Source of the DNA: an uncultured Eubacterium sp.
GTDB taxonomy: Bacteria > Bacillota > Clostridia > Lachnospirales > Lachnospiraceae
DNA: 63,713 nt
Reading direction: 5' to 3'
NCBI GenBank assembly: GCA_947089855.1
Contig: CAMUML010000021.1
Span: 1 to 63,713, forward strand
Below, one piece after another: positions 1-63,713 of the stretch. Numbering within the stretch: position 1 is the stretch's first letter; every line of letters starts with the position of its first letter. The position numbers were made by a program, and so were the translations under genes. Under the pieces are notes generated by a model, which saw only the letters and a program-made list of their open reading frames with translations, ran no database searches and had not been told where the DNA came from.

Positions 1-61
1 TTGTAACTTATTAACTCTATAGCTCTTGTGGCTATATCATTATTATACTAGGAGGCAGTAT

Positions 62-883
62 ATGGGGATTTTAGGCGCATGTATGGTGCCGCACCCTCCG
101 CTGATCGTACCGGAAGTCGGCAAGGGTGGGGAAAAACAGATACAAAAAACAGTCGATGCATACCACCAGGCCGCCCAGAGGACCGGGCAGCTGCAGCCGG
201 AAACAATCATCCTGTTTTCGCCGCACCAGACAATGTATGCAGATTATTTCCACATTTCGCCAGGCAGCCATGCCGAAGGGGATTTTGGGCAGTTTAATGC
301 CGCGCAGGTAAAGGTTGCGGCCGATTATGATACGGCATTTGTAAAAGAGCTTTCCCGCAGGGCGGCACAAAAGGGCCTTCCTGCAGGCACGCAGGGCGCG
401 CGGGGCAGCCAGCTGGACCACGGGACAATGGTACCGCTTTACTTTATCAACCAGTATTGGCAAGACTACCAGCTCGTCCGCATCGGCCTTTCCGGCCTGC
501 CGCTTGGCGTACATTATGCATTGGGGCAGTGTATCCAGGAAACCGTCCATGCCCTAGGCAGGCGTACCGTGTTAGTTGCCAGCGGGGACTTGTCCCACCG
601 CCTAAAGGCAGACGGGCCTTATGGATACCAAAAAGAAGGCCCAGCGTATGACAGCCGCATTATGGATATTATGGGGCGGGCAGCATTTGGGGAGCTGCTT
701 CAAGTGCCAGAAGATTTCTGCGCAAAAGCCGGGGAATGCGGCCACCGTTCCTTTACTATTCTGGCAGGCGCTTTGGACGGGGCCGTGATCCATCCACACC
801 GGCTCTCCTATGAAGGCCCGTTTGGCGTTGGGTATGGGGTCTGCATCTATGAAATCGAACAGGAAAGGAGCTTTGACCTATGA
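62..883 (+). CDS. AmmeMemoRadiSam system protein B (MEMO-like)
   Basis: MEMO-family protein related to class III extradiol dioxygenases. The N-terminus (MGILGACMVPHPPLIVPEVG) and the later segments LFSPHQTM, QLDHGTMVPLYF and VASGDLSHRL, rich in His and Asp, are typical of the bacterial MEMO proteins found beside AMMECR1 and a radical SAM enzyme. The start is set at the ATG at 62 because AGGAGG lies at 50-55; an in-frame upstream extension to 26 lacks such a site. The product has 273 residues, the normal family length. It overlaps the AMMECR1 gene by ATGA at 880-883, so the two are translationally coupled. The biochemical role of this bacterial family is not established; a metal- or redox-linked function together with the other two proteins is inference. 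Confidence 0.9.
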   Translation: MGILGACMVPHPPLIVPEVGKGGEKQIQKTVDAYHQAAQRTGQLQPETIILFSPHQTMYADYFHISPGSHAEGDFGQFNAAQVKVAADYDTAFVKELSRRAAQKGLPAGTQGARGSQLDHGTMVPLYFINQYWQDYQLVRIGLSGLPLGVHYALGQCIQETVHALGRRTVLVASGDLSHRLKADGPYGYQKEGPAYDSRIMDIMGRAAFGELLQVPEDFCAKAGECGHRSFTILAGALDGAVIHPHRLSYEGPFGVGYGVCIYEIEQERSFDL

Positions 884-1407
884 ACCAGGCAAAACAAGAA
901 GATGCATATGTAACACTTGCACGCAAAACCATCGAGGCACATGTCCGCACTGGGAACCTGATCGAAGTACCAGACGGGCTGCCGCAGGAAATGTACCAAG
1001 ACAGGGCTGGCGTCTTTGTTTCTATTAAAAAAGAAGGGCGGCTTCGTGGCTGTATCGGCACACTAGGGGCAGTGCAGCCTTCGGTCGCCGAAGAAATCAT
1101 CCATAACGCCATCAGCGCATCCTCCCAGGATCCAAGGTTTTCCCCTATCACGCAGGAAGAGCTGGACAAGCTGGCTATCAGCGTGGATGTCCTGGGCGAA
1201 ATGGAACCCATAGATTCCACAACCAAACTGGACGTAAAACGTTACGGCGTAGTTGTTTCCAAAGGGTACCGCCGCGGCCTGCTGCTTCCAAACCTAGAAG
1301 GTGTGGATACCGTAGAAGACCAGGTCGCGATCGCAAAACAAAAGGCTGGCATTGGCAGTGAAGAAACCGTCCATCTGGAACGGTTTGAAGTCGTCCGCCA
1401 TTTTTAA
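880..1407 (+). CDS. AmmeMemoRadiSam system protein A (AMMECR1 domain)
   Basis: AMMECR1-domain protein of 175 residues. The signature LRGCIGTLGAV lies near residues 52-62, followed by EEIIHNAISASSQDPRF and ITQEELDKLAISVDVLG, all conserved in the family. The start ATG overlaps the stop of the MEMO gene (ATGA) and has AAAGGAG at 864-870. In many bacteria and archaea this domain is fused to or adjacent to MEMO and a radical SAM enzyme, as here. The human homologue AMMECR1 is disease-linked but without an agreed enzymatic activity, so no reaction is assigned. The gene sits in the middle of a tight three-gene operon. Confidence 0.92.
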   Translation: MNQAKQEDAYVTLARKTIEAHVRTGNLIEVPDGLPQEMYQDRAGVFVSIKKEGRLRGCIGTLGAVQPSVAEEIIHNAISASSQDPRFSPITQEELDKLAISVDVLGEMEPIDSTTKLDVKRYGVVVSKGYRRGLLLPNLEGVDTVEDQVAIAKQKAGIGSEETVHLERFEVVRHF

Positions 1408-1430
1408 GGCGCCGCACAGGAGGGAAGGAC

Positions 1431-2300
1431 ATGAAAACAGTCTGCCACACATGTATGCACCACTGTAGCCTGGAGCCTGGCCAGCGGGGGCTTTGCGGGG
1501 CAAGGAAAAATGAAGGCGGGCATATTATATGCGAAAATTACGGGCGCCTGACCGCTTTGGCACTGGATCCCATTGAGAAAAAACCACTAAAGCTATTTTA
1601 CCCAGGCAGCATGGTCTTATCGGTCGGCAGCTATGGCTGCAATTTAAAGTGCCCATTTTGCCAAAACCATGAAATTTCCATGCTGCGCCTGGATGCAGCC
1701 GGAAAACCTGCCAATAGGCAAACGGCCTACCTTTCGCCGGAGGAATTGGCCCAAAAAGCAGCGCAGTGCCAGCCATCCGGCAATATTGGGGTAGCCTATA
1801 CGTACAATGAGCCGCTGGTTGGATGGGAATATGTGCGGGATACCGCCAGGCTCGTAAAAGAGTATGGCATGAAAAATGTGCTGGTTACAAACGGCACAGC
1901 GTCTTTGGAAGTATTAGAAGAAATCCTGCCCTATATCGACGCGATGAATATTGACCTCAAAGGGTTTTCCGATGGATGGTATAAAAAGCTGGGCGGAAGT
2001 TTGGAAACGGTAAAAACATGGATTGCCCATGCGGCGGCTGGATGCCATGTAGAGCTGACCACGCTGGTTGTGCCTGGGGAAAACGACAGCGCCGCCCAGA
2101 TGGAAGAGGAGGCGGCGTGGATTGCCAGTTTAACGGATGTAGCAGGCGGGAAGGAAGGCAAAGGGATCCCGCTGCATGTTACCCGCTTTTTCCCGCGCTA
2201 CCAGATGATGGACACCCAGGCAACCGATGTACAGCAGGTATACCGGCTGGCCAATTTGGCGGGGAAATATCTGGAGCATGTGTTTGTAGGGAACTGCTAA
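1431..2300 (+). CDS. AmmeMemoRadiSam system radical SAM enzyme
   Basis: Radical SAM protein of 289 residues. The cluster-binding motif CNLKCPFC puts cysteines at residues 70, 74 and 77, and an extra Cys-rich N-terminus (CHTCMHHCSLEPGQRGLCGA) is typical of the AmmeMemoRadiSam/PflA-like branch. Later motifs GVAYTYNEPLV and YIDAMNIDLKGFS fit the radical SAM barrel. GGAGGGAAGGAC precedes the ATG at 1431, 23 bases after the AMMECR1 stop. It is expected to bind a [4Fe-4S] cluster and S-adenosylmethionine and to generate a 5'-deoxyadenosyl radical; the substrate is unknown. Its TAA stop directly abuts a 157-bp palindromic element, and that TAA is repeated on the far side of the element. Confidence 0.92.
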   Translation: MKTVCHTCMHHCSLEPGQRGLCGARKNEGGHIICENYGRLTALALDPIEKKPLKLFYPGSMVLSVGSYGCNLKCPFCQNHEISMLRLDAAGKPANRQTAYLSPEELAQKAAQCQPSGNIGVAYTYNEPLVGWEYVRDTARLVKEYGMKNVLVTNGTASLEVLEEILPYIDAMNIDLKGFSDGWYKKLGGSLETVKTWIAHAAAGCHVELTTLVVPGENDSAAQMEEEAAWIASLTDVAGGKEGKGIPLHVTRFFPRYQMMDTQATDVQQVYRLANLAGKYLEHVFVGNC

Positions 2301-2457
2301 GGAACTGTCGCAAAATAACTTGTGCATTTTGCTGGTCTAAATCTCCGATAGCACCCTGCAAAAATCCTCAACATAGCCCACTATGCCTCCGGTTTTTGCA
2401 GGGCACTCTCGAAAATTTATCCTCAGCAAACTGCACAAGTTATTTCACGGCAGTTCC
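2301..2457 (+). repeat. 157-bp near-palindromic element (MITE-like), flanked by TAA
   Basis: Left arm 2301-2334 and right arm 2424-2457 are 34-nt inverted repeats with only a few mismatches. The inversion continues inward through CCTGCAAAAA near 2354 and TTTTTGCAGG near 2395 to a short centre. TAA is present directly on both sides (2298-2300 and 2458-2460), as expected for a 3-bp target duplication. There is no coding content. It could be a non-autonomous mobile element now serving as the terminator of the radical SAM operon. The mobility claim rests on structure alone. Confidence 0.7.
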
Positions 2458-2520
2458 TAACACGCTTGCCGGGCGCCGCAGAAACGGGCAGCTTTGGCTT
2501 GGCCTGCCACCCTATCTGGA

Positions 2521-3063
2521 TCAGGATCCAATTAACCGCACAGTAACAGGCATATGATGCACAGCAGGCAGGAATTTTTCAAATACATCACTAGTTTTCA
2601 ACTTTAAGCTGGATGTACTTACACAAGGGTGGCATCCAAGATACTCCCCTTTGCACACCTCTTCATCTACCAAAAGCTGCACTTTATTATCATGATCGTT
2701 CATCAACCCCATAATACTGCATGCGCCTGGCTTAATATCCAAAAAAGCCTCCATATAACAGGCATCTGCAAAAGACAGCCTGGCACTATTTATCTGGGAC
2801 GATAATTCTTTCGTTTTAAAAGGCTTGCTCCCAGGCATCATCAGTAAGTAAAACGCCGTTTTCTGCCGGTTGCACAAAAACAGGTTTTTACAAATCAGCA
2901 CATCCAGCACCTTGTCAATTTCCTCACAAGCTTCCATTGTATTGGCCTGTGCATGGTCCGTCCGGAAATAAGGGATACCAAGCTTATCCAGCAAATCATA
3001 AACCCTACATTCTTTCTCCAAGCGCCCACCCAGATCCAAGGGCCTTCCAGTATATAGTTCCAT
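2521..3063 (-). CDS. YbaK/ProX-type prolyl-tRNA editing domain protein
   Basis: 180-residue free-standing YbaK/EbsC-fold protein of the prolyl-tRNA-synthetase-associated group (ProX/PrdX/ProXp-ala type). Members hydrolyse mischarged Ala-tRNA(Pro) or related aminoacyl-tRNAs in the cytoplasm. Visible hallmarks are an early YDLLDKLGIPYFRTDHAQA stretch, a central KNLFLCNRQKTAFYLL, and near the end a GxHPC sequence (YLGCHPCVSTSSLKL) that matches the family's conserved GxxP region. AAGGAG lies 8 bases upstream of the ATG at 3063. The gene is transcribed away from the chaperone operon and converges on the AmmeMemoRadiSam operon. Exact tRNA specificity cannot be told from sequence. Confidence 0.85.
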   Translation of the reverse strand: MELYTGRPLDLGGRLEKECRVYDLLDKLGIPYFRTDHAQANTMEACEEIDKVLDVLICKNLFLCNRQKTAFYLLMMPGSKPFKTKELSSQINSARLSFADACYMEAFLDIKPGACSIMGLMNDHDNKVQLLVDEEVCKGEYLGCHPCVSTSSLKLKTSDVFEKFLPAVHHMPVTVRLIGS

Positions 3064-3289
3064 TCATACAACTCCTTCTGTCATTAATTTTAGTCAACTT
3101 TGAACCGTCATACTTTCCGCATTTCCAGTCATCTGCGCCCATTATTATACCGTAGCAAGCCCCTTAAATCAATCATATAGCTGCAAAATCCTTTACCCTC
3201 ACATTCCCAGATAAATATAATTTCCAGAAATTTTATGATTATTTTATAATTTATTCACAAAAACTTTTAAAAGAATTTGTGAAAACGTG

Positions 3290-3318
3290 TTGACAAAAAA
3301 AATAGGGAGTGCTATCTT
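3290..3318 (+). promoter_or_regulatory. Sigma-A promoter of the hrcA operon
   Basis: TTGACA at 3290-3295 and TATCTT at 3313-3318 are separated by 17 bases. The pair lies directly upstream of the CIRCE operator, the usual arrangement for HrcA-repressed heat-shock operons. The tract before it is strongly A/T-rich. Confidence 0.75.
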
Positions 3319-3331
3319 AGTCATATCGATA

Positions 3332-3358
3332 TTAGCACTCTAATTAAACGAGTGCTAA
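3332..3358 (+). promoter_or_regulatory. CIRCE operator (HrcA binding site)
   Basis: Perfect inverted repeat TTAGCACTC (3332-3340), nine bases, GAGTGCTAA (3350-3358), matching the CIRCE consensus. It sits about 14 bases after the promoter -10 box, so bound HrcA would block the start of transcription. HrcA is encoded 225 bases downstream, giving autoregulation. The leader between operator and hrcA (3359-3582) is A-rich and holds no gene that I can see. Confidence 0.97.
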
Positions 3359-3582
3359 CAAAGCTTTCAAAATCAACTTTTTGGAAAAAATTTCGAAAAT
3401 CCAAAAGCAAATATGTTAAGAAACGGGGAAATGATAAAGCAGAAAAGAAACCAGGCGTTAAAATGTAAGCAAGATAATAAAAAAGCGGAAAAATAGAATA
3501 AGCAAAATAATAAAAAAATAAAATGACGGAAAGTAAAATCAACCAGGCAGCAGGGGCAGGCTTAAAAACATAATGAAAGGCT

Positions 3583-4650
3583 GTGAGCACACTTTTTATG
3601 GAAGGACTGGATGAAAGAAAGACCAAAATATTAAAAGCCATTATTGAAACCTATTTAGAAACAGGCGAGCCGGTTGGCTCGCGCACGATCTCCAAGTATA
3701 CAGACCTGCATTTAAGTTCTGCGACGATCCGCAACGAAATGTCCGACTTAGAAGAGCTGGGCTATATCCTCCAGCCGCATACTTCGGCAGGGCGTATCCC
3801 ATCGGATAAAGGCTACCGGTTCTATGTTGATAACCTAATTGCTGAGAAAAACCAGGAAATCAGCGAGATGCAGAATTTTGTAATCGAGCATACGGAGAAA
3901 ATGGAGCAGGTTTTAAAAAGGGCAGCAAAACTGCTGGCTTACCAGACCGAATATGCAGCGATGATCACCGGCCCGCAGTACCACCATAATAAGATTAAGT
4001 TTATCCAGCTATCGAAAGTGGAAGAGGGCCAGCTTTTATGCGTCATTGTCCTGGAAGGGAATTTTGTAAAAAATAAAATGCTGGCGATTGAGGAGGAGCT
4101 GGGGAGCGAACAGCTGCTAAAGCTAAATATCCTGCTGAATACAAGCCTAAACGGGCTGTCTATGGAACAGATCAACCTTGGCATGATTGCCACATTAAAA
4201 GAACAGGCGGGCATACACAGCAAAATTGTAGGGGACGTACTGGATGCAGTGGCACAGGCAGCCGGGGAAGATGAGGATTTACAGGTATATACAAGCGGCG
4301 CAACCAATATTTTTAAATATCCGGAACTAAGCGATTCTGAAAAAGCAAGCGAATTTATTTCTGCATTTGAAGAAAAAAAGATGCTTGCAGAAATGATCAC
4401 CGACAAGCTGGAAGATGGGAAGCCGGAAACGGGCATCCAGGTATATATTGGGGATGAAAGCCCGATAAAGACAATGAAAGACTGCAGCGTAGTGACTGCT
4501 ACCTATGAGCTTGGCGAGGGCATTACCGGAACCATCGGCATTATCGGCCCAAAGCGCATGGACTATGAAAAGGTATTGCATAATCTAAAGAATTTAAAAA
4601 AGCAGCTCGATGTGATTTACCATAAAAATAATAAAACGCCGTCTGGATAA
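3583..4650 (+). CDS. hrcA: Heat-inducible transcription repressor HrcA
   Basis: 355-residue repressor of class I heat-shock genes, which binds CIRCE and depends on GroE for its active state. The N-terminal winged helix-turn-helix is recognisable from LDERKTKILKAIIETYLETG through LSSATIRNEMSDLEELGYI and HTSAGRIPSDKGYRFYVD. The C-terminal part (GTIGIIGPKRMDYEKV) is the conserved HrcA effector/GAF-like end. The start is uncertain: the GTG at 3583 has GAAAGG only two bases before it, and an in-frame ATG at 3598 lacks a clear site. First gene of hrcA-grpE-dnaK-dnaJ, behind a consensus promoter and CIRCE element. Confidence 0.96.
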   Translation: MSTLFMEGLDERKTKILKAIIETYLETGEPVGSRTISKYTDLHLSSATIRNEMSDLEELGYILQPHTSAGRIPSDKGYRFYVDNLIAEKNQEISEMQNFVIEHTEKMEQVLKRAAKLLAYQTEYAAMITGPQYHHNKIKFIQLSKVEEGQLLCVIVLEGNFVKNKMLAIEEELGSEQLLKLNILLNTSLNGLSMEQINLGMIATLKEQAGIHSKIVGDVLDAVAQAAGEDEDLQVYTSGATNIFKYPELSDSEKASEFISAFEEKKMLAEMITDKLEDGKPETGIQVYIGDESPIKTMKDCSVVTATYELGEGITGTIGIIGPKRMDYEKVLHNLKNLKKQLDVIYHKNNKTPSG

Positions 4651-4779
4651 ACAGGCAAAAAATAAGGGCGTTCAATGCAGTAGGGTGAATAGTAAATAGC
4701 ATGGATAAACTGGAATAAAAACCGGGGCAGTAAAATAACCGGTACTGGAGAAAAAGAAAACATGGGAGGTGCAGGCAGC

Positions 4780-5550
4780 ATGGAACATGAAGGCCATACA
4801 GTGGATATAGGGGAACAAATGGACGCACAAATGGATGTTCAGGCAGAGGGCAGTACCGATAGTGCTGCGGATGCCGACGGGGGCCAGGATGCTTCCAAAA
4901 CGGCGGAAGCATCAGATAAAGAAAGCTGCGGCGCGCAGGACGGTACAGCCGATACACCGGACAGCCCAGATGCCGATGAGGCAGAGGGCCCTGTAGAAGA
5001 TCCGCAAGAGGACACAGAGGAAGGGCCTAGCGGCGAAAAAGGGGCCAACGGTGAAAAAGGGGCTGCCGCAGAACCTGGCAAGAAAGGTTTTTTCAAAAAG
5101 AATAAGAAAAAAGACAAAAAAGATGAAAGAATTGAGGAACTGACTGACCAGGTGAAGCGCCAGATGGCGGAATTTGACAATTTCCGAAAGCGGACGGAAA
5201 AAGAAAAGACGCAGATGTATGAAATTGGCGCGAAAAGTATTATTGAAAAAGTACTTCCAGTCGTAGACAATTTTGAAAGGGGCCTTGCGGCGGTACCGGA
5301 AGAAAATAAGGAAGATGCATTTGTAGACGGCATGAATAAGATATATAAGCAAATGATGACGATGCTCGAAGAAGCCGGGGTAGAGCCGATCGAAGCCGTT
5401 GGGAAGGAATTTGACCCGAACCTGCACAATGCAGTGATGCAGACCGAAAGCGAGGAATTTGAATCTGGAGTCATCGCACAGGAACTGCAAAAAGGGTATA
5501 AGTACCGCGACAGCGTTGTAAGGCACAGTATGGTTGCGGTAGTTAATTAG
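4780..5550 (+). CDS. grpE: Nucleotide exchange factor GrpE
   Basis: GrpE releases ADP from DnaK and acts as its thermosensor. The conserved core begins at LTDQVKRQMAEFDNFRKRTE and includes KSIIEKVLPVVDNFERGL and the C-terminal beta domain EFDPNLHNAVMQ and GYKYRDSVVRHSMVAV. I place the start at the ATG at 4780, with GGAGGT at 4765-4770; an in-frame ATG at 4762 would add MGGAGS but has a poorer site. About 100 residues ahead of the core are acidic and low in complexity, followed by a Lys-rich patch (FFKKNKKKDKKD). That makes the protein longer than typical GrpE of about 190 residues. Second gene of the CIRCE operon. Confidence 0.96.
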   Translation: MEHEGHTVDIGEQMDAQMDVQAEGSTDSAADADGGQDASKTAEASDKESCGAQDGTADTPDSPDADEAEGPVEDPQEDTEEGPSGEKGANGEKGAAAEPGKKGFFKKNKKKDKKDERIEELTDQVKRQMAEFDNFRKRTEKEKTQMYEIGAKSIIEKVLPVVDNFERGLAAVPEENKEDAFVDGMNKIYKQMMTMLEEAGVEPIEAVGKEFDPNLHNAVMQTESEEFESGVIAQELQKGYKYRDSVVRHSMVAVVN

Positions 5551-5610
5551 CCAAAAGCAAAATTACAATTAGAAAGCAGCAAAATTCATTTATTATAAAA
5601 GTAGAGTTGA

Positions 5611-7521
<1,911 letters not shown>

Positions 7522-7559
7522 CCCGCTAACCAGGTAACGATGCAGGCAGAGGAAAAGTT

Positions 7560-8720
7560 ATGGCAGAGCAGAAAAGAGATTATTACGAGGTTCTTGGAGT
7601 TGCAAAAAATGCAGGCGAACCGGAAATAAAAAAAGCATACCGGGTCCTTGCAAAAAAATACCATCCAGATATGAACCCTGGTGATAAAGAAGCAGAAAAA
7701 AAGTTCAAAGAAGCATCCGAAGCCTACGCCATCTTAAGCGACCCGGATAAACGTAGGCAGTATGACCAATTTGGCCATGCAGCCTTTGAAGGCGGCGGGC
7801 CAGGCGGCGGGGGATTTGATTTCTCCGGCATGGATTTTGGGGATATTTTCGGGGATATTTTCGGAGATTTCTTCGGCGGGGGGAGCAGGCGTTCCAGCAA
7901 TGGGCCGATGAAAGGCTCTAATATACGTGCCAGCGTGCGGATCACGTTTGAAGAAGCAGCGTTTGGCTGTGAAAAGGAACTGGAGCTGGTATTAAAAGAC
8001 GAATGCCCGGATTGCCACGGCAGCGGGGCAAAGCCTGGGACGGCGCCGGAAACTTGTAAAAAGTGCGGCGGCAAAGGCAAAGTAATGTTTACCCAGCAGT
8101 CGTTATTTGGCATGGTGCAAAATGTGCAGGCATGCCCGGACTGCCACGGCACGGGCAAGATCGTAAAGGATAAGTGTGCAAAATGCCACGGAAACGGCTA
8201 TATTGCCAATAAAAAGAAGATTTCGGTCAGCATCCCGGCCGGGATCGACAACGGGCAGAGCGTACGTATCCGTGAAAAAGGCGAGCCGGGTATTAACGGC
8301 GGGCCGCGCGGGGATTTGCTGGTGGAAGTGATCATCAGCAGCCATCCGATCTTCCAGCGCCAGGATATGAATATTTTTTCAACGGCACCGATCTCCTTTG
8401 CGCAGGCAGCATTGGGCGGCGAGATACGGATCAATACGATCGACGGCGACGTGCTGTATAATGTAAAGCCTGGGACACAGACCGATACAAGGATCCGCCT
8501 CAAAGGCAAAGGGATGCCGTCCCTGCGCAATAAAAATATACGAGGCGACCAGTATGTAACGCTAGTTGTGCAGGTGCCGACGAACTTAAGCTTAGAAGCC
8601 AAAGAAGCGCTGCGCCGATATGACGAAGCATGCGGCGGCACACCTGCAGGAAGTGGCAAAAAAACTGGGCGCGGCAAAAAGTTTATGGATAAAGTCAAAG
8701 ATGCTTTGGAAGATATATGA
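7560..8720 (+). CDS. dnaJ: Co-chaperone DnaJ
   Basis: 386-residue type I J protein. The N-terminal J domain has the HPD motif (YHPDMNPGD). It is followed by a Gly/Phe-rich linker ([20 protein letters not shown]), then four zinc-finger repeats [24 protein letters not shown] and CAKCHGNG, and the two beta-barrel C-terminal domains. It stimulates DnaK ATP hydrolysis and delivers clients. AGAGG at 7547-7551 precedes the ATG at 7560, 38 bases after dnaK. Last gene of the operon, followed by a strong hairpin terminator. Confidence 0.98.
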
Positions 8721-8745
8721 AAGGAAAGCCCTTAGTGGGCCGTCC

Positions 8746-8799
8746 GTATCCCGTATTTCCAGCTTGGTACCAGGCTGGGGTGCGGGATATTTTTTCTTT
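8746..8799 (+). terminator. Rho-independent terminator after dnaJ
   Basis: Imperfect inverted repeat pairing TATCCCG (8747-8753) with CGGGATA (8783-8789) and, inside it, CCAGC with GCTGG. A run of T follows (TTTTTTCTTTTTTT). It ends the hrcA-grpE-dnaK-dnaJ unit. Confidence 0.8.
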
Positions 8800-8967
8800 T
8801 TTTCGCCATTGCGTACAGAAAACACACCGTTTATAGGCTAAGTAGTTGTGAAAATTGTATAAAAAATAAATTTCATATCAGAAACACTTGTATTTTAGTT
8901 CAAGATTAGCGAAAATAAATGGCAGGGAGACAGGGAGAGAATAACATACGCAGGAGAGAAAAGCGGA

Positions 8968-9489
8968 ATGGTGAAACCAGAACATATCATACAAAAGCAG
9001 CATGAATTTGAAATGTGGCGCATACAGGAAACGGAACGGCTGGAAACGAAAAAGCAGAATCTCCGCAGGCAGACGAGGCAGATCGAGCAGGAGCGTATGC
9101 AGCTTAATATAGAAAAGGCGCATTTCCACCGCCAGCAGGAATTTGAAGAAACTAGGAAAAAGCATGAAGAGCATCTCCTTGATATGAAACGCCAGATCCT
9201 GGAGGGGGAACTGTACAAACTGGCAGAGGAAAAAAAGCAGTTTGAACAAAAAAAGAGCTTTTATGACCAGGTAGAGTCGTACCAGAAAGACGATATACGC
9301 ACCAAACCGGCTTCTGTACAAGGAGCCTTGTTCTTTGCGGGGGTCAACAGCCAAAGTACGTTAAAAAAACGTTATAAAGATCTGCTCAAAATCTATCATC
9401 CAGATAATAAATGCGGGGATACCGATGTTATACAAGAGATCAATAAAGAATATAAACGGCTGCTGGAACGGATGCAGGGGGATGGGTAA
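8968..9489 (+). CDS. J-domain protein with N-terminal coiled coil
   Basis: 173-residue protein in which residues ~5-105 are a charged, Gln/Glu/Lys/Arg-rich coiled coil. The last ~55 residues form a J-like domain: STLKKRYKDLLKIYHPDN contains the HPD motif needed to stimulate Hsp70, and EINKEYKRLLERM forms the last helix. The J domain is C-terminal instead of N-terminal. It is separated from dnaJ by a terminator and stands just before prmA. A partner role with the nearby DnaK is inferred from the HPD motif and location; the client is unknown. Confidence 0.75.
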   Translation: MVKPEHIIQKQHEFEMWRIQETERLETKKQNLRRQTRQIEQERMQLNIEKAHFHRQQEFEETRKKHEEHLLDMKRQILEGELYKLAEEKKQFEQKKSFYDQVESYQKDDIRTKPASVQGALFFAGVNSQSTLKKRYKDLLKIYHPDNKCGDTDVIQEINKEYKRLLERMQGDG

Positions 9490-9533
9490 CTGTGTGTAAT
9501 CTATGCCAAACCGATGCAGAAAAGGGATAAAAT

Positions 9534-10508
9534 ATGAAATGGAATAAATACACGATCCTAACGACCACCGAAGCCGAGGATGCCATTAGCGCAGAGCTGG
9601 CAGCCCTTGGCATAGAAGGCGTGGAGATTGAAAATAATGTACCGCTGACGGAGGAAGAAACCGGACGCATGTTTATAGACTTTCCGCCTGAGCTGCCGCC
9701 GGATGATGGGACAAGCCGGGTCAGCTTTTACCTGGATGCCGCTAGCGGCCATTCGGCGGAGCTGGCCCAGGTACAGGAAGCGCTGGACCGGCTGCGCCAG
9801 TTTATGGATATAGGCCCAGGCACAATTACCGGCAGCCAGACGGAGGATGTGGACTGGATTAACAATTGGAAACAGTTTTTTACTTCTTTTACAATTGGCA
9901 ATATACGGATAAAACCAACCTGGGAACCATTGGGCCAGGCAGATCCTGGGCGGATCTTGATTGAGATCGACCCAGGCGTTTCTTTTGGGACAGGAAAACA
10001 TGAGACGACGCAGCTTTGTATCCGCCAGCTTCAAAAATATGTACAGGTTGGCGGCCGTGTGCTGGACGTTGGCTGCGGCAGCGGGATTTTGTCCATTGCC
10101 GCTTTAAAGCTGGGTGCAGGCAGTGTGGAAGGCATTGATATTGATGAAACCTGTATTGGCAGCGCCTGCGAAAATATGCGTGTGAACCATCTGGATGCGT
10201 CGCTTTGGAAGTTTTACAGCGGGAACCTGCTGACTGATACAAAATTACAAAAGAAGTTTAAAGAAGCGCCGTATGATATTATTGTTGCGAACATTCTTGC
10301 AGATGTTATTATCCCGATGGCGCCATTGCTGCAGCCGTGCTTAAAGCCGGGCGGGGTACTGGTTACGTCCGGTATTATAGATTTTAAAGAAAAAGAAGTG
10401 ATGGAAGCTTTCCATGCGGCAGGGTTTACGGTTTTAGAAGTCAACCGGCAGGGTGAATGGGTGAATATTACCGGAGAAAAGGGAAAAAGAAAGGCGGCCA
10501 GTTTCTAG
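9534..10508 (+). CDS. prmA: Ribosomal protein L11 methyltransferase
   Basis: 324-residue SAM-dependent methyltransferase that methylates ribosomal protein L11. The substrate-binding N-terminal domain is followed by a class I fold with DPGVSFGTGKHETTQLC and the SAM motif VLDVGCGSGILSIAALKLGA. YDIIVANILADVI (NILA) is characteristic of PrmA. AAAGGG lies before the ATG at 9534. The stop is followed immediately by the rsmE start codon at 10509, so both ribosome-modification genes are cotranscribed. Confidence 0.96.
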   Translation: MKWNKYTILTTTEAEDAISAELAALGIEGVEIENNVPLTEEETGRMFIDFPPELPPDDGTSRVSFYLDAASGHSAELAQVQEALDRLRQFMDIGPGTITGSQTEDVDWINNWKQFFTSFTIGNIRIKPTWEPLGQADPGRILIEIDPGVSFGTGKHETTQLCIRQLQKYVQVGGRVLDVGCGSGILSIAALKLGAGSVEGIDIDETCIGSACENMRVNHLDASLWKFYSGNLLTDTKLQKKFKEAPYDIIVANILADVIIPMAPLLQPCLKPGGVLVTSGIIDFKEKEVMEAFHAAGFTVLEVNRQGEWVNITGEKGKRKAASF

Positions 10509-11270
10509 ATGTACCAGTTTTTTGTTGATGACAGCCAGGTGGGCAGGGACTTTATTACGGTAACCGGCCCGGATGTAAACCATATCAAACATGTCCTGCG
10601 TATGAAGCCCGGGGAAGTTGTGCGCGTCAGCAGCAGCGGTGGACAGGATTACCAGTGCCGTATTTTGGAACTTACGGATACATTTGTCCAGCTGGATATT
10701 TTGGATTCCGATATTGCCAGTACGGAACTGCCCTGCAAGATCTATCTGTTCCAGGCGCTTCCTAAAGGCAGCCGTATGGAGACTGTGGTACAAAAGGCGG
10801 TGGAGCTTGGCGTATACGAAGTGGTTCCGGTTGCAATGCACTATTGTGTGGTAAAACTGGACGCTGGCAGGGCGCAGGCAAAGGTCAAGCGCTGGCAGGC
10901 GGTCGCCGAGAGTGCGGCAAAGCAGTCCAAGCGCAGCCTAGTGCCGCGGGTACATGCGGTAATGGATTATGCGGATGCTGTTTCTTATGCAATGGCATGT
11001 GATTTCCGGTTTGTGCCTTATGAGAATGAACAGGGGATGCAGGCTACGGCCGCTGCGCTGCAGTCGTTGCGCGCGGCAAAAGCAGGGGACAGCATCAGCG
11101 TTTTGATCGGGCCGGAAGGGGGCTTTAGCCAGGAAGAGATCGAAGCTGTGCGGGGCAGCATGCAGGTGCTTTCCCTTGGTAAGCGGATCTTGCGCACCGA
11201 TACGGCTGCGGTAGCTACGATGGCTATGCTGATGCTGCAATTGGAGATGGGGACGGATACTGTTATATAG
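10509..11270 (+). CDS. rsmE: 16S rRNA m3U1498 methyltransferase RsmE
   Basis: 253-residue SPOUT-class enzyme that methylates N3 of U1498 in 16S rRNA. Family features are an N-terminal PUA-like domain (HIKHVLRMKPGEVVRV), VQKAVELGVYEVVPV, and the SAM-binding knot VLIGPEGGFSQEEI followed by LSLGKRILRTDTAAVA. It directly abuts prmA with no gap, a common pairing in Firmicutes. Confidence 0.96.
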   Translation: MYQFFVDDSQVGRDFITVTGPDVNHIKHVLRMKPGEVVRVSSSGGQDYQCRILELTDTFVQLDILDSDIASTELPCKIYLFQALPKGSRMETVVQKAVELGVYEVVPVAMHYCVVKLDAGRAQAKVKRWQAVAESAAKQSKRSLVPRVHAVMDYADAVSYAMACDFRFVPYENEQGMQATAAALQSLRAAKAGDSISVLIGPEGGFSQEEIEAVRGSMQVLSLGKRILRTDTAAVATMAMLMLQLEMGTDTVI

Positions 11271-11288
11271 ATTTAAGGGACAAAAGGG

Positions 11289-12458
11289 ATGGGGCCAAGG
11301 ACGATGGAAGCATATTTGGATAATTCTGCGACAACCAGATGTTCGAAAAGGGTGCAGGAAATTGTGCAAAAGACGATGGATATAGACTACGCAAACCCAT
11401 CTTCTATGCACACCAAAGGCATTGAGGCAGAAAAATACGTAAAAGAGGCTGCCGGGCGCATTGCGCAAACCTTAAAGGTTTCCGGGAAAGAAATTATCTT
11501 TACTTCCGGCGGTACGGAATCCAATAACCTGGCAGTGGTTGGGGCTGCAATGGCGCATAGGCGTGCTGGGAACCGCCTGGTTACGACGCAGGTCGAGCAC
11601 CCGTCTGTGGCAAATGCGATGAAATTTTTGGAAGGCCAGGGGTTTGAGGTTATTTACCTTCCAGTAGATAAAGACGGCATTGTGTCTTTGGAAGCGCTGC
11701 GTGGTGCGGTGGACAGCCAGACAATACTGGTTTCCATTATGCAGGTAAATAATGAGATCGGGGCAGTAGAGCCGATTGCAGAAGCAGCGGCGATTGTCCA
11801 TGAAAACAACCAAAACACACTGCTGCATGTAGATGCCGTGCAGTCGTATGGCAAAATGCAGATACGCCCAAGGGCGCTGGGCGTTGACCTGCTTTCGGCC
11901 AGCGGCCATAAGATCCACGGCCCGAAGGGGGTAGGCTTTTTATACCGGAAAGAAAAAACGAAACTAAACCCGCTGCTGTTCGGCGGCGGCCAGCAGTCGG
12001 GGATGCGTTCTGGCACGCTGAATGTACCAGGGATCGCTGGGCTTGGGGAAGCGGCGGCGGAAAGCTACGAAGGTTTGGAGGCCAAACAGGACCATTTATA
12101 CCAGTTAAAGGATCGGTTCCTTAGGCTGGTATCCAATATGGAAGGCATTACGGTAAACGGGAAGGCAGGCAGGGACAGTGCGCCGCATATTGTAAATATT
12201 TCAGTATGCGGCGTGCGCAGCGAAGTGCTGCTGCACGCATTGGAAGCACATGGCATTTATGTTTCAGCAGGTTCTGCCTGTGCGTCCAGCCACCCGTCGC
12301 CTTCACCAACCCTGCGTGCGGTCCAGGCCAGCCCGCAACGGCTGGCGTCTGCCCTGCGGTTTAGCTTTAGTGTGGATACGAGCCAGGAGGAAATTGCATA
12401 TGCGGCCGCAAAGCTGGAAGAAATTGTGCCACAGCTTCGCAGGTATACAAGGAAGTAG
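11289..12458 (+). CDS. Cysteine desulfurase (NifS/IscS family)
   Basis: PLP-dependent enzyme that removes sulfur from L-cysteine as an enzyme persulfide. The N-terminal YLDNSATTR, the Schiff-base lysine region SASGHKIHGPKGVGFLY, and the catalytic cysteine loop SAGSACASSHPSP are clear. The start at 11289 is chosen on upstream GGGA at proper distance; an in-frame ATG at 11304 (MEAYLDNSATT) is equally family-like and may be the true start. The gene lies just before thiI. By analogy with NifZ-ThiI pairs of Bacillus, it probably donates sulfur for tRNA 4-thiouridine; that role is inference. Confidence 0.92.
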   Translation: MGPRTMEAYLDNSATTRCSKRVQEIVQKTMDIDYANPSSMHTKGIEAEKYVKEAAGRIAQTLKVSGKEIIFTSGGTESNNLAVVGAAMAHRRAGNRLVTTQVEHPSVANAMKFLEGQGFEVIYLPVDKDGIVSLEALRGAVDSQTILVSIMQVNNEIGAVEPIAEAAAIVHENNQNTLLHVDAVQSYGKMQIRPRALGVDLLSASGHKIHGPKGVGFLYRKEKTKLNPLLFGGGQQSGMRSGTLNVPGIAGLGEAAAESYEGLEAKQDHLYQLKDRFLRLVSNMEGITVNGKAGRDSAPHIVNISVCGVRSEVLLHALEAHGIYVSAGSACASSHPSPSPTLRAVQASPQRLASALRFSFSVDTSQEEIAYAAAKLEEIVPQLRRYTRK

Positions 12459-12535
12459 GCTGGCCGCGCAGGGTACAAAGGGGTTATCCGGTTGTGCCAG
12501 ACGGGGCCAGTTTATATTCGGAAAGGAACGGGTTT

Positions 12536-13738
12536 ATGACATACCAGGCATTTTTAATTAAATACGGCGAAATCGGGATTAAAGGGAAAAACCGCCATAT
12601 TTTTGAAGATACGCTTGTAAGCCGTATCCGGGGCGCGTTGGAGCCAGTGGACGGTACATTCCTTGTCCGTAAGGAGAACGGCAGGATTTATGTACAGGCA
12701 CAGGATGCTTATGATTACGGGGAAGTGGTCAGCGCGCTTTCCTGTGTATTTGGCATTGTCGGCATCTGCCCAGTCGTCTTGTTGGAAGACGAAGGCTTTG
12801 AAAAGCTCGCAAGCCAGGTGGTGGCTTATGTGGCGGAAGCGTTCCCAGACAAAGAGCGTAACTTTACGTTTAAAGTAGTGGCCCGCCGTGCCAGGAAAAA
12901 TTATCCGATGGAGTCAATGGAGGTCAGCGCCGCGCTGGGGGAACGGCTTTTGGACGCTTATCCGGGCCTGTCCGTGGATGTACACCATCCGCAGGTGGTG
13001 GTCCATGTGGAAATACGCAATCAGATTAACGTGTATTCCAAGGTGGTCCCAGGCCCTGGCGGGATGCCGGTCGGGACGGCAGGCCGTGCCATGCTGCTTT
13101 TGTCCGGCGGGATTGACAGCCCGGTGGCAGGCTATATGGTTGCAAAACGCGGGGTAAAAATAGATGCGGTGTATTTCCATGCCCCGCCTTATACAAGTGA
13201 GCGTGCCAAGGAAAAGGTGATAGAACTTGCGGGGGAGATCGCGAAGTATACAGGGCCTATCCGTTTGCATATTGTGAATTTTACACAGATCCAGCTTGCG
13301 ATCTATGACCGGTGCCCGCATGACCAGCTGACAATCATTATGCGCCGCTATATGATGAAGCTGGCTGAACATTTTGCAAGGGAAGACGGGTGCCTGGGCC
13401 TAGTTACCGGCGAGAGTATCGGGCAGGTTGCCAGCCAGACAATGCAGTCGCTGGCAGTGACCAATGAAGTGTGCACAATGCCGGTTTACCGCCCGCTGAT
13501 CGGGTTCGACAAGCAGGAAATTATCAACGTTGCAGAAAAGATCGGGACGTATGGGACTTCCATCCTGCCTTACGAAGACTGCTGTACGATCTTTGTCGCC
13601 AAGCATCCGGTTACTAAGCCAAATGCAAAGTCTATCAAAAAATCAGAGTCGCATTTAGCAGGGGATATGGACGCCTGGATGCAGGAAGCAATCGATTCGG
13701 TGGAAACCGTCCGTGTGGATGCACGGGCAGGGCAATAA
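12536..13738 (+). CDS. thiI: tRNA 4-thiouridine synthase ThiI
   Basis: About 400-residue ThiI of the short type lacking a C-terminal rhodanese domain. It has a THUMP domain (residues ~60-165) and an adenylation PP-loop LLSGGIDSPVAGYM near residue 185-200. It adenylates U8 of tRNA and inserts sulfur. The start is set at the ATG at 12536 (MTYQAFLIKYGEIGIKGKNR) with AAAGGA at 12522-12527; an upstream in-frame ATG at 12494 is less likely. The cysteine desulfurase just upstream is the likely sulfur donor. Confidence 0.95.
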   Translation: MTYQAFLIKYGEIGIKGKNRHIFEDTLVSRIRGALEPVDGTFLVRKENGRIYVQAQDAYDYGEVVSALSCVFGIVGICPVVLLEDEGFEKLASQVVAYVAEAFPDKERNFTFKVVARRARKNYPMESMEVSAALGERLLDAYPGLSVDVHHPQVVVHVEIRNQINVYSKVVPGPGGMPVGTAGRAMLLLSGGIDSPVAGYMVAKRGVKIDAVYFHAPPYTSERAKEKVIELAGEIAKYTGPIRLHIVNFTQIQLAIYDRCPHDQLTIIMRRYMMKLAEHFAREDGCLGLVTGESIGQVASQTMQSLAVTNEVCTMPVYRPLIGFDKQEIINVAEKIGTYGTSILPYEDCCTIFVAKHPVTKPNAKSIKKSESHLAGDMDAWMQEAIDSVETVRVDARAGQ

Positions 13739-13763
13739 AAAAGCGCTGGCAAATACCAACGCT
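13736..13763 (-). terminator. Hairpin terminator between convergent genes
   Basis: AGCGCTGG (13742-13749) pairs with CCAACGCT (13756-13763), with one G-U pair. Read on the minus strand the stem is followed by a run of T (complement of the A-run at 13737-13742), so it mainly terminates the HPr-like gene. It may also help end thiI on the plus strand. Confidence 0.65.
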
Positions 13764-13791
13764 CCAGTTCCGCCCTTTCCTGCATCTGTGG

Positions 13792-14022
13792 TTAAACCAA
13801 ATAAGGTTTAATAACTTCCATAACTTCATCCAGCCCACTTTCTGCATGAATGGCCAGTTCAATAGGCTTCGATAAATCAAGGCTGAAAATGCCCATGATC
13901 GATTTTGCGTCAATCACGTATCTGCCGGAAATCAGGTCGAAATCGTAATCAAACTGTGTGATCGCATTTACAAATGACTTTACCTTATCAATAGAGTTTA
14001 AAGAGATCTGTACCGTTTTCAT
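13792..14022 (-). CDS. HPr-like domain protein lacking the active histidine
   Basis: 76-residue HPr-fold protein. Where HPr has its phosphorylatable His15 loop (GLHARP), this protein reads SLNSIDKVKSF, so phosphotransfer from enzyme I is not expected. The segment KSIMGIFSLD (Ser41) corresponds to the regulatory Ser46 region of HPr and Crh (SIMGVMSLG type). A Crh-like regulatory role is therefore possible but not shown. An excellent AAGGAGG lies at 14031-14037 before the ATG. It is a single gene between thiI (convergent) and mtaB (divergent). Confidence 0.8.
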   Translation of the reverse strand: MKTVQISLNSIDKVKSFVNAITQFDYDFDLISGRYVIDAKSIMGIFSLDLSKPIELAIHAESGLDEVMEVIKPYLV

Positions 14023-14127
14023 TATGTAGCCCTCCTTGATGAATTAGTTTGGGTGATATACATCCGTGTTTATAGTAGCGGTTTTAAATGGAAAAGTCAA
14101 TAAGAGGGAAGAAAAGAGTGTAAAAAT

Positions 14128-15444
14128 ATGAAAAAAGCAGCGCTCCATAACCTTGGCTGCAAAGTCAATGCCTATGAAACGCAGGCGATGCAGCAGCTTT
14201 TGGAGGAAGCGGGGTATGAAATCATATCCTTTCAAGACAAAGCCGACGTATATGTGGTAAATACATGTTCTGTAACGAATATCGCAGACCGCAAATCCAG
14301 GCAGATGCTCCACCGTGCCCGCAGGCGGAACCCGGATGCGGTTATTGTGGCGGCAGGCTGCTATGTACAGGCGGCTGCGCAGGATATTTTAAAAGAGGGA
14401 ATTGCCGATATTGTTTTAGGCAATAATAAAAAGAACCAGCTTATCCCCATGCTGGAAGCATACGATAGCGGCAGGGGGGCAGTGGCATGGGAAGATATAA
14501 ACGACGGCGTAAAAGAGTACGAGCCTTTGTCCATGACAAAAACGGATGGGCATACGCGTGCGTTTCTCAAGATACAGGATGGCTGCAACCAATTTTGCAG
14601 CTATTGTATTATCCCATATGCGAGGGGCAGGGTGCGCAGCAGGAAACCAGGGGATGTGCTTGCAGAAGCGTCGGCGCTTGCTGCGCATGGGTTCCAGGAA
14701 GTGGTGCTTACCGGTATCCATTTAAGCTCTTACGGAGTGGATTTTGGCATGGAAGCGCAGGAAAGCCTGCTTTCTTTGCTTGCACAGGTGCATGCCATAC
14801 CTGGCATCCGCCGTATCCGGCTAGGTTCCCTGGAACCTGGTATCCTTACGGAGCCATTCGTATCGGGGCTTGCGGGCATGGAAAAAGTCTGCCCGCATTT
14901 CCATTTATCCTTGCAAAGCGGCTGTGATACGGTATTGGAACGCATGAACCGTAAATATAGTACAAAAGATTATGCAGCGCGCTGCGGGATGCTGCGCAGC
15001 GTTTATAAAAACCCGGCAATTACTACAGATATAATTGTAGGATTTCCGGGCGAAACAGAGGAAGAGTTTGAAACAACGGTGCAGTTTGTGCAGCAGGTGC
15101 AGTTTTATGAGATGCATGTATTTAAATATTCCAGAAGGAAAGGGACCAAAGCAGACCGGATGGACGCACAGGTGCCGGAGCCGGTAAAGGCACAGCGCAG
15201 CACAAAGCTGATGGGCCTGGCATCCGCTATGTCGCAGGCATTCCGCAGCCAGCTGGTAGGCCAGGTGCGCCAGGTGCTGCTGGAAGAGCCGTTTTGGCAG
15301 GAAGGGCAGCGGTACGAAGCCGGATATACGCAAGAATATGTCAAGGTCGCCGTAAAATCAGAAACAAGCCGCCAGAACTGTTTTGTAAAAGGAAAAATTA
15401 TCGGCTGCCTGGCACAAGACATATATCTTATGGTTGAATTTTAG
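14128..15444 (+). CDS. mtaB: tRNA t6A37 methylthiotransferase MtaB
   Basis: 438-residue methylthiotransferase that converts t6A37 to ms2t6A37 in tRNA. The N-terminal UPF0004 domain has three cysteines (NLGCKVN, VNTCSVTN, AAGCYVQ) for one [4Fe-4S] cluster. The radical SAM motif CNQFCSYC binds the second, and a C-terminal TRAM-like region follows. The MtaB subgroup is recognisable by IIPYARGRVRSR and LTGIHLSSYG. The ribosome site is modest. Confidence 0.95.
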   Translation: MKKAALHNLGCKVNAYETQAMQQLLEEAGYEIISFQDKADVYVVNTCSVTNIADRKSRQMLHRARRRNPDAVIVAAGCYVQAAAQDILKEGIADIVLGNNKKNQLIPMLEAYDSGRGAVAWEDINDGVKEYEPLSMTKTDGHTRAFLKIQDGCNQFCSYCIIPYARGRVRSRKPGDVLAEASALAAHGFQEVVLTGIHLSSYGVDFGMEAQESLLSLLAQVHAIPGIRRIRLGSLEPGILTEPFVSGLAGMEKVCPHFHLSLQSGCDTVLERMNRKYSTKDYAARCGMLRSVYKNPAITTDIIVGFPGETEEEFETTVQFVQQVQFYEMHVFKYSRRKGTKADRMDAQVPEPVKAQRSTKLMGLASAMSQAFRSQLVGQVRQVLLEEPFWQEGQRYEAGYTQEYVKVAVKSETSRQNCFVKGKIIGCLAQDIYLMVEF

Positions 15445-15536
15445 GCATGATTATATTAAAATAAGATTGGGAATGGTTTGAAAGCAGGCAGTATTAAAAC
15501 AGGCAGACAAAAGAAGCAGGAATGAGGTCGTGAGGT

Positions 15537-15800
15537 ATGCAGGATAAAAGTAATACGCAATTTTTCAGAGTAGAAAAGGAACCGGAAATCCAGGTCAAAG
15601 ATGTCATTGAACATGTATACCGTTCGCTGAGTGAAAAAGGGTATAATCCGTTGAACCAAATCGTCGGGTATATTATGTCAGGCGACCCGACGTATATTAC
15701 AAGCCATAACAATGCCAGAAGCCTGGTTATGAAGGTAGAACGTGATGAACTGGTCGAAGAGATACTCAAAGAATACATTAAGTCAAACGCCTGGCAGTAG
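15537..15800 (+). CDS. ireB: IreB family regulatory phosphoprotein (UPF0297)
   Basis: 87-residue UPF0297 protein. The family core is evident from [37 protein letters not shown] and [11 protein letters not shown]-type sequence near the end. In Enterococcus faecalis IreB is phosphorylated by the Ser/Thr kinase IreK and affects cephalosporin resistance; threonines in the DPTYITS stretch are candidate sites. It leads the conserved ireB-ruvX-DUF1292 cluster, here continuing into RNase J. Confidence 0.93.
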
Positions 15801-15834
15801 GACAGTATGGCAGTAGGATGGGAGTATAGGTGGT

Positions 15835-16311
15835 ATGCGGGTTATGGGGCTGGATTTTGGTTCAAAAACGGTGGGGGTTGCAGTCAGCGACCCACTGCTT
15901 GTGACAGCACAGGGCATAGAGACGGTTTGGAGGAAATCCCCAGGGAAGCTGCGCCAGACGCTTGCGCGGATCGAAGAACTGGCTGTGGAATATGAAGTGG
16001 AAAAAATTGTGCTCGGCTATCCGAAACATATGAATAATACGGAAGGCGAGCGTTGCAGCAAGACACGGGAATTCCAGCAGATGCTGGAACAAAGGACCGG
16101 GCTTGCGGTGATATTGTGGGACGAGCGGCTTACAACCGTGCAGGCGGAACAGGTCCTGATTGAAAGCGGCGTCCGCAGGGAAAACCGGAAAGCATATGCG
16201 GACAAGATTGCGGCACAGCTGATCCTGCAGGGGTATTTAGACCTACAGCATTTAGAGGTATCGGGCTTTCAAAGCATTGCTGACGATTATACAGGAAGAA
16301 AGGGAAATTGA
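15835..16311 (+). CDS. ruvX: Putative Holliday junction resolvase RuvX (YqgF)
   Basis: 158-residue RNase H-fold nuclease family. [20 protein letters not shown] carries the first catalytic Asp, [15 protein letters not shown] the middle motif and [10 protein letters not shown] the acidic Glu motif, with [14 protein letters not shown] at the end. The family has been linked both to Holliday junctions and to 16S rRNA processing. Its stop (TGA at 16309-16311) lies three bases before the next gene's ATG. Confidence 0.93.
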
Positions 16312-16313
16312 AA

Positions 16314-16637
16314 ATGGATGATATGTTACGTGAAATAGAACAGATGACAAGCGGGGAGGAATACGAAAAAATCGCGTTTTATGACGAAGAGCTGGACGGC
16401 TTTGCAGAATTCTTTGTAGTGGAACGCACGAAAATAAACGGGGCTGAATATCTGCTTGCGGCCCAGGATATAAACCAGGATGCGGATGGATACGTCTTCA
16501 AAGTGGTAGCGGAACATAAAAAGGAAGGCGAGGAAGCTTCCATGGAACTGGAGCTGGTGGAAGATGAAACGGAATTGGAGGCAGTCGGGAAAGTATTTGC
16601 GGAATTATTGAGCGATGAAATGAATATTGAAATATAA
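16314..16637 (+). CDS. DUF1292 family protein (YrzB-like)
   Basis: 107-residue acidic protein of the DUF1292/UPF0473 family, which is nearly always found after ruvX in Firmicutes. The DEELDGFAEFFVVERTKING stretch and the repeated Glu/Asp near the C-terminus are typical. I prefer the ATG at 16314 (AAAGGG upstream) over a TTG at 16308. No function has been established for the family. Confidence 0.85.
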   Translation: MDDMLREIEQMTSGEEYEKIAFYDEELDGFAEFFVVERTKINGAEYLLAAQDINQDADGYVFKVVAEHKKEGEEASMELELVEDETELEAVGKVFAELLSDEMNIEI

Positions 16638-16652
16638 AAAGGAGAATATCAG

Positions 16653-18308
16653 GTGGCGGATTCAAAATTAAAGATCATTCCATTGGGCGGGTTAGAACAG
16701 ATTGGAATGAATATTACTGCCTTTGAATACGAGGACAGTATCATTGTTGTGGACTGCGGATTGTCATTCCCTGAGGACGATATGCTTGGAATCGATCTTG
16801 TAATCCCTGACATTACGTATTTGAAGGATAATATCAGTAAAGTAAGGGGGTTTTTTATCACGCATGGGCATGAGGACCATATCGGGGCGATCCCTTATGT
16901 CCTAAAAGAAATCAACGTGCCAATTTATGCAACCAAACTGACCATCGGGATCATCGAGCATAAGCTAAAGGAACATGAGATGATGCGCACGGTCAAGCGT
17001 AAGGTTGTCCGTTACGGGCAGCATATCAACCTCGGGTGTTTCCGGGTAGAATTTATTAAAACAAACCACAGCATCCAGGATGCAGCGGCGCTTGCGATTT
17101 ATTCCCCGGCTGGCGTAGTGATCCATACCGGGGACTTTAAGGTCGATTATACACCGGTTTTTGGGGATGCCATAGATTTGCAGCGGTTTGGGGAAATTGG
17201 GAAAAAAGGTGTGCTTGCGCTGATGTGCGACAGTACGAATGCAGAGCGCACCGGGTCTACCATGTCGGAAAAGACCGTTGGCAAGGCACTGGATACCATA
17301 TTTACTGACCATAAAAATAACCGTATTATTGTTTCTACGTTTGCCTCGAACGTAGACCGCGTGCAGCAGATCATTAACTGCGCCTATAACCACGGCCGGA
17401 AAGTGGTGATCGAAGGCCGCAGCATGGTCAACATTATTACTACGGCGACGGAATTAGGGTATGTCAACATACCGGACAATACATTGATTGATATTGAACA
17501 GCTTAAAAATTATCCAGATGAACTGACTGTTTTGATTACGACTGGCAGCCAGGGAGAGTCCATGGCAGCGTTATCACGTATGGCAGGCGGGATGCACCGT
17601 AAAGTGACGATTAAGCCAAATGACCTGATCGTATTAAGCTCCAATCCGATCCCGGGCAATGAAAAAGCAGTGACTAAGATTATTAACGAGCTTTCCATGA
17701 AAGGCGCGGAAGTGATCTTCCAGGATGTGCATGTATCGGGGCATGCCTGTGCAGAAGATATTAAACTGATCTATTCGCTGGTCCGTCCAAGGTATGCGAT
17801 CCCGGTACATGGGGAGTACAAGCATTTGAAGGCCCAGGCCAAAATTGCGGAAGAGCTTGGCGTATCGAAGGACCATATTTTCATCCTTTCTTCCGGTGAT
17901 GTGCTGGAACTGGATGCGGACAGCGCAAAGGTTACTGGAAGGGTCCATGTCGGGGATGTTATGGTAGACGGCCTTGGCGTCGGGGACGTAGGCAATATCG
18001 TACTGCGCGACAGGCAGCATCTTGCCGAAGAAGGGATCATTATCGTTGTGCTGACCTTGGAAAACGGGTCGGGTATGGTACTGGCGGGGCCGGATATTGT
18101 ATCCAGGGGTTTTGTCTATGTCCGCGGTTCGGAAAGCCTGATGGAAGAGGCAAGGCATGTGTTAAACGGTACAATGGAAATGTGTATGAGCAAGCATATT
18201 ACAGACTGGGGCAGGATAAAAACAGAAATCAAGGATGCGCTTGGCGATTTTGTATGGAAAGAAATGAAACGCCGGCCAATGATTATCCCAATTATAATGG
18301 AAGTATAA
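16653..18308 (+). CDS. rnj: Ribonuclease J
   Basis: 551-residue metallo-beta-lactamase/beta-CASP ribonuclease. It has the zinc motif THGHEDHIGAIPY (near residue 70), the later metal ligands HTGDFK and VPVHGEYKH-type sequence (AIPVHGEYKHL), and the beta-CASP region from about 190 to 380. Family members have 5'-3' exonuclease and endonuclease activity in mRNA decay and rRNA maturation. A GTG start at 16653 is supported by AAAGGAG at 16638-16644. Whether it is the J1 or J2 paralogue cannot be settled here. Confidence 0.96.
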   Translation: MADSKLKIIPLGGLEQIGMNITAFEYEDSIIVVDCGLSFPEDDMLGIDLVIPDITYLKDNISKVRGFFITHGHEDHIGAIPYVLKEINVPIYATKLTIGIIEHKLKEHEMMRTVKRKVVRYGQHINLGCFRVEFIKTNHSIQDAAALAIYSPAGVVIHTGDFKVDYTPVFGDAIDLQRFGEIGKKGVLALMCDSTNAERTGSTMSEKTVGKALDTIFTDHKNNRIIVSTFASNVDRVQQIINCAYNHGRKVVIEGRSMVNIITTATELGYVNIPDNTLIDIEQLKNYPDELTVLITTGSQGESMAALSRMAGGMHRKVTIKPNDLIVLSSNPIPGNEKAVTKIINELSMKGAEVIFQDVHVSGHACAEDIKLIYSLVRPRYAIPVHGEYKHLKAQAKIAEELGVSKDHIFILSSGDVLELDADSAKVTGRVHVGDVMVDGLGVGDVGNIVLRDRQHLAEEGIIIVVLTLENGSGMVLAGPDIVSRGFVYVRGSESLMEEARHVLNGTMEMCMSKHITDWGRIKTEIKDALGDFVWKEMKRRPMIIPIIMEV

Positions 18309-18368
18309 AAGAAACGCTAAGGCCAGGCAGGCAGATGCGGCTATGCCGCCGTTATTATCCACGGGCCA

Positions 18369-18393
18369 GGAATGCGCATAAGCTGCGCATTCC
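18369..18393 (+). other. Perfect stem-loop in the RNase J-ylbF gap
   Basis: GGAATGCGCA (18369-18378), five-base loop, TGCGCATTCC (18384-18393): a perfect 10-bp stem without a following T-run. It is unlikely to be a simple terminator and may be a processing or stability element. The rest of the 137-base gap holds no gene. Confidence 0.6.
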
Positions 18394-18445
18394 GTGAGAA
18401 CATGATTCACATGCCGCCAAACGGCGCAGGAAAGGAATAGGCTGG

Positions 18446-18916
18446 ATGAACGAAACAGGATGGGCATTACAGGGAACAGAAGATAGGCTTGGGTACCAAG
18501 CGGATGGGGCGGATGCAGGGCAGCCATTGGCGGAAGGCGGGCCAGGCCAAAACGGTCCAGATACGCCGCCTGGCCAGGTAGAGGAAGCAGTAAGCAATTT
18601 GATCAAGGCAATCCATAACAGCAGCGAATACCGCCGGTATCAAAATATACGTGCCAAAGTGCATACGCTTCCGGAACTGGAACACAAAATCCATGCGTTC
18701 CGCAAGAAAAATTACGAAACACAAAATGTTGTAGAAGAATGGAACCTGTATGAGCGTGTAGACGAACTGGAACGTGAGGGCATTGAGATACGGAAAGACC
18801 CGCTTGTCGATGAATATTTGTCCGCAGAGCTTGGCTTTTGCCGGCTGTATCAGAACATTAACTGGACAATCGTGCAGAATATTGATTTTGATCTAGGCTT
18901 TACGCTCGATAAGTAA
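18446..18916 (+). CDS. YlbF/YmcA family protein
   Basis: 156-residue protein. After a ~45-residue Gly/Asp/Gln-rich tail comes a helical YlbF-family domain (AVSNLIKAIHNSSEYRRYQ, TLPELEHKIHAFRKKNYETQ). In Bacillus, YlbF, YmcA and YaaT form a complex that steers RNase Y activity. Here the gene follows the RNase J gene, which fits an RNA-decay role. AAAGGA precedes the ATG. The low-complexity N-terminal extension is unusual for the family. Confidence 0.8.
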   Translation: MNETGWALQGTEDRLGYQADGADAGQPLAEGGPGQNGPDTPPGQVEEAVSNLIKAIHNSSEYRRYQNIRAKVHTLPELEHKIHAFRKKNYETQNVVEEWNLYERVDELEREGIEIRKDPLVDEYLSAELGFCRLYQNINWTIVQNIDFDLGFTLDK

Positions 18917-18932
18917 GGAAGGATGCCTGTTT

Positions 18933-19322
18933 ATGAGTGCGAGTAAAATTGTATTGAGGATTGTGGGTATTAGTTTTACTGTCCTGGTTTTTGTTGTAGT
19001 TGTATATGGGCTGTACCAGATTGGAATTTACTCTTATAGTTATGGTTACCGGGTTTTTGCAGAGCCGCCGATGGAACAGGAGGATGGGAGCGATAAACTG
19101 GTACAGGTAAAAAGCTCCATGCGTGCCCAGGACGTTGGGCAGATGCTGGAAGAAAAAGGGTTGATACGGGATAAATGGCTGTTTGTCCTGCAGCTGAAAT
19201 TATCAGAATACAACGGGAATCTGCAGCCTGGCTATTATACACTGAACACATCCATGACCGCGCACGAAATGATGCAGGTAATGAGCGGGGAAGAGGCGGA
19301 AGGAACAGGAAAAACAGATTAG
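18933..19322 (+). CDS. MltG-like membrane protein without catalytic domain
   Basis: 129-residue protein with one N-terminal transmembrane helix (residues ~7-30) and an extracellular stretch resembling the N-terminal LysM-like subdomain of YceG/MltG (RAQDVGQMLEEKGLIRDKWLF, LQPGYYTLNTSMTAHEMMQVM). The catalytic transglycosylase domain of full-length MltG (usually over 300 residues) is absent. Such short versions are seen in Clostridia, so this is probably a stand-alone binding protein and not a broken gene. AAGGAAGG precedes the ATG. Confidence 0.72.
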   Translation: MSASKIVLRIVGISFTVLVFVVVVYGLYQIGIYSYSYGYRVFAEPPMEQEDGSDKLVQVKSSMRAQDVGQMLEEKGLIRDKWLFVLQLKLSEYNGNLQPGYYTLNTSMTAHEMMQVMSGEEAEGTGKTD

Positions 19323-19397
19323 GGAGGCAGCCGTGGCAACACATCCGGGAGGCTGCGGTATGGGCTGTCGGATATAGGATGAGGGGGCTGCCAGGCT

Positions 19398-20063
19398 ATG
19401 ATTATAGATGAAAGATTTGTAACCTATATGGATTCGCTGGACTGCGGAAATACGGAATTGCTCGATGAAATGGAAGCCGAAGCACTGCGTGCGGATGTAC
19501 CGGTGATCTGTAAGGAGACACAACGCTGTTTAAAGATGCTTTTGGCGGTAAAAAGGCCGCGGCGGATTTTGGAAGTTGGCACGGCAGTTGGGTTTTCCGC
19601 GGTTTTTATGAAAACGTATAATCCAGTGGAATGCAATATTGTAACGATTGAAAATTATGGGAAACGGATTCCCGCCGCCCGCAGGAATTTTGCACGTGCT
19701 GGAATGGAAGATAGCATTACGCTGGTGGAAGGGGATGCGGCCGTAGAATTGAAAAAATTGGCAGGCCCATTTGACCTGATTTTTATGGATGCGGCAAAAG
19801 GCCAATATATCCATTTCCTGCCGGAAGCACTGCGGCTGCTGGAAGAAGACGGGATGCTTGTTTCTGACAACATTTTACAGGATGGCGACATTATCGAATC
19901 CAGATATGCGGTCATCCGGCGTAACCGTACAATCCATAAGCGGATGCGTAGCTACTTGTATGCGCTGACGCACCATGAACAGCTGGTAACGGCAGTGCTG
20001 CCGGTAGGCGATGGGGTTACGGTCAGCAGCAAAGTGGCAGGAAAGAAAGGACACGATCAATGA
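19398..20063 (+). CDS. trmR: SAM-dependent O-methyltransferase, TrmR-like
   Basis: 221-residue class I methyltransferase of the YrrM/TrmR group. The SAM motif ILEVGTAVGFSAVFM is followed by IVTIENYGKRIPAARRNF, DLIFMDAAKGQYIHFLP and the VSDNILQDG loop. TrmR methylates 5-hydroxyuridine at the wobble position of tRNA to 5-methoxyuridine. The assignment is strengthened by the following U32/TrhP gene, which overlaps it by ATGA (20060-20063). Confidence 0.85.
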   Translation: MIIDERFVTYMDSLDCGNTELLDEMEAEALRADVPVICKETQRCLKMLLAVKRPRRILEVGTAVGFSAVFMKTYNPVECNIVTIENYGKRIPAARRNFARAGMEDSITLVEGDAAVELKKLAGPFDLIFMDAAKGQYIHFLPEALRLLEEDGMLVSDNILQDGDIIESRYAVIRRNRTIHKRMRSYLYALTHHEQLVTAVLPVGDGVTVSSKVAGKKGHDQ

Positions 20064-21313
20064 AACGCCCGGAATTGTTAGTTCCGGCAGGCAGTCTGGA
20101 AGTGCTCAAAACCGCTGTCATGTATGGCGCGGATGCGGTATACATCGGCGGGGAAGCATTTGGGCTGCGTGCCAAGGCAAAAAATTTTACATTGGAGGAA
20201 ATGGCTGAGGGCATTGCATTTGCACATGCACATAAGGCCAAAGTATATGTAACGGCAAATATTTTTGCACATAACTGTGACCTTGCAGGTGTACGGGATT
20301 ATTTTGCACAGTTAAATGAGCTAAAGCCGGATGCGCTGATCATTTCCGACCCAGGGGTTTTTACGCTTGCAAAGGAAATCTGCCCCCAAATCGAACGGCA
20401 TATCAGTACCCAGGCGAACAATACCAATTATGAAACATTTTTATTCTGGTACCGCCAAGGTGCAAAACGTGTGGTCTGTGCGCGGGAACTTTCTTTGGAA
20501 GAGCTCCGCGAAATCCGAAAACAGATACCGGCCGATTTGGAAATCGAGGTGTTTGTCCATGGCGCAATGTGCATTTCCTATTCCGGCCGCTGCCTGTTAA
20601 GCAATTATTTTACCGGCAGGGATGCCAACCAAGGGGAATGTACGCATCCATGCCGCTGGAAATATGCGGTAGTAGAAGAAACCAGGCCAGGCGAATATCT
20701 GCCGGTATTTGAAAATGAACGTGGGACGTATTTATTTAATTCCAAAGACTTGTGTATGGTCGGGCATATCCCAGACCTGGTAGCAGCCGGGGTTGACAGC
20801 TTAAAAATTGAAGGGCGTATGAAGACGGCGCTGTATATTGCTTCGGCGGCAAGGGCTTACCGTATTGCGTTGGATGATTTTTTCAAGTCCGAGGCACTGT
20901 ACCGGCAGAAACTCCCCTGGTATTTTGAGCAGGCTGCCAGCTGTACGTACCGGCAGTTTACAACCGGTTTTTTTTACGGCAAGCCGTCCCAAGAAGCACA
21001 GATTTATGATAACAATGTATTTATCAGGAATTATACATACCTTGGCCTTGTAGAAGCAGTGGACGCCAGGGGCCGCTGTATGGTCCACCAGCGGAACAAG
21101 TTTTCCGTGGGCAGCCAGATTGAGGTGATGAAACCGGATGGGCGCAATATCCAGGCGGTAGTAACGTCTATCCAGGATGAGGAGGGTAACGTAATGGAGT
21201 CAGCGCCGCATCCAAAACAGGTTTTGTATATCAGCCTGGTTCCAGCGGCAGGAGGCCCATCCGCGCTGGCGGTTGGCCTATATGACATTCTACGCAGAAA
21301 AGAGGAGGACTGA
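20060..21313 (+). CDS. U32 family protein, tRNA hydroxylation (TrhP-like)
   Basis: 417-residue member of the peptidase U32 family, now tied to hydroxylation of wobble uridine in tRNA together with TrmR-type methyltransferases. Clear family stretches are ELLVPAGSLEVLKTAVMYGA, the signature EVFVHGAMCISYSGRCLLS, and CTHPCRWKY with cysteines likely to bind an iron-sulfur cluster. Translationally coupled to trmR, so the pair probably makes 5-methoxyuridine-type wobble modifications. Confidence 0.87.
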   Translation: MKRPELLVPAGSLEVLKTAVMYGADAVYIGGEAFGLRAKAKNFTLEEMAEGIAFAHAHKAKVYVTANIFAHNCDLAGVRDYFAQLNELKPDALIISDPGVFTLAKEICPQIERHISTQANNTNYETFLFWYRQGAKRVVCARELSLEELREIRKQIPADLEIEVFVHGAMCISYSGRCLLSNYFTGRDANQGECTHPCRWKYAVVEETRPGEYLPVFENERGTYLFNSKDLCMVGHIPDLVAAGVDSLKIEGRMKTALYIASAARAYRIALDDFFKSEALYRQKLPWYFEQAASCTYRQFTTGFFYGKPSQEAQIYDNNVFIRNYTYLGLVEAVDARGRCMVHQRNKFSVGSQIEVMKPDGRNIQAVVTSIQDEEGNVMESAPHPKQVLYISLVPAAGGPSALAVGLYDILRRKEED

Positions 21314-21316
21314 CAA

Positions 21317-22372
21317 ATGGGAGACAGATATGTAGCATATGTGGGTACTTATACGCATCAGAACAGCCTTGGGATCCACATTTACGATTTGGATGTAGAG
21401 CATGGGAAGATCAAGGAACGCAAGATGGTTCCGATCCGGAATTCTTCGGACCTGATCATTTCGCACAGCCGTAAATTTTTATATTCGATTGCCGATGAAG
21501 GCGTAGCAGCCTTCCATATCTTGGAAGATGGGGATTTAAAACTGATCAATAAAGAATGGATCGGCGGCATGCGCGGCTGTTATCTGGAATTGGACGATGA
21601 CGACCGCTACCTGTTTGTAGCAGGATACCATGACGCGCGGGTTTCTATGATGCGCTTAAACCCGGATGGGTCGATTGCAGGCATCGCAGACGGCGTATTC
21701 CACAAAGGGATGGGCCGCCGCGCCGCGGACCGCAATTCTAGGCCGCATGTGCTCTGTGTTAAGATGACGCCGGACCAGCGTTACCTGTGTGCGGTAGATG
21801 GCGGGCTTGACCATGTCAAGCTATATAAGCTTGACTATGAAGCCGGGCAGCTGATCAACCATGATATTTTGCGCTGCCCGCTGGATTCTGCGCCTTGTGC
21901 GATCCGCTTTAGCAATAACGGGCGGTTTGCCTATGTATTGTGCGAACTGTCCAATGCCATCAATGTTTATGAATACCATGTCATTGGACAGGATAACCCG
22001 GAATTTGAACTGATCCAGACGATTTCAACGAAAGACCCGACTGATAATGAGATCGGCAGCCCGATTACAATGGAGTTTTCCGCAGACGGGAACTACCTGT
22101 TTTGTACCGATGCCGGGATCAATGCGGCACTTATTTTTGAAGTAGACCAGGAAACGGGGAAGCTGACGCTTGTATGCAACAACCGGATCGGCGGCGAGTT
22201 CCCGAAAGCCATTGCGGTCTTTCCAGACGGCAGGCACTTTATGTGCTTAAACCATGATGATAATACGATTGGGATTTTCTCGGTCAATTACGAGGGGAAA
22301 TACTTTTTAATGCACGGTAAGCCAATCCCGGTGGAAACGCCGAACTGCGTCTATCTGCATAAAATCCATTAA
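21317..22372 (+). CDS. Lactonase family seven-bladed beta-propeller protein
   Basis: 351-residue protein of the lactonase (Pgl/YkgB-type) family. It opens with YVAYVGTYTHQNSLGIHIYDLD and contains the repeating propeller blades and the conserved VLCVKMTPDQRYLCAVDGGLD and PRAIRFSNNGRFAYVLCE-like segments (here APCAIRFSNNGRFAYVL). Some relatives hydrolyse 6-phosphogluconolactone; others have unknown substrates, so activity is not fixed. Strong GAGGAGG upstream. Confidence 0.85.
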   Translation: MGDRYVAYVGTYTHQNSLGIHIYDLDVEHGKIKERKMVPIRNSSDLIISHSRKFLYSIADEGVAAFHILEDGDLKLINKEWIGGMRGCYLELDDDDRYLFVAGYHDARVSMMRLNPDGSIAGIADGVFHKGMGRRAADRNSRPHVLCVKMTPDQRYLCAVDGGLDHVKLYKLDYEAGQLINHDILRCPLDSAPCAIRFSNNGRFAYVLCELSNAINVYEYHVIGQDNPEFELIQTISTKDPTDNEIGSPITMEFSADGNYLFCTDAGINAALIFEVDQETGKLTLVCNNRIGGEFPKAIAVFPDGRHFMCLNHDDNTIGIFSVNYEGKYFLMHGKPIPVETPNCVYLHKIH

Positions 22373-22423
22373 AAGGCTGGGGGCTTGTGTATAGTAAAAA
22401 TATAAATTGTAGGGGAGGTATTT

Positions 22424-23374
22424 ATGGCAGGCAATTATCGGCTGGTTACAAGGAGCGACTTTGACGGGCTGGTCTGTGCAATGATCTTAAAGGAGCTGGA
22501 TTTGATCAATTCGATTAAATTTGTGCATCCAAAAGATATGCAAGATGGCCTGATACCGGTTACAAACCGCGATATTACGACCAACCTTCCATTTGTGGAG
22601 GGGGTATATCTAGCGTTTGACCACCATTCCAGCGAAGTACACGAAGACGAAGATAAGCCGTCTTATATTATTGAGGGGGAAGCGCCGTCTACGGCACGTA
22701 TTGTTTATGAGTATTTTGGCGGGCATGAAAAGTTGCCGCGTATTTCGCAGGAAATTATGGAAGCCGTAGACAAGTCGGATTCTGCCCAGTTTGACCTGGA
22801 AGATATTTTGCATCCTACAGGCTGGGCGCTGATGAGCTTTTTAATGGATGCAAGGACGGGCCTTGGCCGTTTCCACGGGTTCCGCATTTCCAATTACGAC
22901 CTGATGATGCAGCTGATCGATTACTGCCTGGAACATCCGGTGGAAGATGTATTGAACCTTCCGGACGTGAAAGAACGTGTGGACCTGTATTTCAGGCAGC
23001 AGCAGGATTTTAAGGCCCAGCTTCTGCGTGTAACGCGTGTAATCGGGGATGTTGCGCTTGTCTATTTAAAAAATGAGGAAATTATTTATACCGGCAACCG
23101 CTTTTTGGTCTATGCCTTGTATCCGGATGTGAAGATTTCGGTCCATGTAATGTGGGGGCGCAAAAAGCAGAATACGGCTGTTACAATTGGAAAGTCGATT
23201 TTAAACCGTTCATCCAATATCGATATAGGGGAGATTTGCCACTATTACGGGGGCGGCGGGCACCACAATGCCGGGACGTGCCAGCTTCCAAACGATGAAG
23301 TGGACGGGATTTTGCCGGATATTTTAGATTTGCTGAATGAAAAAGTTACGCTCAAGGGGCTGGACAAGAAATAG
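22424..23374 (+). CDS. DHH family phosphoesterase
   Basis: 316-residue DHH-DHHA1 protein. RSDFDGLVCAMIL gives the first Asp motif, FDHHSSEV the DHH signature, and GGGGHHNAGTCQLP the DHHA1 RNA/nucleotide-binding end. Relatives hydrolyse oligonucleotides, cyclic dinucleotide products or polyphosphate; this one lacks extra domains, so substrate cannot be named. GGGGAGG precedes the ATG. Confidence 0.85.
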   Translation: MAGNYRLVTRSDFDGLVCAMILKELDLINSIKFVHPKDMQDGLIPVTNRDITTNLPFVEGVYLAFDHHSSEVHEDEDKPSYIIEGEAPSTARIVYEYFGGHEKLPRISQEIMEAVDKSDSAQFDLEDILHPTGWALMSFLMDARTGLGRFHGFRISNYDLMMQLIDYCLEHPVEDVLNLPDVKERVDLYFRQQQDFKAQLLRVTRVIGDVALVYLKNEEIIYTGNRFLVYALYPDVKISVHVMWGRKKQNTAVTIGKSILNRSSNIDIGEICHYYGGGGHHNAGTCQLPNDEVDGILPDILDLLNEKVTLKGLDKK

Positions 23375-23419
23375 CCCAGCTGGCATTATGGGCGGGATTG
23401 CTGCGAAAGGAAAAAGGCT

Positions 23420-24532
23420 ATGTCAGGATCATCCTTTGGAAAACTGTTTCAAATTACTACCTGGGGGGAATCGCATGGCACCGGGATTGGCGTAGTAGTA
23501 GACGGCTGCCCGGCAGGGCTTGCATTGTGTGAGGAAGACATCCAGGTTTATTTAGACCGCAGGAAGCCTGGGCAGTCGCGGTTTGGGACGCCGCGCAAAG
23601 AAGACGATGCCGTTACCATCCAGTCCGGCATTTTTGAGGGGCGCACGGCCGGTACGCCGATTTCTATGGTGATCTACAATAAAAACCATCGTTCGGCGGA
23701 TTACAGTGAGATTGCTTCCTATTACCGCCCTGGACATGCCGATTATACCTTTGACTGCAAATATGGCTTTCGGGATTACCGGGGCGGCGGGCGGTCTTCC
23801 GCCCGGGAAACCGCAGGCCGTGTTGCAGCAGGCGCTATTGCAGCCCGGCTGCTTGCAGCCGCTGGTATCCATTTTTTGACCTATGTCAAGAGCATCGGCC
23901 CGGTAACGGTAGACCCGGCCCGTTTTGATGCGCGGGAAATCAGCCAAAACCCGCTTGCCATGCCGGATGCTGCGGCGGCGGCCAAAGCAGGGGAATACCT
24001 GGAACGCTGTATGAAAGCGCAAAATTCTGCAGGCGGCGTGGTGGAATGCATCGTTACCGGGGTACCAGCCGGAATCGGCGACCCCGTGTTTGACAAGCTG
24101 GACGCGCAGCTTGCAAAAGCGGTATTTTCCATTGGTGCAGTCAAAGGCTTTGAAATCGGGGACGGGTTTGCTGCCGCGCAGGCAGACGGCCTTACAAATA
24201 ATGATGCCTTTTACTATGATGAAAACGGCGTCCTGCGCAAAAGGTCAAACCATGCCGGCGGGATACTCGGCGGCATTAGCGATGGATCAGAGCTTGTGTT
24301 CCGTGCTGCCTTTAAGCCGACGCCGTCTATCAGTGCCGTACAGGAAACAGTCAACAAAAAGGGCGAGAATATTACCGTCCAGGTAAAAGGCCGCCATGAC
24401 CCAGTGATTGTCCCACGCGCTGCCGTTGTCGTAGAAGCGATGGCAGCATTGACGCTGGCTGACTGGATGCTGGCTGATATGGGGGCACGGTTTGAGGACT
24501 TTTTGCAGCGCTACCAGCATGAGGGACAGTAA
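23420..24532 (+). CDS. aroC: Chorismate synthase
   Basis: 370-residue enzyme that converts 5-enolpyruvylshikimate-3-phosphate to chorismate using reduced FMN, the last step of the shikimate pathway. Signatures include [41 protein letters not shown] and [27 protein letters not shown] lies before the ATG. No other aromatic-amino-acid genes are adjacent. It converges with tmcAL, with 59 bases between the stops. Confidence 0.97.
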
Positions 24533-24591
24533 AGTTCCTAAATATTGCGGGCAGGCGGCGGAAGAAATCTGTAGGCCAGGACAGCATCCGG

Positions 24592-25851
24592 TTACCGGAT
24601 ACGCACCTGCTGGCAGAATTCATTCCGCATCGCCTGCCCGCCTTTTTCGGCCAAAAGTGCACGGTACACACGGTCTGCAAACAGGTTTTTTTCAAAAAAG
24701 CCATAAGCCCCGGTTTCTTTTGGCAGTATTTTTTTTGCGTCGGCTGCACGTGCCAGCAGCGGAACCGCGCTGTGCTTGCGGATATAAGAAAACAGGCCTT
24801 CGGACGGGCGGCGGAATCCAAGTACCCTGGCATAAGGGATATAGGCTTGGCTGCGCCAGAAATCATAGTCGCTTTGGCTGATCTTTAATAGGATATGGAG
24901 CAGTGTGCGGCTGATTCTCGTATAGGCCAGGTTTTTGGATTTTAAAAGTGTGCAAAACTGGGAAAACCCCGTATAAGCATCCAGGTTCTGGATGATTTTA
25001 TTAGAAAGCCCGGCCGGGCAGTCTGCAAAGCGGCTGTAGCCGGCAGCGGCATGTTCCAATAAAGCATAATGGAGCATTCCAGAACAGTCGTCCGCAAAAA
25101 GCAGTGGATAGGCTGCCTGGTAGCCGGTTAGCAGGCGGAAGGAGGCGGGCGGCATGGCATGGCGCAGCGGGCTGTTTGGCAGGCATACATCCGGATGTGC
25201 GGCCAGATAGCTGCGGATGGCAGAGGCAGAGGCAAACGGGCCGGACAGATGTTTTGCATGGTGGCCAGCCCCCTGGCGCTGGACCGGGTGTATTTTGATA
25301 GGCAGCCGGTTTGCAGCGACCGCTTTTTGGTATTCCAGCGCCAGCGTATTATTCGGGTTTTTTAAAATATCCGATGCCGCGGCAGCATCTGCTTGCGGCA
25401 GCAGCGCCAGCACGGTTTTTTCCCTTGCGAGGGCATAATTGTCCCCTTGTTTTAAAAAGCTGCCTAAAAGCTGCCGGTATTTTTCCGTTTCGTTGCAAAG
25501 GAGGCTGCAAATACTGGAAAATAGGGGAGAGCCAGGCGTCTCGCACCCGTAGCTTAACGTATCCACACAGCCAAGCTGGGCTAGCAGGTGGACGCTGGCA
25601 CTGGCGAAATATTCAGCGCTTGCACAAGACCAAAGGGGCGGGAGTTCCAGAATTAGGTCCGCGCCTTCGCAAAGCGCCATTTCTGCGCGCGTAAATTTAT
25701 CCAGGAGGGCGGGGGCTCCGCGCTGTACGAAATTTCCGCTCATAACGACAATTAGGTAATCGGCGCAGGTTTCTTCACGGGCGCGTTTTAGGTGGTAGCT
25801 GTGGCCATTGTGGAAGGGGTTGTATTCTGCGATAATGCCAGTAATTTTCAT
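24592..25851 (-). CDS. tmcAL: tRNA(Met) cytidine acetate ligase TmcAL
   Basis: About 419-residue nucleotidyltransferase-fold enzyme (YlbM family) that makes N4-acetylcytidine at the wobble position of elongator tRNA(Met) from acetate and ATP. The N-terminus ITGIIAEYNPFHNGHSYHL has the HxGH motif, followed by VMSGNFVQRGAPA and DLILELPPLWSCASAEYFA. I use the ATG at 25851 (MKITGII); an upstream in-frame ATG at 25926 would add a Pro-rich tail with no homology. AAAGGAC lies upstream at usable distance. Confidence 0.93.
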   Translation of the reverse strand: MKITGIIAEYNPFHNGHSYHLKRAREETCADYLIVVMSGNFVQRGAPALLDKFTRAEMALCEGADLILELPPLWSCASAEYFASASVHLLAQLGCVDTLSYGCETPGSPLFSSICSLLCNETEKYRQLLGSFLKQGDNYALAREKTVLALLPQADAAAASDILKNPNNTLALEYQKAVAANRLPIKIHPVQRQGAGHHAKHLSGPFASASAIRSYLAAHPDVCLPNSPLRHAMPPASFRLLTGYQAAYPLLFADDCSGMLHYALLEHAAAGYSRFADCPAGLSNKIIQNLDAYTGFSQFCTLLKSKNLAYTRISRTLLHILLKISQSDYDFWRSQAYIPYARVLGFRRPSEGLFSYIRKHSAVPLLARAADAKKILPKETGAYGFFEKNLFADRVYRALLAEKGGQAMRNEFCQQVRIR

Positions 25852-26174
25852 GGGGTGGGTACGTCCTTTCTTTTTTTGTGGTGCGGTGTATTGGGATGCT
25901 GGCAGGCCTGGGGGGGGGCTTCCCATCCTCCGGCTGGCTGCGGAAGGATTTACGGGAGAGGCTGTCCGAAAACGAAATCCCTTCGCTACGCATACACATT
26001 GATGGCCGGGTTATACAAAAGGTAGATTTTTGTATGTATGGTGGATGTTTGGTTTAGCGGATGGTTGAGCTGCAATTTGTTTTTGTGTGATGGTATGGAT
26101 ACAGTATAAATAATGGTGTGGGGAATTACAAGGCTGTTGATTTATTTGTGGGTAAAAAAGGATGGATTTGTTTT

Positions 26175-27122
26175 ATGGGAGTAAAGAGGGTTGTGCAGGC
26201 AATGGCTGTTTTTTGTGCGGGATTGTGTTTATGGTATTTGTGCGGGAGGGCAGGGGATGCTGGGAATGTAAGGATAAAGGAGGAGCGTTTGGCGGTTGCG
26301 GGTATTGGCCATGCATATACGTTTTTTTTAATTGCCGATACGCATATTAGCTTGTGTGATGCGCGGGATGAAGGTTTGATGGAAAAGGCTTTGGCGCGCA
26401 GGCAGGCGTTTGAGGCGGAAAGTGGGAAGGTTGCGTCGCGGACGTTTGCAAATTTAATGGATGCTGCGAATGAAGGCAATGCGGACCTTACGATATTTGC
26501 AGGGGATATTACGGATTCTGCGATGTATGCTTCGATTGAATTTGTGGAAAAACAGGTGGGCCGTTTGGAAATGCCGTATTTGTATATTACTGGAAACCAT
26601 GATTTTGAGTATGGGGACGAGTATTTTTCGAAGAAGGCGTACCGGGATTATTTTCCCCGTCTGCAAAACCTGACGGGTACGGCACAGCAGTATGTGGTAA
26701 AAGAATATGAGGATCTGGTTGTTGCGGGGATTAATGATAAAAATAACCAGTTTTCTAAGGGGGCGGTCCGTGCGCTGCTGCCTTATCTGGAGCCAGGCAG
26801 CAAACCGGTTATTTTAGTTATGCATGTACCGCTGCAGCCACAGGATCCAGATTCGCCCCTACAGCAGCAGGCAGACCAGGTGTGGGGGTTATCAGAAAAA
26901 GGCAGGTGCCGTGTCCTGCTTGGTGAGGATGCTTGTAAGCCGAATAAAACGACGCAGAAATTACTGGATGCTGTGTTTGCCAAAGATAGCCCGGTAGCGG
27001 CTGTATTTGCGGGGCATATCCATTTCTATAACCGTAGTATGCTGAATGCAGCTTCCGGGCAGATCGTAACCGGGGCAGGCTATTATGGGGATGCGGTGCG
27101 TGTTTTGGTTTGCCCGCAGTAA
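26175..27122 (+). CDS. Membrane-anchored or secreted metallophosphoesterase
   Basis: Calcineurin-like phosphoesterase with metal ligands in IADTHI, FAGDIT, ITGNHDFEYG, VMHVPL and FAGHIHFYN, which is the full set of family motifs. The N-terminus has a hydrophobic segment (VVQAMAVFCAGLCLWYLCG), so the enzyme is probably anchored outside the membrane. I choose the ATG at 26175; a GTG at 26118 would add 19 residues. Codon choice and a purine-rich leader suggest a somewhat different origin from its neighbours. Substrate unknown. Confidence 0.82.
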   Translation: MGVKRVVQAMAVFCAGLCLWYLCGRAGDAGNVRIKEERLAVAGIGHAYTFFLIADTHISLCDARDEGLMEKALARRQAFEAESGKVASRTFANLMDAANEGNADLTIFAGDITDSAMYASIEFVEKQVGRLEMPYLYITGNHDFEYGDEYFSKKAYRDYFPRLQNLTGTAQQYVVKEYEDLVVAGINDKNNQFSKGAVRALLPYLEPGSKPVILVMHVPLQPQDPDSPLQQQADQVWGLSEKGRCRVLLGEDACKPNKTTQKLLDAVFAKDSPVAAVFAGHIHFYNRSMLNAASGQIVTGAGYYGDAVRVLVCPQ

Positions 27123-27587
27123 AGGATGGGTACTGCGTTACGATTGACACATCAGCAGAAACCTTGGCGTGATGCTTATTCTAATAGAATAAGGCTTAGA
27201 GAATCTGGGAGTCTATGGAAGAATAAACCGTGCCTGTGAAACATGCTTTTCCACAGGGAAAGCATGTACCTTTGATGACGACTTCAATACGATAGCACTG
27301 GCTATTTTGTAGGCAGACGCTATTGTGTTCACTATGACGGTTTTACCGGCACAGATTAAGGGCGCCATTGACCGGATAAGATGCCAGTTTACCAGTCTGG
27401 TATAGTTTTATGTACATTTTCTTTGTGAAAACTGCCAGTTGCTTACTGTTTTCTATCCTGTCATTTTTGATAGTCTGACTTTCCTGAAATAAAAGCATTA
27501 TACTTCTTTGGAAATGAAGGTGGTATATGGAACAGTAGGGGCTATACAAAAGGGTCATGTAGGAAATGAAAGGGCACTGAAATAAAG
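27123..27587. other. Non-coding gap with two perfect hairpins
   Basis: No gene is recognisable. It contains the palindrome CTTATTCTAATAGAATAAG near 27175-27195 and a 9-bp perfect stem ACATGCTTT (27241-27249) with AAAGCATGT (27259-27267). Broken reading frames suggest decayed sequence at the left edge of the AT-rich island. Confidence 0.5.
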
Positions 27588-27795
27588 TATACAGATGAAC
27601 AGCCGGGTGATTATTACAGGGAGGGGTATAACCTGTTTGCGCGGCTCAAAAAGTATAAAGAAAATGAACTTTTATTCCTGCATAACAAACGGGCTCCGTC
27701 CAACAATTCCTTATGCGAAAGCTGGCAAGGGTATATAAAAGGAAAAAGAAACAGGCAGTTATCCTGCGCAGCCAGAAAAAGCTTTACTTTTTCAG
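27588..27795 (+). pseudogene. IS66-like transposase remnant (C-terminal piece)
   Basis: The reading frame from 27588 gives YNLFARLKKYKENELLFLHN, then KRAPSNNSLCE, typical of the DDE C-terminal segment of IS66-type transposases. A one-base loss near 27720 shifts the frame, and the expected continuation (LARVYKRKKKQAVILRSQ) is found in the next frame. Start, upstream catalytic part and IS ends are missing. It marks the left border of the glycan island. Confidence 0.65.
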
Positions 27796-28041
27796 CTTTT
27801 TTTGTGTTTTTATTGCTTTTTTGGATTTTAATAACTATGGACAAAAGAGTAAAGTTTTATACAAAACATGCCGATAAAATACTCGGTGAGGAGTTTAGGA
27901 TGAATTTGCGATATGATGCATGGACGCCGAAAAGAGAAATTATGTGTAAAGCTGTCAAATGGTCATATAATCCATAAGACAGCTTTAAATCTTGAAAAAC
28001 TAAAGTATATATATCTTATTTATTATAAAGATCAATAATAC

Positions 28042-28222
28042 ATGAAAAAGGATGAAAGGACGAAAGAAATACTATTAGTGGCCGGAAGAGGCACAAGAAT
28101 ATCACGGATGGTGCAGGAAGCACCAAAGAGTATGCTGCCAATAAACGGCATCCCCTGATTCGCCATACGGTACAAATGTTGGCGAATGAAGGAATAGAAG
28201 TCGTTGCCTGCACCGGGTTGTT
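28042..28222 (+). pseudogene. Sugar nucleotidyltransferase remnant
   Basis: From ATG 28042 the frame encodes an NTP-transferase start, LLVAGRGTRISRMVQEAPKS followed by MLPINGIP. A frameshift at about 28157 moves the expected continuation (LIRHTVQMLANEGIEVVACT) to another frame. Only the N-terminal nucleotide-binding part of a glycan nucleotidyltransferase remains. The following 28223-28380 has no recognisable gene. Confidence 0.7.
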
Positions 28223-28380
28223 AGTATATATATTTTATTAAATATTATGCAAAATGGTGGGAAAAAATATTGAAACTGGATGGCAGCAAAAAGAAAGTCC
28301 TGGTTCTGTTGGTTGAATGGAAAAATTTTTGGCGTCATTTGAAGAATTGAACAGGTAAATGATTACGTAAAGGAGTATGT

Positions 28381-28803
28381 ATGATAGGAAAGAGACGCGA
28401 TGTTAATTATAAAAGATATAGGGAATATCGTTTGAATTACAATATATTATATAAATGGATGTTTTGTGAGCTGTATGGGAGAACTATAGAAGATGAATTG
28501 TTAAAAAGGAATATTCATACTATTGCTATTTATGGTGCAGGAGAATTGGGCGGGTTGCTTTGGAACAAATTAAAGAAATCATCTATAAAAGTGGCATATA
28601 TTATTGATACTTATAGCGAAGCAAAACATTATGATATTGATGATATAGAGATAATAAGACCAAGCAAAGTCAAGAAGAAAAATATGGTTGACTTAATCAT
28701 TGTATCTTATATGCCAGCTATAAATGCAATTCTTAGAACATTAGATCATGAAGAAATCAGGATACCTGTTATTTCGATAGAAGACTTTATTATGAGAATG
28801 TAA
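28381..28803 (+). CDS. Stand-alone YGAG Rossmann-like domain protein
   Basis: 140-residue protein. A basic N-terminal helix region is followed by IHTIAIYGAGELGGLLWNKL (Y51-GAG), VAYIIDTYSEAKHYDIDD, an IIRPSK segment and VDLIIVSY. This is a small Rossmann-like nucleotide-binding fold such as those at the N-terminus of PglD-type or C-terminus of glycan-modifying enzymes. The same module recurs in three larger proteins of this island. No catalytic domain is attached here. AAAGGAG upstream. A role as a nucleotide-sugar or NAD-binding partner subunit is inference. Confidence 0.65.
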   Translation: MIGKRRDVNYKRYREYRLNYNILYKWMFCELYGRTIEDELLKRNIHTIAIYGAGELGGLLWNKLKKSSIKVAYIIDTYSEAKHYDIDDIEIIRPSKVKKKNMVDLIIVSYMPAINAILRTLDHEEIRIPVISIEDFIMRM

Positions 28804-28824
28804 AAATCTGATGGAGAATTAGTT

Positions 28825-29913
28825 ATGGATGACAGAATTATTTTGAGTATCTGTATACCAGTATATAATGGTGGTAACAGATTGGTCAAGAATATTTCCA
28901 ATATTTTAAAATATGAAAAGAATGATATTGAGGTTATAGTAAGTGATAATCAGTCAAATGATGGATCTATAGAGACGTTGAGACGCATAGAAGATAAGAG
29001 ACTAAAGATATTTGTTAATGAAGAAAATGTAGGGCCATTTAAAAATTGGTATCTGGCATTGAAAAGAGGAAAAGGGAAATATCTAAAAATACTTTTAGAC
29101 AGAGATGTTTTACAGGTAGAGATGCTGCCGGATTATATTAATATGATTAGAAATAAGGAATATGGTGTAATTCTTGATTGGTCAGGCAGATTAGGGAGTA
29201 GTTCCAATAGAGTATTAACAGAACGAGAAAAAATATTTTGGCTGGTGCAGTCAGAGCATCCTTCTGTGTGTACATATTTAAGGAATGCGTTTAAGGATAT
29301 AAAAGATGACGGTATTTATAACAAAGCTGCGAGAGGCAGCTGTAATGTATTCTGGGGAATTTCTATAGCGAGGAGCAGTTCTGTATTAATAAACTGCAGA
29401 TGTCCGATATTTATAGATGCTCAGGTGAATTTTTTTGTATTAACTTCTTCAAGAGTATGGGGTTATGCAGGTCGAATCAAGGGAGGTGGATTGGAACCTG
29501 TAGAATATGTGAGAAGGTTTTCTTTCTATTTGAATTATATTCTTTCATTGGATAATGATATTAGCAAAGAAAAGATTATAGGATTGTATGGGGGAATGCT
29601 GATATTTGTGTCTCCAAACTATCATAATCTTATTTGTTCGACTTCAATGAAACATAGATATCAGGTAATAGATAAGAATTATTCTTTGGACGAGTATACA
29701 AAGTTGCCATTTGGATTTTATAGAAAAATAAAAAAAATTTTAATGAAAAAAGGATTAATATCATTAGGGCTTTTATTCGATCTTTGGCTGGTGACCTTTG
29801 TGAATCATCTGCAATTTTGTAATAAAAATTGTAGTCAAATGGAATGGCATGTGCAATTAAACAATAAAATGATTAACTATATTAAGAAAAAAAGAAATTT
29901 ATTATATATGTAA
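28825..29913 (+). CDS. Glycosyltransferase family 2
   Basis: 362-residue GT-A fold glycosyltransferase. ILSICIPVYNGGNRLVKNIS opens the nucleotide-binding domain, VIVSDNQSNDGS is the family's central motif, and LLDRD near residue 91 is the probable metal-binding DXD equivalent. The C-terminal ~150 residues are basic and hydrophobic without an obvious multi-pass membrane domain. It probably adds a sugar to the surface glycan made by this island. AT-rich codon use (AGA, ATA) contrasts with genes upstream of 26 kb. Confidence 0.85.
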   Translation: MDDRIILSICIPVYNGGNRLVKNISNILKYEKNDIEVIVSDNQSNDGSIETLRRIEDKRLKIFVNEENVGPFKNWYLALKRGKGKYLKILLDRDVLQVEMLPDYINMIRNKEYGVILDWSGRLGSSSNRVLTEREKIFWLVQSEHPSVCTYLRNAFKDIKDDGIYNKAARGSCNVFWGISIARSSSVLINCRCPIFIDAQVNFFVLTSSRVWGYAGRIKGGGLEPVEYVRRFSFYLNYILSLDNDISKEKIIGLYGGMLIFVSPNYHNLICSTSMKHRYQVIDKNYSLDEYTKLPFGFYRKIKKILMKKGLISLGLLFDLWLVTFVNHLQFCNKNCSQMEWHVQLNNKMINYIKKKRNLLYM

Positions 29914-29992
29914 CTAAAATGAACAAAAGATAGTTTATGAATGATTACTTTTACTATTTTCAAGGAAAAGCTTATGCAACAAAAGAGTGGGA

Positions 29993-30486
29993 ATTTTAGC
30001 CTTTTATAACAAAAACGGCAGGGTTGAAAGGTATGTTACATATTTATTGAAAGAATTGAAGCAATGCTGTCAAATGCTTATAGTTGTCTGCAATAGGGAT
30101 ATTTTAGAAGATTAAGCAGGGTATCTTAAGGATTATGGGGAATGTGGTTTTTCAAAGGGAATTAACGGATATGACGGCGGGGCAGCCCAAGATGTGTTAA
30201 TACATTTATACGGCTGGGATAGGATGCTTTAGTATGACGAACTGGTTATCATGAATGATACCTGTTATGAACCACTTTACTCACTTGAAAAAATTTTAGT
30301 GAAATGAATGGGGAGGGAAGGAACAGGAAAATATGGGGCAGGGATGTATTGCCATATCATATACAAAGTTATTTTTTGGTGTTTCGGAAAAATTTATTAC
30401 ATCATTGTAGTTTTCGTGAGTTTTGGTAGGATTTGGTGCTGTCTGATACATATTACGATGCCGTTAAAAATTTTGAAAGGAAAAAA
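29993..30486 (+). pseudogene. Rhamnan synthesis F (RgpF-like) remnant
   Basis: Translation from 29993 gives ILAFYNKNGRVERYVTYLLK, then INGYDGGAAQDVLIHLYGWD and ELVIMNDTCYEPLY, which match the RgpF family but are broken by stops near 30115 and 30231. After 30340 another frame continues with LPYHIQSYFLVFRKNLLHH and TYYDAVKNFER. The gene is clearly decayed. A 69-codon open frame at 30308-30517 is a by-product in the wrong frame. The gap 29914-29992 and the stretch 30487-30629 hold nothing else. Confidence 0.78.
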
Positions 30487-30629
30487 TGATAATATAATGA
30501 ATCTATATATTTGGTGATTAAATGTTGCCGGTAAATCAGATAAATGGCGACTGAAACATATGGGGTGAAATGGCAAAAATGAATCGCCGTTTATATAATA
30601 CAGTTAATACAGAGTATATGAGGTATATC

Positions 30630-31412
30630 ATGAAAGTTGTAATTTTAGCAGGAGGGTTAGGAAGCAGAATCAGTGAAGAATCACAGATACGCCCCAAACC
30701 AATGATTGAAATTGGAGGTAAGCCAATCTTATGGCATATTATGAAACAATATTCACATTATGGGTTTCATGAATTTATTATTTGCTGTGGGTATAAAGGT
30801 GAAGTGATCAAAGAATACTTTGCCGATTATTATCTGCATGCATCTGATGTTACCTTTGATTTTACAAAAGAAAATCATATTGAAATTCATAATAATATTG
30901 CTGAACCGTGGAAAGTAACTGTGGTAGATACGGGCAAGGATTCTATGACAGGGGGTCGGCTGCTCCGGATTAAAAAATATATTACGAAAGGGGAGCGCTT
31001 TCTTATGACATATGGAGACGGGGTTTCAGACGTTGATTTGAAACAATTGATTCGATTTCATGAGAAACAGGGCTTATATGCAACCGTTACAGCGATCCAG
31101 CCAGGTGGAAGGTTTGGCGTTATGAATATTGATGAGCGGGAAGTTGTAAGGAGCTTTGAAGAGAAACCAAGGGAAGATGGAAATTGGATCAGCGGAGGTT
31201 TTTTTGTCTTGGATTATCCCGTTTTTGATTATATTGAGCATGGTGATATGACTATTTTTGAGCAAAGCCCGATGCAGAAGCTTGCGGCAGATGGACAGCT
31301 TGCGGCATATCGGCATAGGGGATTCTGGCATCCAATGGATACACTACGGGATAAAAATCAATTAGAAGCTTTATGGCAGAAAGAGAATCCGCCTTGGAAA
31401 GTATGGAAGTAA
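30630..31412 (+). CDS. rfbF: Glucose-1-phosphate cytidylyltransferase
   Basis: 260-residue nucleotidyltransferase making CDP-glucose from CTP and glucose-1-phosphate. It starts MKVVILAGGLGSRISEESQ with the following RPKPMIEIGGKPILWHIMKQ; RfbF-specific sequence includes YLHASDVTFDF and SGGFFVLDYPVFDYIE. The ATG at 30630 has TGAGG six bases upstream; an in-frame ATG at 30570 is less likely. Entry step of CDP-linked deoxysugar synthesis; the next enzyme, CDP-glucose 4,6-dehydratase, is at 40145. Confidence 0.94.
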   Translation: MKVVILAGGLGSRISEESQIRPKPMIEIGGKPILWHIMKQYSHYGFHEFIICCGYKGEVIKEYFADYYLHASDVTFDFTKENHIEIHNNIAEPWKVTVVDTGKDSMTGGRLLRIKKYITKGERFLMTYGDGVSDVDLKQLIRFHEKQGLYATVTAIQPGGRFGVMNIDEREVVRSFEEKPREDGNWISGGFFVLDYPVFDYIEHGDMTIFEQSPMQKLAADGQLAAYRHRGFWHPMDTLRDKNQLEALWQKENPPWKVWK

Positions 31413-31450
31413 GTTGAAGTATATGACTATACCAGAAGGAGGTATTCGGC

Positions 31451-32287
31451 ATGGGCTATTTTAATGAAAAAGAGGCAGCGGTATTTGCCAAAAGGGTCAG
31501 GATAGATGTTGCAAAAATTTTGGAAAAAACCAGAGATTCTCATATAGGCGGCGGATATTCTGCAATTGATATATTATCTGTATTGTACACAAGTGTGCTG
31601 AATGTAACTCCCAGAACTGTTGAGGAGGCAGACAGGGATATATTTATTTTGAGTAAAGGGCATATTGCAGCGAGTTTTTATACGGTGTTAGCGAATAAAG
31701 GGTTCATTTCAATGAAGGATTTGGATAATCATGTGTCAGATGGGAGTGTGTATGCTGGACACACGCGAAAATATCAAACACGCGGAGTAAGAGGGATAGA
31801 AATGTCTGCTGGTTCTTTGGGTCATGGTGCAAATGTTGGTTTGGGAATGGCTTATGCTAAAAGGGTGCGGGGTTTGGATGGCCATGTGTATGTACTGATG
31901 GGAGACGGAGAATGCAACGAAGGGTCTGTATGGGAGGCTGTAATGTTTGCGTCAAAACTTCGTTTGGGAAATATTACTTTTATAGTAGATAGAAATAGGC
32001 TTCAGTCATATGGTTGTGATGTAGAAGTCTGTAATATGGGGAGCCTTGCTGAGAAATTTTCAAGTTTTGGATGTGAAGTGTTAGAAATCAATGGTCATGA
32101 TTATTCAGAAATATATAGAGCATTAATGACTGGACGGAGCCGTAACAGTTCAGCACCGATTGTTATCATAGCTAACACTATCAAAGGAAAAGGAGTGTCA
32201 TTTATGGAGAATCGTTTGGAATGGCACTTTAAATCCCCGACAAAAGAGCAGTTGGATATTATTCAAAAGGAGCTTGAGGCAGAATGA
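31451..32287 (+). CDS. Transketolase, N-terminal (TPP-binding) subunit
   Basis: 278-residue N-terminal half of a split transketolase. It has HIGGGYSAIDILSVLY, FILSKGHIAASFY, SAGSLGHGANVGLGMA and the TPP/metal motif GDGECNEGSVWEA near residue 151. Split transketolases move two-carbon ketol units and occur in nucleotide-sugar clusters as well as in central metabolism. Strong AAGGAGGT upstream. Its position beside rfbF and the ATGA coupling to the C-terminal subunit suggest a dedicated biosynthetic role (inference). Confidence 0.92.
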   Translation: MGYFNEKEAAVFAKRVRIDVAKILEKTRDSHIGGGYSAIDILSVLYTSVLNVTPRTVEEADRDIFILSKGHIAASFYTVLANKGFISMKDLDNHVSDGSVYAGHTRKYQTRGVRGIEMSAGSLGHGANVGLGMAYAKRVRGLDGHVYVLMGDGECNEGSVWEAVMFASKLRLGNITFIVDRNRLQSYGCDVEVCNMGSLAEKFSSFGCEVLEINGHDYSEIYRALMTGRSRNSSAPIVIIANTIKGKGVSFMENRLEWHFKSPTKEQLDIIQKELEAE

Positions 32288-33198
32288 GAAAGACATTTGT
32301 CAATACGCTTACAGAATTATCACGTAAAGATGAAAAAGTAATGTGTGTTATTGGTGATACGGGATTTTCAGTATTTGAAGAATATGAACGAGAATTTAAG
32401 GAACGGTTTGTAAATGTAGGAATTGCAGAACAGAATTTTGTAAGTTTTGGTGCCGGGCTTGCCGCGATGGGGATGAAACCATTTATTTATAATGTGGCAA
32501 GTTTTATGTGTTATCGTGCGTTCGAACAAATTGAATTGGATGTATGCTATCAGGAAAATCCAGTAGTGCTTGTAGGTGTGGGTGGCGGGCATGCTTATGC
32601 AACAGCAGGTCCAACGCATCATGCGTATTGGGACATAGCGCTAATGACGCAGCTTCCGAATATGACGGTGTTGTGCCCAGCAGATCCCATTGAAATGCGA
32701 GAATGTGTAAAAGCTGCATATGAATTGCAAAAACCAGTGTATATTCGTATTGGGCGCAGTGTAGATCCGGTAATCCACAAAGAATCAATAAACTTTAAAA
32801 TTGGTAAAGGAATACAGATGGCATCTGGAGGAGATGCTGTACTGCTTGCAACAGGAACTGTTGTAAAAGATGCATTAAGGGCAGCAGAGTTATTGATAGA
32901 AAATGGAATACATGCGGCAGTTTACAGTATGCCAAGTATTAAACCGTTTGATGATCAGCTGATTTCAGAATTAGCAGACCAATATCAGGTGATATATACA
33001 ATGGAAGAACATAGCGTTAGGAGTGGTTTGGCAGATATGGTAAGGATTTCACTGTCAAATGTAGGTAAACAGGCGATTTCTGTGAGGCCAATAGGTTTTC
33101 CGGATACCTTTGCTCCGGTTACAGGCAGCAGAGAATATTTGAATGAATTGTATGGATTGGATGCACAGGCTGTTTGTAATGTTATTTTAGAAAAGTAA
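32284..33198 (+). CDS. Transketolase, C-terminal subunit
   Basis: 304-residue partner subunit carrying the pyrimidine-binding and C-terminal transketolase domains. GIAEQNFVSFGAGLAAMGMK contains the catalytic Glu, with later GPTHHAYWDIALM and PVYIRIGR. The ATG overlaps the stop of the N-terminal subunit (ATGA at 32284-32287), so the two are produced together. With the upstream gene it forms one functional enzyme; donor and acceptor are not evident from sequence. Confidence 0.92.
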   Translation: MRKTFVNTLTELSRKDEKVMCVIGDTGFSVFEEYEREFKERFVNVGIAEQNFVSFGAGLAAMGMKPFIYNVASFMCYRAFEQIELDVCYQENPVVLVGVGGGHAYATAGPTHHAYWDIALMTQLPNMTVLCPADPIEMRECVKAAYELQKPVYIRIGRSVDPVIHKESINFKIGKGIQMASGGDAVLLATGTVVKDALRAAELLIENGIHAAVYSMPSIKPFDDQLISELADQYQVIYTMEEHSVRSGLADMVRISLSNVGKQAISVRPIGFPDTFAPVTGSREYLNELYGLDAQAVCNVILEK

Positions 33199-33231
33199 AT
33201 GTGGCTGAATATAAGATTAAGCGGTTTGTCA

Positions 33232-33390
33232 ATGGAGAAAGTGGTTGCCTTGGGTGGTTCTGAATTTATAGGAAATAATATTTGTGGATACTTAATAAAA
33301 TATGGATATAATGTCATCAGTAAGTATATCACATCATTTTTAGGAAGACAGCATAAGAAATCTAAACTGAATTCTCACCGTAGGGCATGA
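33232..33390 (+). pseudogene. Truncated NAD-dependent epimerase remnant
   Basis: The ATG at 33232 opens MEKVVALGGSEFIGNNICGY followed by LIKYGYNV, an extended-SDR N-terminus with its Gly-rich loop. It then runs into unrelated sequence and stops. Only the first ~30 residues of the family remain, against about 300 normally. Confidence 0.65.
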
Positions 33391-33681
33391 TCCTGTTAGA
33401 AAGTTTAGCGGGTATTCATTGTATAAACATGTGTAATGAAGGAAGTTGAGACACGATTTTTAGGTACGGAAGATTTGCTATCATAGTTAAATAGAGGAGT
33501 TATAAGGCGTTATAAAGTAAATAAATCAAGAGGATGCTCTATAAATATACGTATTTTTATCTTAATCTGTACAAAATATGATGGCCGTCCTGCACTTTTT
33601 GCTCCGGTTTAAGAGTAACAATTTAAAGTAAGCCTTAAAATCACTGATTTGAGGCTTGATATTAATTAGGAAGGGAAAAAG
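33391..33681. other. Non-coding gap before FkbM gene
   Basis: No gene seen. An imperfect hairpin at 33632-33659 (AAGCCT pairing with AGGCTT, extended by AAAATC/GATTT) lies just before the ribosome site of the next gene and may be a leader or terminator structure. Confidence 0.45.
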
Positions 33682-34638
33682 ATGAATATAATAGAAAAGA
33701 AAGAAACATGGGTAGATGGAGTTGTTGGAGAGAAAAAACAGGAATTTATAAAAGAAATGTATGAACAATATCATCAAAGCCTGTTTGATTATTCACATAT
33801 GATAAAAGGTACAGATATAGAAAGGATAGAAATATCCATGGATAAAGTAGTAATGAGATTCAAAAGCAGTGGCTTAAGTTTTGTTTGCAGAGAGGGTGAT
33901 GAACGTTCTATGCCAATGGATACGCTCAATTTTGGAGAGTATGAAAAAAAAGAAACTGATACGATGTTAAATATTCTTTTGAGAATTGGCGGCGCAGATC
34001 GAGCAATGAATATTTTGGATATAGGAGCAAATATAGGATATACAACATGTCTTTTAGCTTCCAATTTTAGGAATGCATCAGTATTTGCATTTGAGCCAAT
34101 AAAACAAACTTATCTTGATTTGCTTGATAATATAAAATTAAATCAATTAAACAATATTATTGCATATAATTTAGGTTTATCCAATGAAAATAAAGATGTT
34201 GAGTTTTATTATTATTCAAATTGTGTTGCTAACACATCCATTACTAATTTGAGGCATACAGATAATTATATTAAAGTACCAGGTAAATTGATTTGTTTAG
34301 ATGATATAGAAGAATTAAAAGAAAAGACAATCGATTTTATAAAATGCGATGTAGAAGGTAATGAGTTATTTGTGATAAAAGGGGGAAGAAAGACAATTAG
34401 TCGAACTCGGCCAATTATTTTTATAGAAATATTGAGAAAATATGCAAAAGAGTTTAACTATTCTGCGAATGATGTTTGTAGCGAACTTAGAAACTTAGGT
34501 TATAATGCATATATAATTTCTGAAAATAGAAAATTGATAAAAATTGAAGAAATAACAGAACAAGAAAGAAATACAAATTTCGTTTTTTTGCATGCTGAGA
34601 AACATCGATTATTATTAGACGAAAAAGTAACATTATAA
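33682..34638 (+). CDS. FkbM family methyltransferase
   Basis: 318-residue SAM-dependent methyltransferase of the FkbM group. The SAM-binding motif NILDIGANIGYTTCLLA lies near residue 109, followed by VFAFEPIKQTYLDLLDNIKL and the conserved IDFIKCDVEGNELFVIKGG. FkbM proteins O-methylate sugars or polyketides. AGGAAGGG upstream of the ATG. First of three FkbM-type proteins in the island and the only one without the YGAG module. Confidence 0.87.
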   Translation: MNIIEKKETWVDGVVGEKKQEFIKEMYEQYHQSLFDYSHMIKGTDIERIEISMDKVVMRFKSSGLSFVCREGDERSMPMDTLNFGEYEKKETDTMLNILLRIGGADRAMNILDIGANIGYTTCLLASNFRNASVFAFEPIKQTYLDLLDNIKLNQLNNIIAYNLGLSNENKDVEFYYYSNCVANTSITNLRHTDNYIKVPGKLICLDDIEELKEKTIDFIKCDVEGNELFVIKGGRKTISRTRPIIFIEILRKYAKEFNYSANDVCSELRNLGYNAYIISENRKLIKIEEITEQERNTNFVFLHAEKHRLLLDEKVTL

Positions 34639-34689
34639 ATTATTAGATTATTATGGAAAGACATAGTAAAGAATAAGGTAATAGGAGAG

Positions 34690-35751
34690 ATGAGTATTCA
34701 AAAAAGCGGGTGGTACGAGGTTTTTGAAATATGTTCAAGCGGTTTAGAAGAAATAGAAAGTATTGTAGAAGAGGGAACATATTTAGTTACAGGAGCAAGT
34801 GGGAATATAGCAAAATATATTGTGGCATTTCTTTTGAAAAAATCTAATGTGAAAGTTATTGCGGTATGTCATGACGAAATAAGAGGAAAGGATGTATTTT
34901 CTGAATTTGTAAACAGTCCTAATTTAAGGATTATGGAACAGGATATTACAGTAAAATGGACATTAGAAGAGAAAGTTGATTTTATAATTCATGCAGCTGG
35001 AATTTGCAGTAATTATATTTGCAGAATGCGACCGATTGAAGTTTTAAATACAAATATAGTAGGGACGAATAATGTGTTGGAATTAGGGATGAGGTTAAAA
35101 GTAAAAAAGTTTCTTTTTATCAGTAGCGCATCTGTATATGGACGACTCGGCGAAACTATAGGTGGATTTGCTGAAAATTATAGAGGCTGTCTTGATTTTA
35201 CAAATATAGCAAATGTCTATGCTGTGAGCAAGCGTGCGGGTGAAGCATTATGTATAGCATGTAAGCAGCAGATGCCAGTTATTATTGTGCGTCCGTTTCA
35301 TATTATTGAACCAATGATGATGTTAGAAAAATCGAATGTACTGGGAGGGTTTTATTCAAGTTTATTGGCAAATTATAAAATTTTGTTAAATACAGACGGT
35401 AAACAAGAACGTAATTTTATTTGGATAATGGATCTTGTTAAAATTATATTTATTATACTAAATAAATTTGAGGATGGAGAGTATAACATTGGAAATCCTT
35501 ATGGAACATTAAGCATGTTTGAAATGGCTTCTCTGATGAAAGAAAAAATGACAGAAATCTTTCCTGATATGAAAAATGCAGAAGTTGCAGTATGTAGCAA
35601 ATTTTTAGCGAAAGAAAGTAATATGATTGATTTAGTTCCTGATTTGTCAAAAATGCTAGAGATTTGCAAGAGTTATAATATAGATTTTCTGGATCCAGAA
35701 CAAGCAATGTTATTGTGTATCAAACAAATAAGTAAGTTGGAAAATATATAG
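34690..35751 (+). CDS. NAD-dependent epimerase/dehydratase (extended SDR)
   Basis: 353-residue extended short-chain dehydrogenase. The cofactor loop VTGASGNIAKYI lies at residues 33-44, SSASVY carries the catalytic Ser, and YAVSKR near residue 177 gives the YxxxK pair. An extra ~30 residues precede the Rossmann fold. It probably epimerises or reduces a nucleotide sugar intermediate. AGGAG lies only a few bases before the ATG. The exact reaction is not predictable. Confidence 0.85.
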   Translation: MSIQKSGWYEVFEICSSGLEEIESIVEEGTYLVTGASGNIAKYIVAFLLKKSNVKVIAVCHDEIRGKDVFSEFVNSPNLRIMEQDITVKWTLEEKVDFIIHAAGICSNYICRMRPIEVLNTNIVGTNNVLELGMRLKVKKFLFISSASVYGRLGETIGGFAENYRGCLDFTNIANVYAVSKRAGEALCIACKQQMPVIIVRPFHIIEPMMMLEKSNVLGGFYSSLLANYKILLNTDGKQERNFIWIMDLVKIIFIILNKFEDGEYNIGNPYGTLSMFEMASLMKEKMTEIFPDMKNAEVAVCSKFLAKESNMIDLVPDLSKMLEICKSYNIDFLDPEQAMLLCIKQISKLENI

Positions 35752-35814
35752 AATATGGCATATCAGAATCTGTAGTATATTATCATTTATAAGTATTTTA
35801 TGGAGGGATTACAT

Positions 35815-36011
35815 ATGAATACATTGAAATTTGACGATTCCGTAAAAGACCACTTCCGCATTTTCATAATACGGTTCTGCTTTATCTGGAAAGATATACT
35901 ATAGAACAGATATCTGAAGTTCTCCATGTCTCTCTCTGGACAGTCAGTTATCATATTTTAAGTTACGAAAAAGTTGTGTTGGGGATATTCTATTGTCAAG
36001 ATTCTCGATAA
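35815..36011 (+). pseudogene. Helix-turn-helix transposase remnant (IS630-like?)
   Basis: ATG 35815 begins MNTLKFDDSVKDHF; after a frameshift near 35860 the sequence reads TVLLYLERYTIEQISEVLHV then SLWTVSYHILSYEK, a helix-turn-helix like that at the N-terminus of IS630-type transposases. No catalytic domain follows. The remaining gap to 36233 has no recognisable gene. Family assignment is tentative. Confidence 0.5.
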
Positions 36012-36233
36012 TACTAAGATTTACCATGTTAAATTGTTGGTAATCAGCAAAGAATTAAAAGATACATTCTATACAGACGATAGTTTGAATTATAACAATG
36101 ATATGAAAATATTTGATGATATTCAAATTTAGTGTTTTATGAATAATCATTAGATGTGATGAAAGTTTAAGCTGAATGACAAAAGATCTTTTCAAAAACT
36201 TTTAAAGTTAAAAGAAAGGTGGTTGGTAATATT

Positions 36234-37196
36234 GTGAAAATGTTAAACTATTTCGAGAGGAATATATCTCAAATCGGTTTAGGAACGGGGCGCTTTGGTA
36301 CAAGAATTGAAAAGGAATCAGCATTTGAGATGTTGGATTATTTCTATCATAATGGCGGTAATGTAGTAGATACAGCTCGAAATTATTATGAATGGGTTGA
36401 GAACGGCCGGGGAATGAGTGAGCGGTGCATAGGCGAGTGGATGGCTGATCGGGGCAATCGCAATGAAATCTTTATTTGTACAAAAGGTGGTGTGAGAAAT
36501 AAGGGCAATGTATTTATCAGTAATTTGTCAAGAGATTCTTTACAAGTTGAGGTAAAAGAGAGCCTAGAGGCACTGCAGACAGATTATATAGATATCTATC
36601 TGCTTCATCGAGATGAGCCGGGACGTGCTGTAGAAGAAATTGTCGAGACAATGCAGGTAATTAAAGAAATAGGCAACATATCAACGATTGGGATAGCAAA
36701 CTGGAAGATAGATAGAATTATTGCAGCAAATGAATATGCTGCCAAACATAAGATGGAACCATTTCGGATTATCCAGACATGGTGGTCATTGGCCGAATAT
36801 ACAGAGAGTATGTGGGATGATCCGACTACAACGCATATGAATAAAGAAACTTATGAATATATGTTGCACCATCAATTGCTAGGAATGGCATATACTTCTC
36901 AGTGTAAAGGGTTTTTTCAAAAGGCGTTTTATCAGGGGATAGATCATATAGATTCTTTTCTAAGGAAGAGAATTGCTACACCAGTAAATATAAAAAAGTT
37001 AGAATATATCAAAAATTACTGTCAGAAAAATAAGGTGTCACCAACAGCAGTAGTAAATGGATATATAACATCGAATCCATTGGATGGAATTGCATTAATA
37101 AGTGTATCTAGTATGGAACAGCTGAAAGATATTGTGAGTGTCAGCGACTATTTATTAAGTGAAGAAGTTATAAATGAAATAGATGCTATTGTTTAG
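36234..37196 (+). CDS. Aldo/keto reductase
   Basis: About 320-residue NADPH-dependent reductase. IGLGTGRFGT, NVVDTARNYYEW (Asp/Tyr), IFICTKGG (Lys), IDIYLLHRDEPG (His) and GIANWKIDRI give the catalytic Asp-Tyr-Lys-His set and the barrel core. I place the start at GTG 36234, with AAAGGTGG upstream; GTG 36219 and ATG 36240 are alternatives. Within this cluster it probably reduces a keto group of the deoxysugar or its side chain, an inference from context. Confidence 0.87.
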   Translation: MKMLNYFERNISQIGLGTGRFGTRIEKESAFEMLDYFYHNGGNVVDTARNYYEWVENGRGMSERCIGEWMADRGNRNEIFICTKGGVRNKGNVFISNLSRDSLQVEVKESLEALQTDYIDIYLLHRDEPGRAVEEIVETMQVIKEIGNISTIGIANWKIDRIIAANEYAAKHKMEPFRIIQTWWSLAEYTESMWDDPTTTHMNKETYEYMLHHQLLGMAYTSQCKGFFQKAFYQGIDHIDSFLRKRIATPVNIKKLEYIKNYCQKNKVSPTAVVNGYITSNPLDGIALISVSSMEQLKDIVSVSDYLLSEEVINEIDAIV

Positions 37197-37220
37197 CATA
37201 ACTGGATTAGGGAGGAAATA

Positions 37221-38300
37221 ATGCGTTTAACTCCGCAGACAAATATGATTATATATGGGGCTGGTTATTGCGGGGCGATGTTTGTTGAACTGTTGCTGGC
37301 AAATAGTATGCATCCATTATGTGTTTTTGACAAAGATAAAGAGAAACAGGCGAAAAAAGTTTTTGGAGTAGAAATTGAAAAGCCACATTTCAGGCAGGCT
37401 GATATAGTAATTGTTGCATTATTGATACGGGGAAAGGCTTATGCTTCGATTAAGCATTTTCTTCTAAAATTAGGATATGTAGAAGAGCAGGTAGTACATA
37501 TTTATGATTTGGAAAATCAAAGGAAATTGTTTGATAAACAAAAATTAATTATTAAGCCGAATCTGACAGTTGTTGAAAGGTATGCAGAGCAATGGGAATG
37601 GCTGAATTGTGTTTTATCAGATGAAGAATCCAAAAGGGTATTATTTGCAGCAAAGCAGTTTTTAAAAGGTGATTCTGCTGTAAAATTTCCTGTGCATTCG
37701 ATAGAAGAACAGTATTTTGCATATGATATTTATCAAAAAATAGAGGACGAAATAGTAATTGAGTGCGGTGGTTTCAAAGGAGAAGTTATGAGAATATTCT
37801 TTGAAAATAATGGGGGAAGATTTTCACATTATACAATTATAGAACCAGATGCAGGGTATAATATTTTTATAGAGGCAAATGCAAGAGGATACCGAAGGGA
37901 GGATATTGAGATTTTAAATTGCGCACTATCAGACAAGAGTCAGGAAATGTTTGTGACAAACTATATGAATATGAACTCTATTGTATCAGGAAATAAAACA
38001 ATGTATAGTATGCAAAAAGTGCAGGCAGCATCTTTGGACAAGCTATTGCCGGATGGAAAATGTACGTTTTTAAAAATAGATATTGAAGGATATGAATTGA
38101 AAATGTTGCAGGGAGCAAAGAATATCATTCAGCATAATAAGCCGGTAATTGCAATTGCGGCATATCATCATGAGAGCGATTTGTTTGATATTGCAAAGAA
38201 ATTATTGGAATATAATTCAAAATATAATTTATTTTTGCGGAGCTATATGAATTATCAGGAAATGATATTATATGCGATTCCTGAGGAAAGAATTTCATAA
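37221..38300 (+). CDS. YGAG-module FkbM-type methyltransferase
   Basis: 359-residue two-domain protein. Residues 8-90 form a small Rossmann-like module (MIIYGAGYCGAMFVELL, LCVFDKDKEKQAKKVFGVEI, ADIVIVALL). Residues ~160-355 are FkbM-like, with VIECGGFKGEVMRIFF, TIIEPDAGYNIFIEAN, and LKIDIEGYELKMLQGAK. The SAM loop reads ECGGFKGE, diverging from the usual D-x-G-A form. GGGAGG upstream of ATG. Same architecture as the protein at 42474. Confidence 0.8.
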   Translation: MRLTPQTNMIIYGAGYCGAMFVELLLANSMHPLCVFDKDKEKQAKKVFGVEIEKPHFRQADIVIVALLIRGKAYASIKHFLLKLGYVEEQVVHIYDLENQRKLFDKQKLIIKPNLTVVERYAEQWEWLNCVLSDEESKRVLFAAKQFLKGDSAVKFPVHSIEEQYFAYDIYQKIEDEIVIECGGFKGEVMRIFFENNGGRFSHYTIIEPDAGYNIFIEANARGYRREDIEILNCALSDKSQEMFVTNYMNMNSIVSGNKTMYSMQKVQAASLDKLLPDGKCTFLKIDIEGYELKMLQGAKNIIQHNKPVIAIAAYHHESDLFDIAKKLLEYNSKYNLFLRSYMNYQEMILYAIPEERIS

Positions 38301-38361
38301 CAGCATGTCTCAGTATATTATGCATGCTGTAACATATAAAAAATGAAAAAGGGGATGGAAT

Positions 38362-40128
38362 ATGACAGTATCAGAATATATATTTAATTATTTATATGAA
38401 AAAGGCTGCACACGTATCTATATGGTGTCCGGAAGTTCAGCTATGTGGCTGACGGATGCACTCTACCGAGATAAAAATATGGAGGCAATTTGTACAAATC
38501 ATGAACAGGCAGCTGCAATGGCGGCAGATGGATATGCAAGAGTAAATGGTGTTCCAGGAGCATGTCTTGTAACAATCGGGCCGGGAGTAACGAATGCAAT
38601 TACCGGCGCAGCACAGGCGTATTTTGATTCATCTCCGATTTTTATTATATCCGGGCAGGCAAATTCACGTCTGCTACAGTATGCAAAGGAAAGCGGAATC
38701 CGTCAGAATGCATGTCAGAGTATGATTGTTGAGCCAGTTGTAAAAAGCATTACTAAGTATTGTAAGACAGTTATGGATGCTTCTGAAATTGCTGCAATTA
38801 TGGCGGAAGCTTATGATGCGGCAATGTCCGGGCGGAAGGGTCCGGTATGGATTGATGTACCCGTTGATATTCAGAACCATCAGATACCGGAACATGCTTT
38901 TGAAGTAAGCAGTTGGAAAGAAGATACATTGGGAAACGCTGCATCTGTATTCAACTGCGTGGAATATGATACAGTAGTAGAATTGCTGAAAACATCAGAA
39001 AAGCCATTGATTTTGGCAGGATATGGAGTTCGTTCTTCACAGGCGACGGATATAATGGAATTATTTGCTGAAAAATATAATATTCCAGTTGTGACTTCTC
39101 GTGGAGGCATTGATGTGATTGCTTCCGATCATCCATTGTATGTTGGGCGTCCTGGGGGATATGGTGACCGCGCATCCCATTTTGCTATTCAGGAATGTGA
39201 TCTGCTGTTTATTTTAGGAAGCAGGTTATCTGTTTCTACTATAGGATACTATCCGGATCGGTTTGCGGGAAATGCAGTGAAAATTATGGTTGATATTGAT
39301 GAAAAGGAATTAGAGCGTGATTCGGTTCCGATTCAATATAAATACCAAATGGATGTGAAATGCTTCTTAGAAAGGTTAATGAGCCGACTGGACGTAGCAG
39401 GCAGGCTGGAGTATATGTCGGATCATGAATCATGGATCACGCATTGCCAGGAGAATAAGGAGAAATATCCAGTTGTATTGAAAGAATATGAACAGCAGAA
39501 TCCGTTAAATAATTATTATTTTACATCGGTTTTATCCGAACTGGCACCTGCAGAGGCCAATATTATTGTAGATACTGGCAGTGTATATTGTACTGTATCC
39601 CAAAGCTGGAAAGTAAAAAAGGGACAGCGTTACATAGCTTCAGGCGGATTCTCCTGTATGGGATCCTGGGCTGCGGCATTGGGGACGATTCAAGATGGCA
39701 GAGCTGTAATTGCATTGTCCGGGGATGGAAGCGTTCAAATGAATATTCAGGAATTTGCCACACTTAAATATAATCAGATGCCAGTAAAGTTATTTGTGTA
39801 CAATAACCACGGATATATGCTGATACGCCACAATCAGCATAATTATATGAATGACCGGTTTTTGGGAGTTGGACCAGACAGTGGCGTGGAAACTCCGGAC
39901 TTTTGTGAGGTAGCAAATGCATATGGGGTGAAGGCGGTCAGAATTACAGCTGCTGATGATATTTCAGCTAAGATCCGGGAGGTTTTAGATGCGGATGAAC
40001 CAGTGGTATGTGAAGTGATGGTGCAGGAATTTGCAGAAATTATTCCTAAAATTGCCTCACGTGTAATGCCGGATGGTTCATTAAAAGCTGCTGAATTTGA
40101 TGACCTATATCCATTTATAAGTGAATAG
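38362..40128 (+). CDS. Acetolactate-synthase-like TPP-dependent enzyme
   Basis: 588-residue full-length three-domain TPP enzyme of the acetohydroxyacid synthase superfamily. TNHEQAAAMAADGYARVNG has the catalytic Glu at residue 48; GDGSVQMNIQEF (residue ~454) to YNNHGYM is the TPP/Mg motif. Relatives in nucleotide-sugar clusters, such as YerE, transfer an acetyl unit from pyruvate to a 4-keto sugar. The gene immediately precedes CDP-glucose 4,6-dehydratase, so a sugar-branching role is favoured over valine synthesis. No ilvN or other branched-chain genes are near. Confidence 0.85.
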   Translation: MTVSEYIFNYLYEKGCTRIYMVSGSSAMWLTDALYRDKNMEAICTNHEQAAAMAADGYARVNGVPGACLVTIGPGVTNAITGAAQAYFDSSPIFIISGQANSRLLQYAKESGIRQNACQSMIVEPVVKSITKYCKTVMDASEIAAIMAEAYDAAMSGRKGPVWIDVPVDIQNHQIPEHAFEVSSWKEDTLGNAASVFNCVEYDTVVELLKTSEKPLILAGYGVRSSQATDIMELFAEKYNIPVVTSRGGIDVIASDHPLYVGRPGGYGDRASHFAIQECDLLFILGSRLSVSTIGYYPDRFAGNAVKIMVDIDEKELERDSVPIQYKYQMDVKCFLERLMSRLDVAGRLEYMSDHESWITHCQENKEKYPVVLKEYEQQNPLNNYYFTSVLSELAPAEANIIVDTGSVYCTVSQSWKVKKGQRYIASGGFSCMGSWAAALGTIQDGRAVIALSGDGSVQMNIQEFATLKYNQMPVKLFVYNNHGYMLIRHNQHNYMNDRFLGVGPDSGVETPDFCEVANAYGVKAVRITAADDISAKIREVLDADEPVVCEVMVQEFAEIIPKIASRVMPDGSLKAAEFDDLYPFISE

Positions 40129-40144
40129 TAAGGAAGAACTTTAT

Positions 40145-41179
40145 ATGAAGCCTGAGTTTTGGAAGGGGAAAACGGTTTTGATTACCGGCCATAATGGATT
40201 TAAGGGGACATGGATCAGTAAATGGCTGGATATGATGGGAGCAAATGTAATTGGTATTTCATTATGTCCAGATGAAAAAAATGAATTTGATAAGCTGACA
40301 TTTAGCAGCTCCTATAGAAATCTAGAAATAGATATCCGTGATTTTCAGAAGCTGAAAATAATACATAAATATTCGCCGGAAATAGTGATACATCTGGCTG
40401 CTCAGGCAATTGTAAAAATTGCGAAGGAACAGCCAATAGACACATTTGAAATAAATGTGATGGGGACAGTGAATCTTTTAGAACAATTGCGAAGCGTGTA
40501 TTCAATAAAATCGATTGTAGTCGTAACTTCAGATAAGGTTTATGAAAATAAGGAGCATATGATTGCTTATATAGAGAATGACGGGCTTATGGGAAATGAG
40601 CCTTATTCGTGCAGTAAAGTAGCGGAAGAACAGGTTGCGAAGGCTTATTTTGAGTCTTATTTTAAAACAGCGGCTGTTGGTGTTGCTACAGCCAGGGCAA
40701 GCAATGCTTTTGGCGGTGGAGATTATCATTTTGACAGGCTGATTCCTTATCTGGAAGCGTGTGCTTTTCAAGATGTAATACCGGAGATCCGGAATCCAAA
40801 TGCAATACGGCCATGGCAGTATGTGCTGGATTTATTAGCTGGATATTTGACGCTGGCTGAACATTTGTACGAGACTCCAAATGATTCATGGCAGAGCTAC
40901 AATTTTGGACCGGAGAAGTCTGAATTATTTACAGTTGGCGAGATGGCGGATATTATTTGCAAAAATGCAGTAGAAAGTTCTTTAAAGCAGAATTTTTATG
41001 AAGCGGAACTTCTGATGATTGATTCAGAAAAAAGCAGGGAAAAGCTGGGATGGATGCCTATATATAATGTTAAGGATGGTTTAGTTCAGACAAATTATTC
41101 GTATCAGCAATATTTTGAGCATGGAAATTCAGACAGGATTTATGAACATGCAATTGAGGATTATATGAGGAGATTATAG
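40145..41179 (+). CDS. rfbG: CDP-glucose 4,6-dehydratase
   Basis: About 344-residue extended SDR that converts CDP-glucose to CDP-4-keto-6-deoxyglucose. ITGHNGFKGTWISKWL is the RfbG-type cofactor loop (residues 13-28), HLAAQAIVKIAKEQP and TSDKVYEN are typical, and PYSCSKVAEEQ gives the YxxxK pair. RASNAFGGGDYHFDRLIPY also matches the family. The ATG at 40145 is preceded by AAGGAAG; a GTG at 40121 overlaps the upstream stop. It pairs with rfbF at 30630. Confidence 0.93.
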   Translation: MKPEFWKGKTVLITGHNGFKGTWISKWLDMMGANVIGISLCPDEKNEFDKLTFSSSYRNLEIDIRDFQKLKIIHKYSPEIVIHLAAQAIVKIAKEQPIDTFEINVMGTVNLLEQLRSVYSIKSIVVVTSDKVYENKEHMIAYIENDGLMGNEPYSCSKVAEEQVAKAYFESYFKTAAVGVATARASNAFGGGDYHFDRLIPYLEACAFQDVIPEIRNPNAIRPWQYVLDLLAGYLTLAEHLYETPNDSWQSYNFGPEKSELFTVGEMADIICKNAVESSLKQNFYEAELLMIDSEKSREKLGWMPIYNVKDGLVQTNYSYQQYFEHGNSDRIYEHAIEDYMRRL

Positions 41180-41184
41180 GAATT

Positions 41185-42477
41185 ATGGGGGAAAAAAGAA
41201 TTGCTATTCTGGGTGCGGGACCAGCTGGAATATCTGCTGCATATTATTTGAAGAGCCAGGGAGTGTCTGCGGATATTTATGAAAAAAGGGATGATTACGG
41301 CGGTTTATGCGGCAGTTTCAAAGTAGGCAGTTATCGATTTGATCGATTTGCGCATATGACATTTTCAAAGAATCCTGATGTTAATGCATTATTGGAAAAG
41401 AAAACAAAGTATCTGACTCACGTACCGGAAGCCTATAATTTTTATCAGGGAAAATGGATACGCAATCCAGTGCAGAATAATTTGATCGGTTTGGATGTAG
41501 AGGAACGGATTAAAGTAATTGAAGGATTTTGCCAAAGACCGGAAATAGCAGAACCAAAGAATTATAAGGATTGGCTACGGAAATCATATGGAGAATATTT
41601 TACAGACAATTTTACGAGCAGGTATACGAGAAAATATTGGACGGTAGAACCAGAACAATTAGAAACTGTATGGGTGCAGAACCGGATGTATGTGCCTGAT
41701 ATTAGAGAAGTTCTGCGTGGGGCAATGACAGATGAGACGCCGAATGTGCATTATTCGAAAGAGATGCATTATCCGGTGAATGGGGGCTTTCAGGGATTTT
41801 TGGAGCCACTTGCGCGGGGGCTGGATATCCATTATGGAAAAATGGTGGAGCAAATTGATTTTAAGCAAAAAAGAATAAAGTTTTCAGATGGAAATACCGT
41901 TGAATATGATCAGGTAATCAGCACGCTGCCGCTGTCCGATCTACCCCAAATAGTCAAGTATCTTCCAGAATTTGTGAGTGAAGCGGCTGAGAAACTGGAT
42001 TATACATCTGGGTATATGATTTCGATTGGGTTTAATCGAAAAATCCATTTTCCAAGTATATGGTTTTACATTTATGATGAGGATATACTGCCAGCACGTA
42101 TTTATTTTGCGGATCAAAAGTCTCCCAATAATGCGCCGGAAGGATGCAGCGCTCTGCAGGCAGAAGTATATGTATCAAAATACAGGCAGCTGCGGGTGTC
42201 TGTTGAAGAATTGAAAGAAAACATTATTAAGCAATTGTTGAAGTTGGATTTGTTTACGATGAAAGATATTGTGGTAACTGATATTCGTTTTGAACAGTAT
42301 GCAAATATTATGTTTACGTCTGAGATATATAAAGCGCGGACTGTGGTAAAAACTTACTTAGAGGAACAGGGAGCAGTTGTTGCCGGACGGTTTGGAGAAT
42401 GGGATTATCTGTGGTTAGAACAGAGTCTTTTGAGCGGCAGGTGTGCGGCAGAAAAAATATTGGAGAAAAACAGATGA
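41185..42477 (+). CDS. FAD-dependent oxidoreductase, UGM/protoporphyrinogen-oxidase-like
   Basis: 430-residue flavoprotein. ILGAGPAGISAAYYLKSQG (residues 9-27) is the dinucleotide-binding loop, EKRDDYGGLCGSFKVG resembles the GG-doublet of UDP-galactopyranose mutases and amine oxidases, and the C-terminal FGEWDYLWLEQSLLSG closes the FAD site. Relatives in glycan clusters act on sugar rings or glycan precursors. Whether it is a mutase, an oxidase or a desaturase here is open. Its stop overlaps the next gene by ATGA. Confidence 0.78.
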   Translation: MGEKRIAILGAGPAGISAAYYLKSQGVSADIYEKRDDYGGLCGSFKVGSYRFDRFAHMTFSKNPDVNALLEKKTKYLTHVPEAYNFYQGKWIRNPVQNNLIGLDVEERIKVIEGFCQRPEIAEPKNYKDWLRKSYGEYFTDNFTSRYTRKYWTVEPEQLETVWVQNRMYVPDIREVLRGAMTDETPNVHYSKEMHYPVNGGFQGFLEPLARGLDIHYGKMVEQIDFKQKRIKFSDGNTVEYDQVISTLPLSDLPQIVKYLPEFVSEAAEKLDYTSGYMISIGFNRKIHFPSIWFYIYDEDILPARIYFADQKSPNNAPEGCSALQAEVYVSKYRQLRVSVEELKENIIKQLLKLDLFTMKDIVVTDIRFEQYANIMFTSEIYKARTVVKTYLEEQGAVVAGRFGEWDYLWLEQSLLSGRCAAEKILEKNR

Positions 42478-43667
42478 AACTGATAAACAAAATATTCGAT
42501 GAATTTCATAATGTTTGTGATGATATTGAACTTTCAATTGATGATATGAAAAAGGAATTAGAAAAATATCATGGAAAAGTATGTCTCTATGGAGCAGGCA
42601 GTGCAGGAATTGCTTTTTTATATTATCTGAGGCGTATACAGATTGAGCCGGCATATTTTGTAGATAGAAATTCTGTTCGATGGGGTACTGTCTGTGAAAG
42701 GGTAGAAGTTATTGGACCAGAGCAAATAGCTGACCGGGTGGGACAAGATGCACTTGTAATTGTTACGATTAATACGGATGGAAAACGGTATTGCAAAAGT
42801 TTTGCAGAAGAATTGCAGAGAGGCGGGCATACAGGTGTTCATCGGATGTTGCACGATTTGGGAATTGAGAATGTTGTGGATTATACGTTTTTTCGCAGAT
42901 GTCACGAACTGTTTCAGGGAGATCCCTATAACATGCCGTCTTGTTCAGATGTATATTTGATGGATCAACATGTTGAGGAAATGCAGGAAGTTTATGAGCA
43001 TCTGGAAGATGATCTGTCAAAGGAAATTTATGAGAAAATATTACGTTTTCGTTTAATTGATGATAGTATTTCTGTGCCTACTATGCCACAGGATAAACAA
43101 TACTTTGAATATGGGTTTTATCCAAAAAGGAATGATGAAATTTTTGTAGACTGCGGTGCATTTAATGGCATCAGTGCAAGAATGTTTTTTCAGGAAAATC
43201 ACAATCAGTTTGACGGCTATTATGGATTTGAGCCAGATCCAGTTAATTATGCGGTATTAAGAGATTATGTTCAGTCACTTCCGTTAGAAATGCAAAGTAA
43301 GATCAAAATTATGAACCAAGCTGTTTATGATTCAGATAAAGGAATGCTATTATATGAGTTAAATGGCCCAGGGAGTTTTGTTGCTGATATTGGAAAGACG
43401 AGAATTGCTACTGTTACGATTGATCAGGTACTTCATGGGAGTAGGGCAACCTATATAAAAATGAATATAGAGGGCAGTGAACTGCCAGCATTACGCGGTG
43501 CAAAAAATACGATTGAGAAGAATCATCCACGACTTGCAATCGCAGGTTATCATAAAACTTGGGATTTGTGGGAAGTGCCGTTTCAAATCCTACAGGCAGA
43601 TCCAACATATAAGATATATCTGCGGTCATATATGAACCATATTTCATTTGTATATTATGCAATTTGA
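42474..43667 (+). CDS. YGAG-module FkbM-type methyltransferase
   Basis: 397-residue protein with the YGAG module at residues ~33-110 (KVCLYGAGSAGIAFLYYL, PAYFVDRNSVRWG, ALVIVTINTDG). A helical linker follows, then an FkbM domain: IFVDCGAFNGISARMFF near residue 222, YYGFEPDPVNYAVL, and YIKMNIEGSELPALRGA. The start at 42474 (ATGA overlap with the flavoprotein stop) is preferred over an in-frame ATG at 42399 that would read through the upstream gene. Probably methylates a sugar; the N-terminal module may bind a nucleotide or a partner. Confidence 0.8.
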   Translation: MKLINKIFDEFHNVCDDIELSIDDMKKELEKYHGKVCLYGAGSAGIAFLYYLRRIQIEPAYFVDRNSVRWGTVCERVEVIGPEQIADRVGQDALVIVTINTDGKRYCKSFAEELQRGGHTGVHRMLHDLGIENVVDYTFFRRCHELFQGDPYNMPSCSDVYLMDQHVEEMQEVYEHLEDDLSKEIYEKILRFRLIDDSISVPTMPQDKQYFEYGFYPKRNDEIFVDCGAFNGISARMFFQENHNQFDGYYGFEPDPVNYAVLRDYVQSLPLEMQSKIKIMNQAVYDSDKGMLLYELNGPGSFVADIGKTRIATVTIDQVLHGSRATYIKMNIEGSELPALRGAKNTIEKNHPRLAIAGYHKTWDLWEVPFQILQADPTYKIYLRSYMNHISFVYYAI

Positions 43668-43692
43668 TTTTAAGAAAGATGAGGATGTAGTA

Positions 43693-44796
43693 ATGATTAT
43701 ACGGGCAAAGACAAAAACGTTATTCAGTGGAAAGAAATTGACACAAAGGCAGCAGGCAAATACAGACATTAATATAGCGGAATTGGAACAGGGAAAACAG
43801 ATCTTGCAGTCATATCCAAGAAGGCTGGTGTTTGAATTAACAAATGCCTGCAATTTAAATTGTGTGATGTGTGGAAGGAATGCCGCTGATTTCAAGCCCA
43901 CAAGATTTGATATGGAAGTATTCCGCAGTTTTGAGCCATTGATGGACATTGTGGAAGAAGTAACATTGATGGGATGGGGAGAGCCGACGATCCATCCATC
44001 CTTTATAGAGATGCTTGAAATCATCAATAGGCATAGTGCTAGAAAATATTTTTGTTCAAATGGAATGAATTTAAAAAAGATCAAGGATGCTATTTTTGAT
44101 TATAATGTTGACGTTTTTGCAGTAAGTTTAGATGGTGCAACGGATGAAACGAACGGGCGGATTCGCAGGGGTTCCAAGATAGAGCAGGTTACAGAAGATT
44201 TAAAGGATATTGTCCGGCTGAAAAAAGAGCGTGGATTGAAATATCCATGGATCAATTTTGTCTTTTGTGCCATGCAGTCTAATATTCGTGAATTGCCAGA
44301 TTTAGTCCGCCTGGCTGCTGAAATAGGCATAGAAGAAGTAAAAGTTGTATATTTGACGGTATTTGGCGAGGATCTTATGAATGAATCATTATGGGGACAT
44401 GAACGTTTGGTGCATGAAGTATTTGAGGAAGCTATTAAGGTGGGGGATGATCTTGGAATTATTTTAAAACTGCCGCATTATGCAGGAGAAGATGAGGCAG
44501 GCGATCATTTTCATAAAGATTGTTTTGTAGCGTGGAGAGATTTCTTTTTAGGCTCGGATGGATTCGTGCGTCCATGTATGTCTACTCCAGTACAGTTTTT
44601 CCGGTATGATAGGAATAAGCCTTTTATGGAAATGTGGAATTCGCCTGAGTACCAGAACTACCGTCGGATTGTAAATGATCAGGAGAAAATGGATGCTCCG
44701 TGCAGGAGGTGTTATCAGTCATCTCATTGTAATTGGAATCGGAAAGAATCATTTATACAGGTAGGAGAGATGTTTTCGCCGGACTGGGAAAATTGA
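43693..44796 (+). CDS. Radical SAM protein with C-terminal SPASM domain
   Basis: 367-residue radical SAM enzyme. CNLNCVMC places the cluster cysteines at residues 53, 57 and 60, GWGEPTIHP and FAVSLDGATDETNGRIRRG are the following barrel motifs. A second set of cysteines near the end (KDCFVAWRDFFLGSDGFVRP, CRRCYQSSHCNW) forms a SPASM-type auxiliary-cluster domain. Start at ATG 43693 with GATGAGG upstream; ATG 43648 would overlap the previous gene. Sugar dehydrogenation, epimerisation or C-methylation are all conceivable; no substrate can be named. Confidence 0.87.
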   Translation: MIIRAKTKTLFSGKKLTQRQQANTDINIAELEQGKQILQSYPRRLVFELTNACNLNCVMCGRNAADFKPTRFDMEVFRSFEPLMDIVEEVTLMGWGEPTIHPSFIEMLEIINRHSARKYFCSNGMNLKKIKDAIFDYNVDVFAVSLDGATDETNGRIRRGSKIEQVTEDLKDIVRLKKERGLKYPWINFVFCAMQSNIRELPDLVRLAAEIGIEEVKVVYLTVFGEDLMNESLWGHERLVHEVFEEAIKVGDDLGIILKLPHYAGEDEAGDHFHKDCFVAWRDFFLGSDGFVRPCMSTPVQFFRYDRNKPFMEMWNSPEYQNYRRIVNDQEKMDAPCRRCYQSSHCNWNRKESFIQVGEMFSPDWEN

Positions 44797-44839
44797 AACA
44801 TTGTCTTTGAGATATTATGCAAGAGTGGGGGAAATTTCA

Positions 44840-44971
44840 GTGAATGCAAAAGAATTTTTCGATGTATGGGGACAGGAAACGCAGATTCCTATATTTGGGT
44901 ATGGCCATGTGTGTAAAAATTCAATTTATGCAAGTTTTGCGCGGGATGTTCCAGTGATAATCAATGCGTAA
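44840..44971 (+). pseudogene. Short relic resembling the YGAG module start
   Basis: A GTG-started 43-codon frame encodes VNAKEFFDVWGQETQIPIFG then YGHVCKNSIYA, similar to the first strand and Gly-rich turn of the YGAG-type Rossmann module but cut off before the rest. It may be the beginning of a lost glycosyltransferase or module gene. The rest of the gap to 45082 shows no gene. Confidence 0.4.
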
Positions 44972-45082
44972 TATCTGTTGGACGGCAGAGGAAGTGGTCT
45001 GGGGAATAAGGAAATAGGCATAAGTTATATACAGTTTATTTGTTTATTATTAAGGCAGACATGAAAGCGAGGAAAGGCTGAG

Positions 45083-46309
45083 ATGAATATTGGACTAAAT
45101 ATAACACGCTATTTTGTAAAATATGCATATGTCTTGTTGGAGTCGATTATTGAAAATAACAAACAAGAAGAAATACATTTATTCATATTTTCTACCAATA
45201 TAGAGGAATCTGATTTATATTTTATGCGTGAGTTAATGGAAAAGCATAATGGTACCATTGATTTAATATCGATTGATATAGAGCGTATAAAGGAGGTTTT
45301 TATAAAACCATGTGCACTGCCGCTTGAACTGCATACACATTATTTTCAAATTCATACCCTGCCGGATGGGATAGACCGTATATTAATTATGGATGGTGAT
45401 ATGATTGTAAAAAAATCTCTGAAAGAGTTTTATGAAATGGATTTTGGGGATAATTATGTAATCTGTCTGGATGGCGCGTGCATAAATCATGAGCTAAATG
45501 ATTTTTATGATAGATTTGTTGAAATGGGTGTCACACCCTTTAGCACGGTTTTTGCTTTGTATAATGTGAAGAAGATAAAGGAGGATTTTTCATTCGAAGA
45601 TATATTACAGGCAAATAATACTGTTTTAGCAACATTCAATTATTCAAATGAAGAATTTGGCTTTGGTATACTTTTTAATGGAAAAGAGGTTTATGTCCCA
45701 GAAATGAAGTATGGATTTTATATAAGCCCACAAAATGAGAAGAAACATTCTGGGGAAGAATTATCAAAATATGAAGAGGAAGCAGTTGCAATCCATTATT
45801 TTCAGTGCCATCCATGGGAGCCTAAAATTGGTATGTTGCCGATGCATTCCTATTGGTGGGAATATGCAAAGAATACGCCATATTATGAGGAATTGAAAGC
45901 AGATTTTTGGACATATTGGAAAAGTTTTCGGAGTAAATTGCTGACTGATATGGCCGTGTCGGTATTATTTGAGTATAAATTTCCATGGAGTCAGATTGAG
46001 GCTGGAAGCAAGATTATGATCTATGGGGCAGGGGATGTGGGAAAGAGTCAGATTCGCCAAATGCGTTTAACGGAATATAGCTGTGTTAAGGCAGTTATAG
46101 ATAAAAGGGCAGCTAGACTGGGAGATGCGGTAGAGGGTATTCCTGTCATATCAATGGAAAATTTGAAAGAAATTTATCACGGTGAGAAAATTGTAATAGG
46201 AATACTGAGGGAAGAAATCCGCTTGGATATAAAAGCCTCTTTGATTCAGATGGGAATTCCAAGAGAGAATATTGTGTGGAATTATGAAGTAAGAAATAAA
46301 AGTTTATAG
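45083..46309 (+). CDS. Family 8 glycosyltransferase with C-terminal YGAG module
   Basis: 408-residue protein. Residues 1-~280 are a GT8 retaining glycosyltransferase (SIIENNKQEEIHLFIFSTN, and ILIMDGDMIVKK with the metal-binding DGD near residue 103, CHPWEPK near 250). Residues ~307-400 are the YGAG Rossmann-like module (SKIMIYGAGDVGKSQIRQM, AVIDKRAARLGDAVEGIPVI, KIVIGILREEIRL). This is the only protein here with the module at the C-terminus. Likely adds a hexose to the island's glycan. Last gene of the glycan island. Confidence 0.85.
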   Translation: MNIGLNITRYFVKYAYVLLESIIENNKQEEIHLFIFSTNIEESDLYFMRELMEKHNGTIDLISIDIERIKEVFIKPCALPLELHTHYFQIHTLPDGIDRILIMDGDMIVKKSLKEFYEMDFGDNYVICLDGACINHELNDFYDRFVEMGVTPFSTVFALYNVKKIKEDFSFEDILQANNTVLATFNYSNEEFGFGILFNGKEVYVPEMKYGFYISPQNEKKHSGEELSKYEEEAVAIHYFQCHPWEPKIGMLPMHSYWWEYAKNTPYYEELKADFWTYWKSFRSKLLTDMAVSVLFEYKFPWSQIEAGSKIMIYGAGDVGKSQIRQMRLTEYSCVKAVIDKRAARLGDAVEGIPVISMENLKEIYHGEKIVIGILREEIRLDIKASLIQMGIPRENIVWNYEVRNKSL

Positions 46310-46665
46310 CCTTTTTATTGAGGTGGTCAGACGCGACGGAATTATTAGAAAGATGGAGAACATACTGTTTGGGAAGAGCAGATTAAATCCAGTGATGAGG
46401 ATGCAAGTGAAAAGCTGGAGAGCCCGAAAGATAAACAGGAGAAGATGAAAGCAGCGAATAAGGCGATCCACCTGAAAGATATTGAGCAAGTCAATGGCCG
46501 TTGAAGAACATGGGAGTATTCAGATGAGCAGATAAGGCAGCTGAGGGAGCCGGACTTTTGTGGCAGTGTGGGTTATCCGAATTATGCTTTGCGGAATAAC
46601 AATGCCAATATTCATAGAAAATTTTCTTTATACGTCAGGCAGTCGATTTAGGGAAATTACAGAAT
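46310..46665 (+). pseudogene. Decayed mobile-element gene fragment
   Basis: Broken frames encode EKMKAANKAIHLKDIE, a stop, then YSDEQIRQLREPDFCGSVGY followed by PNYALRNNNANIH. The Lys/Asn-rich pattern resembles short conserved genes of conjugative elements, but the family is not identified. No ribosome site or intact frame is present. Confidence 0.4.
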
Positions 46666-46884
46666 CTAAGTATCTGCCCCATTCATGGCTGATACGAAGG
46701 GAGGTAGGATATTGGACATCCTGGAGATGACGGAAATCCGGTTCCTGCATCTCTTTGCGAGAAATGCCAGGAGGTTTTCTTCGGAAGAATTGATGATCTC
46801 CTGGGGGAGGAATTCTGTCAGTACTGCGGCGGGTGTGGCACCATAGATGTACACAAAGGGCCGGTTCTCCTCTTCAAGAAGCAT
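46666..46884 (-). pseudogene. Short unidentified open frame in IS debris
   Basis: 72 codons on the minus strand (LTEFLPQEIINSSEENLLAF, KRCRNRISVISRMSN), following the decayed IS200-type tnpA. I do not recognise it; it may be the remnant of a transposon accessory gene. No good ribosome site is visible. Confidence 0.3.
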
Positions 46885-46924
46885 AGGATTTGTGGTAGTT
46901 AGAAGTAGCCTTTGGGTTCACGCT

Positions 46925-48243
46925 TTCTGGTCAGGATTTGTGGAGCCTACCACAACTGCTGTCCCCAGAACTGCTTGTTCAACTCCTTATATTCCATATG
47001 CAGGTTCCTGGATGTACTTCCTTTTATATACTATATCAGCTTGTTTGCTGAAAGATGTGGCGGAACAGATACTAACAGGTGTATGTGGTCGCTGCCCACA
47101 TGTCCTGACAATATTTCTATTTCATTACTCTGACATGTCATGCGGCTCAGCTCCTTTGTCCTTACAGCTATCTTTCCAACTATTCCGGGTTTGCGGTATT
47201 TCGTGATCCATACCAGATGATATTTAATATCATGATGCTGGGGTCAAAAGCAGAAAATTTGTATTGCCGCCGCTGTAGCCACCGTCTTCTTTTCTGCGCA
47301 TGCGCCTTACGCCGCTCTCAATAACAGCCTGTTCAGACAGGCACCTTACAAACAGCTGGTACTGCGGGGCATCCTCAAAGGATGTCCCGCAGATGTCCAT
47401 AAAGGCATCACTGTCTTCCAGCAGTTTTTCAATGGTGTCTTCCATGGGAGTGCTTCTCTGGTGGTAAAACACCCTATTGTAATCATCCGGACCTGTGTAA
47501 GGCAGGAGGCCCTCATTTTTTTCCAGCAGCTCCGGACAGGATTTGGAAATATATATGGCGAGCTTGGAGATGCACGTGTAAACAAGCTCCATGCGGCTTA
47601 CAAAACGGATATTGGACGCAATCATCATGGAATCCATGTGGCGCACTCTGTCATTTACGCCCATAGTTTTTGCGATGCTCCTGGACGGGCCTTCCACACA
47701 GCCACGGTATAAATCAACGCCATGGGCGTTTTCATATTCATAGCAGCGTTTACGAAAGCGGCTGTTCTTGGAAGCCTGCTGTATGGAGGGCGTACTGCAG
47801 ATGCAGATCCAGCATAAGGTTTTCAACCATTTCATCGTCGGAATAGTCAAACAGCCCCTTGATAATCAGGGCGCCTACAATCACGTTCACTGGAGTGTTT
47901 GGCCGTGTCGCTCCATTTTCACTGTAGAGGACAGAAAAACGTTCCTCATCTATGGCTGGGAATATTTCATCCGCGAATATTTTTGAACTTGATTTTTCAA
48001 GGGCCCTTTTTTCCCTGTCCGTGAGGCCAAACAGGAAACTGCCATGCAGTGTGATCTGCCCATACTCATTTTTTTAATGCCATGATAAAGTCCTCATTCG
48101 TGATATATTTATTATATCATAAATAGGAGCGCACGGGATAAAAAAATCAAAATATGAAATTTTCAAGGTGATAAATCAAATGGGGCTTTTGCCCCCAGCA
48201 TCATTTCATACGTGCAATGTGACAATTTTCTGTAATTTTCCAT
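46925..48243 (-). mobile_element. IS200-type tnpA, interrupted and decayed
   Basis: On the minus strand GAGGTGAAG precedes ATG 48243, which begins MENYRKLSHCTYE, the N-terminus of a Y1 (HUH) IS200-type transposase. The frame is broken at about 48206 by another element. It resumes near 47233 with DIKYHLVWITKYRKPGIVG, the HUH motif GHVGSDHIHLLVSVPPHL, a stop near 47040, then YIKGSTSRNLHMEYKELNKQ. The transposase is dead. An upstream hairpin (48285-48304) resembles an IS200/IS605 end. Confidence 0.75.
47234..48205 (-). mobile_element. IS1182-like element, internally deleted, inside IS200 tnpA
   Basis: About 970 bp bounded by the inverted repeat GATGCTGGGGTCAAAAG at the left (47234-47250) and its near-perfect counterpart (CTTTTGCCCCCAGCATC, 48187-48203) at the right. 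Minus-strand frames encode an IS1182-type transposase N-terminus (LHGSFLFGLTDREKRALEKS, VNVIVGALIIKGLFDYSDDE) and middle (RFRKRCYEYENAHGVDLYRG, RRMRRKEDGGYSGGN). The C-terminal half is gone while the terminal repeat remains. Flanking ATGA appears on both sides, consistent with a target duplication. Confidence 0.7.
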
Positions 48244-48284
48244 ATCTTCACCTCAAATTTAATATTCCTTTTTTTACTTTATCT

Positions 48285-48304
48285 AAACCCGAAGCTATGG
48301 GTTT
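48285..48304. repeat. Hairpin at putative IS200 left end
   Basis: AAACCC (48285-48290), eight-base loop, GGGTTT (48299-48304). It lies about 40 bases upstream of the tnpA start, where IS200/IS605 elements carry a recognition hairpin. Confidence 0.5.
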
Positions 48305-48330
48305 TCCTAAGGGCAAGGGTTTTAACCCCA

Positions 48331-48828
48331 TTATACAGACAATAAGTACAGGCTGTCCGCCAGGACGCATACATTAAGACGTGGGTATTCCCTTTTCAGC
48401 TTTTTCGCCAGCCGTTTGAACGCTTTTGATTCATAGTCATTTTTAGAAACGCCCTCGTTTTCATTTTCAATGAATTCTGTGCCGATGCTGATAACAAAAG
48501 CATTTCCAAGTACAATCATATGTGCATCTCTCGTGTCCGTTTTAATTTTCATTCCCTGTTGGGTAAGCATCGTTGTCGGAGCAAGTATTACACATTTTAC
48601 CCATGCGTAAGTCAGCTGATTGTAGAGTGAGTAGCCCAGGCAGCCAGCCTCATAACCACACTGGACATCATAGTCATTATTCAATCCGAGTTTTTGCTTG
48701 AGATTTTCAATAAACGTTATAATATTTTTATAATCTGGCGTTACCTTAACCATAGCAAACACGAGGTCTTCCTCTCCGATCACTGGCTCCATTGCGCACA
48801 AAGTGTAATATGTGGTATGGACATCCAT
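48331..48828 (-). pseudogene. Chimeric transposase remnant (IS110 part plus other DDE part)
   Basis: 165-codon open frame. Residues 1-~105 (MDVHTTYYTLCAMEP, KCVILAPTTMLTQQGMKIKT, DTRDAHMI) are the N-terminal DEDD region of an IS110-type transposase whose own start has degenerated upstream. From ~residue 110 the sequence changes to VISIGTEFIENENEGVSKND and KRLAKKLKREYPRLNVCVLA, typical of an unrelated DDE transposase. Neither half is complete, so it should be inactive. It closes the IS cluster at the right border of the island. Confidence 0.65.
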
Positions 48829-49033
48829 TCCGATTTTTAGTATTCTTTTTATGTAAGTGGTCTCCTTTTGTATGCGGTTATCCCTATTACCATTGCTCTT
48901 ATCAAACTCTAGTGTACAGGTAAATCCACATTGTTACAAATGTGGGGTCACTTCATATTATCTAAAAAAGACTTTGGATAGGAAAACCAGGTAGTAGACT
49001 TGACACTGCCAACACACCCTAGGAGGTATAAAA

Positions 49034-49414
49034 ATGATACTTGAACAGCTCCCACAAAACTTTACAATCTGCCAAATTTCCCCATCATCCCTTACAGACG
49101 TAGACTTTACGGACACCTTTGTCTTCCTAAGCCGCACCGATGAAGAACTTTCCCTGGTATGCGAAACAAGCAAAACCCCAGCCAATACCCGCAACCGCGA
49201 CGATGGATGGCGGGCATTCCGCATACAAGGGCCGCTCAATTTTTCCTTAACAGGGATATTGTCATCCGTTGCATCCCTGCTGGCACAGGAACAGATTGCT
49301 ATCTTTGCAGTTTCTACCTACAATACCGACTATATTTTGGTCAAACAGCCAAATTTTAAACATGCAATGGCAGTGCTGTACCAAGCAGGCCATACCATTT
49401 TAGAAAGCCCATAA
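49034..49414 (+). CDS. ACT domain-containing protein
   Basis: 126-residue protein with a tandem-type ACT fold of the CASTOR/ACT_7 kind. A first half with TFVFLSRTDEELSLVCE is followed by GPLNFSLTGILSSVASLLAQ and AIFAVSTYNTDYILVKQPNF, ending AMAVLYQAGHTI. ACT domains bind amino acids; the ligand here is not known. AGGAGGT at 49021-49027 is an excellent ribosome site. Codon use returns to that of the core genome, so this marks the right edge of the inserted region. Confidence 0.8.
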   Translation: MILEQLPQNFTICQISPSSLTDVDFTDTFVFLSRTDEELSLVCETSKTPANTRNRDDGWRAFRIQGPLNFSLTGILSSVASLLAQEQIAIFAVSTYNTDYILVKQPNFKHAMAVLYQAGHTILESP

Positions 49415-49568
49415 ACGGTATCAAGAAAGTTTTACAGCAACCATGCTAAAAAATGACCCCAAATCACGTTTCCGTATGATTCAAGGAAGCCCTACCCGGA
49501 CTACTCAACTGAGCCAATCCTGCCTCCTGAATGCATTAGAAAAAATTTTTTGTCAAATTTTAGTAAAA

Positions 49569-49597
49569 TTGCAATAATTTGTTTACAAAAATATAAT
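49569..49597 (+). promoter_or_regulatory. Promoter of glgCD
   Basis: TTGCAA (49569-49574) and TATAAT (49592-49597) with 17 bases between. It is the best promoter match in the 397-base gap before glgC, giving a leader of about 205 bases. The upstream part 49415-49568 shows no gene. Confidence 0.6.
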
Positions 49598-49627
49598 AGT
49601 CATGTACAATAATAACAATTGGAACAT

Positions 49628-49663
49628 GCCTGTCCAAAATGCCATAAAGGATGGCGGACAGGC
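49628..49663 (+). promoter_or_regulatory. Two-tier hairpin in glgC leader
   Basis: GCCTGTCC (49628-49635) pairs perfectly with GGACAGGC (49656-49663), and inside it GCCAT pairs with ATGGC. It sits about 25 bases after the predicted transcription start, so it could influence glgC expression. No riboswitch family is recognised. Confidence 0.5.
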
Positions 49664-49811
49664 AGGTTCGAAGGCAGCAGGGGCTGCATGGCAGCTGGAG
49701 TATTTACTGTGGTATCTGCGGCAGGTTTTTGGTGCAGCAGAGTGCGGCATGGGTGCTGCGGATGCCTTGCAGGCCTGCGAAACTAAAGGTAATTAGAAAA
49801 GGAGACAAAAA

Positions 49812-51017
49812 ATGGGTAAAGAAATGATTGCTATGCTTCTTGCCGGTGGACAGGGCTCCCGCCTTTATGCGTTGACCCAGAAGCTGGCAAAACCTGCAGT
49901 TCCATTCGGCGGCAAATACCGGATTATCGATTTTCCGCTGTCTAACTGTGTAAACTCAGGAATCGATACGGTCGGTATTTTAACGCAGTACCAGCCGTTG
50001 GTATTAAATGAGTATATCGGAAATGGGCAGCCATGGGATCTTGACCGGCTGTATGGCGGCGTGCATGTACTTCCGCCATACCAGCAGGCATCGGGGTCAG
50101 ACTGGTATAAAGGGACAGCAAACGCGATATATCAGAACCTTTCTTTTATTGACCGTTACGACCCGGAATATGTCATTATCCTCTCCGGCGACCAGATCTG
50201 CAAGCAGGATTACAGCGATTTCCTCCGGTTCCATAAGGAGAAAAATGCAGAGTTCAGCGTAGCCGTTATGGAAGTGCCGTGGGAAGAGGCGCCAAGGTTT
50301 GGGCTGATGGTTGCGGATGAAAACGACAAAATTACAGAATTCCAGGAAAAACCAAAGGAGCCGAAGTCAAACCTTGCTTCGATGGGTATTTATATTTTCA
50401 ATTGGGATATTTTGCGCAAATATCTGGTAGAAGACGAAGCGGATCCGGATTCCGAAAATGATTTTGGAAACAACATTATTCCAAACCTGTTAAGGGATCA
50501 GCGTAGCATGTACGCTTACCACTTTAACGGATACTGGAAAGATGTCGGCACGATTTCTTCCTTATGGGAAGCAAATATGGAAGTGCTTGACCCGGAACAC
50601 AGCGGCATCAACCTGTTTGACGATGCTTGGAAGATTTACAGCCGAAACAGCGGTATGACCGGGCATAAGATCAATGCAGGCGCATTGGTTGAAAATGCTA
50701 TGATCACCGACGGCTGCAATATTTCCGGCAAAGTAAAACATTCTATCCTGTTTGCAGGCGTGAAAGTGGAAGAAGGCGCAGAAGTAGAAGATGCGGTTAT
50801 TATGGGCGGTACGATCATTAAGTCCGGTGCAAAGGTAAAACACTGCATCGTAGCAGAAAATGTAGTAATCGGAAAAGATGCTGTGGTAGGGCAGATGCCA
50901 GAGGGTGATGTGACGGGCGTTGCAACGGTCGGCCCTGGCGTTTATGTCGGCGATAACGCAGTAATCGGACCAGACGCTATGGTCAGTGACAATGTAAAGG
51001 ATGGTGACAAACAATGA
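49812..51017 (+). CDS. glgC: Glucose-1-phosphate adenylyltransferase GlgC
   Basis: 401-residue enzyme making ADP-glucose for glycogen. [20 protein letters not shown] is the nucleotide-binding loop, [41 protein letters not shown] and [20 protein letters not shown] are family motifs, and the C-terminal left-handed beta-helix begins near residue 285. AAAAGGAGA precedes the ATG. Overlaps glgD by ATGA at 51014-51017. No glgA or glgP lies in the window. Confidence 0.96.
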
Positions 51018-52156
51018 TAAATACCAATACGAATGCACTGGGCATTATATTCCCAAATGTTTATGATGAGCTTGTATCTGAGCTGACCAGCGAGCGGCTG
51101 ATGGCTTCCATTCCGTTTGCAGGCCGTTACCGTTTAATTGATTTTGTATTGTCCAGCATGGCAAACTGCGGGATTGACAATATTACAGTATTAGTACGTG
51201 AAAATTATTTTTCACTGTTAGACCACCTTGGCTCCGGCCGTGAATGGGATTTGACGCGCAAAAACGGCGGGTTAAATATTTTCCCTCCATTTGCGCAGAA
51301 AAATATGGGCGTATATGGCGGTAAAGTCGGTATGCTGGAAAGTATCGTCGGCTTCTTAAAATCGCAGAAAGAAAAATACATTATTATGGCAGATGCGAAC
51401 ATCGCATTTAATTTTGATTTTAAGGCATTGCTGGACGCACATATAGAAAGCGGTGCAGATGTTACGGCTGCCTATACAAAAGAAGCTTTGCCGGCGGGCC
51501 TGCTGGAATCAGAAGACATCCGCAAAGCTATGTACTATACGTTAGACCTGGAAAACGGGCAGGTAAAGAAAATACATATCAATTCCAAAGAAAAAGGCCC
51601 GCAGAATTATTCCATGAATATTTACGTATTTGAACGGGAACGCTTAATCCAGCTTGTAGACGAGGCATTTATTGGTGGCGGCGTATACTTGGAACGTGAT
51701 ATTTTGGTACCAAAGCTTGGTGAACTGAATATCCAGGGCTATGAATACAAAGAGTACGTAGCACGTGTCAGCAGCCTAAAGACCTACTTTGATGAAAACA
51801 TGAAACTTTTAGACAATGCAAACCTGGAAGCATTGTTCGACAGAAGCCCGATCTATACCAAGATCCGTGACGATAACCCGACACGCTATATCAACGGCTC
51901 CAAAGCCAAAAATGTAATGGTAGCTGACGGCTGTGTCATCGAAGGCGAAATCGAAAACTGCATCTTGTTCCGTGGCGTTAAGATTGGCAAAGGCGCAAAA
52001 GTTAAGAATGCCATTTTAATGCAGGATACGGTAATTGAAGAAGGCGTAGAGGCAGAATTTGTTATAACAGACAAAAAAGTCAAGATTTCCAAAGATAAAG
52101 AGATCAAAGGCACAGATACCTTCCCGATATACGTATCAAAACGGCAGGTTGTGTAA
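51014..52156 (+). CDS. glgD: Glucose-1-phosphate adenylyltransferase subunit GlgD
   Basis: 380-residue paralogue of GlgC. The N-terminus ([20 protein letters not shown]) lacks the GGxGxRL catalytic loop but keeps [20 protein letters not shown] and the beta-helix end. In Firmicutes GlgD associates with GlgC and alters its activity. Translationally coupled to glgC, and the pair is closed by a strong terminator 150 bases downstream. Confidence 0.94.
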
Positions 52157-52305
52157 ATGATACTGCAGGCCGCCAGAATGCACAGCAATGTAACCAAGAG
52201 AGTGCCTGGCTGGCAGTCTGCAATCGGGTTATACTGTAAATTTAACGGATGTGCAGTATAAATACCAGCGTCTGCCCTGCCGGGACAGGATGGGGCAGCA
52301 TCTAA

Positions 52306-52339
52306 GGAAAGGGGAGGGTAAAGCTCCCCTTTCCTTTTT
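52306..52339 (+). terminator. Terminator of glgCD
   Basis: GGAAAGGGGA (52306-52315), nine-base loop, TCCCCTTTCC (52325-52334) then TTTTT: a perfect 10-bp intrinsic terminator. Confidence 0.9.
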
Positions 52340-52344
52340 GTTTG

Positions 52345-52500
52345 TGGCTGCGGGGACACCGGATGGCGGGGCGGTGGGCTGGCTTCCAGCTCAAGCATTC
52401 TGCATTTACACAGTGGTACCGGACGGGCGCCCCTGGCTAATGCCAGCAGCTACAGGCGCCGCTTCGGCTGCGCCTGGCCTTCTAGCAGAATATAACTTAG
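52345..52500. repeat. Palindromic repeat family, copy 1
   Basis: GGACACCGGATGGCGGGGCGG, then AAGCATTCTG (52394-52403), CAGTGGTACCGGACGG (52411-52426), an inner hairpin pairing CAGGCGC with GCGCCTG, and GCAGAAT (52485-52491) closing ATTCTGC. The same ordered motifs occur in copy 2 (55998-56190), and part of them in copy 3 (62421-62654). Confidence 0.65.
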
Positions 52501-52697
52501 GCTCTTTCCGGCTGAAATTCAGCTATGCAAAACCTTGAATTATTAGGTGTTTTCTGATACATGGGCGAAACCAGATAGGGATAAAGGTATACTGGAAAAA
52601 ATTTTAATATTATTTTTTCTATTTCGCATGATTTTATTGATTTTCTTTTAAAAATCGCATACAATAAGAATAACCTAAACAAAAGGAGGATTTTTCC

Positions 52698-52925
52698 ATG
52701 GTTGTTACAGCGACAGAATTTAAAGCTAACTTCGGAAAGTACCTTGAATTAATTGCCAAGGAAGATATTTTTATTACTCGTAATGGCAAAACGGTTGCTA
52801 AAGTTGTAAATCCCCAAATTTCTGCGGTGGATTCCTTGCGTGGAATGCTTAGTGGTATTTCTTCTGATATAGATATGGATTCTTTGCGAGAGGAGCGTCT
52901 GTTAAAATATGAAAATAATGTGTGA
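52698..52925 (+). CDS. Phd/YefM-type antitoxin
   Basis: 75-residue antitoxin of a type II toxin-antitoxin pair. VTATEFKANFGKYLELIAKE then DIFITRNGKTVAKVV is the Phd-fold DNA-binding domain; the acidic C-terminus should wrap the toxin. AGGAGG lies before the ATG, and the end of the gene overlaps the PIN toxin start by 17 bases. Such antitoxins usually repress their own promoter. Confidence 0.88.
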   Translation: MVVTATEFKANFGKYLELIAKEDIFITRNGKTVAKVVNPQISAVDSLRGMLSGISSDIDMDSLREERLLKYENNV

Positions 52926-53322
52926 TACAAATGTAATCATTGATGTGTTATTGGAAAGGGAGCCTTTTATAGAAGATTCTTACAAAGTTTTAAAGCTTTG
53001 TGAAGAACACAAAATAGACGGTTTTGTATCAGCATCTTCTGTTACCGACATCTACTATCTTGTAAAAAAATATACTCATAGCACTGATATGGCATATAAG
53101 GCAGTCGGAAAACTTTTGGAGATTGTCAAAGTATGCAGTGTTACTAACAATGATATTCTTATTGCATTTCAGAAAAAGGCAAAGGATTTCGAGGATTGTC
53201 TTGTTGCTACTTGCGCCCAATCTATACATTGTGATTGTATTGCCACCCGAAACAAAAGAGATTTTGAAGGATTTGGTATTCCTGCGTATACCCCAATGGA
53301 AATCCTTTTGCAAATCATGTAA
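52909..53322 (+). CDS. PIN domain toxin (VapC-like ribonuclease)
   Basis: 137-residue PIN-fold nuclease. MCDTNVIIDVLLER gives the first two acidic residues (D6, D12), SASSVTDIYYLVKKY the next motif, KDFEDCLVATCA the Asp/Glu of the active site, and ATRNKRDFEG the last. The ATG lies within the antitoxin gene. As a pair they form a plausible stability or stress module. It could cleave tRNA or other RNA; the target is unknown. Confidence 0.87.
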   Translation: MKIMCDTNVIIDVLLEREPFIEDSYKVLKLCEEHKIDGFVSASSVTDIYYLVKKYTHSTDMAYKAVGKLLEIVKVCSVTNNDILIAFQKKAKDFEDCLVATCAQSIHCDCIATRNKRDFEGFGIPAYTPMEILLQIM

Positions 53323-53593
53323 TACATATTTATAGAAGCTTTTCTATGGGCAATGTCATAAATATTAAACATAATTTTCGAGTTTTCTCCTTATCCAGTT
53401 TCATTCATCAGTTATTTTCCAACACAGCAAATAGCCAGGGCTTCCATTATGGCCCGTTTGAATTGCTTAACCAGCCTTTTGTTTTACCACAGTTTCCATT
53501 GTGGCCTACATAAAGCCTGGAAAAGCCCGCCCGCCGCCCCCTCATCCGGCGTCCTGCCTCCACCGCCCCTTTTTGTTTATTTTTTAACATTTC

Positions 53594-53622
53594 TTGAATC
53601 TCCTCCCAATAAGGTTTATAAT
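53594..53622 (+). promoter_or_regulatory. Promoter of ackA
   Basis: TTGAAT (53594-53599), 17 bases, TATAAT (53617-53622), about 40 bases before the ackA ATG. The 53323-53593 stretch carries no gene; a short hairpin (CCACA/TGTGG near 53500) is seen. Confidence 0.7.
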
Positions 53623-53663
53623 ACAAATGCTTATGCAATCAAATTCGTAGAAGGAGAAGGAAC

Positions 53664-54854
53664 ATGAATGTATTAGTCATTAACTGCGGCAGCTCATCCT
53701 TGAAATACCAGGTGATCCACGCAGAAACAGAAAACGTCCTTGCAAAAGGGCTGTGCGAACGTATCGGAATTGACGGAAGGCTGGTTTATGAACCGGCAGG
53801 CGGGGAAAAAGAAATTACGCAGGCGGATATGCCGACGCATAAACAAGCCATCCAAATGGTCATTGATGCACTGGTAAACGAAAAGACCGGTATAATCAAA
53901 AGCCTGGACGAAATCGGTGCAGTTGGCCACCGGATCGTACATGGCGGAGAAAAATTTGCATCATCCGCCCTTATCACAGATGAAATGCTTAAGGTAGTGG
54001 AGGAATGCTCAGACCTTGCACCGCTGCATAACCCGGCAAATTTAATTGGTATCCGTGCATGCAAGGAATTGATGCCAAATACCCCAATGGCAGGCGTATT
54101 TGATACCGCATTCCACCAGACGATGCCGCAGGAAGCGTACCTGTATGGCGTCCCATATGAGTATTATGAAAAATATGCAGTCCGCAAATATGGGTTCCAC
54201 GGCACCAGCCATAGCTATGTGTCAAAACGTGCCGCAGCAATCCTGGACAAGCCTTATGAATCCCTTAAGACGATTGTGTGCCACCTTGGCAACGGCGCGT
54301 CTATCTGTGCGGTAAAAAACGGAAAATCCGTAGATACCTCTATGGGCTTATCCCCGCTGGAGGGGCTTGTGATGGGCACCCGTTCCGGCGACATCGACCC
54401 ATCTGCAGTAGAATTTATTGCGAAAAAAGAAGGGCTTGATATGGCGGGCATTTTAAATGTTTTAAATAAAAAGTCCGGTGTAATGGGCTTATCCGGCGTA
54501 TCCTCCGATTTCCGCGATTTGGAAGCTGCAGAAAAGGAAGGGAACAAACGTGCGGCAACTGCACAGCAGGTATTTAATTACCGTGTATTGAAATACATAG
54601 GCGCTTATGCTGCGGCTATGAACGGGGTAGACTGCATCTGCTTTACGGCAGGGGTCGGTGAAAACAACGGTGTGATCCGTAAGGAAATCTGCCAAAGCCT
54701 TTCCTACCTTGGCGTTGCAATCGATGACGAAGCAAACAGCAAGCGCGGCCAAGAGGTTGTGATTTCTACGCCGGAATCCAAAGTTAAGGTACTGGTAGTG
54801 CCAACAAACGAAGAATTGGCGATCGCACGGGAAACAGTGGCGCTGTTAAAATAA
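53664..54854 (+). CDS. ackA: Acetate kinase
   Basis: 396-residue ASKHA-fold kinase, interconverting acetate + ATP and acetyl phosphate + ADP in fermentative energy conservation. [17 protein letters not shown] opens it; [39 protein letters not shown] and [13 protein letters not shown] are family signatures. GAAGGAGAAGGA precedes the ATG and a good promoter lies upstream. Phosphotransacetylase (pta), its usual partner, is not adjacent. Confidence 0.97.
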
Positions 54855-54869
54855 AAACCCATTTGCATA

Positions 54870-54898
54870 TTGACAAATAATTCACACTTCGTTATACT
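54870..54898 (+). promoter_or_regulatory. Promoter of yceD-rpmF
   Basis: TTGACA (54870-54875), 17 bases, TATACT (54893-54898): near consensus, 68 bases before the yceD ATG. It would drive yceD-rpmF separately from ackA. Confidence 0.75.
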
Positions 54899-54966
54899 TT
54901 TTAGAGCGTGTTGAAAAACCATATATTGTATTTTGAAATACGCTTCCACAAGAATAGGAGTATACT

Positions 54967-55554
54967 ATGGTTTTAGATATTTCAGCGATCTGCTCCAAGG
55001 AAGGCGCGGAAGAAGAAAAAGAAGTTCATATTGATATGGAGTCTGTGAAGTCTAAAATGGGTGTGTTTCCTATTATAAGCAAAGAACCGTTCAGGCTGCA
55101 TCTGGCCAATCTGGAAAACAGGTGGCTGCTGCTTACCGGCAGCCTTCAAATAGTGGTTTCCATTCCATGTGACCGCTGCTTGGCCGACGTCCCAACCAGC
55201 CTGCATCTGGCAATTGAAAAAAAACTTTTGCTCGAAGATGCCGGCAGCCCATCCCAACCAGCCGCAGCAGGCGGCAAGGAAGGCCCGGGCAATGGGGGAG
55301 GGCTGGCGCCGGACGCAGAGGAACGTTTGGAACAGGGCCAATACCTGCATGGATGCCAGCTGGATATAGACCGGCTGGTATATGGAGAGCTGTTGACTGT
55401 ATGGCCAATGAAGACGCTGTGCCGGGTAGATTGCAAAGGTATCTGCAGCAAGTGTGGTGCAAACCGCAACGAGGGGGACTGCGGCTGTAACCAGGCAGTG
55501 CCGAATATACGTATGGCGGCGTTTCAAGATGTGTTTGACAGCATAAAAGAGTAA
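54967..55554 (+). CDS. YceD family protein (DUF177)
   Basis: 195-residue DUF177 protein, commonly encoded just before rpmF. CDRCLADVPTSLHLAIEKKL and the C-terminal CRVDCKGICSKCGANRNEGDC carry two sets of cysteines, likely a metal site. Family members have been linked to 23S rRNA/ribosome assembly, but the mechanism is unclear. AATAGGAG precedes the ATG, and a strong promoter lies upstream. A ~30-residue insert of low complexity (residues ~95-122) is unusual. Confidence 0.85.
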   Translation: MVLDISAICSKEGAEEEKEVHIDMESVKSKMGVFPIISKEPFRLHLANLENRWLLLTGSLQIVVSIPCDRCLADVPTSLHLAIEKKLLLEDAGSPSQPAAAGGKEGPGNGGGLAPDAEERLEQGQYLHGCQLDIDRLVYGELLTVWPMKTLCRVDCKGICSKCGANRNEGDCGCNQAVPNIRMAAFQDVFDSIKE

Positions 55555-55569
55555 GGAGGTGTAAACAAG

Positions 55570-55749
55570 ATGTCAATTTGTCCAAAGAATAAAAGTTCTA
55601 AGAGCCGGAGGGATAAAAGGCGGGCGAACTGGAAGATGAAGATCCCTACCTTAGTAAAATGCAGCAAATGTGGGGAACTTATGGTACCACATAGGGTTTG
55701 CAAACACTGCGGGTCTTACAATAAAAAAGAGATTATTGCAATGGATTAA
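55570..55749 (+). CDS. rpmF: 50S ribosomal protein L32
   Basis: 59-residue ribosomal protein. It begins MSICPKNKSSKSRRDKRRAN and holds zinc-binding pairs CSKC and CKHC (VKCSKCGELMVPHRVCKHCG). AAGGAGGT at 55554-55561 gives a strong ribosome site, overlapping the yceD stop. A terminator follows 12 bases after the stop. Confidence 0.95.
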   Translation: MSICPKNKSSKSRRDKRRANWKMKIPTLVKCSKCGELMVPHRVCKHCGSYNKKEIIAMD

Positions 55750-55760
55750 TGGTGTTGGAA

Positions 55761-55791
55761 GGCTTTACGGGGTTATGCCGTAAAGCCTTTT
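55761..55791 (+). terminator. Terminator after rpmF
   Basis: GGCTTTACGG (55761-55770), seven-base loop, CCGTAAAGCC (55778-55787), then TTTT: perfect 10-bp stem. Confidence 0.9.
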
Positions 55792-55997
55792 CCTTTATAG
55801 AATTTGCAGTTGGCTGAATGGAGCGGCGTCCCACTCCCCACAAATAGTTGCTATTCACGGACCAATGTCATTTGCTTAAGCGTAACCGTTCAGATAGGGT
55901 GTTATACTCACGGGCGATAAAGTTTACCATATGATGTAAGATAAAGACGCTCATGAGTCGGTGTTACTTGGCAAATTTTAGTGTTTGCCAGTATACA

Positions 55998-56190
55998 TTG
56001 TAGCCTCCCGGACACCAGATGAGGGGGCGGCCCTGTCCCATTGTTCCGGTTCCGGGATGTAAGAAGCCCTAAGCATCCTGCGTCCGTCCGGTACCACTGC
56101 CTGGGCGCAGGATACTTAGGGCCCCTTACATTCTGGAGCCGAAACAGCCAGGTAGGCAGCGGCCCCCATCCGGTGTCCGGGAGGCCACAA
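55998..56190. repeat. 193-bp palindromic repeat (family copy 2) in the rpmF-plsX gap
   Basis: TTGTAGCCTCCCGGACACC (55998-56016) is inverted at 56172-56190 with one mismatch; further in, CCTAAGCATCCTGCG pairs with CGCAGGATACTTAGG. It carries the inverted CCGTCCGGTACCACTG (56084-56099) that is exactly present in copy 1. An outer, weaker inverted pair (around 55853-55875 and 56295-56325, CTATTCACGG versus CCGTGAATA) suggests a still larger nested structure. The remaining gap (55792-56519) holds no gene. Confidence 0.75.
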
Positions 56191-56519
56191 TTAACAGCGT
56201 TGCTGGTTAGGAATTTTCTGGGCCAGGCTGTGTGAGGGATTTCTTAACTCAATGACATTGATTTACGGCCTAGGGGCCACTCTAACCATTCGGTAAATGT
56301 ACATTCCTGGCCCGTGAATAATACCCCCAAATCAATCCTTTTGTGTTTTTGCATACATTTGATATTGATTTATAGAATCACATATAGTATATTGTAAATG
56401 ATTTCCTTAACAATTTTTAAATAAATACATCCATAATTTAACAAATTTATTACAGCATACCCGAAGCGGAACATCCTGTTATGCGAAAAGGGCATCTGCA
56501 ATAAAAATAGGAGGGCCTC

Positions 56520-57536
56520 ATGAGTACAAATGTCAGGGTAGCCGTAGATGCAATGGGCGGTGACTATGCGCCTGGAGAAATTATAAAAGGTGCGTTGCAG
56601 GCCCTGGAAGCGGAACAAAGTCTGACGCTTATCTTTATTGGACGTCAAAAACCGTTGGAAAACGAGCTAAAGAAATATCAATATGATGCCAGCCGGGTAC
56701 AGACGGTATTTGCAGAAGAGGTAATTGGCATGTCGGAACCGCCGGTTGCTGCAATACGCAAAAAGAAGAATTCGTCTATTGTAGTCGGCATGAATATGCT
56801 CAAGCGCGGCGAAGCGGATGCGTTTGTGTCAGCGGGCAGCACCGGGGCAGTATTGGCAGGCGGGCAGCTGATCGTAGGCAGGTTAAAGGGGGTTGAGCGG
56901 CCGCCGCTGGCACCGTTGATCCCGACGGCCAAAGGGGTTTCGCTTCTAATAGACTGTGGGGCAAACGTAGACGCACGCCCATCGCACCTTGTGCAGTTTG
57001 CAAAAATGGGTTCTATTTATATGAAACATGTCGTAGGTGTGAAAAAACCACGTGTAGCCATTGTAAATATCGGCGCAGAAGAAGAGAAGGGGAACGCACT
57101 GGTAAAAGAGACGATACCGTTGTTAAAGGCATGTACAGGCATCCATTTTACTGGCTGCATTGAAGCGCGGGACATCCCATATGGGGCCGCAGATGTCATT
57201 GTGTGCGAGGCATTTGTTGGAAATGTCATTTTAAAGCTTTTTGAGGGGACAAGTTCCATGCTGCTGCGCGAAGTAAAAAAAACGTTGATGAGTTCGCTGC
57301 GTACAAAAGCTGGTGCGCTGCTAATCAAGCCGGCGCTGAAAAAAACACTGAAAAATTTTGATTCGTCCCAATACGGCGGGGCCCCGATGCTCGGCCTAAA
57401 GGGGCTGGTCGTCAAAGTACATGGAAGCTCTAAGGCATTAGAGGTAAAGCACTCTGTCATCCAGTGCGTGCATTTTTCAAAACAAAAGATGAATGAAAAA
57501 ATCAGCAGTCAGATTTCTGCAGGCACGCCTGAATAA
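56520..57536 (+). CDS. plsX: Phosphate acyltransferase PlsX
   Basis: 338-residue enzyme making acyl-phosphate from acyl-ACP for phospholipid synthesis. VAVDAMGGDYAPGEIIKGAL, VSAGSTGAVLAGGQLIVG, PRVAIVNIGAEEEKGNALVK and GNVILKLFEGTSSML are diagnostic. Strong AGGAGGG upstream. Adjacent acpP supplies the acyl carrier. Confidence 0.97.
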   Translation: MSTNVRVAVDAMGGDYAPGEIIKGALQALEAEQSLTLIFIGRQKPLENELKKYQYDASRVQTVFAEEVIGMSEPPVAAIRKKKNSSIVVGMNMLKRGEADAFVSAGSTGAVLAGGQLIVGRLKGVERPPLAPLIPTAKGVSLLIDCGANVDARPSHLVQFAKMGSIYMKHVVGVKKPRVAIVNIGAEEEKGNALVKETIPLLKACTGIHFTGCIEARDIPYGAADVIVCEAFVGNVILKLFEGTSSMLLREVKKTLMSSLRTKAGALLIKPALKKTLKNFDSSQYGGAPMLGLKGLVVKVHGSSKALEVKHSVIQCVHFSKQKMNEKISSQISAGTPE

Positions 57537-57576
57537 TGGGGCTTAAATAGAGAAAAAATGATAAGGAGGAAGAGGC

Positions 57577-57807
57577 ATGGAATTCGAGAAGATCAAAAAA
57601 ATCATTGCAGAAGTACTGAATGTGGATGAAGAGGAAATCTCACTTGACACCACATTTGTAGATGACCTCGGTGCCGATTCTCTGGATGTATTCCAGATTA
57701 TAATGGGCATTGAAGAGGAATTTGACATCGAAATCGCCAACGATGAGGCAGAGAAGATAGTGACTGTAGGCGATGCCGTGGAACAGATTAAAAATGCAAT
57801 AAACTAA
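57577..57807 (+). CDS. acpP: Acyl carrier protein
   Basis: 76-residue acidic carrier. DDLGADSLDVFQIIMGIEEE carries the phosphopantetheine serine (DSL). AAGGAGG precedes the ATG. Placed between plsX and rnc, the common Firmicutes order. Confidence 0.97.
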   Translation: MEFEKIKKIIAEVLNVDEEEISLDTTFVDDLGADSLDVFQIIMGIEEEFDIEIANDEAEKIVTVGDAVEQIKNAIN

Positions 57808-57819
57808 GTTCAGTGGAGA

Positions 57820-57869
57820 AAGGGTGTTTTAAGACGATGGCAGCGCTGTAGTTGTTTTAAAACACCCTT
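57820..57869 (+). promoter_or_regulatory. Long stem-loop just before the RNase III gene
   Basis: AAGGGTGTTTTAA (57820-57832) pairs perfectly with TTAAAACACCCTT (57857-57869) over 13 bp, with no T-run afterwards. It lies 24 bases before the rnc ATG, which itself has a weak ribosome site. As rnc mRNA leaders are RNase III targets in some bacteria, autoregulation by cleavage is plausible; a stabilising 3' structure for acpP is the alternative. Confidence 0.65.
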
Positions 57870-57893
57870 GCAGATTTAAGAAAGCGTGATACT

Positions 57894-58592
57894 ATGAGGA
57901 AACAATTGGAATTTCAACAAATCATCGGCTATGAGTTTAAGCAGGGCGGCCTTTTGGTCCAGGCGCTGACCCACAGCTCCTATGCAAATGAAAAACGGAT
58001 GAAAAAGCATTCCGATAATGAGCGGCTCGAATTTTTAGGGGATGCTGTTTTGGAAATCATATCAAGTGAGTTTTTATACCGCCATTTTCCAGATTTGCCC
58101 GAAGGGGAACTGACCAAGATGCGTGCCAGCCTGGTGTGTGAGCCGACTCTGGCATATTGTACCAAAGAATTAAAACTTGGAGAGTACCTTTTGCTTGGAA
58201 AAGGGGAAGAGCGCACTGGCGGACGGCTGCGCAAATCTATTTTATCAGACGCTCTGGAGGCCGTGATCGGGGCAATTTATTTGGATGGTGGTTTTGCTAA
58301 TGCAAAAGAGTTTATCCTTAAATTTATCCTGACAGACATTGCACATAAGCAGCTCTTTTATGATAGCAAGACTATCCTGCAAGAAACAGTCCAGGGGCGC
58401 GGCCTTGGCGCCATGAGCTATAAGCTGACCGGGGAGAGCGGGCCGGACCACAACAAAATGTTTACGGTCGAGCTTTCTATTGGCGGCAGCAAAATGAGTA
58501 CCGGGGAAGGCCATACGAAAAAGGCGGCGGAACAAGAAGCGGCATACCATGCTTTGGTCATGTTGAACGGCAGCCATTCGGAACAAGCCTAA
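57894..58592 (+). CDS. rnc: Ribonuclease III
   Basis: 232-residue double-strand-specific endoribonuclease for rRNA and mRNA processing. NERLEFLGDAVLEIISSEFL is the signature catalytic helix, SDALEAVIGAIYLDGGF contains the later Asp/Glu, and the C-terminal dsRNA-binding domain spans ~residues 160-230 (ILQETVQGRGLGAMSYKLTG, GHTKKAAEQEAAYHAL). Upstream stem-loop noted. Followed by smc after 31 bases. Confidence 0.97.
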   Translation: MRKQLEFQQIIGYEFKQGGLLVQALTHSSYANEKRMKKHSDNERLEFLGDAVLEIISSEFLYRHFPDLPEGELTKMRASLVCEPTLAYCTKELKLGEYLLLGKGEERTGGRLRKSILSDALEAVIGAIYLDGGFANAKEFILKFILTDIAHKQLFYDSKTILQETVQGRGLGAMSYKLTGESGPDHNKMFTVELSIGGSKMSTGEGHTKKAAEQEAAYHALVMLNGSHSEQA

Positions 58593-58623
58593 GGTTTACA
58601 GCTGAATTGGCAGCGGAGGAAGT

Positions 58624-61600
58624 ATGTATTTAAAAAGTATCGAAGTGCATGGTTTTAAGTCCTTTGCAAATAAAATTGTGTTTGATTTCCATAATGGGAT
58701 CACAGGGATTGTGGGGCCAAATGGGAGCGGGAAAAGCAATGTGGCGGATGCGGTACGCTGGGTGCTGGGGGAGCAGAGTGCCAGGCAGCTGCGCGGGGCC
58801 AGTATGCAGGACGTTATTTTTGCCGGAACCGAAAACCGCAGGCCGGTCAGTTATGCGTATGTATCGATTACGCTTGACAATGTAGATCATGTACTCCCGG
58901 TATCATACGACGAGGTGACCGTTGCAAGGCGTGTCTACCGTTCCGGGGAAAGCGAATACCTGCTCAATGGCAGTACGTGCCGCTTAAAAGATGTGGCGGA
59001 ACTGTTTTACGATACCGGGATTGGAAAAGAGGGCTATTCGATTATCGGGCAGGGGCAGATTGAGCGGATCTTAAGCGGCAGGCCGGAAGAACGCCGCGAA
59101 CTGTTTGACGAAGCGGCGGGCATTGTCAAATTTAAGCGCCGCAAAGCTGCCACACATAAAAAACTGGAGCGGGAACGGGAAAACCTGGTGCGTATCAAAG
59201 ACATCCTGTCCGAACTGGAACGCCAGGCTGCCCCGCTGGAACGCCAGGCACAAAAGGCAAAAATCTATATTAAGAAAAAAGAAGAGTTAAAGCGGTATGA
59301 AGTAAACCTATTTTTAGCCGATATGCAGCACAATGGGCAACAGCTAAAAGACATCGGGGAAAAATATGGGATTGCACAAAAGGAACTGGAAGAAACCGGG
59401 CAGCAGCTGGAATCTGCACGTGCAGAATACGAAGTGCTGGCCAGGCGTCTGGAACAGCTGGAAAATGAAATTACAGATATACGTACACGTACCGGTGATA
59501 TGGCCGTCCGTAAAGGCAAGCTGGAGGGCGAGGTCAATGTATTGCTGGAACAGATCCATACAGCCCAAATGTCGCAGGAGCATTACCAGAACCGGAAAGC
59601 GGCCATCGAACACGATAAACAGGAACGCCTTTTGGCCAAGCAGGAATACGAAAAGCAAAAATCCAGCCTGGATGCAAAGCTTGAGGAAACCACGGATAAG
59701 CGCGTGCAGGCCCAGGAGCAGCTGGCAGGGTTAAAACGGCGTATCGCATCTGCCAGCCAGGCCATTGAGCACGGCAAAAACGAGATTATCGAGCTGCTCA
59801 ATGAAAAAGGTTCCATTAAAGGGCAACAGCAGCGCATTGATATGTTGATGGAACAGGCAAATATCCGCGGCGCACAGCTAAACCAGAAAAAAATCCGCGC
59901 CAAAAGCGATGAAGCAGACCTTGATGCCAGTATCCAAAAACAGCAGGCAGCGCTGGCAGCGTTGGAAACGCAGATCGCACAATTCCAGTCAATGGAACGG
60001 GATTTCGCAGACGGGCAGGCTGCCTTGCGCCAGAAGATAGACACTGCGCGCACCGAAATGGAGGAAGCCGCAGCCGCGTTCCACAAAGCACAGTCCCGTC
60101 TGGATGCACTTCGCAATATTGCCGAACGTTATGACGGCTATGGCGGCAGCATCCGGCGCGTAATGGAATGCAGGCCGCACGAACCAGGCATCCACGGCGT
60201 TGTGGCGGACCTGATGAAAGTTGAGAAAAAATATGAGACAGCCATTGAAACCGCACTCGGCGGCAGTATCCAAAATATTGTGACCCAAGACGAAGAGACA
60301 GCAAAAAAAATGGTTGCATACTTAAAGAAAAATAAATACGGGCGTGCGACCTTCCTGCCGCTTACAAGCGTCACCGGGCGCGGAAACAGCCGAAATGAGC
60401 GGGTATTGGACTGCGAAGGCGTCTTGGGGATGGCAGATACGCTGGTACAGGCACAGCCAGTTTACGGTGGCATTATGTCCTATTTGTTGGGGCGTGTGGT
60501 TGTGGTCGACCATATAGACCATGCGGTTGCGCTGGCAAGGGAATTCCATTATTCGCTAACCATCGTAACGTTAGACGGTGAACGTTTAAACCCAGGCGGC
60601 TCCATTGCCGGCGGTGCATTTAAAAACAGCAGCAACCTACTTGGCCGCAAACGGGAAATTGACGAACTGCAGGCCGAAGCAGACACCCTTTCATGCAAGC
60701 GCACGCGTCTTGCGCAGCATATCCAGGATATGCAAGACGAGCTAGCGCAGCTGCGCGCCGCACAGGAAAAAAACAAAGCAGCAGGGCAAGAAGCATATTT
60801 GGAGCAGAACACAGCCAAAATGAACCTGGAGCGCGTATTGGAGCAAAAATACGAAAGCCAAAAAGCTGCCCAGTCGCTTGCCGCAGAGACAAAGGAGCTG
60901 GAACAGCAAAAAGCCAAGATCGCAGAAGACAAAAAACAGGTTGAAGCACAGCTATTACAGGTATTGGAAAAAGAAGGGCACATCCAAAAAGAAACGGAAG
61001 CGGCCCAGGAGTCAATGCGCCAGGAAGAAGCCAAAGAGCAGGAAGCGGCCAAAGTTTTATCACAGGTGCAGCTGGAAGAAGCTAACGTTAGCCAGCAGGC
61101 AGTATTTTTGGCGGAAAACCTAGAGCGCCTTGAAGGCGAGCTGGCAAAACTGGCAGAAGAACAAGGCAGCTTGGAAAACGGCGCAAAACAGGCCCATCAT
61201 GACGTCGTCCAAAAAGAACAGGACATCGAAACATTAAAGCAAGAGATCGCAGGCACTATTTCCGGCAGCCAAGCATTAGATCAGGCGTTGTCCGAAAAAT
61301 TGCTGGAAAAAGAACAGCTGTCCGGCGGCCAAAAAGATTTTTTCAAAAAACAGGAGGGCCTTTCCGAACATAAAAATGCATTGGATAAAGAGGTATTCCG
61401 CTTAAACAGCCAAAAAGAAAAACTGGAAGAGGCCCGGGAAGCACAGACCAATTATTTATGGACAGAATACGAGCTGACGCCGCACAACGCACTTGACTTC
61501 CAGGATGCGCAGCTTGCAGACCCAGTAAAGGCCAGGCGCTTTATCAACCAGGCCAAAGCAGAAATCCGGGAACTTGGCGATGTCAATGTCAACGCGATCG

Positions 61601-62181
61601 AAGAATATAAAGAGGTCTCTGGCCGCTACGAATTTTTAAAAGCCCAGCATGACGATTTGGTACAGGCAGAGCAGACGCTGATGGGCATAATAGAAGAACT
61701 GGATACTGGCATGCGCAAGCAGTTTGCAGAGAAATTTGCAGAAATCCAGCGTGAGTTTGACAAAGCATTCAAGCAGCTGTTCGGCGGCGGCAAAGGGACA
61801 CTGGAACTGGACGGGGACGAAGAAATATTGGAATGCGGCATCTGCATTACAGCCCATCCGCCTGGCAAAAAACTGCAAAATATGATGCAGCTTTCCGGAG
61901 GCGAAAAAGCGCTGACCGCCATTGCACTGTTATTTGCCATACAGAACCTAAAGCCGTCGCCTTTCTGCCTGCTGGATGAGATTGAGGCGGCGTTAGACGA
62001 CAGCAATGTCGGGCGGTTTGCCAATTATTTACATAAACTGACCGAACATACGCAGTTTATTGTGATTACACATAGGCGCGGGACAATGGCGGCTGCGGAC
62101 CGGCTGTATGGTATTACGATGCAGGAAAAAGGGGTGTCTACGTTGGTTTCTGTGAGCTTGATTGAAGAGGGGCTGCAGTAG
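58624..62181 (+). CDS. smc: Chromosome partition protein Smc
   Basis: 1185-residue condensin ATPase. The N-terminal head has GIVGPNGSGKSNVADAVRW (Walker A), long coiled coils run from ~170 to 500 and ~670 to 1000, and a hinge domain lies between (~residues 515-640, GIHGVVADLM through NPGGSIAGGAF). The C-terminal head has the signature LSGGEKALTAIALLFAIQ and Walker B FCLLDEIEAALDD. It compacts and segregates chromosomes with ScpA/ScpB. GGAGGAAG precedes the ATG. ftsY, often next, is absent; repeats and IS debris follow. Confidence 0.97.
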   Translation: MYLKSIEVHGFKSFANKIVFDFHNGITGIVGPNGSGKSNVADAVRWVLGEQSARQLRGASMQDVIFAGTENRRPVSYAYVSITLDNVDHVLPVSYDEVTVARRVYRSGESEYLLNGSTCRLKDVAELFYDTGIGKEGYSIIGQGQIERILSGRPEERRELFDEAAGIVKFKRRKAATHKKLERERENLVRIKDILSELERQAAPLERQAQKAKIYIKKKEELKRYEVNLFLADMQHNGQQLKDIGEKYGIAQKELEETGQQLESARAEYEVLARRLEQLENEITDIRTRTGDMAVRKGKLEGEVNVLLEQIHTAQMSQEHYQNRKAAIEHDKQERLLAKQEYEKQKSSLDAKLEETTDKRVQAQEQLAGLKRRIASASQAIEHGKNEIIELLNEKGSIKGQQQRIDMLMEQANIRGAQLNQKKIRAKSDEADLDASIQKQQAALAALETQIAQFQSMERDFADGQAALRQKIDTARTEMEEAAAAFHKAQSRLDALRNIAERYDGYGGSIRRVMECRPHEPGIHGVVADLMKVEKKYETAIETALGGSIQNIVTQDEETAKKMVAYLKKNKYGRATFLPLTSVTGRGNSRNERVLDCEGVLGMADTLVQAQPVYGGIMSYLLGRVVVVDHIDHAVALAREFHYSLTIVTLDGERLNPGGSIAGGAFKNSSNLLGRKREIDELQAEADTLSCKRTRLAQHIQDMQDELAQLRAAQEKNKAAGQEAYLEQNTAKMNLERVLEQKYESQKAAQSLAAETKELEQQKAKIAEDKKQVEAQLLQVLEKEGHIQKETEAAQESMRQEEAKEQEAAKVLSQVQLEEANVSQQAVFLAENLERLEGELAKLAEEQGSLENGAKQAHHDVVQKEQDIETLKQEIAGTISGSQALDQALSEKLLEKEQLSGGQKDFFKKQEGLSEHKNALDKEVFRLNSQKEKLEEAREAQTNYLWTEYELTPHNALDFQDAQLADPVKARRFINQAKAEIRELGDVNVNAIEEYKEVSGRYEFLKAQHDDLVQAEQTLMGIIEELDTGMRKQFAEKFAEIQREFDKAFKQLFGGGKGTLELDGDEEILECGICITAHPPGKKLQNMMQLSGGEKALTAIALLFAIQNLKPSPFCLLDEIEAALDDSNVGRFANYLHKLTEHTQFIVITHRRGTMAAADRLYGITMQEKGVSTLVSVSLIEEGLQ

Positions 62182-62184
62182 GGC

Positions 62185-62480
62185 GGCTTTCCGATGCTGT
62201 ATGTAGAAGCAGGGGGTTTCTTGTTATGCGTCTGTAGAGTGAAGGGAGTTTTGGCCACCCGGACGCTGCATGCACAAGCAGGGGTTTTCCTGCTATGTAG
62301 CTGCGAAGTGCAGGGGGTTTAAGGGAGAGTGGCTTTCCGATGCTGCATGTAGAAGCAGGGGGTTTCCTGCTATGTAGCTGTTAGAGTGAAGGGAGTTAAA
62401 GGGAGAGTGGCCACCCGGACGCTGCATGCACAAGCAGGGGCTTTCCTGCTATGCCGCTGCAAAATGCAGGAACCTCTAAG
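62185..62480. repeat. Tandem hairpin units after smc (four ~70-78-bp units)
   Basis: Four units start at 62185, 62253, 62331 and 62409, alternating GGCTTTCCGATGCTG and GGCCACCCGGACGCTG types. Each contains an AAGCAGGGGNTTTCCTGCT-like hairpin (AGCAGG pairing with CCTGCT). Two larger repeats of ~150 bp result. No coding frame. Confidence 0.8.
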
Positions 62481-62654
62481 CATTCTGTGCCGAGGTTATT
62501 GGCACCGGACGAACCGGGGATTGACCCGCCGTCCGTGGCGGCAATCCCCTTTTCCGGGCTTCCGTGCCCGGAAATTCTGACAATGGCAGAATGCTAAGAG
62601 GTTCCAGCATTTCTCCGCAGGCATAGCAGGAAAGTCCCTGCTTGCGCATGCGGC
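62421..62654. repeat. 234-bp palindromic repeat (family copy 3)
   Basis: The last tandem unit is inverted downstream: GCTGCATGCACAAGCAGGG at 62421 versus the complement of CCCTGCTTGCGCATGCGGC ending at 62654. The core arm GGAACCTCTAAGCATTCTG (62470-62488) pairs with CAGAATGCTAAGAGGTTCC (62587-62605) with one mismatch. Inside are two more stems, GGGGATTG/CAATCCCC and TTTCCGGGC/GCCCGGAAA. The arm AAGCATTCTG and GGCACCGGACG relate it to copies 1 and 2. Confidence 0.75.
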
Positions 62655-62810
62655 TGTTTTTGGGCAGCTGTACACAGTATGCATGGCTATCTGAAACATT
62701 ATGAAAACCGGTTATATAACGAAAATGATGCAGTTACTTAGCAATTGCAAATGTGTATAGGTATTTTATATGTAAAAATATAGTTGTACGGCCAGTTGTA
62801 CAGCTAATAT

Positions 62811-63440
62811 GAACGAATACAGCTACGTTGCAGCTTCCAAACATTTAACCAGTTGCGTTTTATCCAAAACATGGTTTTATTGTAGCGGAAGTGGTTTACA
62901 GTATATTCATCTGTGAAGCGAAGCCAGACAACCAGCGTTACTGTAGTATCGACATTGTTATAGACAACTAGCAGCCGTAACAACAAATACAAAGGACAGG
63001 GTATTCCTGGTAAATGGCAAAGGCCTAAAGTCAGTAAATAAATACTACAATAAGCAGACGCATTATAGGGAAACAGCAAAGCGGATGAATGGCGGTGATT
63101 TTACAAAGCGTATGGCGCGTATAACTGCAAAAAGAAACCGGAAAATAGATGACTACATACACAAGGGAAGCCGCAGGATTGTGGATCTCTGCATGGATAA
63201 GGATATTCATACAATCGTCATAGGGTATAACAAGGATTGAAAAAGTGGTTCAAAGTTAACATAGGGTGTAACAAGGATTGAAAAAGTGGTTCAAAGTTAA
63301 GCAGGAATGTAAACCAGAGTTTTGCCGGGATACCAACACAGCGCCTAATAGAAATGATACGGTATAAAGCACAGGAGCAGGAATCCGTGTCATTTTAACG
63401 GGAGCATCCTATGTATCTGGAACAAGCTATGTTTTTATAA
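62811..63440 (+). pseudogene. Decayed TnpB (IS200/IS605 family accessory nuclease)
   Basis: Joined across frameshifts the sequence reads LAAVTTNTKDRVFLVNGKGL, KSVNKYYNKQTHYRETAKRM, RMARITAKRNRKIDDYIHKG, SRRIVDLCMDKDIHTIVIGY, and later PTQRLIEMIRYKAQEQ and GIRVILTGASYVSGTS, all TnpB-like. Stops and frameshifts (near 62970, 63238 and 63350) destroy it. The RuvC-like first Asp region (SIDIV) is only partly preserved. The zone 62655-62810 has no recognisable gene. Confidence 0.75.
63219..63300 (+). repeat. 41-bp direct duplication within tnpB remnant
   Basis: 63219-63259 and 63260-63300 are identical except for one base (TAGGGTATAAC versus TAGGGTGTAAC). As 41 is not a multiple of three, the duplication also shifts the frame. 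Confidence 0.92.
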
Positions 63441-63535
63441 TGTTTTAATAAATTTGGTAACATGGTTCGTATTCTATAGAAACTGAAATAGCCACAAATA
63501 GGATGCGGGATGCTCAAAGATGGCCGTGAAATAAA

Positions 63536-63713
63536 AGGCTTAATAAGATATAAGATTTAATAAGATGTAAGGCTTAGTAAGATGTAAGATTCAATAAGAT
63601 GTAAGGCTTAATAAGATATAAGATTTGATAAGACGTAAGGCTTAATAAGATGTAAGATTTAATAAGATGTAAGATTTAATAAGATGTAAGATTTAATAAG
63701 ATGTAAGATTTAA
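63536..63713. repeat. 17-bp minisatellite running off the window
   Basis: At least ten tandem copies of AGATTTAATAAGATGTA, alternating with an AGGCTT variant in the first seven copies and becoming uniform near the end. It continues to the last base of the window, so its true length is unknown. Confidence 0.93.

Follow-up and report, generated by a model that had tools for sequence, protein, structure and literature searches.

Why would a gene cluster for a CDP-6-deoxysugar carry two different ThDP carboligases? The question is raised by a stretch of 63,713 nucleotides from an uncultured Eubacterium sp. (this whole stretch is called the window below), in which a preliminary description had marked positions 30630 to 41179 as a sugar pathway containing a split transketolase (TK), an acetolactate-synthase-like TPP enzyme, an SDR, an aldo/keto reductase (AKR) and a flavoprotein. 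All five are present. Pfam confirmed the domains of the split TK (31451-33198) and of the TPP enzyme (38362-40128, here the 38362 enzyme), and the flavoprotein lies just past 41179, outside the cluster as first drawn. The genes belong to an island of about 28.3-46.3 kb on the plus strand, with every listed gene intact at the coordinates given here in an ORF check. In a 2-kb scan the GC content is 0.30-0.40 in the nine intervals from 28 to 46 kb and 0.41-0.54 in the remaining ones. The island contains:

28825..29913, plus: family 2 glycosyltransferase (GT2), PF00535
30630..31412, plus: rfbF, glucose-1-phosphate cytidylyltransferase, TIGR02623 at 415 bits (cut-off 300)
31451..32287, plus: N-terminal, ThDP-binding half of the split TK, PF00456 (Transketolase_N) at 117 bits
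32284..33198, plus: C-terminal half of the split TK, with the altered loop VGGGHAYATAGPTHH, PF02779 (Transket_pyr) and PF02780 (Transketolase_C)
33199..33390, plus: short ORF resembling the start of an SDR by eye, possibly a remnant, with no Pfam match
33682..34638, plus: FkbM-family methyltransferase, PF05050
34690..35751, plus: extended SDR of the NAD-dependent epimerase/dehydratase family, candidate ketoreductase, PF01370
36219..37196, plus: AKR, candidate ketoreductase, PF00248
37221..38300, plus: FkbM-family methyltransferase, PF05050
38362..40128, plus: putative YerE/JanthE-like ThDP carboligase, PF02776, PF00205 and PF02775 (TPP_enzyme N, M and C); best PDB match JanthE (8rph)
40121..41179, plus: rfbG, CDP-glucose 4,6-dehydratase, TIGR02622 at 342.5 bits (cut-off 278)
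41185..42477, plus: UDP-galactopyranose-mutase (UGM)-like flavoprotein, best PDB match the UGM 4dsg at 113 bits
42399..43667, plus: FkbM-family methyltransferase, PF05050; the true start is probably later than that of the ORF
43648..44796, plus: radical SAM/SPASM protein, PF04055 and PF13186
45083..46309, plus: family 8 glycosyltransferase (GT8), PF01501

The rfbF ORF is open from 30570, with the ATG of MKVVILAGG at 30630, and the two TK half-genes overlap by 4 bp. Three ORFs that by eye look like SDR or transposase remnants (33199-33390, 47230-47850 and 48331-48828) gave zero Pfam matches, and some spacers of the island also resemble gene remnants by eye; the island may be partly decayed. Its gene set is beyond chance, since the same set is found again around relatives in other genomes.

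Both RfbF and RfbG score above their NCBIfam equivalog cut-offs, and CDP-4-keto-6-deoxyglucose is therefore the expected intermediate, as the preliminary description had proposed. It had also reported that genes of the rfbH type, for C3 deoxygenation, are missing, and this extends beyond the cluster: the Pfam scan gave no DegT/RfbH-type match among the 15 island genes, and none of the 20 matches to RfbH (NF011936) in the strain's own genome (assembly 89.7% complete) passes the cut-off, the best reaching 190 bits against 423. In this 89.7% complete assembly the route of the yersiniose A pathway, in which RfbH deoxygenates C3 before branching, is accordingly not found. RfbH is present in 2 of the 15 loci with a window-type TK (window counted; clade drawn from the best 80 of 307 loci, see below). 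Without RfbH the 3-OH would stay on the acceptor, in contrast to the YerE substrate CDP-3,6-dideoxy-4-ketoglucose as given in a 2025 review (PMC12247030). Branching at C4 with the C3 oxygen retained is known from the 3-O-methylated C4-branched sugar of Rhodopseudomonas palustris described in a 2023 review (PMC9912281).

To which family does the 38362 enzyme belong? Against the PDB its first match is JanthE (8rph, 310 bits), with AHAS next at 234 bits, and JanthE is also the top match in the structural (fold) comparison that had been suggested for telling YerE from IlvB; the IlvB of the strain's own genome, by comparison, matches AHAS at 468 bits. Identity alone fails to separate the families (JanthE 31.3%, own IlvB 31.2%, AHAS 30.0%). 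In a tree rooted on the own IlvB and AHAS the 38362 enzyme lies outside IlvB, so that the placement named in the preliminary description as refuting its proposal does not hold, and the node joining it to JanthE has a support of 0.607. The JanthE active-site residues Y268, Y297, H494 and K567 are kept, V121, P293, S498 and F564 correspond to C118, S292, N494 and I560, and the cofactor motif reads GDG where JanthE has CDG. The best NCBIfam name is acetolactate synthase (346 bits, under the cut-off of 538), and no AHAS regulatory-subunit domain was found among the Pfam-scanned island genes. Judged by bit scores, residues, tree, fold and gene context together, the 38362 enzyme is a YerE/JanthE-like carboligase and not an IlvB; an identity as IlvB/AHAS was rejected on the tree, the residues, the JanthE-first matches and the presence of the strain's own IlvB elsewhere.

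The split TK is likewise set apart from its housekeeping counterparts. Its N-half best matches 6yak, the N-chain of a split TK (198 bits), and its C-half 6yaj (179 bits), while all NCBIfam transketolase names fall under their cut-offs. The genome holds three split TKs, this one included. The copy on contig 71 adjoins a transaldolase (PF00923, 210 bits) and carries the loop THAGISVGEDGASHQ; the copy on contig 23 has two radical SAM genes, a kinase/cytidylyltransferase, an RmlD-like gene and LicD as neighbours in a separate, glycan-like cluster. The contig 71 enzyme is the housekeeping TK and the window enzyme is not, so the TK of the cluster is not the only copy, the case that the preliminary description had named as fatal to its proposal. 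A role of the window TK in the pentose phosphate pathway was rejected on the own TK beside transaldolase, the tree and the motif data. It retains the ThDP- and donor-binding motifs SHIGG, SKGH, GDGECNEG, GIAEQN, THH and EWH and is without the acceptor/phosphate-loop motifs of housekeeping TKs (THAG..VGEDG.[ST]HQ; DADL..ATKT type). In the motif comparison the loop GD-TGFSV is also one residue short. The replaced positions are those we take to be His461, Asp469 and the Ser385 loop of E. coli TK, presumably contacts to the sugar phosphate and the acceptor. This motif change predicts an altered acceptor. The housekeeping loop is missing in 25 of 26 cluster TKs (the L127 copy is without that region) and also in four of nine other genome TKs aligned (L068, L118, L120 and L124), and its loss therefore marks a set wider than the CDP clusters.

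A tree of 32 concatenated TKs (of 36 rows, leaving out L126, L127, L136 and L140) placed 20 in one group apart from the housekeeping group (UFBoot 88): the window type, the L148 type, L115, L121 and the TKs accompanied by an aldolase. The TKs of L146 and L156 represent a separate recruitment. The 16-kb stretch of L121, one of the 20, lacks both rfbF and rfbG. The idea that the window-type TK is simply a common gene was rejected: at E 1e-72 or better, none of the 396 further genomes searched from the family has it, and of the 390 further ones from the class a single genome does, its match being by coordinates the Ruminiclostridium hungatei locus L144.

The preliminary description had also called for a neighbourhood survey for co-occurrence of the two enzymes, and its outcome was strongly positive. 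A scan with the TPP alignment and two peptide patterns yielded 307 loci; the best 80, which were carried forward, comprise 37 clade loci (their TPP enzyme sharing no less than 54% identity with the 38362 enzyme), 28 sister-clade loci (~45% identity) and 15 more distant ones. The 37 clade loci come mostly from Lachnospiraceae and other Clostridia, with one Muribaculaceae MAG, two Endomicrobium and one Spirochaetia bacterium, and rfbF or rfbG is found in 31 of them. A second ThDP enzyme lies within ~10 kb of the TPP gene in 29 (19 of these with a TK), and the clade divides as follows:

TK of type A (the window type), 14 loci: L127, L128, L135, L136, L138-L144, L155, L164, L206
Other TK, 5 loci: L146, L148, L150, L154, L156
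Second decarboxylase-type enzyme without a TK, 7 loci (three with an HMGL-type aldolase): L130, L145, L147, L149, L153, L157, L158
E1-dehydrogenase-type alpha/beta pair, 3 loci: L129, L132, L168
No second ThDP enzyme, 8 loci: L131, L133, L134, L137, L151, L152, L159, L183

L146, which carries a second decarboxylase-type gene in addition to its TK, is listed with the TK loci; at locus ends, L127 and L140 contribute a TK C-half alone and L136 a partial N-half. The E1 beta subunit of one locus scores above the cut-off of an ordinary PDH-E1-beta subfamily. In genome searches for the last class, L131 has an E1-beta-type match on its own contig, ~12 kb upstream, L151 has matches of the E1-beta and of the decarboxylase type at 26-30 kb upstream, and the other six have none comparably near; one of the eight loci starts near a contig edge. 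A second ThDP enzyme occurs in 4 of the 28 sister-clade loci (a TK in three), in none of the 15 more distant loci, and in none of 48 TPP loci of an order sample (50 places without the window and L070; rfbF or rfbG in 38 of the 48). The Fisher p values of 2.6e-7 (29/37 against 4/28) and 8.6e-16 (against 0/48) take no account of relatedness or of loci that lie on a common contig (L128 with L148, L142 with L168); some second-ThDP queries were drawn from the clade loci themselves, which could favour the clade. On the 38-tip TPP subtree parsimony counts 15 changes of the second-slot label, against a mean of 20.5 and a minimum of 13 for shuffled labels. We conclude that a YerE-like enzyme is recurrently paired with a second ThDP enzyme, which is exchanged among three superfamilies; this pairing appears to be new.

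Other genes follow the pair. With the window included, 10 of the 15 type-A TK loci have a relative of the UGM-like flavoprotein, against none of the 23 other clade loci (p 6e-6); a DegT aminotransferase (at 400 bits) occurs in 6 of 15 against 0 of 23, and a sugar C-methyltransferase in all five loci with another TK and three of the seven with a second decarboxylase. Of the 37 clade loci, 19 have a relative of the radical SAM protein, 13 of them at 81-87% identity (rounded) and 6 at 53-76%; this gene travels with the TPP gene. AKR relatives 53-63% identical occur in 9 of the 37. The TK can lie close to the CDP-sugar genes: the gap to rfbG between matches is 65 bp in L128 and 29 bp in L142, and that to rfbF is 42 bp in the window.

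From these family assignments we propose the following pathway. RfbF and RfbG would, very probably, turn glucose-1-phosphate into CDP-4-keto-6-deoxyglucose, with C3 keeping its oxygen in this strain. The YerE/JanthE-like enzyme would add an acyl unit derived from a 2-oxo acid to a ketone of this sugar, which would create a tertiary alcohol and bring a new ketone into the branch. For the split TK we propose transfer of a hydroxyacetyl unit to one of the ketones on that CDP-sugar. These two steps could run in either order; our best guess is that they are successive on one molecule, with the ketone formed by the first enzyme serving as acceptor for the second. The AKR and the SDR may then reduce the leftover ketones, the UGM-like flavoenzyme alter the ring size, the FkbM enzymes methylate, and GT2 and GT8 transfer the sugar. 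By carbon count, a hexose plus one C2 addition is an octose, and plus two a decose-type sugar.

Both enzymes most likely branch CDP-ketosugars, and perhaps the same molecule twice; we infer the donors and the product. That the island is a surface-glycan module for an unusual branched CDP-6-deoxysugar, with both ThDP enzymes acting on the same CDP-sugar, has in our judgement a little under an even chance. The case for one molecule comes from the pairing itself and from the way in which the second enzyme varies among TK, decarboxylase and E1-dehydrogenase types, because these are the superfamilies named as ketone-accepting in PMC12247030. A wider version, which we put forward tentatively as a possibility, is a conserved double carboligation in which two ThDP enzymes C-branch one CDP-6-deoxy-4-ketosugar in succession to a decose-type sugar, the YerE-like enzyme being constant and the second enzyme exchanged so that different donors would be placed on the same scaffold.

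CDP-4-keto-6-deoxyglucose might instead be shared between two separate branched sugars, one of acetyl and one of hydroxyacetyl type, for two places in the glycan. Each enzyme type does occur alone: all 48 control TPP loci are without a second ThDP enzyme, and in neither L115 nor L126 was a TPP gene found beside the TK; both stretches also gave no rfbG. L115, from a congener, has the order rfbF-rfbH-TKN-TKC-SDR-GT2, and the TK of L126 is split over two frames. In L076, as an example, a YerE-like gene occupies the TK position, which together with the TPP-less L115 suggests that branching can fall to a TK. Nor are the TK and TPP genes adjacent in any of the 15 type-A loci, where 2.2-9.4 kb separate them. 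Against two sugars stands the coupling of the window-type TPP enzyme to a second ThDP enzyme in the survey; in most relatives, moreover, the second slot is not empty and holds another ThDP type, which fits one required step of a shared pathway, and two rfbG copies (at 150 bits or more) are present in only 1 of 37 clade loci. We regard this explanation as unlikely, though it deserves attention.

It is more doubtful still that the TK leaves the nucleotide sugar untouched and supplies the YerE-like enzyme with its donor, a small ketose or hydroxy-2-oxo precursor. TK chemistry is not known to give 2-oxo acids directly. Donor genes do travel along in the sister clade, where a 4-hydroxy-2-oxovalerate-type aldolase gene stands just before the TPP gene and most loci have an acylating aldehyde dehydrogenase gene, and ErwE is described as using 4-hydroxy-2-oxo acids (PMC12247030). 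However, L173, L182 and L185 carry a TK in addition to the donor genes, L115 and L126 have one with no YerE-like gene, and in relatives other ThDP carboligase types replace it. Finally, ordinary metabolism (an IlvB/AHAS and a pentose phosphate TK carried in the island by chance) is highly improbable: the NCBIfam names under cut-off and the shared folds are in its favour, but the own IlvB and the own transaldolase-linked TK, the tree, residue and motif data and the rarity of the window-type TK all argue against it.

If the double-carboligation reading is true, split TKs would branch surface-glycan sugars in Clostridia and other phyla, beyond the antibiotics of Streptomyces. TKs have been proposed as ketosugar branchers, none demonstrated in vitro according to the 2025 review, and its 13 further sugar-branching TK candidates are all from Streptomycetes (PMC12247030). 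The present loci add candidates from anaerobes, including named strains such as Parablautia muri (L142) and Ruminiclostridium hungatei (L144), with a paired YerE-like enzyme, so that the acceptance of keto sugars by TKs becomes testable. They may also point to undescribed branched sugars on bacterial surfaces; the review names one branched sugar, aurantose, from Spirochaeta aurantia (PMC12247030). Ketone-accepting carboligases are in addition wanted as biocatalysts for tertiary alcohols. Among the papers listed by our searches on TKs with CDP-sugars or branched sugars, none except PMC12247030 deals with this combination, and the genome mining of Krug et al. 2024 may already include some of these loci.

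How does the locus compare with known systems? The described YerE-like lyases (YerE of Yersinia pseudotuberculosis, ErwE and JanthE) are likewise three-domain ThDP enzymes with CDP-glucose cytidylyltransferase and dehydratase neighbours; the 38362 enzyme is tied to them by sequence and structure through JanthE, at 31% identity, and unlike them is paired with a TK. The split-gene TKs of miharamycin and amipurimycin biosynthesis, with a proposed role in ketosugar branching, are likened to ours by description as split TKs in a sugar pathway, whereas the window TK belongs to CDP-sugar glycan clusters of Clostridia and others and is accompanied by a YerE-like enzyme. Branching enzymes of the alpha-keto acid dehydrogenase 2 type (aldgamycin, kibdelomycin), again likened by description, have their counterpart in the E1 alpha/beta pairs of L129, L132 and L168 and not in the window; unlike the former, these pairs stand beside a YerE-like enzyme in CDP-sugar clusters. 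The split TK of Carboxydothermus hydrogenoformans (6yaj/6yak) has the same two-chain layout as the window TK, and where its loop reads THAGLTVGEDGASHQ, the window enzyme has VGGGHAYATAGPTHH, and its loop GD-TGFSV is one residue short.

Two islands of this kind, differing in their second ThDP enzyme (the one encoded within about 10 kb of the YerE/JanthE-like TPP carboligase gene), can occur within one strain. Loci L142 and L168 lie on one Parablautia muri contig and have a type-A split transketolase, the type found in the window, and an E1 pair as second ThDP enzymes, while L128 and L148, on one Lachnospiraceae contig, have a type-A transketolase and the other transketolase type. In the sister-clade loci L070/L185, L173 and L182, a single CDP-sugar cluster combines transketolase, acylating aldehyde dehydrogenase, 4-hydroxy-2-oxo acid aldolase and TPP enzyme. 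The window's own genome encodes a further split transketolase:

Locus L068, 8352-10101 (on contig 23): split transketolase of the altered-loop kind, in a different glycan-like cluster

Next to it stand genes for two radical SAM proteins, a kinase/cytidylyltransferase and LicD.

A sugar C-methyltransferase (PF08484) travels with the second ThDP enzyme in relatives L145-L150, L154 and L156, which suggests that the branched sugar may be further C-methylated there. The window's radical SAM/SPASM gene (43648-44796) recurs at 81-87% identity in 13 of the 37 relatives; in these same 13, TPP enzyme identity is only 59-66%. The nearest named family for its product is TIGR04317 (153 bits, far under the cut-off of 380). 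At the island's downstream edge (46600-48900) lie reverse-strand ORF fragments that by eye resemble transposase remnants; the two checked gave no Pfam match. Finally, the flavoprotein at 41185-42477 resembles UDP-galactopyranose mutase (PDB 4dsg, 113 bits), a sequence likeness hinting that the branched sugar may undergo a change of ring size.
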